A DNA stretch of 64,000 nucleotides from Tetracentron sinense (lineage: Eukaryota; Streptophyta; Magnoliopsida; Trochodendrales; Trochodendraceae): positions 20,467,250-20,531,249 of the forward strand of contig CM026570.1 in the NCBI GenBank assembly GCA_015143295.1. The letters run 5' to 3'. The position numbers and the translations under genes are program-made. Below the pieces are notes generated by a model. It worked only from the letters and a program-made list of their open reading frames with translations. It ran no database searches and was not told the origin of the DNA. Below are positions 1 through 64,000 of this stretch, in pieces. Numbering within the stretch: the stretch's first letter is position 1; every line of letters begins with the position of its first letter.

Positions 1-1090
1 TTCGGAGTCGAGTCAGGAAAATTTTTAGGCTTTGTGGTACGCCACCGAGTAATCGAGATTGGTCATACTAAAATAAAGTTCATTTGCAAAATGTTCCCTC
101 CAAGAAATTTGAGAGAGTTGAAAGGACTTCAAGGTTGACTTGCTTATATCCAGAGATTCATCTCCACCTTGGCCGAACAATGCCAACCGTTTTCTCAGCT
201 TATGAAGAAGGGAATGCCATTCCATTGGGATCGGGTTTGTTAAAATGCCTTCGATAGTATCAAAACCTATCTCACCAATCCACCAATCCTCATGGGTCCT
301 ATTAAAGGAAAGCCACTTATCTTCTATATAGCAACGCTCGAATGATCTCTTGGAACTCTCCTTGCTCAGCATAACGACCAAGGAAAGGAAAACGCCCAGT
401 ACTATCAAAGCAGGACTTTGGTTGGAGCAGAATGCCAGTACACACTGATAGAAAAAGGCAGTCTGGCTCTCATCTTTACTCTAAAGAAATTAAGGCATTA
501 TATGCTTAAGGATTCGGTTAAACAAATATTCAGAGCCGATCCCCTCAAATAAATAATGTCCCGCCCCACTCTCTCTGGCAGAATAGAAAAATGGGCCGTA
601 CTCTTGTCTGAATTCGAAGTCGAATTCATGCCCCAAAAGGCGATGAAAGGGAAAACCCTTACGGACTTCCTTCTAATACATCCGGTTCCCGCAGACTAAC
701 CACTGGTCACCGACCTCCCTGATGAAGAAGTTATGCATGTACAGGTCAAACCAGGCTGGAAAATGTATTTTGACGGAGCTTCAAGAAGCCCTAATAGAAT
801 CAAGCGCATCAACCCGAAGGATAACAAGTCAGGAGTTGATATTGTTTTTGTCACACTAGATAACGTAATTCTACCATATTCCTTCACACTAACAAAAGAA
901 TGCTCAAATAATGAAGCTAAATACGAGGGCCTGATAACATGTCTTGACTTGGCTCTTGAGATCCCGGTAGATGAACTAATCATCTATGAGGATTCAGAAC
1001 TCGTCATCAAACAGGTCTGAGGTGAATATGTTGTACAAAGAGTTAGCCTCATTCCCTATCAGAGGAGGGTGGACCAACTACTTGGTTAAA
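1..1090 (+). pseudogene. Tat/Ogre-type Ty3 pol fragment (RT C-terminus, RNase H, aRNH)
   Basis: Reading the plus strand from base 2 gives the C-terminal part of a Ty3/gypsy reverse transcriptase: GVESGKFLGFVV, then NLRELKGLQG, AYIQRFIS and FSQLMKKG. The RNase H region follows (TNPPILMGPIKGKP, later KLRHYML). An in-frame stop after GLQG (near 136), another near 238 and frameshifts near 330 break it. From 733 to 1020 an open stretch encodes a second RNase H-like domain: YFDGAS, NNEAKYEGL and YEDSELVIKQV carry the D, E and D positions of the fold. Having two RNase H domains in a row is characteristic of the Tat/Ogre lineage. Homology ends at about 1090 (LIPYQRRVDQLL); no integrase is seen downstream. 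It is a dead element that runs off the left edge of the window. Confidence 0.85.
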
Positions 1091-1116
1091 TACCAAGGTG
1101 CAGCCTCTTCCATGTA

Positions 1117-1865
1117 TGTTGAGGACTTAACAATAAATATAATATAATTTATCAAAATATATATATATTTCAAATATATTTGATTTCAAAATCACTTACG
1201 CAGGCTTTTAGCTTAATGGACTGTCTTACCCCGGAACTTGGATAATCTCTCAATTTAATGAACATGGATTTCTTGTTTGATATTCATCATGACTCAAACA
1301 GCTTTCTAATTATCTAACTGTCACCTTATCGTAGTCCCTCAAGTAGAGAGTACTTAGGTGCAATCAAAACAACCAGATCACTGCTCAGTTATTAATGAAC
1401 TCATCAGATCTAAGGATCATCAAATCTATTCAATGTGAATGAGATACCATCTATCTGATAGTATGTTTATGCAAAAGGTCTCTCATTGAATGCAATCAGT
1501 CAATGTACATTTAAGCACCCATATGCCAATGTATAGTCTTCACTATAATAGTTTGAGATAAAACTACATCTCAACCATTGAAAACATCTAAGCATTGTGG
1601 CGGCCATATAAGTGATGTGCCCAGCTTTACCTATAGCTATGACTATATAAGGTATAAGGAACTGGAAAGTTATATCTACCTGTGTCAGTCCATAACCAAT
1701 CACATAGCTTTCATACAATTTATCCCAGGGACCTTGTTCAATATCTCATATCATATAAATCATCTCATGATCTTGTTCAATTACCCATAATGAATTCACA
1801 ATAGATAAAGAAGATGTCTTTATTAATCTAATCAATAAAAATCTTACAATCTAAATGACTTTTCA
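1117..1865 (-). mobile_element. Probable inserted LTR-like block interrupting the Tat element
   Basis: The pol homology stops abruptly near 1110, and 3'-region repeats of the same element resume near 1866. The intervening 0.75 kb has a different character: AT-rich, no coding homology. It can be bounded by TG at 1117 and CA at 1865. I read it as a solo LTR of another retrotransposon, probably in minus orientation, but no convincing target duplication is visible. Family and exact ends are uncertain. Confidence 0.3.
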
Positions 1866-3385
1866 GGGCATAATGTCTAATACGGCTTAGACAAAAATTA
1901 GAGTCAAAATCATGCTGGCTATGTCAAAAACCCTAAGGGGCGGCTTAGCAAAAATTAGAGCACCAATGACTCGCTAATTTGAAAACCCTAAGGGGTGGAT
2001 TGGGCAAAATTTAGAGTCAAAATCGAAAGGCCCGCTAGACCAAAACTTCAAAAGATGGTTTAGGAAAATTAGGACAAAAAAGCTCGTTAGACTAATACTC
2101 CAAGAATCAGTCTAGGAAAAAGTTAGAGTGATTTGATAGGCTCCTAAATACAAGCTAAAACTATTCACAGTGCTTCAAAAGTCTCCAAATACAAGATTGA
2201 AGTGCAAACCCTCCAAGGTATGAGCGGAAACTACCTATTCGCTCTCAAAATATGAATCAAAGCTTCAAAAGGTTTCAAGATACAAGACCGAAGTCAAAAT
2301 CCTCCTACGTATGAACGGAAACTGTCTATTCGCTCTCAAAATGTGAATTAAAGCTTCAAAAGTCTTCAAGATACAAGACCGAAGTCAAAACCTTCCTAAG
2401 TACGAACGAAAACTACTTATTCGCTTTTAAAACGCAAATCTAAATGCCCCTATCCTAAATTATGTTTGGCATGATCCTATCATGGGTACGTAGGCAGCTT
2501 GAAAAAATCAACTTGGGTTTAGCTAGTTCTTCTAAAAGAACATTATTCTTCCGTGATACAAAATCATCGTTATTATCACTCAATATGGGTAAAACGAAGA
2601 AAACTGCTACTAGGTGTATGAAAAAGAAACCAAAACTCTAAGGAAGGACTTCTCACCATCAAGGGAACGCGCTTAAATGAAACATATCTGCTGACTCTAA
2701 TTGATGGACAACGGAGTATCTTCCCCGACCAATGTATGATTCTCAAAGTAATACCATCCATGAGAATCAAACAAAAGCCTACTAGACCAAAATCTCAAGA
2801 GATGGTCTAGGCAAAGATAAGGGCACCAAAATACCCGCTAAGTTGAAAATCTGAAATGATGACTTAGACAAAAGTTAGGGTAACAAAGCTCGCTAAGTTG
2901 AAAACCCAAAAGGGCGGCTTAGGCAAAAATTAGAGCACCAATAGCTCTCTAAGTTGAAATTCCAAAAGGACTGCTTAGGCAAAAATTAGAGTCAAAATCA
3001 AAATGCCTGCGGGACCAAAACTACAAAAGACGGTCAAGCCAAAAATTAGGGCAACAAAAGGCTCGTTAAACTAACACTCGAAGAGTCAGTTTAGTAAAAA
3101 ATTAGAGTAATTTGATAAGCTCCTGAATATGAGCTAAGAAATTCACCATTTCTCAAAGACTTGCCCCTAAAATACAAGTCTAAACCTTCCTAGGTATGAA
3201 CGGGAACTACCTACTTGTTCTCAAAATACAAGTCTAAACCTTCCTAAATATGAACGGAAACTATCTACTTGTAAATTACGAGTCTAAAATCGCCCCTTGG
3301 AACTACGTTTGGATTGATCCTATCATGGGTACGTAAGCGGCCTGAGAAAATCAATTTGGGTTCAATCAGTTCTTTTAAAAGAACA
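1866..3385 (+). repeat. Direct repeat pair in the 3' region of the Tat element
   Basis: Two related copies, about 1866-2545 and 2780-3385, are separated by about 230 bp. Both hold short sub-repeats of the form GGCTTAGGCAAAAATTAGAG and TCTAAACCTTCCTAGGTATG. Each ends with TCCTATCATGGGTACGTA followed by a stretch ending TTCTNNTAAAAGAACA. A GGGTACGTAGGCAGC-like motif is commonly seen in the non-coding 3' region of Ogre/Tat elements (from memory). No protein is encoded. The block lies between pol and the polypurine tract, as expected for an Ogre 3' untranslated region. Confidence 0.6.
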
Positions 3386-3777
3386 CCAATCCCTCAAGAT
3401 AGAAAAATAGGTCATATCACTTGTAACAAAATGATGATGAGTACAAGACAAAAAAAAAGGGGAGCTCTAGTTCGCGTGGAGTTCCCTTTAAAAGCTCTGG
3501 TTTCTGAGAATGGAAAATGCCATTCTCAGAGATGAAGGGTCCCTTGTATAGGACCCACTAAAATAAATCTTGGCCATCTGTTTCAAAATGGACGACCTAG
3601 ACGGCAGGAGAAGGTATCCCGCCGTCTAATAGTCATGGGGAATAACTCTCATAATGAGGGTTTCTCGAAGGTATCCACTAAGGAACAACCCGCGTAGTGG
3701 GGAGACAATAAGCCTCCTCACACACACTGCCACGTAGTAGGATCTGAATGGTTGAACCATTCTTAGCCGTTCAGATC
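3386..3777 (+). other. Non-coding 3' region before the polypurine tract
   Basis: No ORF with recognisable homology. It holds TTCTGAGAATGGAAAATGCCATTCTCAGA-type self-complementary sequence near 3500-3530, which could form a hairpin in the element transcript, and then GC-richer sequence leading to the polypurine tract. Confidence 0.35.
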
Positions 3778-3788
3778 TTGAGGGGCAT
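3778..3788 (+). other. Polypurine tract of the Tat element
   Basis: The run TTGAGGGGCAT immediately precedes the TGTGGACTGTG that begins the LTR. A purine-rich run directly 5' of the 3' LTR primes plus-strand DNA synthesis in LTR retrotransposons. Confidence 0.55.
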
Positions 3789-3789
3789 T

Positions 3790-5012
3790 TGTGGACTGTG
3801 AAATCTCACCACCCGTAAGGTGGGTTTATGGTACACCTGTCAGCACCAAATCACCACTCATAAAATGAGCGGTTGGGCTTCGCGCATGCCAAAGGCACGT
3901 GCGCTAGCTGGCCAAGGGCTGCCTCACTGCTAGCCCGCCTAGCATTAAATACTGGTAGCAGGACAATTATGCCCCCATGGACACCTCTTTGTGTCAGCCC
4001 TCAGGGGACTGACACGTGGTTAGGGTTTGCCCTTGCTGGTAGACCCCCACTTAAGCTCTGCAGATAGACTCTATGAGTCCATCCGCGGGCCAGTCAATGA
4101 CTAGCCCAGTTTATGACCATAAATGGCCAATGACTCAACCCAGACTAAGGGTTGGACCTATGGTCCCACCCTATCTTGGTCTGCAGATTGATTAAGGTCA
4201 GACACTAGTCCACAGCCCAAATAGGCTTTGGGCTTGACCCAGGCCACAGGTGAGACTCATGATTTCACCCCTTTAATTTGCGAATTGATCAAGGTCAGTC
4301 CTTTCCCAGCTTGTAGTCAGATACTAACTGTCATGTGACAGAGAATCCCCTCTTTTCCTCCAATAATAGAGTGTTATATGACACCCCATTCGAAAGAGGG
4401 AGTAATCTCTCCCCTTTTCTTGGAAGACAAGATTCTTCCCTCTTTTAAAGGGAAACCTTATCAATTCTCGGGTTCTTCTCAGGTTCCCGAAAAAGGGAAA
4501 CCAATTTGGAGTGCTTAAAGAAAAAGAACTCTCATTCAGACTGGATTTTCCCAAGGTAAGGGAAACCAAATGTCAAAGGATAGAGGACTCTCTTTAAACG
4601 GAGAGAACCTTTTTGAACTCCACAAAATGAGGAAGTCAAAGGGGAGTCCAAAAAGGACTCAACAAAAGATATAAAAATGGAGTTTTTCACAAGAAACTCC
4701 CAAGAGACGAGCACAACCCACAAACCAAGAAGCAAAAAAAAAGCACAAAAAGCTTTCTTTTCTTTTACTGGAAAACAACAACCAAGGAGGAAGAAGAAGG
4801 ATATCCCATCAATTGAGAATATCAGGTGAACCCCCAATATGACCACCTCTCTTTCTTTTTTTCTCTTTTTTGAATACAAAGACCTTTATGAGGTATCCTA
4901 TAACGCCCACAGGAATTGGGCAACTCCATTGAATAAATACAAATACTTTATTCAAATATTTGTTCTTCTTCTTAATTAGAGGTTCTTCCCCAAATCGAGA
5001 AGGTAATTAACA
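3790..5012 (+). mobile_element. 3' LTR of the Tat/Ogre-type element
   Basis: It starts TGTGGACTG right after a polypurine tract and can be ended at TTAACA (5012), giving TG...CA ends. A TATA-like box (GATATAAAAA, about 4667-4676) lies in the expected U3 position and an AATAAA polyadenylation signal lies at 4932-4937. The 5' LTR is outside the window, so I cannot compare the pair or confirm the target duplication. ORFs in this span are fortuitous. The 5' edge is well supported; the 3' edge is tentative. Confidence 0.5.
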
Positions 5013-5805
5013 ATTCAGGTATACTCGGATTGGAAGGATAGTCCTCACATAAAATAATAAACTCCAGACAACAATAGAGGTAATCTGACCGCAAGGTTCA
5101 AGATGTCAACCATCAAAAGACCGCTTGAAATTTGCATGTACATAGGGCATGGTTGTTAATCAGGGAGGGTTAGGTGAGAGCTCAAGGGGCGATTGGAGGT
5201 TCAATTGAGGGTGTAGGGAGGGTGGTAGACCTGTTTAGCGCACTGTCCTAGAATGAAGGTAATGCTAGTACTGTAATTCCTTAGATAGGCAAAATTGGTA
5301 ATGGTGGTAAAATATTTACCGCCATATCTAAGATTTTCTTGAAAGAGGGTCTCACCAGTCTGAAAATGGCTATGCGCACAGTTGCTTTTCATAAAAAAAA
5401 GAAATGTCGGTAATGGAATTACTGACATTATCCAACTTTTTGAATTTTTAAATTTTGGCGGGTCATAGGGTCTGGTTTGGGTATGTGGGCCCATGTTATG
5501 GCCCATGAGGGTCTGGTTGCGGGTTTTAGATCACTTGGCCTTAGGTTTTGAATTTTAATGGGCTTGGGGCCTGAGTTTGGTTTAGGGCTAAGGTTGAGTC
5601 ATGGTAGAAGCTAAGTCTTGGTCAGGGCTAGGTTAGGGTTATGGCTGGGTCGTCAAGTCTGGTTAAGGCTAGGCCAAGGTTAAGATTAGAGCTAGGTCAG
5701 GGTTAGTGTTTAGGTCAGGGTTAAGGCTAGGTCAGTGTTAAGGTTGGGTCAGGTCTTGGAACATAAAGCTTTAGAGAGAGATAGGGGTGTAAAATGGGCT
5801 GCTTA
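5013..5805. other. Non-coding; degenerate GGTTAGGGTT-type repeats and possible LTR remnant
   Basis: 5540-5760 is built of degenerate units such as GGTCAGGGTTAAGGCTA. The block ends at 5805 with GGGCTGCTTACA, which resembles the LTR edge GGGTGCTTACA at 55677. It may therefore be a truncated minus-strand remnant of a related Tat LTR. No gene is visible. Confidence 0.3.
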
Positions 5806-5944
5806 CAATGATTTTTCATATTCTAATCCCAAAAGATAATTTCATAATAATTGAGTTTTATATAAAATATAATTCTAGGACAATCCCAACACCAGAATGT
5901 GAATGCTATAAGGAGAAGATTAAGCGATGGCATTGAAGAATGGG

Positions 5945-6160
5945 ACTAATAATCTTTTTTAAGAAGAATATTCCCCTCCTCATACGAGGGAGTGAGTCAT
6001 GTCGCACTCAAAAAGCCCCCTTTAGCTACTATTGAACTCTGGTAAAAAAGGTTTTAACCCATATGGTTATAATTATATTCTAAAAATCAAGGATAGATGC
6101 TTTAACCTTAAGGGTTAGTGAATTTTAACCATAGTTAGAGAGAGTTAAAAGGGGACAAGT
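5945..6160. mobile_element. Left half of a palindromic MITE split by the CACTA element
   Basis: CCCCTCCTCATACGAGGGAG near 5965 is answered, in inverted orientation, by CTCCTCTTTTCATACGAGAG near 24690, directly beyond the right end of the CACTA transposon. The inner part carries TTAACC(A)TAGTTAG-type core sequence. Similar elements occur near 43870-44185. I infer one older MITE into which the CACTA element inserted. Confidence 0.5.
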
Positions 6161-6190
6161 CACTACAAAAAAACTACCGAGCAGTAACGG
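6161..6190 (+). repeat. CACTA left terminal inverted repeat
   Basis: CACTAC start, then GAGCAGTAACGG at the inner edge. It pairs with 24626-24656. CACTA termini are bound and cut by the TNPD transposase. Confidence 0.9.
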
Positions 6191-6655
6191 AATAGTAGTG
6201 ACGGAAATTTTTCCGTCACTAATATTGTACTTATAGTGACGGAAAAGTATGCCATCACTAATGTTTCGTCTCTAATAGGGAATTTGATATTTATTAAAAT
6301 TTTCCCGCATAAATCGAATTTTAGTGATGGAATTATTTCCGTCACTATTAGAAATTAAATAATAGTAACTAGAAAATTGCCGTCACTACTAATATTAGTA
6401 ACGGAGGTTGTGTATGGTAACGGAAAATATTCCGTCACTAAGGGTTAGATTTGATAGTGACGGAATATTTTCCCGCATAAATCGAATTTTAGTGACGGAA
6501 TTATTTCCGTCACTATTAGAAATTAAATAATAGTAACTAGAAAATTGCCGTCACAACTAATATTAGTAACGGAGGTTGTGTATGGTAACGGAAAATATTC
6601 CGTCACTAAGGGTTAGATTTGATAGTGACGGAATATTTTCCGTCACTACTAAGCT
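6176..6655 (+). repeat. Left subterminal repeats with a 168-bp tandem duplication
   Basis: Many copies of AGTGACGGAA and its complement TTCCGTCACT occur, often as back-to-back palindromes. Positions 6304-6471 and 6472-6639 are two almost identical head-to-tail copies of a 168-bp unit starting CCCGCATAAATCG; I saw only a couple of base differences between them (GTGATGG versus GTGACGG, CACTACT versus CACAACT). In En/Spm, subterminal motifs are binding sites for the TNPA protein. Confidence 0.9.
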
Positions 6656-9412
6656 TTACCCGCGAAAATTAGATTGCGATTCCCCAAAATATCTGCTACG
6701 GGTTCCCGCTCTCCTCTTCTCCCTTTATTCTTTCTTCAGTTCGGCAGCAAGAGAAATCTCTCCCGAAATCTCAGTTCGAAGAGCAGCTCCGACTGGCACG
6801 CCCCCATCACCAAGTTCCGGCCGACTCTCCTCTCTCCGGTAGCTCTCTCTCTCTCTCTCTTCCCTTTCTTCTTCTTCTGTTTTATCCATGAAATAGAATA
6901 ATGAAATTTGAGTATAAAGGTAAAAGCATGTCGAAGAAAAATTATCCCCAAACCCTAGCCAAGATTCGTGCATGCTAAACCCAACCACATCATCTTTTTT
7001 TTGAAATAACAAAGGTGCGAACCATTGTTCAGATATCCTTGATCAAAACGAATCCAGAAAGGAAAAATCAGGTCCTAAAGCCTTGGGCTTTCCTCTGAGA
7101 GAGCCTCCTCTCTCTCGCATCAGAAGCTGTTTCTCTCTCTCTCTAGACTAGAAGAACCCAGATCGGAAAGGGCAGAACCAAAGAGCTTGGTTGAAAATAA
7201 ATAAATAAAAATATAAAATCATAGAAGTATTTATGCCAAACATGCACAACGAACATAATCTACAAAGCAAAAGAAAGAAAACCCAATTAATCAACAAAAC
7301 AAAATGGTGTATATTTACGAGCCATAAACAGATTAGTGATTATCATCCCCAAAAAAAATCATTTTAAAGAGAATATAAAAACTTCAAATAACCCACATGC
7401 TGAATTTATTTATTGAGTCTTTAGGTTTATTTTCTTCCATCGACTGTGTTTGTTATTGAGCTATGTACACTGGTTTTCCGGCTACCGTGGTGTTTTTTGA
7501 TGGTACCCTTTTGAGTTTTGAAGTTCCTGTGAAGTGGGTATCTTGATCTGATTGAGTTTTAAGCTGTTTTTCACTTTTTGGGCGATCTAATCGAGGTGGG
7601 TTTTGGATATTCTAAATGGGTTGATTTGATCTTTAAAGAAAATTATAACTCTGGTGTAGATTTAAATTGGGAATTGGTTGTTGCAAGGTTGAAGTTCAAT
7701 AGATGAGGTGAATTAAGAGGATCGGATAATTTTTGACTTCTTTGAATTGGGTTTTGTGGGGTTCTAAATCAATTTTTTTACTAAAAATATCATTTTTTTT
7801 AACTAAAAATATCGTTTTCGACCGCTGCCCCCCCTGCCACCCCCCCGGGCAATCGTAGGGGGGCTCTGCCTAATATTATATATTAAATTTATCGCCTAGG
7901 CATCGCCTAGACGCCTTGACTACACTGATCAAATATCCTTTCTTCTTTTTCATTATTCTCTTCTGGTTTCATGATTCTCTACTGGTTTTGTTTTAATTAA
8001 GTGGATCAACGATGATTCCTTCCCTCTTTTCCTTTTTGTTTGTTTTTATATGTTATTCTTGATTGTTATTTTAGGTTTTTTTTCTTTGAGCGACGAAACC
8101 TTTTTCATTTTTTTATATGTTATTCTTATTTTTTTTTCCTTTGAAGTTTTGCAGTGGTGACATGCAGAGTTTCTCTATTTACAATTTTGCATTTTTTAGG
8201 GTTCCATTCGTCATTGGGGATTCGCAAATTGAAACGCCCAATGTTAGCCATGATTCTAGGATTAATATTTTTAGTTGCATATGCAGAGTTTTCGCCAATT
8301 TAGGGTTTTGGAGTTTTAAATTCGAATTTCAGATTTTATCTTCCAAATCTCATCAGTAGGGGTTTAGGTTCAATTTTTTTGCTACTTTTTGTGTTTGGGA
8401 TGCCCTTCTGATTGATCTTTTTCTCTTTCTTGTTTTTTTAAATTTCTATTGGGGAGAAAAGAGAAAAGCTTATGTCTTTGTGCTTTAAGGCAGGTCTGAG
8501 TTTGTGCATTGCAAGATTTTAAATAAGGTAAGAAAGCTGGATTGGGAAATATGACTATTTTTTAAAAAATTGAAATTTCAATGTTATAGCATTCAAAGAT
8601 CTTTAGGTAATTAGACAATATAGAAATCGAAAGGTGTTAAAAAGAGGGAATAAACCCAATTGCAGAAAACGAGAAATTTTTTTAGTTATATATACATGGA
8701 TGAAATGCCATTTGAGTGGGATGTAAAGTTGTTACATTGTTTTCTACTCATGTTGCAACTCTATTAGGCCGTATAACATGGTCTTGATCCATTTGTAGTT
8801 GGTTATTGTTTAAGGAGTTCTAGTTCATCTGGTTTATTTGTGATGTAATATTTTCCTTGTTCAATGGAAGTCTAGTTCACATGGTTTAATTGGGATTTAA
8901 AAGATGGACCTGCTTCCACTTAATTGATTCTTACTTCAGTAGTGTTTGGAGTTTATTACCTAGATTAAATGCTTGGGAAGCAGAGAAGGGACGGCCAAAA
9001 AATAACATAATAATAAATTTTTGAAGTGGTACCTGACTGCGAGTCCAGGTAAAAACTATTTAGTGATTTTTCATCACTCTAGGGTTTCTTGCTTGGAGTT
9101 AAAACTAATTTTAAAATATGTTTGGTGTTAAAGCCGTTAATGGTTTCTGCAGTGATGGATGGTTTCTTGTTTATAGCAATCATGATTAATGGGATTGAAA
9201 GGATCGTAGCTTGGAGTAAAAGTTTTTATAAAAATTAGGATTGAAAGGATCCTAGCTTATTTGTGATTTCTTTAAAGAAAGAAAATGATGTTGTGAAAAT
9301 TCTTGAGGTTTGGTGTTGCAATGTTGTAAAGGATCCTAGCTTATTCATTATGAGAGTTTCTTTTACTCCATAATTTTTGCAATATCTCTATGTTAAAAAT
9401 CTGTATTTGTTT

Positions 9413-10894
9413 ATGCTTCTAACGATTTATGTTGGTTTGATCTATCTTATGCATGATTTTTACACCCCATTTGCTTCGGATAGAATAATTAGGAATGCTA
9501 AGAAATTATGAATAGTATGAGAATGCTAAGAAATTATGAATAGTACGAGAATGCTAAGAAATTCTCACTTTGAAGTTTAGACTACTTAATTTGACTGGCA
9601 ATTGAACCTAGGGTGGCTTCATTCCCCTATAATTCAAACCTTCTAATTACTTTTTTTTTCTTCTTCTTAGAGTTTAAGAAATTGCATTAAAGTGTATGAA
9701 TCTTAAAGGAGATACTCTCATCCGATTTGCAATTAGATTTAAAACAATGTGCGGTCTTACCCCTAGTTGGGATTTAAAACAATGCGCGGTCTTACCCCTA
9801 GTTGGGGAAGGTATGTCCAAAAAATATAGAATTTGACTTGTTTTCAATCCAATGACCATACCTTTTTGACATTCCCACTTTCTATCCCATCCTCTTGTTG
9901 GTTAGTATTGTGGTCAGATGTTCAAGAGAGCTTCTATAGTAGAGATTCGTTTGATCAATATAACATCCAATTATTTCCTATTTGATATGTTATTCTCAGG
10001 TTATGAATGGAGGACTAAAGAATCAATTATATTCAAATACTAGAGAGATAAGTTGCTGGGGGTAGTTTTATCCGTATAAATTAAAATAGGGAATCCCACA
10101 ACCTTGCTAGGGCTGCTCTTTGATTGACTCTCGGTGAGTCAACCGAACCTTCTAATACCATATGCAATTAGAATTTTATAGGCTCTATACTCGATTGCGA
10201 GCCCCCCTCTGTATGTTTTCTTCTCTTGCTTAAATGATATAGTGGATTGCCAAAAAAAAAAAAAGAATTTATAAAAGGGAGATCCTTTTAAAATTACCAT
10301 TTTTGGTGTGTACTAGTAATTGAATAAGCCAACCTAACAATGCTATAAATAGGACGGTGGGGCCCGTGGGGGCATCGGCCCTTTACATTTATTATTAGGA
10401 ATTGATGGTCGAAGAACTACTACACACAACAAGAGAATCAAAAAATTTCAACTTATTGGGGCCTCCTAGGGAGGGGAGCTCTCTCTCTCTTCATTTTATA
10501 GGATAAGAGAGTGTTTACAGTAACAATGTTGTAAATAGAAATTAGATTTTTGAATGGTAATATAAGGGGTTTGGGGATCACAAGTCATTTTCTATCTATC
10601 TGGTCTGAACTTTTCCTTCCAAGGTAAACACCCACTCTTTATATCTAACACCATTCATCACTCACTTTTATTCAAGATTGGTTCATCCAACTCTTCTCAC
10701 AACAAAGATCCAAGAGTAGTTGAGAGAGAGATATGCTGTATTTTTTTATACTTCTAACGTTTATGTCGGTTTGATCTATCTTATCTATGATTTTTACACC
10801 CCATTTGCTTCGGATGAATAATTAGGAATGCTAAGAAATTATGAATAGTATGAGAATGCTAAGAAATTCTCACTTTGAAGTTTAGACTACTTAA
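9413..10894 (+). repeat. Direct repeat pair with an inner 30-bp tandem unit
   Basis: 9413-9589 and 10749-10894 are near-identical, running from CTTCTAACG...TTATGT to AGTTTAGACTACTTAA. Inside, the unit AATGCTAAGAAATTATGAAT... of about 30 bp is present three times in the left copy and twice in the right copy, which accounts for most of the length difference. Confidence 0.8.
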
Positions 10895-11635
10895 AGAGCA
10901 ATGGGCAATAATTAGCTAACAGATACTTTTTGTGTATGGTCAAGGATAGAACCATAGATCATTTGTTACTTAATTGTCCTCTAGTTAGTTGGATTTATTT
11001 CCATTTCATATCCTGCCAGGGGGTGCATTCCCTCTCAGCTTCAAGTACCTAATCTCTAGTTGGATCTTGAGAGGTGTGGATGCCTCTTTGAGCATTCTGT
11101 GAAGGCTTCTTCTGGGAGCTATTACTTGAGTGTATGGAGAGGAACAGAAGGGAATTTGACAACACCTCCTTTCTAGTTGAGAGAATCGAACACAGAGAAC
11201 CAACCACACACACAACCTTATATTGAAAATCAGGGGGTAGCAGTAGTCTATAACTTGAATAACATAAACCAAATATTTTTTTTGCTTATGACAAAAAAAG
11301 AAGAAATGTAGTCTATGGGTTTAACATTCTAAATATCTGAGTCACTGTATCTAAACTGGAGTTGAATAAGTTGAAGAAAATGATGTTTGAAGTGAATTTC
11401 TTTACAACTTAGAAATGCATATATTCCTATCTCCAAGAACAAAACAATTGGTAATGCGCTTAATATCTGTAGTTCAATCTGCATCTTTTTATCAGTTATT
11501 CCCTTCAAGTTTAAGTAGTTTTTTCATCACCATATTGCTCAAGGTTTTCACTTTTGCAATCAATTATAGATCTTATGCAAATGTTCTTTTTCCTAAGTAA
11601 CACGATGTGTTGTAATATATAAATGACTAATATCC

Positions 11636-11815
11636 AGATTATATGTTGCCAGTGCATGGCATTTTGTGCAGCATTACTGAAGCTGTAAGCAATTGAAAAA
11701 ACTTTAATATGCATATCTAGTTCAATACATGATGCAGGACCACTTGATTATATGTTTCCAATGCATGGCATTACCAATTCAAAAACTTTAATCTGCATTT
11801 CTAGTTCAATACAAT
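11636..11815 (+). repeat. Short partial direct duplication
   Basis: GTTGCCAGTGCATGGCATT... at about 11645 and GTTTCCAATGCATGGCATTA at about 11754 start two related segments. Both continue into AACTTTAATNTGCAT and CTAGTTCAATACA. A third short match (AGTGCATGGCATTACCA) occurs at 20951 within the TNPA intron. Confidence 0.6.
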
Positions 11816-13560
11816 TTATTTCTGGATGGGGTGGGAGGGGCTGTAACAACAATAGGGGAAGGCTGTTGGGGGTGCTACAACAGTCACAAGGGGCTGTAGG
11901 ACAGAGTGGCAGCAAGGACAGAGGTGTGGGGGGTTGCAACTAAGGTGGAACAGCAGGGGAAGGCTGCAGTTATGCTGGAACAGGTGGCTGGGACAAGTAT
12001 GGCAGTGTTGGGTAGCACCTGGGAATAGGGCAGCAATAAGGGAAATGGTAGGTAAGCTGTAGTATTAAGATGAGGGACTATTAGAATGTTGAACTGCTCA
12101 AGGGAGGGGCTGGAGTGTCTTACAGCTACAGGGGAATAGCTGGGGTGGCCTATGGCTAAAAGGGGATGGTTGTAGAGGGGTTGCAGTGACAATATGAAAA
12201 GTGCAGGGGCTGCATGAATACTGTGGCAGCAAGGTTAGATAGGTTTAGGGAATGATATAGGGTTTTGCAATATAAACACGGAAAATAAATAGATGGGACT
12301 TACTTTGTTCGTGTTCGGGAAGACGGTTCGAAAACATTATCCAATAGTGGATCATCCACATTGGAGTTGGTAACACAAATAAAATTCGACGTAGGAATAA
12401 CACGAAGAGCCCCATGCATAAAGGAATCCATTCAGATGGAGGCCTTAAAACAAGTGGTTTAATTGGTTAGATGACTAGAAAAACTAGATTAATTCACACA
12501 CATTGGACATTTCATGGAGTTTGTCTTCCATGCTAAGAAGCAATTCTTAGCCTCGAAAATGTAAATTACCTTGATTTATTGTGAATTTATTTTTGATCCG
12601 CTTTTCTTCACTTATTGTATCACAAACCCTAGATCGTTTTAGTCATAATTTTCTAAATCCAGCAAATTTTATTAGATCAATTTGGTTAATAGTTTTGTAC
12701 ACATGTGAAGAGGAACGCATGGTCCTTTTCTAAGCTGACCGCAATGTCGTTGTGTCCCTTTTAACACAATGAGAAGAAGATGCTATTTTATTATATAGTA
12801 AGGGCCGTGTTACTATGGGAAAAGATGTTTTACTGAAATGTTACGTTTTAATAAATTGGTTGGGGCCACCCCCGAGTTACCATTAAAAAAAATATATTAA
12901 TGGAGCCAAGATCATTGAGGGATCTGTTTTTCTTATATGAATTATGGTCAGTTAAAGAATGAACAACTGTTTATCTTTAAACATCATTGTGTATGTGCAT
13001 GCATTAAAACATAGATCTCCCGTTCAAGCATCGTTGTGTGACAAGTGTTCCTCTTATCATCGAATTGGACGCATTAGTTGTAATTTATGATGTTTAGTTC
13101 CTATGTGGATCAAACATCATATTTAACAATTGATTCGCCATGTTTGTTAAGAGGAGTATTTGTCACCAAATGATTCTTGAATTGTCCGTGTGGACAGTTT
13201 GGGAATGCATAATCCCGAACCACGTGTTAGTTGCTCATGCTTATTCCAGTTTGGGGAAATGTCCGTCAGTCATCCCTATTGTTCTCTGAGTACATATTTT
13301 GACAAGGTGAAATCATTGCACCAAGTCTAAATTGTGTACTTGGAGAGCCTTGGGGAGGTGCTGCCGAAATTTCCACAACTCCTTACTGGAACACTTGAGC
13401 TACTAACTGTTGGGGATTATGTATTTCTGAATGGGATAGGAAAACCCCACCCATTAGTAGTCTTGTTTGATCTTAATCATAGCACATGAATCATGCATTC
13501 CAACTTCGGATATCTTAGTCATTTCTATTGTCTTCTATTACCAGTGATCACTGAAGGAAA

Positions 13561-16500
13561 ATGGTATCCACCATAGATAAAACTTGGGTTACAGCAGATC
13601 GGTTAAGTGTTGCCTATGAACAGGGGGTCAATAATTTTTTGGATTTCACATTGTGTAATACAACTCGAAGTGATGGTAGTATCAAGTGCCCTTGTAAGAA
13701 GTGTTGTAATCGATATTATCATGTTCGTTCATTAGTACAAGAGCATTTGATATGCGATGGGTGGGATAAAGGTTATGCGGCTGGCATGTGGATATATCAC
13801 GGGGAATTTCTGCGGAATAGAGCTTCTTCTGTGCCATTATATGAAGGCAACGCTGGTGAAACATCCCCTCAAGATGATATGCACGGAATGTTGCAGGGGG
13901 CATTCGGGATGCGACGTACTGAAGAAGAGAGAAGTGAAATGCCAGAGAACCCTAACGCGGAGGCGGCTAAATTCTATCGGTTAGTGGAAGATGCTGATCA
14001 GGAGTTATACCCCGATTGCAAGAAATTTAGTAAACTTTCTTTCATCGTTCGGTTATTTCATATTAAGTGTCTGAATGGATGGAGCAACAAATCATTCACC
14101 ATGTTACTTGAATTACTTAAAGAGGCACTACCTGAAGGCGAAACATTGCCTGAGTCCTTCTACCAGTGTAAGAAGATAATTGGTGAGTTAGGTCTTGGGT
14201 ACAGCAAAATTGACGCATGCCCTAACGATTGCATGCTCTTCTGGAAAGAAAATGCAAATAATGTAGCATGCTCTATATGTGGTAGTTCACGGTGGAAAGA
14301 CACACACGACGGTTCAGGCCCTCCGTCATCTAAGAAGGAACACAAAATACCTGTAAAGATTTTGCGTCACTTTCCACTCAAACCTAGACTACAGAGAATT
14401 TACATGTCCAACAAGACAGCTTCCTCCATGAGATGGCATGCAGAGGGTCGCACTAATGATGGAGTGTTAAGGCATCCAGCTGACACTGAATCTTGGCGAC
14501 ACCTTGACGAACAGTACCCGGACTTTGCTTCAGAGCCCCGTAATCTCAGGCTTGGGTTAGCAAGTGATGGTTTTAACCCATTCGGACAAATGAGCATTGC
14601 ATATAGCACTTGGCCTGTTGTTTTGATCCCATACAATTTGCCTCCTTGGATGTGCATGAAACAACCATATTTGATTATGTCTTTACTTATTCCTACTCCC
14701 CGTGCTCCTGGAAATGATATTGACATATACTTACAACCGTTGGTAGATGAATTGACTGAATTGTGGAATGACGGTATTTGCACTTATGATGCATCACTTA
14801 GACAAAACTTTCAAATGAAGGCAGCCTTGTTGTGGACAATAAATGACTACCCTGCATATGCAAACTTGTCAGGATGGAGCACCAAGGGCCGTTATGCCTG
14901 TCCCCATTGCAACCAAGACACATGTTCTCCATACTTGAAACACGGGCGTAAGTTCTGTTATATGGGTCATCGTCGATTCTTGGGGGCTACTCATAGATAT
15001 CGCAAGAACAAACAATCTTTTGATGGCAGGGTGGAACCAAGAACTGCTCCGAAGTCACAAACAGGGTCTGAGCTATTAGAGCAAATGGTCGGTCTGAACG
15101 TCATACTTGGCAAGCATGATTTGAACACATCAAGAAAGAAAAGACCACGTCAGGATAATGTAGAGTATATTGGTTGGAAGAAGGTGAGTATTTTCTTCAG
15201 TTTACCGTACTGGAAACACCTATTAATACGTCATAATTTGGATGTGATGCATATTGAGAAGAATATATGTGACAGCATTGTGGGTACGTTATTAAACATT
15301 GAAGGAAAATCGAAGGATAGCTTGAAGGCTCGTCTTGACTTAAAAGAGATTGGAATTAGACCGACTCTTCATCCACATACAGTGGGCCAGAAAACTTATT
15401 CGCCCGCGGCATGCTTCACGATGTCGGCAGAAGAAAAAAGTTTGTTTTGTAAGGTACTGGCAAGTGTTACAGTCCCGGATGGTTATGCAGCCAACATTTC
15501 ACGGTGCGTAAATTTGAAGGAGTGCAAAATCAGTGGCCTGAAGAGCCATGACTGCCATATATTAATGCACCAACTTCTTCCTTTGGCAGTTCGGAAATCA
15601 CTTCCCCAGGATGTGAGTGGCTCGTTGATAGAGTTATGTGCCTTTTTTAGAGAATTATGCACAAAAGTTGGCACAGTAGATGACTTCACTAAACTTGAGG
15701 CTCGTAGTGCAATTATATTGTGCCATCTTGAGAGAATATTTCCCCCTGCATTTTTTGACATAATGGTGCATTTGGCGATCCATTTGGCCGGTGAGGCAAG
15801 GGTTGCAGGTCCTGTAAATTATCGATGGATGTACCCGATCGAGCGGTAAGTGCAACATATATAATGTATTCACTGCCATTCCGTTTAATGTTAGAGATAA
15901 GCTAAGTAATCACACTTTTTTTCCTGTATCAGATACCTGCATACCTTGAAGTCTTACGTACGCAATAGAAGTAGACCTGAAGGTTCTATTGCAGAGGGAT
16001 ACATTGCTGAAGAATGTCTCACATTTTGTTCGAGGTATTTGGACGATGTTGAAACAAAGTCCAATCGAGTGCCCAGAAATTATGATGACCAGAGCATTGC
16101 AATATATGAAGGACTGCCCATTTTTTCTAGACCTGGGCGTGCTTTGGGAAAGGAGGAGACTATACATTTATCTTATGAGTCCTCCACGCAATTGCATCGT
16201 TACGTGCTCTTTAATTGCCCTGAAGTTGCCCCATTTATTTCGTAAGGACATTGTATGCATTATTTATCTTTTAATAGTAATTTCTATATTAATCATCAGA
16301 CGTAATGTACTTCGTTAAAATACAGGAAGCATTTGGATGAAGTAACACGAGAAAATTGCGATAGACGACAAATCGACATCGAGCGCATCCACACTGATGC
16401 GTTCGCTGGATGGTTCTCGTCAAATGTAAGTTTCAGTCTAATCATTATGTCACACACCTACAAAATAGTAAAATATCTTGACAGTTATTAATGTGTTTGT

Positions 16501-17260
16501 AATTTAACAAAACATGTAAGGTTAACACAAACAGGTTTCTACATTGATTCGTGAAAGTCAAAACCATTTACGTGAAGATCTTATATGGCTAGCACGTGGT
16601 CCTTCGAAGATTGCGAGGACATATCAGAGGTTCATCATTAATGGGTTCAGGTTTCAAACAAAACATATTGACAAGAAGAAGAAGACCTCAAATAGTGGCG
16701 TGGTCGTTACTGCACAAACTACAAGGTTTAAATCTGCGAAGGATCAAACATCGCGGACATGTGATGTTACTTACTACGGTGTTTTGCAAGAAATCGTTGA
16801 GCTTCACTATTATGGTGGGAGAAAGATTGTGTTATTCAAGTGCGATTGGGTTGATGGTATGGCCGAAGTAAGGGGTGTCAAGCAAGACAAGTTCAAATTT
16901 ACGCTTGTTAATCTTGGATGCTTGCTAAATACAAATGAACCTTATGTGCTAGCCTCTCAAGCAATGCAAGTCTTTTATGTCGAAGACCCAGTAGAAACGG
17001 ATTGGCACATTGCTATTCAAATTAAACCCAGAGACTTCTTTGACATGCAAGATGGAATTTATTCCAATATGAGAGATTCATGCCCCGAGACGGATCAACC
17101 AAGCATCGCACAATTGGAAGTCACTGGTGTTGATGTCGATCAGATTACTGATGTTAGGACAAATATTATTGGGACAACTATTGATGTACCTGTAATCATA
17201 AACCAACCTGAGATGTCTGAGTCCGATGAGAATCCCGAAGATGGTGATATGCATGTTTAA
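13561..17260 (+). CDS. CACTA transposase, TNPD/TNP2 type (four exons)
   Basis: Catalyses excision and insertion of the element by binding and cutting the terminal repeats in the nucleus. Exons by reading frame and GT...AG borders: 13561-15845, 15933-16241, 16326-16425, 16535-17260, total 3420 nt (1139 residues), phases consistent at every junction. N-terminal zinc-binding transposase-associated domain (about 1-80: CPCKKC, HLICDGW, WIYHGE). Tnp2/Transposase_21 core with LGLASDGFNPFGQMS (about 335), YPAYANLSGWSTKG and RHNLDVMHIEKN (about 557), blocks that hold conserved acidic residues of the family. DUF4218 spans the exon 1-2 junction (SHDCHILMHQLLP; ERYLHTLKSYVRN; RPEGSIAEGY). DUF4216 lies in exon 4 (NGFRF; TYYGVLQEIVEL; LFKCDW). 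I see no stop or frameshift. ATG at 13561 fits the usual N-terminus of the family. Exon borders need transcript support. Confidence 0.93.
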
Positions 17261-18073
17261 GATGCAAATTGTAATAGTGCTGCTTATTGAGAGTAACACT
17301 GGTTCTTCATCTTTCGTTGTACTGCAAACACTGGATTCTTGTAGCTTCTCTGATGGGGAGTGGACAATTCCCTGAAGAAGTATTTTACACATATAGATCT
17401 CTTTTGAAGTATCTCATGTCAATTCTATTGTCTCTTTTTCAATTTTTTGCTTATATGTATAATCATTTTTAATGCTAATGTATTTCTAAAGGTTGCCGTC
17501 CCTACCAGGCAACCCATTTCCAGAGAGTAAGCTCTATGACAGAAATATTTTTTCACCTTTCTAACATTTAAATGGTTGCCGTCACTACTTCTTCAACCCA
17601 TTTCGTTATTTGATCTATCTATTAAATGAAGACTAAAAATCAAAGAGTATAGGCTTAACTGACCCGTGTATCGGTTAATTCATGTTATTGATATTGTGGA
17701 CCTAAAGTCACTTGCATTGCTTCGAGAGTATATAAAGTTTTAGAGTATAGAAATTTTGCATTAACAAAATGTACCAGGCATGTTCTTTCTCAATTTACTA
17801 ATTCAAGTTCCATCTTGAAATTAATAAGAATAAAGTTAATTTGATGCTTTGTCATGTCATGCTTATTAAAGAGTTTCAGAGTAGTACTAGGTAGTTGGAA
17901 CATTTCCTTGTACATCTAACCTTAATGATATTTTAATTGCAAACACTGTCACTATGAGCACTTCATTTTTGATACTTGAATGTGTTTACTTTTATATACT
18001 GATGTTATCACCATTATTGTTGTTGATTACAATATTATAATTCTCATATCACTCTCACAAGTTTTATACAGGG
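17261..18073 (+). other. Intergenic spacer between TNPD and TNPA-type genes
   Basis: AT-rich, no recognisable coding sequence. It probably holds the 3' untranslated region of the transposase gene (stop at 17258-17260) and upstream or leader sequence of the next gene, or intron sequence if the two genes are alternative splice products of one transcript as in En/Spm. Confidence 0.4.
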
Positions 18074-21000
18074 ATGCAGACATATGGGAAAAGGTCCCAT
18101 CACCGTCAAAGTACCAGTCAGGCTGAGGGATCCCAACATGAACAACATGGGAGTTCTAGCCAGCTTATGGGACCATCTCAGGGATACCCACCATCTCATG
18201 AGGTTGCTCCCGAACCAGACCATCATGAGGCTTCTCCATCATCAGGTTATGAATTTTCATGATGATGACTATTGATTTATATAGCTTGTGAATTTAAATT
18301 GTGTAAATCTGATCAGATTTAATTTGTTTATTGTGTCAAGGTGTCCAGCCACGCAAACAGACCAGGGGTCCGAACAAGGCAATTCCACCACCTTTACCTG
18401 GCCAGGACCGTATCATAGTTCCGATTAACAAAGTGGGACAGCCCACTGGGAATGAAGCGGGGAAACTGTCACGGTTTATAGGTGTTTTGGTGAAGGATGA
18501 GGATATTCTCCCCATCAATTATACGGACTGGCGGCAAGTTCCCAACTCGTTGAAGCAGGGGGTCATGGATAGAGTATTGGTATGACAAAAGTTTGACTTA
18601 TGTCGAAAAAAATTAAGAAATTTTATTTTCAGTACAAACCTTTTGAGTACCTATTTACTTTTTTTTTCCAACATTTTTTAAATATATTATGCCATTCAAA
18701 GATACATAACCATGAATGTTATACATTGGTATTCTAATGAACCTACTTGATGCAGACGGTATTCGACCTCCCCCCGAGAGAGGAGGTCCGGGAGTGGGTG
18801 GACACTAAGACCGATGTGTTGTGGAAGAGCTGGAAGGACAAGCTATTTGCTAAATGGCACAGACCACATCTCTCACTAGATGAGCAGATGACCCTTGTCG
18901 ATCAACGGGCCATCCAATCGCAGTGGAGGGAGTTGGTGGCACATCGGCGTACTGATGAGGCGAAGGTATATCATCTTAATGTATGAAGTTTATATCTATT
19001 TACTCATTCAATATGCAACACCTATTAATATTTGATGTTCTTAACTAACTGTAGGCTATGAGTAGGAGAAACAAGGAGAATAGATCGCAGCTTCGTACCG
19101 CCCACACGGCAGGGACACGGAGTTTCGCCCAGTATAGGGCTGCTGCGGTATGTAGCATTATATTCATAGTTCGGACTCTAGATAATTAATATGATAAAAT
19201 AGAGAAAATAGATATACTTATTAAAAATAGAATTTTTTTTTGATCCTCCAATGGCATTTTCTTTTGATCCTCCAAAGCGAACAGCTTCGATTTCTGTATC
19301 GCACACACATTTGCATCCATGTCCTTGCAACATTGTTCCATACTGAATGAGTTAACATGATTTGTAAAGTTTGTGAGAAAACTTAATTTAGAAAACATAT
19401 AACATGATTTGTAAAGTTTTGTTGCAATTGATGTTAATTATTTCAGGGATAAAATAATCTATTATTTTATGAGAGAAAACACAATTTATACTTACCTAAG
19501 ACTTTACTTAATTTAGAAATATGAATTAGTTGTTATATAGGGCAATGCTAGCCACACCTTGTTTATGGGAAAGATATTTGTAAGGTTTTTAATAACTGCG
19601 AAGATTATTTTATGGAGGAAATGTTCACAAAATGGAGCGACTAATTCCCCACTACTTGATAGATAATAAAATGGGGCGACTATTATGTTACAAACTCTAT
19701 TGAGTCTGTAAATAGCCATATAGGTCCATTCCTTCCCCAAAAAGAAACACTGATCAGTAAGCACCATGAGACCACTAATTGAGGGAACAAATAGAGGTCA
19801 GTTAGTGGCACACCCAACCATTTAATGGCAAACTAACCATATGGTTAATGCCCTAGAAAAAGGTGTATGCCTCGAGTAGGAAAACAATCTAGAAGCATCC
19901 AATCAGAATCCAATAGTGTTGGGATCGGACACACACACCTATTTAGAAGAATCCCCGCATTTTCTGTAATTCTAATTTTCTGATCTTCTTTGTAATTCCC
20001 TTTAGATATAGTTGCCTTGTCCTTTCAATATACTCTAATTTACACCCCAAGTAAAGCACTAGTTTTGTCCCTAACTTCCTTGTCCCTTATAGCTCTTTTA
20101 TGTATGAGTGATGCTTGAAGAATTGGAGGATCGCAGCTAGAACAGCCACAAATGCATCATATATACTAAGCTTTTCACTGGATTTGCACAATAATATTGT
20201 GTTATCACTCTTCCATGATATTAGATTGTTATACGTTCATATGTGTGCATATTATTTTACTTGTTTTGAAATTTTGAATCATCCACATTCAATTCATTTG
20301 TAGTTAGTAATTTGGAAAGAATTAGTAGAAGACACCATAGTCCTCTTCCAAATATGAAGTAAATAATTTGATTTTTATTGTAAACTTTGACTCCCATAGT
20401 CCAAATGGTACCCTTTTAACCTTAGTTAAAAAAAATTTCCCTTCAGTGTACGGTGATGTTTCTTGTTTGATTAAACGACTTCGAGTTTGTCATTTGGGTT
20501 TTGAATGGTTCTTAAATTTTGTGGTTCTGATTACGGACTAAGTTGCTATTTGTGTCCCTAAATGGTGTACTTGGGTTGTAACTTTATCATTAGGTTATAA
20601 AATTCATGAAATAAAGATTAAATGAGAACAAATACTTATAAAAAACAATTTCTTTATGAATTGGAAAGTATTCATTCAACAAGGAGTGAATATTCATTCA
20701 AACAATTTCTTTATGAATTGTTTGATTAAACAATTTCTATATTTGGGTTCTGTTTTTGTAAAAAAAAAATTATAATTTTTTTGGGTTGAATTCCCATTCT
20801 CAGTTATGGGTTCTTGCAATTTACTTTCATTAATTCGTCCTCCCCTTTCAATTTTATTACTTTGTGGGATTCGATTATTTGTTTTTTTAGTCATTGTAGT
20901 CGATATAAAAGTATCATTCTCATAATATAATAATACTAACAAATTCTCCAGTGCATGGCATTACCACTTGTTTATGGGAAATTAAGAGACCTAACCCATA

Positions 21001-23610
21001 CTATATGCTGATTATTAGTAATTGGAGACCTCAAATTCAGAATCTGAGAAAGACAGTGGAGTGGATGTTCAATTGTCTGAGCAGAGCACTACCTACTACC
21101 TTGTGTAGGTGGAAACAAATGTCTCCAACTTGAACTAGAAGATCACTTGGAATTTCAGATTCAACATACCTATTTACAGGACAACCCCACCAATTCAAAA
21201 CTAGAATTTTGATTTCCTATTCAAAACATGTTTTTTCATCCATGTTACAATAAAAAAAACTCTTCTGTTACCACTTTCACTTTGTAACTGCAACATTATC
21301 CATGATCCCATTATACCTACTCGGTTTTTTTTTTTTAAAGGGTTTGATTTAGGTATTGTAGAGGGCAAGATCATATTTGCTGAAATTGTGATCTACTCCT
21401 GTTTGGGAACAGAAGCTAGATTTCCACAGAATTTAGCCGAAACTATACTCCGGATGTTATAGATAAAACTTTGCTTCCAACATAAACTGGAGCCACACTC
21501 CCAATTTCATAGAGCAATAGCAACGTTTGGAAAAGGATCAACTCCCAATTCCAACTGTACTACCAAAAGCAAGACTTTGTATACATTCAATTCCAGAACA
21601 GCTACTCTATTCCTGAATAACAAAATCACAAACCCTCCGAAATGTAAGATGCGGCAACTTCTAAATGCTGCTCATTTGTCCTAGCAATGAATATATCCCA
21701 AAAATCCGACACCATTCAAAGAGAAAACAATATTACTGATCAAAAAAACAATATTAGGGTCCTTTGTCGGAAAATTCGGCCTTGCAAAGAAACTCTCCTT
21801 TAATTGAGTGCAACATATCTTATTAGCCATGTTGATCATATATAGTAAGAAGATCCTTTTTAGTTGAAATTTTGACACTTTCATTTACCTTTCATCCATG
21901 CCAATGCTGCTCCCTTGGGAATGTTTTTCAGTGCCCAATAAAAGTGTGTCAAAACTCTTTATTGAATGAGGCATAGAGGCCACTAGTTAAAAGTTTAGAA
22001 CTGATGCATTCCTTATATCAATGCTAATGTATTGTGGTCATTAGATTTTTCACATTCATCTTGTGAGTCGGTGCTTAATGAGCCAAAGATACAAGTAAAA
22101 TCTAGCGTAATGTGGATTGTGAATACTCACACAATTAACTGCATGGGTAGTCTATACCAAATCTTTATCTGAAAATGCTTGAAATGCTTCTCATATGTGC
22201 ATAAGTGCCACTGTTGTTGCCATTACATTGGACTCTGGGTCTCATGGTCAAGCAAGGTAACAAAACTAAAAGCAGAATTCACTTTGCAGAAAAAGGGTCA
22301 TAAATGTGGCAGCTTGGTTGTTTTCTTTCACAATGAAATCATATTGGAGCACTATCCAGTTTGAAATAGAAAACTTGCCGAGGTTTATTATTCAGCAAAA
22401 GTATCATTCTCATAATATAATAATACTTTTATATCATACCCTCACTTGAAAGAATATTGTATCCTAAAAATTGTGAATTATATAGCTTTTTGAAGACTCA
22501 TGTATCCTAAAAATGACACATTTGATAAATTTTTTACAGAAATTGTTCTACGAATTTTTTGTGAGTTTAATGTATTCCTTAGCCAAACCCAGTTTTTACT
22601 TCCGGGTTTTATATTTAAATCTGCACGTGCCTTGCACGTGCAGGGCCCACTAGTGGTCTGAATAAATGCATAGGTGGACCAGGGAGACGCAACAGTGTCA
22701 CAAGATTTTTAGCACAGCTTAGAAGATTATCAGGGTGTCTCTTGTTTGCACCTCCAAGATTACAAATTCTGTAGAACCTGTTTCATGTAATACCCCCACA
22801 AGCTTCTCACCATAGTTATTCTGTATTATAATTCTCTGTTGTTGAATCATTGAAATAATGAAAAGGGAAAAAAGTTTTTTTTAAAAGGGCAGAAGGATTC
22901 AAGGGTGTAATTTTACCTACTCATAACTATATAATAGAATCCTTTTTATGCATGGTTGAACCCTTTTCAATTGATGTCTAACATTTTATAAATGGTTGTT
23001 TTCATCACGAGGATAGCAAGCCCGGGATCCAGACGGGCAAGAGCCGGACCGCATGCAGATGTATCATATGATGCATATTCGGCGAGATGGGACATTTGTC
23101 GATCAGGCATCAGCTGATCTCTATGTATGCTCTTATCATCACATGATCTAATCGATTGTTCATAAATATCAATTATGTAATTATATATTCATAAATTGTA
23201 ATCACCTAAATTTTGTGTTGCAGACTCAGATGGATGAGCTCGTTAGCCAACATCCGGAGGGGACCACCAGTAGCACTGCAAGGAACGAGGTCTTCACCCA
23301 GGTCATGGGCCCGGACACGCATGGGTGGGTTCGTACATATGGACTGAGTGTTAAACCCTCCCAGTTACACTCTGCAGATTTTGACCAGTGGAGGAGGAGG
23401 GCCGAAGAATTGGCTAGCCAGAACGAGAGTTTGGTGGCTACGCAAGATGAGATGTGGGCTGAGTTGGTTGCCATGAACTCCAGGATGAAGGTGTTTGAGG
23501 ACTGGATGTCCCATATGGGCGGCGCATCACATATCCCCTCCGGATCGACACCTGTCCCATATATGGATCCCGATGCTACACAGACTCCAAATGATACAGA
23601 CTTTTTATGA
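18074..23610 (+). CDS. TNPA-type CACTA protein (Ptta/En/Spm, Transposase_24), six exons
   Basis: Accessory transposition protein; in En/Spm TNPA binds subterminal motifs, brings the ends together and regulates the promoter. Exons inferred from frame and GT...AG borders: 18074-18245, 18341-18579, 18756-18965, 19055-19147, 23017-23124, 23224-23610; sum 1209 nt (402 residues), phases consistent throughout. Family-like blocks: TRGPNKAIPPP, LSRFIGVLVKDEDILPINY and DWRQVPNSLKQGV (exon 2), VLWKSWKDKLF (exon 3), NKENRSQLRTAHTAGTRSF (exon 4), DPDGQEPDRMQMYHMMH and RRDGTFVDQASADLY (exon 5), MDELVSQHPEG and VMGPDTHGWVRTYG (exon 6). Exon 1 (H/Q/S-rich) is the least certain. Intron 4 is 3.9 kb and holds a Helitron end. 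No internal stop is seen in the joined frame. Confidence 0.82.
19148..23016 (+). other. Large fourth intron of the TNPA-type gene
   Basis: 3.9 kb between exon 4 (ends GCTGCTGCG before GTATGT) and exon 5 (after GGATAG). AT-rich, no coding homology seen. It contains a Helitron 3' terminus at 22622-22653 and two copies of a possible Helitron 5' end (20914 and 22404), so at least part of the length is inserted DNA. Confidence 0.65.
22404..22653 (+). mobile_element. Helitron-type terminus (non-autonomous), 5' end uncertain
   Basis: CTGCACGTGC CTT GCACGTGCAG is a near-perfect 10-bp-stem hairpin, followed by GGCCCACTAG and then T. A hairpin a few bases before CTRR, with T next, is the Helitron 3' end. 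A candidate 5' end, TCATTCTCATAATATAATAA preceded by A... is at 22404; the same string starts at 20914, so the element could instead be about 1.7 kb. The similar end at 48604-48631 supports a shared family. Confidence 0.6.
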
Positions 23611-24124
23611 CACACTCTCTCTATGACACTCTGACTTCTCTCTTCTATTCTCAACTCCTCCCTCTGACTTCTCCCCGTACACTTTCTTATTAAAGACCAT
23701 GTTTGTTATGCTCTAGATGTCTCATATTTTACTTCATATGCATATGGATGCCCCATATACTTATTCTACTTTATATCAGTTGTTAGACTAAATGGATGTA
23801 CAGGTTTTTTTATTGAACATGTTGAATGAACAAACAGGTTGAAAATTTGATTGTTTTGTAGGTTGAGGTTTTCGGTTGAAAATGTGAATGGATGGATAAT
23901 GTGAATGCATGGATCGATGTATAGGTTGAAAATTAGATTGCGATGTACAGGTTTTATACAGGTATTGATTGTAGGTGTTCGGATTCATATACAGGTACAA
24001 GTTGCAGGTATCAAGATGGGTCATTTGTTGAAAATGTGAATGGATGAAAATAATTGATTGCAGGTTTTGTATAGGTACAGGTTTTATACAAGTGCTGATG
24101 TAATAGATTTTAAAAAAAAAAAAA
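23611..24124 (+). other. 3' flank of the TNPA-type gene
   Basis: Starts just after the TGA at 23608-23610. AT-rich with loose repeats of GTATAGGTACAGGTT and TGAATGGATG (23810-24100); no coding homology. Probably contains the 3' untranslated region and polyadenylation site. Confidence 0.4.
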
Positions 24125-24656
24125 ATTATTAGTGACGGAAATATTTCCGTCACTAATACCTCAAGCTAATTAGTGACAGACATATTTCCGTCACTAATAC
24201 TTTAATAGTGACAGAAAAGTTTCCGTGTCTAATATATTGAATAGTAACGGATATATGTCTGTCTCTAATGTTATTAATAGTGACGGACATATTTCTGTCA
24301 CTATTGCATTACTAGACACGGAAATATATCCGTCACTATTACATATACTAGTCGGCGCAAAAATTTCCGTCACTATTAAGGTATTAGCGACGGAAATATG
24401 TCCGTCCCTAATAGTGACGGACATATTACCGTCACAAATTCGTTTCCGTCACTAAATTTTGACTTGTCATTAGTGACGGACATTTTCCGTCACTAATTAG
24501 TGACGGACATATTTTGCCGTCATACCTTTAGCCACAGCAGCAATTGAAACGGATTAGTGACGGATATATTTCCGTCACTAATAGTTTTAGTGACGGATAA
24601 TCGACTATTAGTGACGGAAATATTTCCGTTACTGCTCGGGTAAATTTCTTGTAGTG
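24125..24656 (+). repeat. Right subterminal repeats and terminal inverted repeat of the CACTA element
   Basis: A dense array of TTAGTGACGGAAATATTTCC-type palindromes and half sites runs from 24130 to 24635, denser than at the left end, and closes with the inverted repeat 24626-24656 (CCGTTACTGCTCGGG...TTGTAGTG). ORFs in this stretch are only translations of the repeats. Confidence 0.9.
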
Positions 24657-24730
24657 AGTGGCAAGTTTAAGGGGGCAAGAGGGCTCACTCCTCTTTTCAT
24701 ACGAGAGGGGATTACTTTTCATCATTTAAG
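24657..24730. mobile_element. Right half of the MITE split by the CACTA element
   Basis: Begins with the AGT target duplication, continues into GGGGGCAAGAGGGCTCACTC and CATACGAGAGGGGATTACTT. It pairs as an inverted repeat with 5955-6020. Together with the left half it explains the immediate flanks of the CACTA insertion. Confidence 0.5.
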
Positions 24731-26497
24731 AAGCCATATAGTAATATTGATTGGTGGGGTTGGAGAGTTGGATGAGTGTAAAGACCCTAAGGTGCAGTGG
24801 AACCAAATGAGCATTGGAGAAGCATGTGAGCTTCGATTTCAAACCTATCATGGCACATGGGGAAAGTATTAAACCCATGGCACAGAGAAAATGAGCTGTG
24901 GGAAGTTCCTCATAGTTCTTTTCCAAATAAAGTGTAGTGTGCCAGACTTTATTCCATTAGGGGCACTCCTGTTCATCGTTGAAGGAGAGAATAAGCCAAT
25001 GCCATTGAGAATGCACTAGAGGACGTATGCCACCAAATGAGACGATCAACAAGTCGGTGGATTGGGATAGGGATACTTAGAATGGCTGCCAGCAATAGGG
25101 ATGAAATCCATTTGGCAATATCTGTTTGGCATAGATTATTTTATTGATTAAAATCAGTAAATTTGATAGTAATCGATTAGTGCCTAAATTTTAACGTTTG
25201 GCTACCGACGAAAATGATTTATTATATATAATAAATAATCGAGTTTAATGAATATAGTCAAAAAGATTTGACTTTTTTTTAATCACCCCGACTTCATTTA
25301 ACTTATCTTCCAATCATTGCCCATTCCGTTCTTCTCACTGTATTTTCCTTTTTTTTCTCTTTATTTTGTTTTTTCTCTAGTTATTTTGTTTTGTTGAATG
25401 TATGAGGTAAGTATTGAGATTAACTATGAACAGGAAAAGCTGACAAATGGAGTAACCCAAAAACACGCTTAGTGTAGTAGTAGAGTTTAGTAATCACGAA
25501 CATAAAGAAAAGGCCTTTTTTTTTTAAGAGATTATGAACTCTTGAAGTAACCTAGCAGTTGGATTGAACATCTAAGGACACCATTTATGCACATGCTTTA
25601 AATGATGGGTCTCACTTACTACTTAATACAATTAATTTATAATCCAATGATCCAGCTCTCAATAGGACCTATTTTAAATCACTTCCCTTTTTTCTTTTTT
25701 AGGGTTGTTACTTATCTATGCTCCTGCTCGTAGTTAATCTCTTCCACAAATTAATTAATGGAATAGGCATTTTTTGCAGACATTATTTTTGAGTGATTAT
25801 AATCTCACTAAATATGGCCTAAATAATCTTAGACATTCCATTGATGAGTGTTGGGGTTGATGAGATCACATACCATTTCACACCGACATAATTCTGCTCA
25901 CCAAATGGGCTGAAAACCCTGAATCATCCATTTGTCTTGCCCCAAATGGATATGGATGTACCAGTTCCATTTTGAAATCTTAACCCCAAAAGCTAGAGAA
26001 TTTCTCTCAATGGAAAAAATAGTGATTTTATATCACAAACCTAATAGAAGATCTAACAAAGGTTTTTTCATGTAAACCCCACATCACAATTCCTTTTCCT
26101 TTAATTGAGCGTTATCTCATTAAAGAATCTGCAAAAGCACCTCTAAATGTCACCCACTTGCAATACAAATTATACCCACATAAAAAAATTAAAAATTAGA
26201 AAAAGAAAAAGAAGAATAGCGATATCATCATTAATATTCAATCACAAATCTTCTGATATCAATCGGACGGTCGATCTGCATCCGTTCTAGCAGATTAAAC
26301 CACAGCTGTTTACAATTTCAATACCTTTATTACATCCAACCCAAACATCAACACCTTTTTCTCCTTATCTTCTTCCTTTTCTTTCTTTTTTCTTCTCATT
26401 TTAATTAGTATATATAAACTGTATGCTATAACAGTAGCAACATGATTAAGAACATAAAGAACCATACTAATAACTTACAAACACAAATTTACCAGGA
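24731..26497. other. Intergenic, no gene seen
   Basis: AT-rich sequence with poly-T runs and no ORF with recognisable homology. The right end (26340-26497) is downstream of the GAE stop codon on the minus strand and should hold that gene's 3' untranslated region. Confidence 0.5.
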
Positions 26498-27832
26498 TCA
26501 AGTTGAGTCAAAAGTATTTTCATCTTCCTTTTTTACCCTTGATTGGATCCCATAATACCCAACGTACCATTTGACGAACTTCCTCAACCCAGTAGCCAAA
26601 TCGGTGGTGGGCTTGTACCCAAAATCCTCATACGCCAGGCTCACGTTAGCGTGGGTGAAGGGTACGTCCCCGTTTCTAGGCATCTTAATCACATGCTTCT
26701 TCGCCTTCACGTTCAGCAACCCTTCAAGAATCGCCACTAGTTTCGCCACCGACACCGGCGACGTGTTCCCAAGGTTGTAGATTCGAAGTTGCGCCGGAGC
26801 TCTCTTCTTCCCGCCGCTGCCGGTGCTCTTCTCCGACGTGTCCAAAGCTCCGAGACACCCCTTCACGACGTCGTCGATGTACGTGAAATCCCGAGCCACG
26901 TCCTTCTCGTCGTGAGTCTTGTATATATTAATCGGTTTTCCCTGTAATATATCTTTCGTGAAGAAGAAATACGCCATATCTGGCCTTCCCCAAGGACCAT
27001 AAACGGTGAAAAATCGCAACCCTGTAATGGAAAGACCGTATATGTGATTATATGTATGAGCGATTTCTTCACCGGCTTTCTTCGTTGCTGCGTAAAGACT
27101 CGCCGGTTGATCTGTCCGGTGCAATTCTGAAAATGGGTTCTGGGTATTGAGTCCGTAAACGGAGCTAGACGAAGCCCAGACAATTGCCGGCTGGGGTTGG
27201 GCAGATTTGGCGATCTCAAGCAAATTCACCAACCCAGCAATGTTGGAACTAATATAGGACTGTGGGTTTCGCATGGCGTACCGTACACCGGCCTGAGCAG
27301 CGAGATGAAGAACGTGAGTGAAAGGAACTACGTCGAAAAGCTTGGATAGTAACGGTCCATCGTTTAAATCTGCTTCAACGATGAAGATCTGATGCTTTGA
27401 AAGAAGGGCTTGACGGGCACGTTTCAAGGATGGATCGTAGTAGGAATTGAAGTTATCGAGGCCGAGAACTCCGTCACCGCGTTTCTTCAAGGCGAGAGCG
27501 CAGTGGGAGCCGACGAAACCTCCGGCGCCGGTGACGAGAACGGAGAAGCCGTTTGGGCGGCGGGGAGTGGAGGAATGGCGGACTTGTTTCTCCCAGGAGG
27601 CGCCGGAGCCGTAGAAGGCGGAGGAGAGGAATTTCTGGTGGTGGTGGGGATTATCGGAAAGTGGGGGGTAATTTAGGGTGAAGAAGAAGATGAGAACCAG
27701 AGCAATGAGAAGAGTGGCTCGGAAGAGGAGGTTCGATGATGCGGCTAGGAGCTTGGTGCTGTGTACGCCTCGGAGATAGCTGTTATAGCGCTCGAGCTTG
27801 GAGGTCTTGCTTGTATCTAGGGGAGGCGCCAT
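26498..27832 (-). CDS. GAE6: UDP-glucuronate 4-epimerase (GAE6 type)
   Basis: Interconverts UDP-glucuronate and UDP-galacturonate, the activated sugar for pectin synthesis, in the Golgi. 444 residues, close to the usual length. A basic N-terminus is followed by one membrane segment (about 36-54, FRATLLIALVLIFFF), a type II Golgi anchor. The extended SDR catalytic domain follows: NAD-binding GxxGxxG at 102-108 (TGAGGFVGS), FTHVLHLAAQAGVRYA, WASSSSVYG (about 219-227), catalytic Y247-x3-K251 (LYAATKK), GLRFFTVYGPWGRPDMA, and the C-terminal NLGNTSPV and GYKPTTDL blocks. Intron-less, as plant GAE genes usually are. The N-terminal TSKTSKLERYNSYLR matches the GAE6-type subgroup as I remember it. No damage seen. 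This is the only clear host gene here; assignment to GAE6 rather than a close paralogue is by memory of the N-terminus. Confidence 0.95.
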   Translation of the reverse strand: MAPPLDTSKTSKLERYNSYLRGVHSTKLLAASSNLLFRATLLIALVLIFFFTLNYPPLSDNPHHHQKFLSSAFYGSGASWEKQVRHSSTPRRPNGFSVLVTGAGGFVGSHCALALKKRGDGVLGLDNFNSYYDPSLKRARQALLSKHQIFIVEADLNDGPLLSKLFDVVPFTHVLHLAAQAGVRYAMRNPQSYISSNIAGLVNLLEIAKSAQPQPAIVWASSSSVYGLNTQNPFSELHRTDQPASLYAATKKAGEEIAHTYNHIYGLSITGLRFFTVYGPWGRPDMAYFFFTKDILQGKPINIYKTHDEKDVARDFTYIDDVVKGCLGALDTSEKSTGSGGKKRAPAQLRIYNLGNTSPVSVAKLVAILEGLLNVKAKKHVIKMPRNGDVPFTHANVSLAYEDFGYKPTTDLATGLRKFVKWYVGYYGIQSRVKKEDENTFDST

Positions 27833-27960
27833 TAATGGAAATTGAAGGTTTTCTTTGAGCCTGCCCTGAGATAAGAAGAGTCCGGAGAGATAGATATAAA
27901 TGTTATATAAAGGTTAGAGAGAGAAAGAAGAGAGAGAAGGTGGGACAAGTGAGATTAGTG
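27833..27960 (-). promoter_or_regulatory. Core promoter and 5' leader of the GAE gene
   Basis: On the minus strand, TTATATAA (27903-27910) lies about 70 bp upstream of the ATG. A pyrimidine-rich patch sits just upstream of it on the minus strand (complement of AGAGAGAGAAAGAAGAGAGA, 27915-27945), a common plant core-promoter feature. This implies a short leader. No other regulatory site is claimed. Confidence 0.55.
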
Positions 27961-28482
27961 TTTGTTGGAGACCACTTTCTTCTGACCTTCTCCTTTCACT
28001 CTCTCTCGCGCTCCTCTGGCGCTCACTCGTAGGGACATTGTAGAAAGGTAGAGATGGATTACCTATAAAAGCCCCTTATAGATGTTAAAATTACAGAAAT
28101 ACCAGTGAATTTGAATGTGATTAGGCAGTGCTGATTATCAGAGTGCGTGGGATTTAAAGAGGGAAATTAGAAAATATCACATGGCCTGCCGACAAAGGAT
28201 TTTAAGGATGGATACGGATACCTTGGTTTTTTTTTTTTTTTAAAAACCTTTTTAGCCATAAATAAGGCAATCGAGGCTATTTTTACGGTATTAGCTATAG
28301 GGTTGTTTAGTCAATCAGAAAAGATTTTGGGGCAATTGGTTATCCTCTGAATTTTTACTGTACGAATAGATAAAGAGTGATGTGGCAATGGATCTGGACC
28401 ATTATGTCGGCTGGGAACTGTTCAGTTTCGGGTCGAGAAAAAATAACAACCCGAACCCATTTAACCCATTTGATAACGTGAC
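27961..28482. other. Upstream region of the GAE gene, no gene seen
   Basis: AT-rich with a T run near 28221-28240. It probably contains distal promoter sequence of the minus-strand GAE gene. No coding homology. Confidence 0.4.
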
Positions 28483-28914
28483 CAAGGTTTGAAATTTCGG
28501 TTTCGGGCAACTCCAACAATATCAAAACTGAGTTTATTTCGAAAATCAGATTTTGACCGAAATTTCTGAAATTTTTGGGCAAATTTCAGATTTTGAGGAT
28601 TTCAGGATTTCGACCGAAATCAGATTTTTTTTTATTTTTAAATAGGTTTTTTTATTAAAATTCTGAAATATTTTGAAATTTTTACTGAAATTTCATGAAA
28701 TTTTGAAAATAAAATAATAATATTTATATAAATATATAAAATTTTAATAAAATATTATTTTTTAACATATATATTTTAATAATATATATACATATAATTA
28801 ATAAAATATTAATATTTCAGATTTCGAAATTTCGTCGAAATCCCACAATTTTTCGAGATTCAGTTTCGGGTTGGCTAGTCGAAATCGTCGCAAATTTCGA
28901 AATTAAAAACCTTC
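28483..28914. mobile_element. hAT-type MITE, 432 bp, with 8-bp target duplication
   Basis: AACGTGAC occurs immediately on both sides (28475-28482 and 28915-28922). The element begins CAAGGTTTGAAATTTCGG and ends CGAAATTAAAAACCTTC, imperfect inverted ends. The interior is AT-rich with many GAAATTTCG-type motifs and has no coding capacity. An 8-bp duplication points to the hAT superfamily. A related sequence occurs near 45385-45465 (GATTTCGGCCGGCCAACTAG). Confidence 0.75.
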
Positions 28915-30950
28915 AACGTGACTTAATCTAGTGGCCTGTCTAACACATAGATATAGTAACACGATGTCTGGTGTAAATTAGTTACGAGAATTATTCAAGT
29001 ATATTTTTGAATACTCATTCAATAGTTTGTTTTAAAATTCGATAATAAACGCAAAACATCAAAAGTGCAGTACGAAAATAATTTGAATATGATTTGGGCG
29101 AGCACTCAGTAATTCGTTAAAAAATTCAGTTAAACATATAATTTTTTTTTAAAAATGTGTTAAATTTGTAACCCTACTCTCACTCCCAAAACCCATGGCA
29201 CAAATCTTGATGTGCACACGAATCCTAAGGTGTAACCCAGACTCATCTAATCTGATATCAAGTAACTCTGTAAATTTTGGCTCATACTGTACCACATACA
29301 TAGAACCTTACTTCAGCTTCAAAAATTCCGTTGCTTTCTACTTCTGAAAATTAACTTGGTAGCATTTCTTGGGAAAAAAAACTTCTTAAATCTCACCCAA
29401 GTTACTCTTATATCACCTATTAATGTCTTGGAGGTCATCTCCCACCAATTGTCTGTCTCATCCAGTAGAATGAAAACACTAATTGAATCTTTTTCTCCTC
29501 AATACACATCATCACTCGAAAGATCTTCTCAATTAATTGTAGATGGTTGGATGTAGAAGGGAGGCTAGTAGCACTAACTCTTATGTTGATAACCCATAGT
29601 CGGCCGATGTCTATCGAGTTTTGGGTAACATGGTAAATATTCTTCAACAAGAGAGGGAGCAAATGCAAGAGGTGCCAAATAATTCTATAGCTCAAACGGG
29701 TAAACTCTGGAATAGTTCAAGAAATTAACTCCACCAAAATTTTTTTAGAAAGGTAGATTGTAGTAACCCAAAAACTTAAAAGATCACTTACACAATAAAT
29801 ATCTTATACACACATACACCTAAACATTACTTAATTTAAGATTTGATTTTAATGAGATATACAGTTTAGAATAAAAGAAAGCCCTAGCCCTTTAACATAG
29901 AAATAAGCCTTAAGTTGATATTGGATTTTTTTTTTTAATAATCCTAATTGTTATTTGATTTGGAGAAGAAGAGAAAAGAGAAAAAGATGATTTTTGCCAT
30001 AGCAAGAAGGAGAAGTAAAGGAAAGCATCAAGAACTAGATCTTATGTTTTAATTTAAAGGTAAGTAGATCTTCTTTCTATGTTTAAAATTAAATAATATA
30101 AGAAGTCATTAGATATTTTGTATTTCATTAGGTTTTATTATTACCATGTATAATTTTGAAGTAGATCTATTTTTATTGTATTATGGTAATTTTACTTAAT
30201 GTTCTTAATGAAGTATTTGAAGCATGGTGATCATGTTCTAGGTTTACATATTTTAATTTTAATTAATTTGAAATTCTTAGTTTTCTAGAATTTTAGGATC
30301 AGTCATGAAGAAATATTTATAACATATTCTCTCATGCTCAGGAAAATGTAATCTTTTTTGGATAATTCCTCGACTGCAAATACACTTCTCTATAAATTTT
30401 CGTACAAAACTGATTTCGTCTAGTATTTTTTTCATTATTAGTTTTAGGACGTATTAAATCTATCAATAATTTAAGAATTTGAAATTTTAGTTTGTACCCT
30501 AATATTGTTAAAATATTTATACATGAGTGTATTATTTTAAAATTTTAAAAATAAGTAGAAACTAATAAATTTTGAATCTAATTTGGCTCATATTATTTTC
30601 TATTATATTTTATTTATGGTGGATTTATCAGTGGGATGTATTAAAACTATCAAAAGAAATTTCACTGCAAATGTGTGTTTTAGTCAATATTTCATATTAA
30701 AAATATTTGATTTGATTTCTATAATATTTTTATTATGTGGTACTGGAAATTTATTTTATAGAAAAGTACACCTCATAATTTCTTGGTAATGAATCAATAA
30801 CTAAGAATTTACGGAATCCAGATAGGTAGTATAATCATTAGGCAGTACAATCGTATTAAACATAATGTTTTATAGGAAAATTCTCTAGATTTTAATAAAT
30901 TTATATTTTTATGTAAAAATTTATTAAATTTGACTTTAAAAAAGTTATGT
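28915..30950. other. AT-rich non-coding stretch with LTR-like and inverted segments
   Basis: No gene seen. 29175-29265 is an inverted copy of 31725-31810 and of 38390-38475 (shared core GTGTGCACATC). At 29759 the string TGTAGTAACCCAAAAACTTA resembles the start of plant Ty3 LTRs, but the matching end and target duplication are not convincing. Confidence 0.35.
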
Positions 30951-31283
30951 TTTGTTAGGATTGGAGTTGAACTCAGGGATATGCATTTTTTAAAATATTG
31001 ACAAGTCAGTCTGTTAAAAGTAATATAATTATTGATGTGATTTTAAATATCACCTATTATTGTATATGTCAAATCAAGATTGTTCATAGATGATCTTGGT
31101 TCATAAAGTCTCTTGGCTTTGAGTCCCTAAAAAATTAAAATAGATTGGGAAATGGAGATATGTGGGTTGAAAGTCTCTAGAACCACGATGTACATGTGGA
31201 GTGTTGGGATAGTTTGATCCCTACTGTTAGATTATAAAGTGGGATCTTTGGATTATTTTAATCGATGACTGTTTGTTACTTAA

Positions 31284-31314
<31 letters not shown>

Positions 31315-34170
31315 CGGATTGCATTTTTGAAAAGAATGTGCATAGCATTTCATGCATTCATAGTAGGATTGTGAGTTCATTCTTATTTAGTATTTATTTT
31401 AGGTTAGAAGAATGAATGAGATCTTTTAGTTATAAAATTGAGGATTTAGATATTTGACTAATTTGAATTTCTTTTTACATTTAAAAAATTTGAACAGTTG
31501 TTAATATAGTTAAAATTTTGGAGATTTCTTATCTTTGATTTATTTATTTCTGGATAAATCTTTGATTTATTTAGTTTATTAATTGAATGTAAAAGAGTGT
31601 TTTGATGATTGATATCTGCTCCTATGAATAATAAGAACCATGTTTTGTTTATTTCATATATATTTTTTTTGCTGCTTAATTGTGATTTGACTTAATTTTA
31701 TTATATTATAAAATATAAAATTACATGATATTAGATTGGATGAGTCTAGGTTAACCTCAGGATTCGTGTGCACATCGAGGTTTGTGTCATTAGTTTTGGG
31801 GAGTGACACTCACATTGCAAAAAATGAAGAAATAAAAGAAGTGCATTCAAAGATTTTGTGTGCGTGTGAGAGTGAGAGTCTCACTTGCAAGAGAGAGTGA
31901 GAAGTGACGGTTGTCGATGTTGACCAAGTTTTACATTCGAAGATTCAGTCCTTGACTGCTAGCGGTTGGCAGTATCGTTGTAACAAGTGACATAGGGTTT
32001 TAGATTTAGGGAGAAAAAGAAATTGAAAAAAAAGAAGAGTGTGTGCTTTGGCCCTGATGACTAGAGACTTGTAGTGACATTGTGGGTGATGAGAGATGGA
32101 CTTAAGGTTAGGAATTGAAGGAGAGAAAGAAACCGAGAGAAAGGGAATAACATATGCATACGAGAAAGTAGAATGATGGTTTAAGGACTTACCTTATAGG
32201 TCTAGATATATTTTCTTTATTTTATATATACTATTTATGAATAAGTTGCAAATGATTGGCTTTACTTAAGAAATTCACGAATGTTTTATATGTTTTAATT
32301 ATACAGATAATGAATTATACGTATTATTTGCATACATTCATGAATAATATGTGAATTACTAACCATGGTCTAACACTCAAGCGATGAGGGGACTCCTCTT
32401 GATTTGTTGCATAGAGCCACTTTAGGTTGTTTTCCTGCTGACTGAAGCGTATGGAGAAGATCACCATCTTTTATTATTGATTAAACCTTGAGTCCAAAAG
32501 GATAATTAGAGAAGAAATTCTCTAATAGAGAACACGAATTCACTACTTCATAAAAACTGAGTAAACCCTTATATCCATAGTTTAAATACAACGCAAACAA
32601 GCTCTTAATTCAACTCAATTACTTCTTAAAACACGACTTACTCGGAATACCAAATCTCACTAGAAACCCTTAAATAAGAGTTTCTTAACTCGACTAGACT
32701 ACCAGAACCAATATTTTATTATTTATAGAAAAATTACGATAAATAATAAAATCTGACTTTAAGGACTTTTTACTTCCAAAATGATCTTAAAATATGTTCA
32801 CGAGATGGTGAGTTTAGTCTTGTGGATGGCTTTAAAAAAAAAATGCACAGCATTTGGGTAACCTTGCAAGAAGTTAAAAGAAGTTACACCTGTTTGAAGT
32901 CGGGTAAGACATCCATCAGAGTGTTTCGGGTGGGGTATTCGTAATCCACATTACTTGCACTTCTAAGCCAATTTCTTCTAATCTAAATGATCAAGAAGTT
33001 ACCGGGTACATGCTCTACAATAGAAAAAGGTGTATTGAATCAATAGGGAAAACATTTTAATTTTTTTGTTTGGCATGCTACAAAATGAGTATTTACTTTA
33101 AATAATTCTCTAATTTTACTTTATTTTTGAAGAAAATTTTTCTTTAAAAATATAAGAGAAATAATTTCTAAGAAAATATTCTTTTTACATTTCGAACAAA
33201 CCAGGGGCATTTCTAATTTCAGAAAACTATATGACGTTAAGAAAACATAAAAGAAAGGTATTGCTTCCATGTTCAGAGTTTGGGGTCTTGCATCCTCTAT
33301 AGTTAAACCTATTTTTTTTTTCATTTTTTTAATTGTAATAATATTTAAACATAATATTCGCATTCTATGAAAAAGGAGGTATAGATCATGGACAACCCAC
33401 TTAAAAAAACGGTAATTATATATATGTATATATATTCATCAAGTCCTATAAATGTCCAAACCTAATCCAATTACATTCCAGCAGGTTGAGAAGCAAAATC
33501 CTAACCCAAAGTATGCCAAAATCTCAAACCAAACCCGTGAAAAGTTGGCTAGGTTGTCGGGTTGGGTGGAAGAAACCTCTTCCTTTCTTAATTTACATCA
33601 CATGGAATGCTAAATTTAATCAAATCAACAATTAATTTTTGTTGTCAATATTTTTTGATCGGGTTCACATTCAAAAAATGTTTAGACTTATCTTAGGAGA
33701 TGGCAAATATTTTTAGACGTGAGCCATACCAAAATTATTAATTTTTGAAAAGTCAAATATATTTTGATCTTTTCTTATGCGACCAAAAAGAATGCTAGCA
33801 TTAAGTGGTCAACTCTGCCATTTTAAACAAGGTCAAATCACTATTAAATGTGATTTCACAAAACGAAACAAAAATTTACCATGATTGGGATCTCCAATTG
33901 ATGAGAAAACGAAAGCAATCTAAAAAAAATGTCTTATATGTATTTCAAAAATGAGATTAACTATCAACAAGAGCTCCAGTTGAATACTCAAAGAAGGGTA
34001 TTCTTAACTATACAATTCTTTTTTTAAATACTTATACCCCTTCCGAAGACAATTTTTGGGTCACTTTGGTTGCAGTATTCAACTAACTAGAACTACTGTT
34101 GATAGTTACTCTCTTTAAAAATTCAGTTTAAATACAAAGATGAGCTCTGTTTAATGGCATTGATTATAGC

Positions 34171-34280
34171 TCTCCTTTTTACACTATGACAGTGAAAATG
34201 TTGAATTATGGTGTTTACAAATTTACCCAACCTCCTACCATAATTACAAACATTCCACAACTATAGTGTAAAAAAGAGGA
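34171..34280. mobile_element. Small hairpin MITE, about 110 bp (copy 1)
   Basis: CTCCTTTTTACACTATGACA at the left is answered by CTATAGTGTAAAAAAGAGGA at the right, with further internal pairing. A counterpart lies at about 40841-40950 in copy 2, so insertion predates the duplication. Confidence 0.5.
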
Positions 34281-34336
34281 GGTTGGCTTCAACGTTGTGA
34301 AGTAGAGATCTTGATCAAAATTAAACTCTTAAAAAT

Positions 34337-34526
34337 GGCAAAAGATTAGCTCGGGCATCCATAAAACATGAGGAGTGTGACATTTTAATGGAGAGAGTAA
34401 TCAATTAAGGAGAAGTCAAAATCATGGGGAGAAAGTGAAATGACTTAACCCCAAATTATCGCCAGGTGCCACACGTTTTATGGATGCCCGAGCAATTCGG
34501 GCATCTGACCGAGCTAATCTTTTGGC
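34337..34526. mobile_element. Mutator-type MITE, 190 bp, with 9-bp target duplication
   Basis: CTTAAAAAT flanks the element on both sides (34528-34536 region on the right, 34328-34336 on the left). Ends are GGCAAAAGATTAGCTCGG and its inverse CCGAGCTAATCTTTTGGC. The inner arms CGGGCATCCATAAAAC and GTTTTATGGATGCCCG also pair. A 9-bp duplication suggests the Mutator superfamily. The counterpart in copy 2 is about 41006-41234. Confidence 0.7.
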
Positions 34527-34855
34527 CTTAAAAATTATAGAGAAGATATTTAGTCGTCAGACATATCCACTTTTGTATTCGGATTGCGCTGATTCAACTG
34601 AAACTCTGTGTAATTAATTTATATAAAAAAAAATTGTTTCACTTTATCTAACAAAAGATGAGCAAGAGAGTACTCCCATGCCACTTATTAATGGTTGACG
34701 ATTGGAAATTTCTCCTTATATCATATGGTATGGCCAGCCAAAGAAACATACGGTAGTTCGTACATTTTCTGAGAAAAGGGAGTTTTCCCGTGGGTGCCTG
34801 ACGGAAAGAGGCAGCTGTTTATTTCAGTCTTTTTATAGGGAGCCAAACAGCTCAT

Positions 34856-34952
34856 TATATACACTGAGATCTCTTGGATTTTGCTAACCCCACTCTTTTC
34901 TCTATTCTACTCTACTACTCTCTCCTAGTCCTCACTCCTCCCAGCACAAATG
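34856..34952 (+). promoter_or_regulatory. Promoter-like module: TATA box, CT-rich leader, ATG (copy 1)
   Basis: TATATAC at 34856-34862 is followed by a 90-bp CT-rich leader (CTCTACTACTCTCTCCTAGT) and an ATG at 34950-34952 in CACAAATGG context. Only about 21 codons follow before a stop (MDKIFVSEATRILDTNP...). The arrangement and spacing are kept in copy 2. It looks like the 5' end of a lost or captured gene; the product is not recognisable. Confidence 0.45.
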
Positions 34953-34994
34953 GACAAGATTTTTGTTAGTGAAGCCACAAGAATTTTGGACACA

Positions 34995-36222
34995 AATCCT
35001 TGCTTTTTTATTTAAAAAATGAGGATATTGCGGAGGGAGGGTGAGGCTAGCATTCCCAAATACATTTTGTCTGTGTGTATTTGGAGGATGACTGGTTCGG
35101 TAAAGTAGTACCAGTAAAAGAAAGTGTTTTTCTTGACGTGTCATGTAAGGACACGGGATATGTCAACATTCCTCCTTTTTGAAGGGCGACCTGTAAAATT
35201 AGATGTAGGGCTCGAGTATGTCTTTTTCCGCAACGAGGGAAAAAGGAAGGGGGGAAGTTGGTCGGCGCCTTGCTTTGTGGTCTTTAGTTAGGAAATGCTA
35301 TTGAATTCGAGACCGTGGCAATTCTTAAGGGACACGGGATCATCTCCTGTTGGTGCCGGTGAGGAGACCGATAGCACCCACTCCTATTATGCCACATATC
35401 TCATGTACACACTTACTAATGTGTGCAGAGAGTATGTGATACCATAGGAGTGAGTGCTGACGGTCTCCTCACAAGTCTTCTTAATGCGTCAAAAATGATT
35501 GATTTAGTGAAATTTTGAAAAAGTTATTCTTAAAGATTTGTACAATTATACTGATTCAAGTGACATTAATTTCTTAACCAAAAAAAAAAAGTGATATTAT
35601 TTCACCAAAAACAAAAGTGATAATATTTGAATATTATTTTACTTAAAAGAAGGTAAAATCTTTCAACGAATAAATAAGCGAAAGAAACATTAGAGTGATC
35701 CAAAAAAAATTATGTCGTAATATAGTCATTTTATGTCCGTCTTGAATTGCACTAAGACAGTGCATATCACATTTACCTTTTTTTAAAAAAATAAATAAAT
35801 ATGGATATCTTGAGCTTTAAAGACTCAAACTAGTCTCACGTGATGCATAGAAAATACCCCCACCTCATGCAAAATCATATTTAGATATTATTTATCGAAA
35901 TGTGGGTCTTTATCCATCATATGCATTGCACGTGGACATAAAAGAGACTCTAGTTTTAGGTTTTATAGATTAAGGATTAGCAACAATATTTTGGCTGTCA
36001 TTGTTCCCACAAAAAGAAAATCACTATTAGCAATAGACAACACTATTAGCAATGGACAAAAACCGTCGTTACAATTTCGTCGCTACTAGTTTAATCGGCG
36101 ACAACATCAGTCGTTGCAAATCTGAAGATATAAATAGTGTGGCTAAATGTTATTACGAGAGAATAGGTTTCTGACGCTAATTAAGCGGCAATTATATTCT
36201 GTCGTTATAGAATAGAAGTTCA
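34995..36222. other. 1.2-kb block present in copy 1 only
   Basis: In copy 2, CACAAA is joined directly to GTACTTTGACC (41930), whereas in copy 1 about 1.2 kb lies between. It includes a 114-bp hairpin MITE and, from about 36020, GACGG/GTCGT-type motifs whose continuation (36225 onward) exists in both copies. A deletion from copy 2 therefore explains it better than an insertion in copy 1. No gene seen. Confidence 0.6.
35359..35472. mobile_element. Hairpin MITE, about 114 bp
   Basis: Left arm GTGAGGAGACCGATAGCACC is the inverse of the right arm ending GGTCTCCTCAC. The arms are about 57 bp each, mostly complementary, meeting near ACTTACTAATGTG. Target duplication not resolved. Confidence 0.6.
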
Positions 36223-37075
36223 TCGCTAAAAGTACTTTGACCCATAACTATTCAAATATCATTAGCGACGGAAACCTCATTTTCTGACGAAATTTGTCAA
36301 TTAGTGACAGATCATATCCGTCGCAAAATATTTTTTTTATCGACAGAATATATATCCATAACTAAATAATTTTTAACTGAGGGAACTTTTTTTTTTTTTA
36401 TTGACAATACAATATTTTATTTTCATATCACAATCAATTAGCAATTGGTCTTAACAATTAGTAATTACCAAAATCAATTAAAAATTAAATAAATCTAATT
36501 AAAATTAACAAATAAATAATCTAATTAACAACTCATAAAATCAATTAACAATTTGAAATAAAATATAGTTAACAATAAAAAAAAATCACTATCCAAGAAG
36601 AGAGAGAGAGAGAGACATGTCTCTGTGCAATGAGAAGAAAATAGAGAAAAGAGAGAGACGTAGACCTTATAGATAGAGCAGAGATCAGCGGTGGCAGGAG
36701 GAGGTCGGCGCAGTGCAGCGGCAACAACGACAAGAGAACTAGGGACAAAGAAAAATCACGAGGCAAAGTAAATTTTTGCAAATAATTAAGGATTTAAGCT
36801 ATCGTCATTAGCGACAAATGATATTCTATTGCAATATTTCCTTAATTAGAAATGGATATATATCAGATTCCAAAAATATATTTAACGAACAAAAACTCTC
36901 CTTCAGTAAATATAATTTATATTAGCGTCCAACATTTTTTATCGTTAAAAATAATTTATATTAATGACTGTAATTATCCGTCGTTAAACATTTTACTTTT
37001 AATATCTTATTTTAAAATTATTATTATGGTCAAGGAATTGATAATTAGTGACAGAAATATACTATATTTTCTATA
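36020..37075. mobile_element. Decayed DNA-transposon-like region with GCGACGG/CCGTCG motifs
   Basis: Repeated motifs such as TTAGCGACGGAAACC, CCGTCGCTAA-like and TAGTGACAGAAATA occur in both orientations at the two sides of an AT-rich core, like subterminal repeats of CACTA-type elements. I could not find intact CACTA ends. The right part is duplicated at 41930-42770. A GAGA run (36598-36617) lies inside. Confidence 0.4.
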
Positions 37076-37077
37076 TG

Positions 37078-37345
37078 TAATAGATAAAGGTGGATCGAGC
37101 CATGGAGGGCAGGGCCCTAATTCGGCCTATATTCGAGCCAAGCTAAGCTAAACTTTGGCCAAGCTTGAGCTTGGTTTGAACATGTTTGAGTTCATCTTGA
37201 GTTTGGTTTGAGCTTGATTCGAGCTCAAATGTTCAAGCTTGAGCTTGGCTTGAACAAGTTTGATCAAGCTCGATCTTGAACTTGATTCAAGCTTGAGCTA
37301 ACCTAGCATTCAAGCTGAGGCAAGCTTGGGTTGGCTCAAGCTTGT
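37078..37345. repeat. AAGCTTGAGCTTGG-type degenerate repeat (copy 1)
   Basis: Built from short units such as GAGCTTGGTTTGAAC and TTCAAGCTTGAGCTTGGC. The counterpart is 42770-43035. The sequence starts AAAGGTGGATCGAGCC; near 43545-43575 an inverse GAGCTCACGAGCCACCTT is present, which may be the other end of the same element in copy 2. Confidence 0.55.
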
Positions 37346-38994
37346 TTCAAATTTCAAGGTTATTTATTTTAATCAATTTCACATGATTTTAATTTAATCA
37401 GATTTGAGGATGGTATTTAGTCGAGAAGTAGAGAGTTATTATTAGGTTTTTAAAAAAATATTTTAACTTCTCAACTTTCTTTTGTTATTATTACCTCATA
37501 GACTTATTTATTATATCATTGAACTTAGTTACATTTTTTTTAAATATTGATAAGTTAATCTATTAAAAGTATTATGATTACTGTTGTGATTGTAAATATC
37601 ACCTATTATTGTATATATCATATCAAGATTGTTCATAAATGATTTTGGTTGATAAAGTCTCTTAGATTTGGGTCCCTAAAAAATTAAAATGGATTGGGAA
37701 ATTGAGATAGGTGGGTTGAAAGTCTCTAGAGCCCCAATGTACTTGTGGAGTGTTGGGATAGTCTGATCCCTACTGTTAGATTATAAAGTGTGATCTTTGG
37801 ATTATTTTAATCAACGAGTGTTTTTTATATATATATATAAGTTGCATGTTTGAAAAGAATGTGCATATCATTTCATGCATTCATAGTAGGATTGTTAAGT
37901 AAATTATTATAGTTTTTTGCATTACTTGAGGATGAACCTTAGACCTTAAAATGAGTAATTGTAATCTGATTAGTTATGTAATATGTTTTTAAAGGTCGTA
38001 GATCTTCTATTTATTGGGATGTGAGTTCATTCTTATTTATCATTTATTTTAGGTAAGAAGAATGAATGAGATGTTTTAGTTATAAATTGGGGATTTCGAT
38101 ATATTCTCCTATTGACTGATTTGAACTTTTTACATTAAAAAAATTTGAACAGTTGTTGATATAGTTAAAATTTTGGAGATTTCTTATCATTGATTTTTTT
38201 ATTTCTGGATAAATCTTTGACTTATTTAGTTTTATATATTAGATGTAAAAGAGTATTTGGATGATTGATATCCGCTCCAATGAATAATAAGAGCCATGTT
38301 TTGTTTATTTAATATATATTATTTTTATTGCTTAATTGTGATTTAACTAAATTTTATTATATTATAAAATATGAAATTAAGTAATATTAGATTGGATGAG
38401 TCTAGGTTGCACCTCGGGATTCGTGTGCACATCAAGATTTGTGTCATGAGTTTTGGTGAGTGACACTCACATTGCAAAAAATGAAGAAATAAAAGAAGTG
38501 CAGTCAAAGATTTTGTGTTCGTGTGAGAGTGAGAGAGTCTCACTTGGAAGAGAGATTGAGAGGTGACGGTTGTCGGTGTTGACCAAGATGTACAATTGAA
38601 GATTCAGTCCTCGATTCTTGGCGGTTGATAGTATCCTTGTGACAAGTGACATAGGGTTATAAATTTAGGGAGAAAAAGAAATCGAGAGAAAAGTAGAGGG
38701 AGTGCTTTGGGCATGGTGACTAGAGGCTTGTAGTGACATTGTGGGTGATGAGACATTGACTTAAGGTTAGGAATTGAAGGAGAGAAAGAAACCGAGAGAA
38801 AGGAAATTACATACGCATACGAGAAAGAAGAATGATGTTTTAAGGATTTACCTTATAGGTTTAGAAGTTTTTTTTTAAAAAAATTTATATGTACTATTTA
38901 TGAATAAGTTGCGAATGATTGGCTTTACTTAAGAAATTCGCGAATGTTTTGCATGTTTGAACTATATAGATAACAAATTATACGTATTATTTGC

Positions 38995-39026
<32 letters not shown>

Positions 39027-41257
39027 TACGTGAATTTACTAACCATGGTCTAACACTCAAGCGATGAGGGGACTCCTCTTGATTTGTTGGATAGAGTCAC
39101 TTTAGGTTACATTTGTTTAGAGGGAAAATGATGCTGACTGAAGCGTATGGAGAAGATCACCATCTTTTATTATTGGTTAAACTTAGAGTCCAAAAGGATA
39201 ATTAGAGAAGAAATTCTCTAATAGAGAACACGAATTCACTACTTCATAAAAACTGAGTAAACCCTTATATCCATAGTTTAAATACAACGCAAACAAGCTC
39301 TTAATTCAACTCAATTACGTCTTAAAAACCGAGTTACTCGGAATATCAAATCTCACTAGAAACCCTTAAATAAGAGATTCTTAACTCGACCAGACTACAA
39401 GAGCCAAGATTTTATTATTTATAGGAAAATTACTATAAATAATAAACCTGACTTTAAGGACTTTTTGACTTCCAACTGACCTTAAAATATGCTCACGAGA
39501 TGGTGAGTTTAGTCTCGTTGATAGCTTTAAAACAAAAAATATTGCACATCATTTGGGTAACCTTGCAAGAAGTTACACATGTTTGAAGTCGGGTAAGGCA
39601 TCCATCAGAGTGGTTGGGGTAGGGGTATTCGTAATCCACATTATTTGCACTTCCGACCCATTTTCTTCTAATCTAAACGATCAAGAAGTTACTGGGTACA
39701 TGCTCTTTGATAGAAAAAAGGTTCATTGAATTGTCAATAGGGAAATTTTTTTAATTTTTGTGTTTGGCATGCTACAAAATGAGTATATACTTTAAATAAT
39801 TCTCTAATTTTACTTTATTTTTGAGGAAAATGTTTCTTTAAAAATATAAGAGAATTAATTTCTAAGAAAATTTTCTTTTTACCTTTCGAACGAACAAAGC
39901 CAGGGGCTTTTCTAATTTCACAAAACTAAATGATGTTAAGAAAATATAGAAGAAAGGTGTTGCTTCCATGTTGAGAGTTTGGGGTCTTGCATCCTCTATA
40001 AACAAAATGTTTTTCATTTTTTAATTGTAATTACATATTTAAACGTAATATTCGCATTCTATGTAAAAGAAGGTATAGATCACGGACAACCCACTTTAAA
40101 AAAATGTAAATATATATATGTATATATATTCATCGGGTCCTATAAGTGTCCAAACCCAATCCAAATACATTCCAGGTTGAGAAGCAAAATCCAAACCCAA
40201 ATTATGCCAAAATCTCAAACCAAACCCGTGAAAAGTTGGCTAAGTTGTCCAGCTGGGTGAAAGAAACCTCTTCCTTTCTTAATTTACATCACATGGAATG
40301 CTAGCTAAAGTGATAGGGTTCACAATAAAAAAAAACGCTTAGCCTTTTCTTAGATGTCAAATATTTTTAGACGTGAGCCATACCAAAATTATTAATTTTT
40401 TAAAGGTCAAATATATTTTGATCTTTTGTTACGTGCGACCAAAAAGAATGCTAGCATTAAGTGGTCAACTCAGCCATATTAAACAAGGTCAAATCACTTT
40501 TAAATAAGATTTCACAAAAAGAAAAACAAAAATTTACAATGATTGGGAGCTCCAGTTGAAGAGACTGGAAGAGATAATCAAAGCAATTGAAAAAACAATG
40601 TCTTATATATATTTCAAAAATGAAATTAACTATCAACAAGATTTCGGGTTGAATACTCAAAGAAGGGTATTCTTTAACAATACAATTCTTTTTTTAATTA
40701 CTTATTACCCCTTTCCAAGACAATTTTTGGATCACTTTGGTTGAGTAATCAACTAACTGGAGCTAACGGTGATAGTTAAGGTCTTTAAAAATTCAGTTTA
40801 AATATAAAGAGGAATTCTATTTCATGGCATTGATGATAGCTCTCCTTTTTACACTATTACAGTGAAAATTTTGTAATTATGGTGTTTGCAAAATTACCCA
40901 ACCTCCTACCATAATTACAAACATGCCATAACTATAGTGTAAAAAAGGGAGGTTGGCTTCAACATTGTGACTAGAGATCTGGATCAAAATTAAACTCTTA
41001 AAATTGGCAAATGATAAACTATGCCCAAGTGTTAAGTTCGGGCATTCATATAACATGCGGCGTGTGGCGTTTTAAAGGAGTGTGTGGCATTTTAAAGGAG
41101 AGAGTAATCAATTGGGGAAAAGTAAAAATCATGGGAAGAAAATGAAATGACTTATGCCCAAATTATCGTCAGGTGTCGCATGTTTTATGGATGCCCGACT
41201 CAACTCGGGCATTTGATGGTGCTAATCTTTTGCCCTTTAAAATAATAGAAAAGATAT

Positions 41258-41514
41258 GAGCAGTGATTAGCATAGTGATTAGCATACCTGAGAAATGGAT
41301 TTTACAATCTAAGGTTGGACCTCACTGGTCCATGCCGATCCTCTTAAATACTAACCATAGTGGGTTGGTATTTAAGAGGATGGACATGGACCAATGAGAT
41401 CCAACCTTATTGTAAAATCCATTACCTGGAGTTGGTATTTAAGATGATGGGCATGGACCAATGGGTCCAACCTTGAATTGTAAAATCAATTCCGAGGTAT
41501 GTTACTTATTTCCA
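41258..41514. mobile_element. MITE of 257 bp, 9-bp target duplication, in copy 2 only
   Basis: AAAAGATAT lies on both sides (41249-41257 and 41515-41523). Copy 1 has the uninterrupted site AGAAGATATTTAG at about 34543, an empty-site control. Ends share ACATACCT...GATTTTACAAT-type inverted sequence. The centre is a long hairpin: GGATTTTACAATCTAAGGTT against AACCTTATTGTAAAATCC, and AGGATGGACATGGACCA against its inverse. Confidence 0.85.
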
Positions 41515-41790
41515 AAAAGATATTTAGTTGTCAGAAATATCCACCTTGGTATTTGGATTGCGCTGATTCAACTGAAACTCTTGTTTGTAATTAATTTCTA
41601 AAATACTCCCATGCCACTTGTTAATGGTTGACGATTGGAGATTTCTCTTAAGATAATATGGTATGGCCGGCCAAAGAAACAGACGGTAGTTCGTACAGTT
41701 ACTGGGAAAAGGGAGTTTTCCCGTGGGCGCCTGACGGAAAGAGGCAGCTGTTTATTTCACAGTCTTTTCAAGGAGAGCCAAACAGTTCAT

Positions 41791-41889
41791 TATATACACT
41801 GAGATCTCTTGGATTTTGCTAATCCCACTCTCCTTACTGTACTGTATTCTACTGCTCTCTCCTAGTCCTCACTCCTCCCAGCACAAATG
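41791..41889 (+). promoter_or_regulatory. Promoter-like module (copy 2)
   Basis: TATATAC at 41791-41797, CT-rich leader, ATG at 41887-41889, then a stop after 12 codons because of small changes relative to copy 1. TATA-to-ATG spacing is 96 bp here and 94 bp in copy 1. Confidence 0.4.
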
Positions 41890-42769
41890 GATAGATTTTT
41901 GTCAGTGAAGCCACAAGAATCTTGACACAAAGTACTTTGACCTATAACTATTTAAATATCAGTAGCAACGGAAACCTTATTTTGTGATGAAATGTGTCAA
42001 TTAGCGACAGAATATATCGGTCGCAAAATATTTTTTTTACCGACGTAATATATCCATCACTAAATACTTTTTACTGACTGAACTTTTTTTTAATTGACAA
42101 TACAATATATTTTTTTTCATATCACAATCAATTAATTATTGGTCTTAACAATTTGTAATTACCAAAATTAATTAAAAATTAAATAAATCTAATTAAAATT
42201 AACAAATAAATAATCTAATTAATAACTCATAAAATCAATTAACAATTTGAAATAAAATATAATTAACAATAACAAAAATACTATCCAAGAAGAGAGAGAG
42301 ACATGTCTCTGCGCAATGAGAAGAAGAAAGAGAAAAGAGAGAGACGGAGAACCTACAGATAGAGAAGAGATCAACGGTGGCAAGAGGAGGTTGGCGCAAT
42401 GTAGCAACAACAACGAAAAGAGAGTTAGGGACAAAGAAAAATCACGAGGCAAAGTAAATTTTTACAAATAATTAAGGATTTAAGCTATCGTCATTAGCGA
42501 CAAATGATATTTTGTTGCAATATTTTCTTAATTAGAAATGGATATATATCTGATTCTAAAAATATATTTAACGAACGAAAACTCTCCTTCAGTAAATATA
42601 ATTTATCTTAGCGACCAACATTTTCTATCGTTAAAAATAATTTATATTAATTATTATAAATATCCGTCGTTAAACATTTTACTTTTAATATCGTATTTTA
42701 AAATTATTATTATGATCAAGGAATTGATAATTAGTGATGGAAATATACTATATTTTCTATATGTAACAG

Positions 42770-43035
42770 ATAAAGGTGGATCGAGCCATGGAGGCAAGGC
42801 CCTAATTCGGCCTGTATTCGAGCCAAGCTAAGCTAAGCTTTTGCCAAGCTTGAGCTTGGTTTGAACATGTTTGAGTTCATCTTGAGTTTGGTTTGAGCTT
42901 GATTCGAGCTCGAATGTTCAAGTTTGAGCTTGGCTTCAATAAGTTTGATCAAACTCGAGCTTGAACTTGATTCAAGCTTGAGCCAACCTAGCATCCAAGT
43001 TGAGCCAAGCTTGGGTTGGCTCAAGCTTGTTTCAA
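42770..43035. repeat. AAGCTTGAGCTTGG-type degenerate repeat (copy 2)
   Basis: Counterpart of 37078-37345, with the same order of GAGCTTG and TTCAAGCTTGAGC units. ORFs here are translations of the repeat. Confidence 0.5.
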
Positions 43036-43205
43036 ATTTCAAGGTTATATATTTTAATCAATTTCACATGATTTTAATTTAACCAGATTTGAGGATGGTA
43101 TTTAGTCCAGAAGTAGAGAATTATTATTAGGCTTTTTTTGTTTAAAAAATATTTTAACTTGTCAACTTTCTTTTGTTATTATTACCTCATATATGACTTT
43201 GCTAG

Positions 43206-43345
43206 TGAGACCCCATTAGGGCTGAGATCATGCTCTAAGAGCATGGGATTTCAGGTGGGGCCCATTTCACATGGTACACCCCAGCTGAAATCCCATGCGC
43301 TCAGAATACGATCTTGGTGATCTTGGCCCTAAGGGGGTCTCCGAA
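43206..43345. mobile_element. Hairpin MITE, about 140 bp
   Basis: AGACCCCATTAGGGCTGAGA at the left pairs with the right end CCCTAAGGGGGTCT. Inner arms GCATGGGATTTCAGGTGGGG and CCCCAGCTGAAATCCCATGC are nearly perfect inverses. It sits just beyond the end of copy 2 similarity, so it may have landed at or near the duplication breakpoint. Confidence 0.65.
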
Positions 43346-44712
43346 GAGTTATCCATATATTTATATATATAATATTTCGAGTTGAGCCAAAGTCAAGCTC
43401 TAAACAAACCAAACTTAAACTGAAACGAATCAAAAAGGTTTCACTTAATTAAGCTTGACTTATTTAAACACTTGAGCTCAAATAGAAACTTGTCTTTGGT
43501 CGATCAATCGTGAAATGCTAGCTTGAACTTAACTTGAATGAACTGAGCCAAGTTGAGCTCACGAGCCACCTTGGTTTGAATGCAGCCCAGGCCTAAGGTA
43601 AGAGGGCCTTATATTTTTGGGCCTCGCCAAGCCCTTAGCCTTAGGAGGACAAGGCTTTGGAGAGTTGGGCCAGGCATCCTTCTTAGAGAGCCATTGTAAC
43701 ATGCCTACTTGAGAGTCCTCATCGTCCTCATCTTCTTTCATTTGGGCTTGGGCTTCGTTAAACAGCAGTGTAGTGGGCTTTAACCGCAACAAATGGGTCA
43801 TTCTTTGAATTGCCGGATGGTTTCATTTGTAACTGAAAAAAGAGAAGGATGAAAAAGAAAAGCTAAGGGTTATTTAGGAATGGAAAATAGTCACCTCCTT
43901 GGTCGGTGACGTGAGGAGGGCTGTCTCGGCTCCGTTTTCTTGCCATGTGTCCCCTTTCTAACCCCATTTAACTATGGTTAAGATTCATCCACCCTTAGGG
44001 TTCACCCATCTACCCTTGGTTTTTTTTTTTTTTTTTTTATAAATAATAATAAAATAAATTTAACTAAAAGGTTAAAATATCTAACCCAAGTTAAAGGGAG
44101 TTGAAGGGTTAGCTATGTGAGAGCGAGGAGGAATAGTCCCCTCCTTGGACCGACGAGGGGACTATTGTTCTTTAGGAATACCCCCACTTTATCCACTTTG
44201 TTATTTGACATTTTCTTTGTTTCGACACTTTCGAATCCCCCTTTGATCTTGACCCTTTATCTATCTTTCAGAATTAGACCAACAGGCGTGTGTTTGTGGG
44301 TGTGTGTCATGTATAGTGTGTGTTATCTTGTATTAAAAGAAAAAAAAAAAAACCTATATGAGACCTAGTCTCATCAGTTATTTACCCTTAAGATAGTGAG
44401 CCCTTAATGCCCCCACCTCCCTCTCTCTTTTTGAAAGGATGTGTGAGTGCAATGGCCTTGTGGCCCTGGATCGTGTGTAAACTAAGTACTGTGTGGGTGT
44501 TATATTGTGTTAACCAAAAACGAAGGTTATATTGTTGAACTCCATTGATTAGAGAATCTTAACCACGGTTAATAGGGATTAAAAATTGTTAGACATGTTG
44601 GGGGTGGGGGGTACAAGTGAACTCTCCCTAAGTTCAATTGGAGTTGGCTGTGATATGATCTCCGAAACTCATGATTCTATTATGGATTTGACTTTGAGAT
44701 TCAGCTCTCTAT
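43346..44712. other. Non-coding, with a MITE-like palindrome at about 43870-44185
   Basis: 43380-43570 has GAGCC/GAGCTC-rich sequence. 43870-44185 is flanked by TATTTAGGAATGGAAAATAG and inverse CTATTGTTCTTTAGGAATA-type ends with a core rich in TTAAC(T/C)ATGGTTAA, resembling the MITE split by the big CACTA element. Poly-T near 44020. A minus-strand ORF at 43559-43801 has no recognisable domain. Confidence 0.4.
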
Positions 44713-45054
44713 CCTCTAGAGGGCCTCCGATCGTCTCTGGCGAAGCCAGAAACCCCTTGTCTGCGCAATCATAGAATAAGGGATAAGTGGTGGAGAAGTT
44801 AAAATCATTGGCTCCATGATTTTGACTTCTCGACACATTATATGACACATGGTGATAAGGTATTGAGATAAAGGGTGAGAGATATAAGTGGGGAGAAGTC
44901 AAAATTATGGAGAGAAAATTAAATGACTTCTCTTCTTTTTAACGCCACATGTCCCCTATTCTATGGTTGTCTTAATGCCACATGTCCCCTATTCTATGGT
45001 TGTCTCAGAGGGGCTTCAGGCTTCGCTAGAGACAATCCGAGGCCCCTCTAGAGG
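44713..45054. mobile_element. MITE of about 340 bp with long inverted ends
   Basis: CCTCTAGAGGGCCTCCGATC...GGCGAAGCC at the left is the inverse of GGCTTCGCTAGAGACAATCC...CCCCTCTAGAGG at the right. Both sides continue into ATAGAATAGGG-type pairing. At 44944 and 44977 a 33-bp unit (GCCACATGTCCCCTATTCTA...) is tandemly repeated. Confidence 0.7.
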
Positions 45055-46019
45055 GCGAGGCTACAGACTGTCGGTAGTTTTGTCTTTACAGAACATTCTG
45101 TTTTCTACGCTTTTTACCTTGTGAGAAGAGGGTATTATGGTAATTTAAAGCAATGGTACTTATAGCTTAATAAATTAATAAGGAAAATAGTTAAAGTACC
45201 GTGGTTCCCATTTTGAAACGGAATGAAGGGTCCTCATTGGTCTATGCCTCAATTTTAAATACTCACCTACTGTGGTTAAGATTCACTCATCCCTAAGGTT
45301 AAGCAATCCAACCATGATTTTTCATAAAACAAAAACTAAAATCTTAGTTTTAATTTTGTTAAGCTTAACTAGGGTTAAACAAGGTTTTTAATTTTGAAAT
45401 TCTCGATGATTTCGGCCGGCCAACTAGAACCGAAATCCCGAAAATCTTGTTGAAATTTCGTTGTTAAAAGGGACGTGAGGACACGGGGTAAGATATGAAA
45501 CAGACCCATGGGTCTGCTAAGCAGTGCTCAATTAATAATAACAAAAAAAGAGTCAACGTATTTATCATATATTTTTTATTTACTTGTTTCTTTTTTCGAG
45601 TTGAATCACCAAATTAACCCCAAACTCCTAAGCAATTTGAGAGTTCTTTTCCCAACAGAGAGGGGTTCATGTGCTCACATGGACACCGTCACGGGTTCGA
45701 GACGGTGTCCTGTAAGTTAAGAAATATAAATAGAAACAAATAAAAATATAAAAATTATTCAATTTGTATGGACCAAATCAGTTTTTAATATTGGGATATT
45801 TGAACTGAGAGAGACGTTTTTATGATGACTTTAGACGTCACATTACGGTGGATCCAGGCACATGCAATGCTCTAGACATAATAATGCATATTAACGGTCG
45901 AATTAGGGTTCACTATGGACATGCAGGAAGCTTGTAGAGGACTTCTAAGCTGACCGTAGTGTCCCGTGTCCCTTTTAACCCATGTTCAATCATGGTTAAG
46001 CTTATTTAAATTAAAACAA

Positions 46020-46059
<40 letters not shown>

Positions 46060-46207
46060 TTTTCTAAAAACCATGGTTAGATTACTTAACTCTAAGGGTC
46101 TAACCACAATTGATGGATGGTAGAAAAGGGGATTGGACCAATGAGGTCAGTGGGGTTAGCTTCTAAGCTGACCCAGGGTCCGTTTTCCATTTCCTAAACT
46201 TGTATCA
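45055..46207. other. Non-coding, MITE-like fragments, TA microsatellite
   Basis: 45380-45465 resembles the hAT-type MITE at 28483 (AAGGTTTTTAATTTTGAAAT, GATTTCGG). The sequence CTTCTAAGCTGACCG...GTCCCTTTTAACC at 45945-45985 is shared with 12735-12765 and 46160-46175. 46021-46050 is a TA repeat followed by poly-T. No gene seen. Confidence 0.4.
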
Positions 46208-48631
46208 TCTTCACTAATATAAATGCGGATTGGCATGTTCAAAAGGTTGGTTGTAGTTTTATTACTTCAAAACTACTATTTACTTCGTTCCAAAGGTGAA
46301 TTGAGTTTTATTTAATTTCAAAACTGTCCTTATACATATGAATTGAATTTTAGTTAATTTCAAAATTACCATTACACATATGGGTTTAAAACGTGGACTA
46401 AATTTTACATGATTCTAAAACTATCCATTTTTAATAATAATATAATTTGGATGGGCATGTTCAAAACATTGATTGAAAAGACATTTTTTGAGATTAACTA
46501 AAATTCAACTCATATGTGTAAGGGCATTTTTGGAATTAATTAAGATTCAATCAACCTTCTTTTTTGTTTTTGTTTTAACTTGTCAATCCTATGGGTTGGC
46601 ACCAAGTAAAGGGTAGTTTTAGTATTAATAAAACTTCAATCAATGTTTTGAATATGTCAATCTCATTTCAAAACTGTCGTTACACATATGAGTTGAATTT
46701 TAATTAATTCTAAAACTGCTCTTACACGTTGACTAAATTTTACATAACTCCAAAACTACACTGAATTTTAGATTACCAATATAATGAAGATGGGCATGCT
46801 CAAAAAGTTTTTTTTTTTTTTTTGTAAAACAAAAACACTGAGAAAGAGTAGGGGAGGGGTTTGACATGCCCCTACTAGTTTATTAATAATAAAAGAGATG
46901 GGGGACATGAAACCTTACTCCTACAGGACAACCAAAACGAAATTAAAAAAATAAGACACAACAAAAATTACTTTTGGAGCACTCTAACGTTACCTAATCC
47001 TACCTTATCTAGGAATATAAGAGACTTAGAATGACAATCTTGATTCAAGCGGAAAACTCTAGAACTTAGCATATCATATCCATAACTAGCAAGGGAATCT
47101 ACAACTGTATTAGCTTCTCTATAAATATGGCAAATAGAAGGATAAAGATTCTCATAATTTTGATTATGCCACATCACTTATTTTATTGGATCTTATAGAG
47201 CCTATTCATGCACGACATGATCCGAGTCTAATCATAGAAAGTTTTCTCCTCAAGTGAACCAACCTATCTTCTGTATGGGGCTTATGCGGTGGTTGGAACA
47301 GAGACACATTTGATTAAATTTAATTAATTCCAAAACTACCCTTTGCTTAGTTCAAAGGTTGATTGAATTTTAGTTAATTCCAAAACAACCCCTTATATAC
47401 ATGGGTTGAATTTTAGTTAATGTTAAAACTGCCCTTACACATATGGGTTCAAAACGTGGACTGAATTTTTTATAATTCTGAAACTACCTTTCTTTACTAA
47501 TATAATGAGGATGGGCATGATTAAAACATTGATTGAAATTTAATTAAATCCACAACTGCTCTTTTCTTGGTTTAAGGTTGATTGAATTTTAGTTAATTCC
47601 CAAATTGCCCTTTACACATATGGGTTTAATTTTATTTAATTCCAAAACTACCCTCACACATACGGGTTGAATTTTAGATAATTCCAAAACTTCCCTTACA
47701 TGGGTTCAAAACGTTGATTGAAATTTAATTAATTCCAAAACTACCCTTTACTTGGTTCAAGGTTGATTGGATTTTATTTAATTCCAAAACTACCCTTACA
47801 CATATGGGTTGGATTTTAATCAATTCCAAAACTGCCTTTACTCGTATATAAGGACAATGATACTTTGAAGGTTGATTGAATTTTAGCTTAATTTGAAAAC
47901 TACTCATTTGCTAATATATATATAGTGATATTTAAGAAATTAATTGAATTTTCACTTAATTTCAAAATTAGCCTTTATTAATTTTAGTACATTTTCCCCT
48001 AAAAAAGTTGTTTAAAATTTAATTTAATTCTAAAACTGTCCTTTATTAATAGATAAAGTAATTTTTCATAACTAGACCGACCATCAAACCGATCGGGTGA
48101 TCAGTTCCCAATTCGACCGGTTCGTTTGGATAATGACATTTTATTATTAAAATATTTAATTTTACTTTCTTGGCGAGAATGTCCCTAAAGTTAATTTATT
48201 CTCAAAATATCCTTAAGTTTTTATACCCAAAATACCCTCAATGCTTTTCTGTGGTCAAAATCTCTCGAATATTTTATTAGTTCTCAAAATGCAACTAAGT
48301 CAAATTTCTCACAATTTTTTAACCCAAAATGCTCCTCAAGTTATTCCATATTCCATTTTCTTGATTTCCCTTAAATTTACATACCCAAAATGCCCTCAAT
48401 GTTTTTACACCCAAAATGCCCCTAAGGCTTTTTGGTTCTCAAAATATTTATACGCCATGTTTCTATTTCCAACGTGTCCCTCACAATTTTTTTCATCCAA
48501 AACGTCTGTCAAGTTTGTATAGTCAAAATATTCTTTAAATGTTTCCCCAAAATGCCCCTCACTAGGAACCCTCTTCCCAGTCTCTCTCCCCCTCCCCCTC
48601 TCTCACGTGCATCGCACGTGCGGCCCACTAA
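46208..48631 (+). mobile_element. Non-autonomous Helitron, about 2.4 kb, with repeated interior
   Basis: The 3' end is a hairpin (CACGTGC ATC GCACGTG) followed by CGGCCCACTAA and host T, matching the hairpin-plus-CTRR rule. The proposed 5' end is TCTTCACTAATATAAATGCG after host A (46207), giving insertion between A and T as Helitrons do. The interior repeats related units of the form ACTAATATAATGAGGATGGG and TTCCAAAACTACCCTTACAC, and near 48240-48560 units like CCCAAAATGCCCCTCA. No Rep/helicase is present. A LINE fragment is inserted at 46808-47280. Confidence 0.7.
46808..47280 (-). pseudogene. 5'-truncated LINE fragment with RNase H C-terminus
   Basis: On the minus strand an ORF (47177-46968) reads ...ICHIYREANTVVDSLASYGYD..., the end of the RNase H domain found in plant L1-type LINEs. 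It is followed by a short 3' region and a poly-A tail (poly-T at 46808-46823 on the plus strand). Reverse transcriptase and endonuclease are missing. The upstream limit is uncertain. Confidence 0.7.
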
Positions 48632-49478
48632 TTATTTTAATGATTATTATGATTTTTTGACAAATATAAGGATGTGAAGGTTCAAGCTGAGGTCGAACCA
48701 GGGACCAGGATACGAGCTTATGGTCAATATGGGCAATGGAAGGAGTTCTTGTTTTTGTTGGAGGTAATGGTGTGTGTGTGTGTTTTTTTTTTAAAAAAAA
48801 CTTTTTCTTCTTGCTAAATCTTCAAGCAACATGAAATGGACTTGAAAAGAATTGTTAGTTTTGAAATCCATTAAATTTTGGTGATTTCAAAACTCCAAAG
48901 TTTAATTTTGTTATGAATTTCAAGTTAAAAATTTATTTTTTTAACTGACTAATATAATCTCTTGAGTAACTTTTCTAGTTTAAATAGGTTACTTTGGTCT
49001 CGTTAGGTAGATCTTATTTAATCTTGTCTATTTCATATAAATTTAGTCAAACTAGATCCGTGGCAAAAATGTTTGTAAGAAATAGATATGTAGAAAGTAA
49101 AACCATTTGGCAGCACATAGTAATAGAAAAGAGTTTTTTTTGTGTAAAATTGTGTATGATAACAACATGTTATTGCATGGGCAATTGATGCCATTTAAAA
49201 AAAATATATTTTTATGGGGTGACCAATTCAAATATAAATATATGTGGGTATTCATACCATTACAAATTCATCATCCATAAAAATGTGATTTTTTCATTTC
49301 TTGGAATAATAATAATAATACATTTTCTAGTTTAAATAGGTTACTAGAAGTGATTTTTCTAACATATTAAGAGGATTAGCTTCTATTAGTTAGGATTTCT
49401 TGTTTAAACAGGTTACTTAGATAGCTTTTCTAAATTAAATAGGTTAGTTAAAGTATTTAAGGTCTTAACTATCCTAAC
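48632..49478. other. Non-coding, AT-rich
   Basis: GT microsatellite (GTGTGTGTGTGTGT near 48772), poly-T/poly-A runs, and a repeated AGTTTAAATAGGTTACT string (48975, 49330, 49410). No gene seen. Confidence 0.4.
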
Positions 49479-49695
49479 TTTTTTTTTTTTTGTAATGAGG
49501 AACCACAAGCCCAGCCTTCTAGTAGACCAGGTAAACCCCGGGTGCATGCAAGACCCTGCACCCACATGAACTGGTAAGCCCAAGGCCCATGAGAACCATG
49601 GAACCTTGTGTGGGTGGCCCCAAGGGGGATGATAAGAGTCGACCTCAGGATTTCCACTTCTTGAGGCGTGGTCCCTTGCCAACTGAGCTAAATTG
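49479..49695 (-). mobile_element. tRNA-derived SINE, antisense
   Basis: On the minus strand it starts near 49695 with TTTAGCTCAGTTGGCAAGG (RNA polymerase III A box TAGCTCAGTTGGC). About 45 bp on it has CTGAGGTCGACTC, a B-box-like element. It ends in a poly-A tail (poly-T 49479-49491). The body includes GGCCTTGGGCTTACC and CCCGGGGTTTACCTGG. Length about 215 bp. It is not a functional tRNA: no cloverleaf beyond the boxes. Confidence 0.8.
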
Positions 49696-49899
49696 AAAAC
49701 ATATTTAATTAAATTTGTAAGTGGTATTTATAAGATTTTCTAAAATTTTGGTAAATTTGTTCAATTTCAACAAGAAATTTGGAAATTTTTGATGAATTTT
49801 GATAGATTTTGTTTATCTTTATTGAAATATAATTAAAAAAATAAACCAGTATTATTTAAAATGAAATTCCAAAATCTCAGAATTTCGAGATTACGTATG

Positions 49900-50914
49900 T
49901 ACCAATTGATAACTCAATTTCGAAAATTTGTAACTGTGATCGTAACTCTAAATAATTAACCAAATTTATATATTTTCTACAATGAACCGTGATTTTTTTT
50001 TTCAAGTTCTTTTAATAACTGTGATCGTAACCATAAAATAATTAACTAACAATTAATTTTGAGTAGACGAAACAATAGTTCTTACAATCACGGTTAGTTA
50101 AATAATTGTTTTCATTGTTCAAGCACACTAGTCATTTGTGTTGCTGTAACTCTATTCTTGGATGTAATAACACACACTGCGTACTAGACTAAACCACCTA
50201 AAAAACTTACGAAATAATAATAGAATTTTTTGCAAGTATTTAAGTTGGTCAGCTTGGTACTGCAGTGTATTGATGCGACACATTCAAGAGCAAAATTACA
50301 GCAACACACATGACTAGCCTTCTCTTGAGTCAAATGTTCCATTTTCAGTCTAACTACGTTCTCAAACAAATGCAAGTTTTGATAAACGAGTACAACCCAA
50401 GCAGAAGAAAAATAATAGAAGCCTTCTTCAACCAACTCCAAGCTGAACTTCAAAAAATGAGGAATGCAACTTTAAATGAAAGATCTAATGATTGCAGGTA
50501 TTTATAGAGTGGACCATCGATCACGTTTTGTTTATAAATCATGATTGTACATTAAAATAATTAAATTAAAATTTGTATTTGAATATCAAAAGTTAGTCAA
50601 AACGATTACGTTTACATTGATAACTCTGGTTATAAAAAGGACATTAGATCACAATCATGTTAAGAACTGTGATTTAAATATTAAACAAAAGAAGGGAGAA
50701 AAAAAGTTATAATCACGGTTAGATAATAACTGTGATCGTATATTTCCCACGACAAATAGTTATCACGGTAATTGTCTAAACCGTGATGGAAGCTTCTATA
50801 AAAATATTTATGCAATCTCTCTTGTGATTCTAAGAGATTCAATCATAGTTCTCGTGAACACCGTCATTGTTCTTGGAAATGTAATTGTGATTAATAAGCA
50901 CATTTATAGTAGTG
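49900..50914. mobile_element. CACTA-like element, right end resolved
   Basis: Motifs AACTGTGATCGTAA and ATCACGGTTA, in both orientations, cluster at 49925-50100 and 50690-50790, like subterminal repeats. The right end CATTTATAGTAGTG (inverse CACTACTATAAATG) closes at 50914. I could not find a matching CACTA left end. No transposase; the small ORFs at 50184-50507 have no recognisable domain. Confidence 0.45.
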
Positions 50915-52440
50915 TGGTTAGGCTTATATATAAACTATTAAATGTTTGAATTCTTGCACCTCCTACAAGCTAAACAATGACTAGCAGGTCTAAGATCATA
51001 GTTCAGATGGGAACTCCCCTTACTCTACAACCAAACATGCCCAAATAGACTCTAAGATATCCTAAAAATACATGTATAATTATATATTTGAGTTCATATA
51101 TATGAATATATGTATTCTCTATCTCAAACATCTTTAATGTTATCAACCTTTATAATGGATCGGAAGTCTCAATCTCCCTCTTTTTCCTTAACATATCTAA
51201 ACTTCTTTAGAGACTAGAAGGTCATACGAATAACATATACTAAGAAAACGACTACAGCCGATGGTAGTTTAGAAAAAATTGATAAATACCATGTCAAAAA
51301 ATTTTCCTCTTCTTTTCAAGCTTAAGACCAACCCATTACCAGCCCTGGCCTTGAGGGTAGGGCTTGGGCCAGGCTTGGGTTGAATCCTTATAAGTGAGAA
51401 CTAGGCCTAAACAGACCCTGGACCCATTGACAACCCTACTATGGGCTTTATGGATGATAAAAATACCTCAATTTTGTAGGCTTTTGAGGTTCGGGCCAAG
51501 TACCCTCACATTAGGGGCAGATTGAGACCCCTAAGTGCAACAATTTAATTGGGTGATCGGCTATCAAGTTAACCTTGTGGTTAGTTCTTTATTTATCAAA
51601 ATAGGAAACCGGATTGGTTCACGAGTCTGTACTATTAGTAACCTTTTTGGTATTTCCACAAGCCTATTTTTTCATGAAAAATATTAATTTGATATTTTTT
51701 TTTCAAGCCAACACTACTTCATAATATTCAAAAGAGTTGAGATCTCTCTAGCAGCTGCTTGCAGACTCCTCCTTGGCATTAATAATTTTAATGGCACGTA
51801 CACAAGTTTCCCGACCAAAAAAAAGGCCTGGTAACGTAGACGGTCTCCATTAGAAAACATGGTAAAATTGGAAAGGAAAAGAAAAATAATAATAAATGAA
51901 AGTTTTAAGTTGAAAATTTTATTTTCTTATCTTTTTATATTTTCTTGCTAGCCAAACGAAGTTTTTTTTTGTGTAGAAAATACTCTATATTAGAAAATTT
52001 TATACAAAGCACAGACCGAAGCCAAGTATACTGCAGAGTTGCGACCTTCCTCGCTAATACATGTGCTAGATGTACCTTGAGGTGAGGAACATGATTGAGA
52101 ACCACAGTATGGGTTCTTTAGATGCCTGTAAGGGGAATGGATTCTTTAAGGCATTTAGCTCGGACAAACCTGACAAGATATGAACCCGACCTGAGCTGAC
52201 ACTCTCACCCGACCTGACTTAAGACCAAGCATGGCAACCCATAGAGACAATGGTATCACCCGACCTAGCCGGTGCTACTCGATCCGGATGACAATGCCAT
52301 TATGCCTCTTGGGAAAACCCCCCATGACACACATCTGAATAGTAAGTATGATTCTGGCATATATGATTTCCAAGTAGCCAGCCAGATCTTACTGTCATTG
52401 TGAGCACGGGTTTCGAAGAAACCTTGGTTTGAATCTCACG
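50915..52440. other. Non-coding, no gene seen
   Basis: 51340-51540 is GGCTTGGGCC-type sequence; 52150-52280 has CCCGACCTGAC repeats. No coding homology. It may include flanking sequence of the minus-strand LTR that begins near 52440. Confidence 0.35.
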
Positions 52441-52789
52441 AGATGAGTTAAGAGTTGCCATCTATTCATTCGGAAGGGATAAGTCCCCGGGATTTGGATA
52501 GTCTTGGTCTGCGGTTCGAGATTAGGGTAAGAGGTTCGGTTAAGTCCGGGGAAGGGGTTAGACACCCCGGCACTTCCACTTTTCAGTGGTTCCCTACTTG
52601 CTAGGGTTAAGCCAAATTAGTCTCAATTTTAATCAAATGCCTTAGTGTTTAATGTAATGCTAATCTAAGAAGGAGAAAATCCTAGACTAGGGTCGAACCC
52701 AGGTTGGGCTGCATACGTACTCACATTGGGGTGAGATCAGATCGAGCATAGTTCTGGAACATGCGCCTGTGCCAAGGCTAGGGGTGTGT

Positions 52790-53110
52790 GTGTGTGCACC
52801 AAGGGTGGCTTAGGGTCTAGCCGGGAAGCTAGGGGTGGTTGACCAGGTTGGTCAAGTATTTGGTATTTGGCTCGGTAGGCCAATGGGTAGTCCGGTAGAC
52901 TAGGGTTGGGGCCCCATAGGCCAAGGGTGAGCCCAGTAGGCTAGGGTTTGGCTTGGTAGGCCAAGGGGTGAGCTTGGTAGGCTAGGGTTTGGGCCCAGTA
53001 GGCCGAGATTGGGCCCGGTAGACCAAGGGCGAGCCTGGTAGGCTAGGGTTTGGCCCGGTAGGTCGAGATTGGGCCCGGTAGGCCAAGGGGTGAGACCCGA
53101 TAGGCCCAAG
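52790..53110. repeat. GGTAGGCCAAGGGTGAGCCC-type tandem repeats
   Basis: About 15 degenerate units of roughly 20-22 bp alternating GGTAGGCCAAGGG and GGTAGGCTAGGGTTTGGC. They lie within the LTR. Confidence 0.8.
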
Positions 53111-53114
53111 GGTG

Positions 53115-53570
53115 TTTTAACCAAGGGTTAGGGTTGCTAACCGGGGTTAAAAAGGTGATTAACCATGGTTAGGGGTGCTAACCATGGTTAAAAAGTCCAA
53201 AATCAATATTTTCGGTATTTTTTAATTCTTTTGAGATTTTTCTCAATGGTTAAGGATGCTTAACCGTGATTAAGGGGGGAAGGTCACCATGGTTAAGGGT
53301 CTTAACCAGGGTTAAATGGCCAAGTAAGATCCTTTTTGGGCTTATCAGATTATTTTAAAATTTTTGAGTATTTTTTTAAAAAATTTCAGGTCCATGGGCT
53401 GCTTAACCTAGTTAAGGGTTAACCACAGGTGAGTTTAACCATGGTTAAGGGACCCACTAAGGAAAAAGTGGGCCAAGGGTCCATGACAGGGGTAGTCTGA
53501 AGTCCAGTGAAGTTCACATAAAATGAGGGTTTAACCATGGTTAACGAGGGAACCATGGAAATCGAGACTA
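53115..53570. repeat. AACCATGGTTAA-type interspersed palindromes
   Basis: Many copies of the palindromic core TTAACCATGGTTAA or one-base variants (AACCGTGATTAAG, AACCAGGGTTAA) are spread over 450 bp, with more at 53915 and 54020. Confidence 0.75.
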
Positions 53571-54616
53571 CCAGTGGGTAGTCTGAAGTTCAGTGAACAT
53601 TTTGAGCCTTTGTGGGGCCCAAGGGGAGGTCGGGTGTGGGCCCCACAGAGACCCAAAGTTATCTCGTTGAAGTTCACATAAAATGATGATTTTTTCAAAC
53701 AAAAGCCAAACTGATTTTTTTCCGAACTTTGTTGCTATTTTGCCGCTGATTGGCTTAACCCCCGAGGTATCCGAGACCATGATTACGAAGCCTGCTATGA
53801 GGGGAAAAATTTGGGCCCTTGTGGGTCCCAAGAATAGGCCGTATATGGGCCCCACAGAGGCCCAAAGTCAGTTAGTCGGGCTGTTTTTCAGACTGTTGAC
53901 CCTACTTTGGGGTTGATTTAACCATGGTTAACGGTGGAGTTAAGGGTTGAAATTTTACAGGGGTAGCCCTATGTATGAGGAGTCCAACCATGGTCTCGTT
54001 TTCGATCAAGGCCTGGTCTAACCTGGGTTAAACCAGGGTTACAGGTGCCAGATTGAAACTGTTTTGCAGAATTTTTTTTTAAAAAAGAAACATTGGTTTG
54101 GCCAGTGGTGCTTAACAAAGGAAGAATCCAGGGGGTTCCTCATGGATTGTGGACCCCCCAAACCTCAAGGAGTGGCCGTGCATTATGGTGGGGTGGTGGT
54201 GCTTGTGACCACGCCTCAAGGGAAAACCCGTGCCGTCTGTGAAGAAGGTGAAACGAGGGGCCCTGTCCTCGGCTATGGTGAGCTGCTGTAGTAAGAAGAG
54301 AGCATATGGGTCCCCTGGAATGGGACCAGGGGTTTCTTACAACAAGGATAATATCAGCAAAAAAGGAAGGGGTAAGTATACCCTTGGTTCGGTAGCAACC
54401 GTGGCGAGCTCGGCGGAATGCTCGGTGGTGGTGGCATTGTGGTAACTGTGCACGGTGGATCGAGGATCTTGGGGGTTTGGGTGTGGTCCAAGACCTTAAG
54501 AAAGGTAGGAGTGGGCTGGAAGGGGAAGAGAGTGACTGTAAAATTTTTTATTGAAAAGAAACTCCCTACGCTACAATAGCTCCGGTGGGTTTGTGGTAAA
54601 CTCGGTGGCATGGATT

Positions 54617-54628
54617 GGGGGGGGGGGG
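54617..54628 (+). repeat. Poly-G run of 12
   Basis: An uninterrupted run of G in the LTR; also a likely sequencing-error site. Confidence 0.7.
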
Positions 54629-55289
54629 CTCCTAGGAAGTCTAGGTTGCTGGTAGAGGACGTGGACGGCTGGCCGAAGTGGGCGAATACAGTGGCTGTCT
54701 TTTTTTATTTTTGAAAAAGCCCCCCCAAAACCGTGGCTACTATGGGCTTAAATAGAAGAAGAAGGAGAGAAGGGGCGGGAAGGATAAGGATGAGCAGGCA
54801 TGAGGGACACGGCCTGGAGTAGCCAGGAGGACGCAGGGGAGCCAGGGCGTGGCAGGCGGGACAGTCTGTTCACTCGTTCCTTCGACAGGGACGATGAACA
54901 GTGATCTGTTTTTTACATTTTTTTGCTTTTGGTTGTATTCGGTTTGGGCCCAAACCCTTTGCTTACATGTGCCACCAATTTGTTTGGCTTTGCCAAACAA
55001 GGGTTGGTGCCCTAGAAAAAAAATTTCTTCTCTCTCTCTTTATTTATTTATTTATTATTTATTATTATTATTAACTTTTTTTTTTTTTTGCATTTCATGT
55101 TTTTGGGTCTATCCTCACCTATGTAGGGTATAGCAAAAAAGATTTTACCCTACTTGGAGTTGGCTCCCAAATTCAAAATTTGAAAAAGCAAGTGTCCCCA
55201 CTTAGGTTGGGCTTAGTGGGCTCATGCTTGGGCCCAAATAAGGTTTTAATTAAGTTTTTTTGGAGTTTTGGACCTGAGACGGGCTTTGA

Positions 55290-55620
55290 GCCCATGGGGC
55301 TTTGCCTAGGGCTCGGGCTGGGGCTAGGCTAGGGTTAGACCTAGGATTAGGTCTAGGGTTTACCTAGGGTTAGTCCTAGGCTTAGTTAGGATTAGCTTAG
55401 GGTTAGACTAGGGCTTAGGACACTACCTAGGGTTAAACTAGGGTTTGGCTTAGGGTTAGACTAGAGTTTAGGGTCTGCCTAGGACTAGGCTAGGGTTTAG
55501 GGTTTTCTTAGGGTTAGGTCTAGGGTTTAGGGTTTACCTAAGGTTTGATTAGGGTCTACCTAAGGCTACTAGGGCTTGGATTATCATCTACCTAGGGCTA
55601 CTAGGGTTTGGTAGGGAATA
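55290..55620. repeat. CTAGGGTTAG-type degenerate repeats in the LTR U3
   Basis: Repeated GGGCTAGGCTAGGGTTAGAC and TAGGGTTTACC units. They resemble plant telomere repeats (TTTAGGG) only loosely and are irregular in phase. Confidence 0.75.
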
Positions 55621-55677
55621 AACAGGTTAACAAAGGTTAACCATGATTAGGCAGGGTATAAAAATTGGGTGCTTACA

Positions 55678-55692
55678 GCTGCCCCTCTTTGC
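55678..55692 (-). other. Polypurine tract of the minus-strand Tat element
   Basis: Plus strand GCTGCCCCTCTTTGC, minus strand GCAAAGAGGGGCAGC, immediately 5' of the LTR start TGTAAGCACC. It fixes the orientation of the element. Confidence 0.65.
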
Positions 55693-55964
55693 TGAAGAGT
55701 GGCAGAATGGCGATTGAACGGCAAAGACTGGAAACATCCTATTTTTACACCGAGATGGGTGTTAGGAGTGATGATATGCATGCTGTGTAAATGGTGAGTA
55801 CGGTGAAGTGATGAAGACTATTACTAGAGGATAGCGAGTAGCTGGGGAAGAACATGATGCAGGGATGGTATGACCCTGAGGCGTCGGTCGGACGAAAATG
55901 TCGCTTGGAAGCGGTGAGGGGGATTGATTGAAACTGTGTTTCCCTGGGGATATTAACTGGATCG

Positions 55965-57140
55965 ATCGGAGGACACACGGGGTGTCGAGAACACACAGGG
56001 TGTTAGGCATTCGAGGTGTCGATAAAGTGTGTTATATCGACACTCATTAGGGATACCAAGGACACATGGGGTGTCGAAGAAGATACATACAGGTGGTATA
56101 CACTGTAAAGGTGCACACGGGATGTCAGGCATGCGAGCTGTCAACAAAGTGTATTAGGTCAACACTCACTTGGTATGCCGAGGACATACGGGGGTGTCAC
56201 AAAGGAGGACATGCAGGTGGTGTACACTATAAAGGTACACAGAGGACGTCGGGCATATGAGGTGTCGACAAAGTGTATTTTGTCGACGCTCACCTGGGAT
56301 GCCGAGGACACACGAGGTGTCACAGAGGGGGACATGCAGGTTGTAGTGCTGCAGTGTGATGAGGTTGTCACAGAGCACACAGGATGTCTGGCATATGAGG
56401 TGTCAACAAAATGTATTATGTCGATGCTCACCTGGGATGTCAAGGACACACGGGGGTATCATAAAGGGGGACATGCAGGAGGTAGTGCTGTGGTGTGACG
56501 AGGTTGTCACGGAGCACACAGGATGTCCGGCATGCGAGGTGTCGATAAAATGTATTAGGTCACGCTCACCTGGAATGCTAAGGACACACGGGGTGTCACA
56601 GAGGGGGACATCCGGGTGGTGTACACTGTCAAGGTACACACGGGATGTCGGGCATGTGAGGTGTCGACAAAGTGTGTTATGTCGACGCTCACCTGGGATG
56701 CCTAGGATACACGAGGATGTCACAAAGTGGACATGCGGGTGGTGTACACTGTCAAGGTACACACGGGATGTCGGACATACAAGGTGTTGACAAAGTGTGT
56801 CATGCCGACGCTCACCTAGGATGCCCAGGATACACTGGGGTGTCACAAAGGGGACATGCGGGTGGTGTACACTGTAAAGGTACCCACAGGATGTTGGGCA
56901 TGCGAGGTGTCGACAAAGTGTGTTATGTCGACGCTTACCTGGGATGCCCAAGACACACGGGGGGTGTCACAAAGGGGACATGCGGGTGGTGTACATTGTA
57001 AAGGTACACGGGGGATTTCGGGCATGCGAGGTGTCGACAAAGTGTGTTATGTTGACATTCACCTGGGTGCCCAGGACACACGGGGGTGTCACAAAGGGGA
57101 CATGCGGGTGGTGTACACTGTAAAGGTACCCACAGGATGT
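55965..57140. repeat. Tandem array, about 124-bp unit, about nine copies
   Basis: The marker ACGCTCACCTGGGATGC or a variant recurs at 56042, 56164, 56288, 56426, 56564, 56689, 56810, 56933 and 57057. Steps are 122, 124, 138, 138, 125, 121, 123 and 124 bp. The 138-bp steps carry an alternative stretch GCAGTGTGATGAGGTTGTCA or GTGTGACGAGGTTGTCACGG. ORFs over this array on both strands are translations of the repeat. It lies inside the minus-strand Tat element next to its polypurine tract, that is, in its 3' untranslated region. Confidence 0.92.
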
Positions 57141-57413
57141 TGAGTGGAGTATACTGTAAAGGTACCCACAGAAAGTTCAAGGATTTGATGTTGATATGGT
57201 CGAAAGGCACTGGATTTTGATAAAGATGATTGATGCTGAGGTGCGTGACTTAATCAAGTGCGTGCAGCTAAAGTTCAATGTGTTGTGCGACTTGAATGTA
57301 TTAAATGAAGCTTTCGCCTTGTATGCAACTAATATGTAGCTAGGATGTATTGAGTGCAATTAGAGTGCAATGTGAAACTTGAATTCAGCTAGCTTGAATG
57401 CAGTGAGTGACTT

Positions 57414-57705
57414 GATTGAGTGTGTGCAACTAGTGTGCAGCTGAATTTGATTAGCTAGAGTGCATTATGTGCGACTCGATTGAGTGTGTGTAATTAGTGT
57501 GCAGCTGGATTTGATTAGCTAGAGTGTATTTTGTACGACTCAATTGAGTGTGTGCAACTAGTGTGCAACTGGATTTGAATAGCTAGAGTGCATTATGTGC
57601 GACTCGATTGAGTGTGTGCAACTAGTATGCAGCTGGATTTGAGTAGCTAGAGTGCATTATGTGCGACTCGATTGAGTGTGTGCAACTAATGTGCAACTTT
57701 GTTTG
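57414..57705. repeat. Tandem array with exact 64-bp period
   Basis: The junction GATTGAGTGTGTG recurs at 57414, 57478, 57542, 57606 and 57670, exactly 64 bp apart. The unit includes GTGTGCAGCTGGATTTGATT and AGCTAGAGTGCATTATGTGC. Confidence 0.92.
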
Positions 57706-58935
57706 AGTGTGGCGTGCTCGACTTCTCTTATGCTAATGCAATGGGAGGTTCGACTAGTCCTGGTTTTCTTAGTGCGACATACAGGTTGAAGGAGGGCTGG
57801 GTCTATGACTCACTCTTGGAGACCAGTCCTTTGCTATTTGAAGATTCCGGAGGCATTCGATCTTGTTCTCGCTTCTTGCTGGAACCGTGACGCATCTCGA
57901 GCGATTGCTGAGTTCTGTTTGGTCTGGCCAAGCTGGTGGTCAGACACTTAGAGGGTGATTGACTTGGTGAGTATTGGGACTCTAACGGTGATTGGAAGAC
58001 ATCACAGGATTTGACAGACTCGGAAGGCGTCACAGGATTTGACTGACTCCGAAGACTTCGAGGATGATTGATCCGATGAGTATGGGAACTCTGATGGTGA
58101 CCAGAAGGAGACTCAGAATTTGAAGTTGAATGCTTCCTTTGCTAATGTGATTTAACAAGGAGATCACTTTCACAGGGTGAATGGATTTGTCTTTAAGGGT
58201 AGAGTACGATGCTAAGCAGATTTGTCATGTTGTGACTTTGATGAAGTCATGCTTTGCATCTTGTGGAGTCAGGCTTTGCTGGGGACCTGGGGTCGCTTTG
58301 CCAATAAGAGTTGCTCTGCCTTGCTGCTGCTAGAGATTGAGTACTTTGGCTGGGGAGAAGCTTGCTGAAAAGTAAATTTGATGCTTTTAGGCTCTTGCAG
58401 GGGAGAAGGTTTATAGAGAGCAATTAGAGGCTTCAGCTAGGGATCCACTGGGGAATGTGACACTGTTGCGGACCACTGCTGATGATCTGCTGTTTACTGG
58501 GGAATTGAGCTCTGCTGCAGGCTACTGTCAAGGGATCTGTTTCTCCGGGCCATCTACTAGTGACCTATGGCAGATTGTCGGGAGTTCGACGAGCTTAATT
58601 GTTGCCGAATTCTATTACTAAACTGTTCTTAAGCTTTTCTCCCTTTTTTACCCTTGGAATGACCAAGTCCATGGGGTTCGCATATTTTTTGCGCAATGAG
58701 GCTGTTGTCGGTTTTCTTCATGCCTGTGAAGCTGATAAGTTTTTTTCCCATTTTTTACCCCTAATCTCGAGACCAGGTCTGGGGTTCGCGTAATTTTTGC
58801 GCACCAATGCCATTTCTGGTTTTCATTGGGCCCGCGATGGATTTGAACGGAGTTCTGTTCCCGTTGCCTTGGATATTGGTATCACGCTTTTAGATATTTG
58901 CATGATAAGCCGCTTGCACTTTCAGTCTCTAGGGG
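57706..58935 (-). other. Internal non-coding part of the minus-strand Tat element
   Basis: No coding homology on either strand. 58615-58700 and 58735-58815 are two related segments (CCATGGGGTTCGCATATTTT and GTCTGGGGTTCGCGTAATTT, both followed by TTGCGCA). 57970-58060 has short GGTGATTGG...GACATCACAGGATTTGACNGACTC repeats. Confidence 0.45.
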
Positions 58936-58954
58936 CATTACAAAATTTCAGACT

Positions 58955-59415
58955 TTTAACGGCGTTTCTAAATCGCCGTGAAAAACTCCAAAAACGCCGT
59001 TATAGTCAATAACAGCGTTTTAAAACAAACGCCGTTATTGCTCGTGTCGGGGAAGGCAAAGGCAGCATTTATCTTGACGGCATTTATATCAACGCCGTTA
59101 AAGGTCAGTCTATAACGGCGTTTGTAAAAACGCCGTTATAGACTGACCTTTGACGGCGTTTATATAAATGCCGTTATAGACTGACCTTTAACGGCGTTTA
59201 TATAAATGCCGTTATAGATTGACCTTTAACGGCGTTTATATAAATGCCGTTATAGACTGACCTTTAACGGCGTTTATATAAATGCCGTTATAGATTGACC
59301 TTTAACGGCGTTTATATAAATGCCGTTATAGACTTCCCTTTGACGGCGTTTATATAAATGCCGTTATAGACTTACATTTGACGGCGTTTATATAAATGCC
59401 GTTATAGCCAAGTAT
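58955..59415. repeat. Left subterminal array with 38-bp tandem unit
   Basis: About seven head-to-tail copies of a 38-bp unit (AACGGCGTTTATATAAATGC then CGTTATAGACTGACCTTT) at about 59130-59410. Each unit contains an inverted pair ACGGCGTTT...AAATGCCGT able to form a hairpin. Confidence 0.92.
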
Positions 59416-60699
59416 TTTGCGGCATTTGTAGGGAACCCAAACAAGTCCGTATTTTGCGGATAATGCAATCCTCCCTGGTTTCCAAGTCAGTTGATATGAA
59501 GTCCATCAACTTCTACTTTCTACTTTCTGCACCTGATTACTATAATCGTGTGGTCCTTGGCTTAGATCATGGCCACTTAACAACCCCCAAGTGCATAAAA
59601 AATATGCCAGTCAACATGAGTTGTATAAATTTCAATTTAAGATCCATGTTGAATCAAATTCCTAAAGTTCATTGCCATATATCGTCTTGATTGATGGAGG
59701 GAACCCAAACAACTATGATTGATGGAGGGAACCCAAACCATTGCAAGGATTAGGGTACATGTAACCATTAAAGCAAATAAAAAAAGTGACTCTTATATTT
59801 AAATGAGAGAAATGCTATAGATGGAGAGGGGTGGAACAGTACTTACATCCCAAGAAGCACACCACCCCCTCCTATTCTCCCTTTTACCATTGTAAATATA
59901 ATTAATAATGACAAAAAAAAAACGTTTGAACAAGTTAGCAGCAGAAACTCACCTATATTCAGTTAGATACTTGTTTATATTCAAAGTAGAGCAGAAAAAA
60001 ATACTGCTTAATACCAATTTTTGTAATACAAGTGCCGGAAAGGGGTTGAGCAGGGGGTGGCCATGACAGGGCAAGCAAATACTACAAATGCTGGACAGAA
60101 ATGAAGGGTAATACACATGAATTTGACCTAAGAAATCAAGAACAGTGGCAGCCAAGATTCAATTCTAATGATCTATTATGGAATCTTTACAAAACAAAAA
60201 CACACAGGCAATAAATCAACACCTATTACCCCTCTACTAATTCAACCCGATATTAAAGCCCATAAAAATTATTTTAAAAATCTGCATTTTTAATATATGC
60301 CTTAAAGGTCTCACATGAAGAAAACCCATTTTAAATTTTTTTTTAAAAAAAATCAATCTATATGCATACCTTGGGCGTCGGATTGTTGGGCAAACAGTGT
60401 GTAAATAAAATCCACTTGGTGATGAAAAAAACCTGTATATACGAGCCAATTTAGATTGATCATATAGAAAGATGAATCACCCAAAAAAAAAAAATTAGTA
60501 ATAATAATAATATAAGATGCACCACAAAGAGAAATATACTTGCAGCCAAAAGGGGAGGAAAAAAAATTCCTAACTCCCTCTAAGATTACAGGCAAAAGGG
60601 GTGTTGCAGACGAAAGGGGGAGAGTTTTAGGTTAAAGGGAAGACAAAAAAAGAGGGAAATAGTTTTCGGTTTACCGGCGAGAGGACTTGAAACGGCGGC
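59416..60699. other. Interior of the non-autonomous CACTA element, no gene seen
   Basis: AT-rich, with a short direct repeat GATTGATGGAGGGAACCCAA (59688, 59710). Ends adjacent to the DUF4283 fragment. Confidence 0.4.
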
Positions 60700-61095
60700 G
60701 ACGAAGAGTAGTCGACCAAATTTTTGACAGGACGATGGTGGTAGCAGGGTTGGCGGTAGTCGACCAGCCTTTTGTGGTTCAAGACAAAAGGCCTACTATC
60801 CATGATCCCTACAGAGAATTCCAAATGTGTGTGAATTTGTTTCTTAATGGAGATCTTCAAATCAGCAATGGAAGGCCTCTCGTAAGCACACTTCGTAATG
60901 AGGGCAAACTTTAATGGAGAATAAGATCTTTTTATTTCATCGACTGAAAAGTGCAGTGCTGGTTCTCCTTGAAAAATCGAAGCTTTTTTTCATTTGATAA
61001 AGATTGGTTCATTACTCCAGGTATGATGAAACCTCCAAGAGCCTGAGCATAAGATACTTTTGGATCTAGAGGAAGAGGGCAGGCACCACCACTAG
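60700..61095 (-). pseudogene. DUF4283-domain gene fragment carried by the CACTA element
   Basis: The minus strand reads VSYAQALGG, then (after a one-base shift at an A run near 60985) GEPALHFSVDEI, SPLKFALITKCAYERPSIAD, and VGIMDSRPFVLNHKRLVDY. This is the pattern of DUF4283: a G-P-hydrophobic-F entry, KFALVGKFS-RPS in the middle, and a VGxxDxRHVLI-type block. DUF4283 occurs in plant proteins next to a zinc knuckle and in LINE-type ORF1 proteins. The zinc knuckle and the rest are absent. Function in the element is unlikely; I infer capture of a host or LINE segment. Confidence 0.6.
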
Positions 61096-61349
61096 TGCTG
61101 GCTACGCTCCTAGGGAATTTCCATGAAACCCTAAAAAAGACTTACCCCATTTTTTATGTTTTCCGAAAACCCCAAGAAAGCAGTATATTTTCAACAATCC
61201 AAGAGATTCATCGAAGAAAAAACAGAGGATCAGATGAAGTAGAGACAGTAAAGTGGGAGAGATTGCACCTGCAAGCTCGAGACGATAAGAACTTTGCCCT
61301 AGACCTTCTTTTGATCAGACATGTTTTTTGTCCAAACACACGAGCAGGG

Positions 61350-61450
61350 GCAGCGCAGGGGAGCCGGAGCCACAGCCGGAAACGGAGGCAGAGTAGGGGA
61401 GCCGGAGCTGGAGCCGGAGCAGGAGCAGGGGAGCCGGAGCAGAGAGCAGG
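61350..61450 (+). repeat. GAGCCGGAGC-type short repeats
   Basis: GGAGCCGGAGCTGGAGCCGG and GAGCAGGAGCAGGGGAGCC repeat over about 100 bp upstream (minus sense: downstream of the start side) of the DUF4283 fragment. ORFs across it are simple-sequence artefacts. Confidence 0.8.
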
Positions 61451-61514
61451 AGGAGGAGAGGGAAAGGGAGAGAAAATGTGGAGGGAAGGAGAAGTGGGAA
61501 AGTGTCGGGCCCTA

Positions 61515-61884
61515 AATTACCAAATATAGGGCCTTTCACGGCGTTTCTAAAAGATGCCGTCAAAGATCCTTAGGTGACGCCGTGGTTGGAGTTTCCCGCC
61601 TTGTTTTCCACGGCACTTATTAAAACAAGGCCGTGATAGAGTTACCCAATCACGGCATTTTTCAGAAACGCCGTTATAAAGTCACCCAATCACGGCATTT
61701 TTTTTATCAACGCCGTTATAAAGTCACCCAATCACGGCGTTATTTAGTAAAACGCTGTGATAGACTGTTCCCGCCATATAATCGGCGACGTTTCTATAGA
61801 AACGCCGTAATTGAATGCCTTTCAAGGCATTTTTTGTTAAATGCCGTTAAAAGGCTGCCGCTAAAAGCCTTTATTTTTGTAGTG
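61515..61884. repeat. Right subterminal repeats of the non-autonomous CACTA element
   Basis: Units such as TCACCCAATCACGGCATTTT and AACGCCGTTATAAAG repeat about four times (61640-61760). They carry the same ACGGCGTTT motif as the left end. Confidence 0.88.
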
Positions 61885-61887
61885 GGG

Positions 61888-63297
61888 ATCTAAGAAGACT
61901 TGTGATAGGATGAAATGTAGGCTGGGGGACCAAAGTTTGGGACACCCTGAGATTTCTCTTTTGCAGTTACTCTTTTGGGGATCTCTTCCATTGTACTCGT
62001 TGTATTCTCTTGAGGATTTGTACTGTTGGATTTTTAGCGGAGTTTTTTTTTTTTAATTTTTTGGAGAATTTGTTGTCTCTGCTGGGGAGAGTTTCGAGAG
62101 AGGTTCTCTCTGCTTAGGGATTTTTTTTGTGAGAGATTTTCCCTAAAAGGTTTCTATTGGGGACAAAGTCTGAAGAGATTGTCTCTGTAGGGAGTCTCGA
62201 CTCTTGAAAATATTTCAGCTTCTATGTTGGGTCTTCCTTTGATGGAAGTTTTTTTTTTTTTTTACACCCTTGAGAGCCGACTCGACTGGGGACATTGAGG
62301 GGATTTTTGCTCTGTCGGACTTTGTGGGAAAAAGGTTTTAGAGAGGCTTTGGTTCCAATGTGGATGGTTTGAATCTGCGTAATAGAGATTGGGGGAGGTA
62401 TGATCCCTTTAATGACCGCACCTGATTTGTCAGGTTGCCTACGTACCCTTTACAGGATCCGGTCATGATGTAGTTCAGGCAAACGCCACAGTTTGGTAAG
62501 CGAGGGTGTCCCTGAAAAGGTTTTGTGAAAGAAAAGCTGTTAGGGTCAAGGGGCTGACTAGCGGATTTCCTTGATTTGGAAAACGGGTTTACATTGAAGG
62601 GGATGAAGGGGTGCCAAAGATGGCTTCCTGTCCTTTGCCGAAGCGGCTAAAAGTGCAAGCGTTGTCAGGCAAGACCTTAATCGCTGTACATTGATTTTGC
62701 TCATTTGATTGGTTCGGGATCTGATGGTCAGTTTGATATTGCCCCTTGCTTTGTCAGGCGAGACATTTGCCCCTAGTAAATTTGCATAGCTTTTATGAAG
62801 TTGTCAGTCACTTGCCTGGATATCAGCTTCGATGTGTGTCTTGAAGAACAAGTTGCACCCTTGCCCCTAGCATTGATGGTGGCGGTGTATGCTTTTTCAG
62901 ATCTTGACTGAAATTGGGGATTATGTTGGATGATTGGAGATAGGCCTACCCCTTGCTTTTGATTGCCCCCTGCCCCTGGCGTGGCGAGGTCTTGACCTTT
63001 GTATTCAGGGTTGCTACTCAGCTTTGTACAGGACTAGGTTTTTGGATGAGAATTTCGCTTTTCATCGTATTCTGCCCCTGAGGATTATGAGTTTGATTAT
63101 CTATTTAGGTGATCTCTTTTTAAGGCAGATAAGCTTAGGAAACATTCAGCTATGCTATGCAAGTATGAAGATGAAACTCTTAAAAAAAAAGTGATTTCAT
63201 TGAATAGAAAGAGTTTAACTGGACTCATACGAGGGCCACAGTGGCCGACTCTTACTGAAAAGAAATCATAACTAAGACTGATGAGGGGATAGGGTTT
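61888..63297 (-). other. Non-coding region of the minus-strand Tat element between gag and the CACTA insertion
   Basis: On the minus strand, near 62480-62430, GAACTACATCATGACCGGAT is followed by GGGTACGTAGGCAACCTG. The ACGTAGGCA motif corresponds to the one in the plus-strand Tat element at 2490 and 3328. No pol, integrase or RNase H is seen, so the coding region of a full element is missing here. Confidence 0.5.
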
Positions 63298-63801
63298 TCA
63301 GGAACTCCAACTACCAGGCACATAATCAAGTTTGCCCTCGTTGATTAGGTCTTCAACTGCATGCTTCAAAGCGATGCAGTGATCAGTAGAGTGCCCAGGG
63401 CCTTGATGAAAAGCACAGTGTTCGTGCTCCTTGTAGTTGTGGTTCCTTTTGGCTAAGGGTTGCAATGGGATAGGACCACGGAGTGTGATCAGCTTCCTCT
63501 CAACAAGTGTCGACAGGAGTTGGCCGAGTGGAAGAGGGGTGAAATGCTTGGGTGGTGCCCGCTCTTTCTTAGGCTTGGGGAGCGGGTGAGAGGGAGGTTT
63601 CTGTGGTTTTGCCACTGGGTTGGATGCGTTTGTCTGAGAGGTAGGGGGATGGATCCGGGTTTGCCCTTGTGCCACCTGGAGCTTGTTGAGAGCGGTAGCC
63701 ATATCATGGACGATAGACTTGATTTCCTTGATGTCCTGCTCATCGCGGAGAAGGGTTGTCAAGATGATTTCTTGGCTGCTCAATGCTTCTCCTCGTTCCA
63801 T
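63298..63801 (-). CDS. Tat/Ogre-type gag C-terminal fragment
   Basis: 167 residues. An N-terminal polar, helix-forming stretch (MERGEALSSQEIILTTLLRD; DIKEIKSIVHDMATALNKLQ) is followed by a proline/lysine-rich linker, FTPLPLGQLLSTLVERKLIT, and a zinc-knuckle-like CAFHQGPGHSTDHC (C-x2-H-x4-H-x4-C) ending in LKHAVEDLINEGKL. The FHxxxGHxTxxC block before an LI-x-GKL helix is typical of Tat/Ogre gag. It is shorter than a full gag and is not followed by protease or pol, so it is part of a non-autonomous derivative. Start at 63801 is the first ATG of the frame; the true N-terminus may be elsewhere. Confidence 0.75.
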   Translation of the reverse strand: MERGEALSSQEIILTTLLRDEQDIKEIKSIVHDMATALNKLQVAQGQTRIHPPTSQTNASNPVAKPQKPPSHPLPKPKKERAPPKHFTPLPLGQLLSTLVERKLITLRGPIPLQPLAKRNHNYKEHEHCAFHQGPGHSTDHCIALKHAVEDLINEGKLDYVPGSWSS

Positions 63802-64000
63802 CGCTTGAGTTCTTAAGTTACCGCCTCGGTAAGGTGAGATCTAGAAAGATAGAGCGAGTCAATACCGAAGGTAAGGTATGTGAATCTAAAATGCATGAGT
63901 ATGTGAGGGTAAAAACCCAATGAATGAGGTGAGACTCAAAAAGAGAAAAGACTCGACCCTAAGTAGCGCTCCTGATAGATAAAGTGAATGAGAGACGTGG
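63802..64000 (-). other. Upstream non-coding part of the minus-strand Tat element
   Basis: Purine-rich plus strand with no coding homology; the element continues beyond the right window edge, where its 5' LTR and primer site should lie. Confidence 0.4.

Follow-up and report, generated by a model that had tools for sequence, protein, structure and literature searches.

A full-length CACTA (En/Spm) transposon with TNPD and TNPA-type genes in Tetracentron sinense and putative 5′-module hybrids among its relatives

Positions 6161-24656 of the window, the 64-kb stretch of Tetracentron sinense DNA analyzed here (C20:20467250-20531249), are occupied by one CACTA (En/Spm) element of 18,496 bp with CACTA...TAGTG inverted ends. 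We conclude that it is almost certainly a full-length cut-and-paste DNA transposon of this superfamily, inserted into a dispersed repeat and leaving a 3-bp AGT duplication. Every CACTA hallmark tested was found: the ends, the 3-bp duplication, the subterminal motifs, and the PF02992 and PF03004 domains. The first-pass annotation had described an intact CACTA transposon carrying both a TNPD and a TNPA-type gene, and this description is borne out by the ends, the reading frames, the Pfam domains and the limits seen in other copies. The element is of an ordinary kind, well preserved, and has many relatives in the same genome. The new part of the analysis is the history of its family, in which some relatives appear to carry a 5′ module from another subfamily.

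Element limits and target site

The element starts CACTACAA... and finishes ...TTGTAGTG, with AGT flanking it on both sides (6158-6160 and 24657-24659). The left terminal inverted repeat (6161-6192, + strand) reads CACTACAAAAAAACTACCGAGCAGTAACGGAA, and the right (24625-24656, - strand) reads CACTACAAGAAATTTACCCGAGCAGTAACGGAA when reverse-complemented. A count by eye gives 29 identities in 32 positions and a single 1-base gap between the two ends; MAFFT placed a longer gap. To locate the limits in other copies, both ends were searched against 1,161,278,568 bases of genome in 1479 contigs. For the 5′ end, the best 40 of 1901 candidates were scored and 8 of those 40 were fetched; for the 3′ end, the best 40 of 428 candidates were scored and 30 ends examined, so both copy counts are lower bounds. 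The starting base coincides in all 8 fetched 5′ ends, the window copy among them (CACTA in 7, CAATA in 1), and 29 of the 30 fetched 3′ ends, again with the own copy, finish at the same base. The genome search for copies with the same ends that had been proposed at first pass returned the same base in 7/7 other 5′ ends and 28/29 other 3′ ends fetched. Among the best 40 scored for each end, the closest other 5′ end is 96% identical and the closest other 3′ end 95%.

Six copies with both ends were compared, namely the window copy (18,496 bp), C8a (17,467 bp), C2 (15,455 bp), C16 (7,563 bp), C24 (5,381 bp) and C4 (4,894 bp). Flanking triplets match in four of these, as AGT in the window copy, GTA in C16, ATG in C4 and TAT in C24. 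They are mismatched in the two largest sisters, C8a and C2, the latter being one of the hybrids described below.

Unoccupied sites were sought with a query of the two joined flanks, for which the best 40 of 3382 candidates were scored and the five best other places fetched. Many other joined-flank matches end at the junction. The flanks belong to a dispersed repeat, and all five fetched paralogous copies, 79-82% identical, cross the junction without the element and with one triplet against the window's two. This triplet is never AGT (CGT three times, TGT and CAT once each), although four of the five end in GT. These paralogous sites support the element limits, and with the direct reading of the flanks they support the duplication; they give no insertion date. 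A chance composite of two insertions was ruled out by the unoccupied-site alignment. The related reading, in which each inverted end comes from its own element and the 18.5-kb span arose by chance, is extremely improbable: other inserted DNA does lie inside intron 4 of the TNPA-type gene, but the AGT/AGT flanks, the unoccupied sites and the same layout over 17.5 kb in sister C8a all argue for a single element.

Subterminal arrays of palindromic sites lie beside both ends, as located by motif and repeat scans. The left array (6196-6651) consists of palindromic AGTGACGGA..TCCGTCACT sites and includes a 168-bp tandem duplication at 6296-6631; the right array spans 24126-24637. Each site is a palindrome of about 26 bp with GTGACGGA arms, the full palindrome being TAGTGACGGAAATATTTCCGTCACTA. 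At up to 3 mismatches, TAGTGACGGANNTNTTTCCGTCACTA has 14 distinct sites (26 strand-wise matches) in the 64-kb window, all 14 of them inside 6196-6648 or 24130-24634, the first 490 and last 530 bases of the element. Every one of 100 shuffles of the window gave 0 sites. The repeats are present in both orientations, a feature by which the CACTA superfamily is recognized. The inverted ends, the AGT on both sides and the arrays at both ends, all noted at first pass, are upheld by these counts and by the unoccupied sites.

Coding capacity

The TNPD gene, encoding a TNP2-type transposase, has four exons on the + strand with GT-AG introns and is open for 1139 residues, followed by TAA. Exon 1 (13561-15845) contains Transpos_assoc, Transposase_21 and most of DUF4218. 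Exons 2 (15933-16241) and 3 (16326-16425) are supported by the open frame and splice sites, while exon 4 (16535-17260), which ends in the TAA, is supported by the open frame and by its DUF4216 match. All four Pfam domains exceed their curated cut-offs, with PF02992 (TNP2-type transposase) scoring 342.3 bits against a cut-off of 28.6; comparison of exon 1 with solved structures gave no match at E up to 0.1. Open copies of TNPD exon 1 are not rare in this genome: by hand count, 29 of the 60 matches listed, own copy included, are stop-free from residue 5 or earlier to residue 760 or later.

The TNPA-type gene, also on the + strand, has six exons with GT-AG introns and is open for 402 residues, followed by TGA. 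Its first coding exon (18074-18245) and exon 2 (18341-18579) meet at a boundary that was moved one base by hand, fixing the 3′ limit of the one and the 5′ limit of the other, to give a GT-AG intron with the protein unchanged. Exon 3 (18756-18965) holds, near its end, the start of the Transposase_24 match (residue 192), and PF03004 (Transposase_24) scores 97.4 bits against a cut-off of 28.7. The open frame and splice sites define exon 4 (19055-19147), exon 5 (23017-23124) and exon 6 (23224-23610), the last with the TGA at its end. Because a splice-acceptor-like sequence, TATACAG, directly precedes the first TNPA codon, the gene may have a spliced leader like that of En/Spm. Intron 4 (19148-23016) is 3.87 kb long and may hinder splicing. 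Both frames had been reported at first pass with these lengths and exon numbers, and both are open across GT-AG introns.

By analogy with the known family, TNPD would cut at the CACTA/TAGTG ends, and the TNPA-type protein would bind the palindromic GTGACGGA/TCCGTCAC sites beside both ends and draw the ends together. The element could be useful for tests of TNPA binding to such sites.

Element size and internal filler

Much of the element is non-coding. A long 5′ leader (6660-12290, + strand), defined by open-frame scan and copy alignments and designated the type-1 5′ module, is replaced by a type-2 module in some relatives; it contains no frame of at least 180 aa up to about 12.3 kb. Of the 40 places scored with a 601-bp probe from this leader, 7 matched over its full length, the window copy among them. 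Extra or captured genes were considered and rejected on the scale of the scan, which found no frame of at least 180 aa in the element beyond two TNPD exons; the leader may still hold captured host-gene fragments. As far as could be seen, the size of the element is due to filler in the 5′ leader and TNPA intron 4, with no extra genes.

The filler of intron 4 varies between copies. The window could not be aligned to sister C8a from about 19531 to 22341, nor to C23 from 20908 to 22437, C23 aligning up to 20907 and resuming at 22438. The point of divergence from the window lies at about 19527-19540 in each of C8a, C2 and C8b, and beyond it the DNA of C8a differs from that of C2 and C8b, which resemble each other. 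Such variation at about the same place, together with the mosaic 5′ part of the relatives, could suggest that the window copy is itself a patchwork produced by recombination or gap repair among subfamilies. We regard this as unlikely, given that the window and C8a are 94.8-99.8% identical in each fully aligning 600-bp bin from end to end, intron 4 excepted, and that the window copy has matching flanking triplets.

En/Spm and Tam1 are shorter than the window element. The first-pass placement of 18.5 kb at the large end for the superfamily was nonetheless overstated, as the CACTA element Tgmt* of soybean is given as 20.5 kb in the source consulted (PMC2613891).

Relatives, integrity and selection

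A DNA search with TNPD exon 1, in which the best 40 of 1067 candidates were scored, returned 39 other copies that are 88-99% identical. By identity to the window copy alone, and not by tree, these were divided into groups A (97-99%, 7 copies), B (95-96%, 22 copies) and C (88-92%, 10 copies). The four fetched group-A copies are about 98% identical to the window over positions 12.3-19.5 kb. Among the full copies detected, C8a is nearest, with 98.2% identity across the longest block of its alignment and 97% near each end. C8a and C8b both reach 99.8% identity to the window in a stretch of 580-600 bp beginning at 12161.

Five group-A copies, the window copy, C8a, C8b, C2 and C23, were read exon by exon. 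TNPD is open in the window copy and C8a and has stops and indels in C8b, C2 and C23. TNPA lacks in-register stops in the window copy, C8a and C2; it is damaged by two stops and an altered splice acceptor in C8b and by one stop in C23. Both genes are thus open in two of the five copies, or one of the four sisters. The window element is probably one of several copies still able to make both proteins, and a well-bounded two-gene CACTA element with one open sister should be useful for annotating the host genome.

Against the window copy, the four close relatives gave dN/dS values of 0.51-0.73 for TNPD and 0.50-1.05 for TNPA, with TNPD dS of about 0.019-0.026; the TNPD ratio of C8a is not significantly below 1 (p 0.15). 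Comparison of TNPD exon 1 with one open group-B copy (C3) gave dN 0.023, dS 0.120 and a ratio of 0.19 (binomial p about 2e-14). TNPD was thus held by purifying selection over the longer term, while recent selection is not apparent within the closest group. At a plant substitution rate near 7e-9 per site per year, a dS of 0.02 corresponds, to an order of magnitude, to a million years or more.

The first-pass annotation suggested that the element could be autonomous or recently active. The first part stands as a possibility compatible with the open frames and canonical splice sites. The second is weakly supported: the nearest full copy detected reaches 98.2% identity over its longest aligned block, and closer matches, up to 99.8%, occur over short stretches of 580-600 bp. 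Present activity is disfavored because no near-identical full copy was seen among those scored (the best 40 or so of many candidates per search). We lean slightly towards the view, a refinement of the main reading, that the element, although complete in sequence, is silent or immobile today and stopped moving recently enough in evolutionary terms for its frames to remain open. The distance of about 2% to the nearest full copy, the TNPD dS and dN/dS values of the four close relatives, and the stops or frameshifts in TNPD of three of these four are consistent with silence; against it stand the open frames and splice sites of both genes in the window copy and C8a and the purifying selection in the deeper history of TNPD.

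Comparison with described CACTA elements

En/Spm of maize and Tam1 of Antirrhinum (TNPD/TNPA and TNP2/TNP1, respectively) have CACTA ends, a 3-bp duplication, subterminal repeats, and a TNP2-type transposase with a second protein, as found here. PF03004 is the family given for En-1 (PMC2613891), and the TNPA-type protein of the window element carries this domain as well. The first-pass statement that En/Spm elements use overlapping transcription units agrees with the part of the literature consulted, which describes both proteins of maize Spm as arising from overlapping, alternatively spliced transcripts; the same source covers lettuce LsC1 and comments on tnpD/tnpA (PMC8195511). An ancestor with at least four exons, with most boundaries downstream of the DDE motif, has been inferred for plant CACTA transposases (PMC4158355), and the four exons of the window TNPD agree with it in number. 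In excerpts on Chenopodium CACTA elements, the domain order is TAD-Transposase_21-DUF4218-DUF4216-Transposase_24 (PMC8978399), the same as in the window element; some of those elements add Peptidase_C48, which Pfam did not find in the window element.

Tgmt*, a putative autonomous element, resembles the window element in its very large size, its two encoded functions and its subterminal repeats able to pair into stem-loops. It differs, as far as the excerpted description extends, in that its tnp2 and TNP1 domains lie in a single gene of 24 exons, where the window element has 4 + 6 exons and PF03004, and in its repeat motif (PMC2613891). Subterminal repeat motifs differ between CACTA elements in general, that of En-1 being 12 bp long (PMC2613891), whereas the window site is the longer palindrome with GTGACGGA arms. 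Among the excerpts of published descriptions compared, domain order and exon number are of kinds already reported, and the repeat motif is the only trait of the window element that they do not cover.

Putative hybrid relatives and the two types of 5′ module

Two relatives, at C2:7.54 and C16:2.24 Mb, join a 5′ module, left end included, that is 95-99% like group C to a coding core that is 98% like the window. We consider it reasonably likely that a 5′ module of about 3.4 kb, comprising the left inverted end, subterminal array and leader, was swapped between two subfamilies whose transposase exon is 9% apart, and that the hybrid stayed mobile, so that the proteins of one subfamily would work on the end of the other. 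The common palindromic subterminal site would then serve as a recognition code permitting use of the borrowed end. If confirmed, these hybrids would allow one to ask directly how far a CACTA transposase depends on ends of its own kind and how new subfamilies form; they are the part of this work that deserves a second study. A limited literature search found no published CACTA hybrids of this kind, which does not establish their absence.

The module was traced with three probes from C24, whose first 3.5 kb are shared with C2 (7.53-7.55 Mb) at 98.3% identity. Against the window, this segment is 82-83% identical in its first 313 bases and mostly unalignable past the first 0.6 kb; the outer 311-454 bases of C24 are only 81-83% like the window element, C8a, C16:31.4 and C4:49.1. 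Bases 1-653 of C24 are 96-98% identical at the group-C loci C16:4.74, C9:0.135, C21:18.27 and C9:26.05 Mb (best 40 of 455 candidates scored), and bases 828-989 are 99% identical at the same loci, which have no match to bases 654-827 and are longer there. The next 601 bases match at 99-100% at 8 of 29 scored places, C24 included, with no more than two bases left uncovered. For the 1801 bases that follow (best 40 of 137 candidates), identity is 99% at C9:26.05, 98% at C2, 96% at C16:4.74 and C21, and 95% over bases 1-1399 at C9:0.137, with C16:2.24 matching in two pieces at 99% and 98%. For C16:2.24 and the group-C loci, the end positions come from match lists. A further locus, C2:2.13 Mb, was left unassigned to a TNPD copy.

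The TNPD exons downstream of the modules at C21:18.26, C9:26.05, C9:0.14 and C16:4.74 Mb are 91% like that of the window; those downstream of the modules at C2:7.54 and C16:2.24 Mb are 98% like it. C2 and C16:2.23 carry window positions 12320-13000 at 98% identity, from 24 bases past the end of the 1801-base probe onward, and the 40 scored matches to these positions include no hit at any of the four group-C loci. C24 has no TNPD, and consists of the 5′ module and 121 bp of window 12320-13000 at 99%, followed by a jump to window 22929, with TAT on both sides. The join recurs at three loci, C2, C16 and C24. On the simplest reading, we infer that the hybrid formed once, by ectopic recombination or by template switching in gap repair, and that its deletion derivative, C24, moved later. 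Alternatively, the hybrid-like pattern may stem from one common origin, with rates of change that vary greatly from one part of the element to another.

Among the compared copies, identity is 93-98% in TNPA exons 5-6 and the 3′ UTR, so that strong differences are limited to the 5′ module and the 3′ subterminal array. None of the group-C loci is among the 40 scored 3′ matches. The 3′ array is of two types, with C24 and C8b 88.5-89.8% identical to the window, C23, C8a, C4 and C16, and 97.5% identical to each other; C2 is intermediate, at about 93-94% to both.

Structure within TNPA intron 4 and TNPA parts matched twice

Within intron 4 of TNPA, the stretch at window 20902-22435 is bounded by 13-bp inverted ends (GATATAAAAGTAT). 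A 31-bp exact direct repeat lies immediately internal to these ends, and C23, a group-A copy of the element family elsewhere in the same genome, has no alignment to this stretch. Parts of TNPA also occur twice at other places in the same genome assembly (G000). TNPA exons 2-3 gave two matches on contig C9 (13907705-13908328 and 13910127-13910750), ~2.4 kb apart, an arrangement which possibly reflects an internal duplication in one relative. The 3' part of TNPA (window 22438-24162) has two occurrences ~5.4 kb apart in one locus (C5:7507000-7519000).

Neighboring frames and repeats

In a 471-aa open frame next to the element (stop to stop, 26498-27913, minus strand), Pfam Epimerase scored 163 bits, marking NAD-dependent epimerase domains, and the frame resembles a UDP-glucuronate 4-epimerase of plants. 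Its stop codon is followed, ~1.8 kb further on, by the right end of the element. A series of short tandem repeats at 36390-37225 recurs in direct orientation at 42145-42910, ~5.69 kb apart, and judging by this layout the two series could be the LTRs of one retrotransposon. Near the end of the window, a 180-aa open frame (63298-63840, minus strand) resembles, to our eye, a retrotransposon gag and had no Pfam match at E 0.01. Tandem arrays were found at 55991-57140, 57409-57695, and 59077-59407, with units of 123, 64, and 38 bp, respectively.
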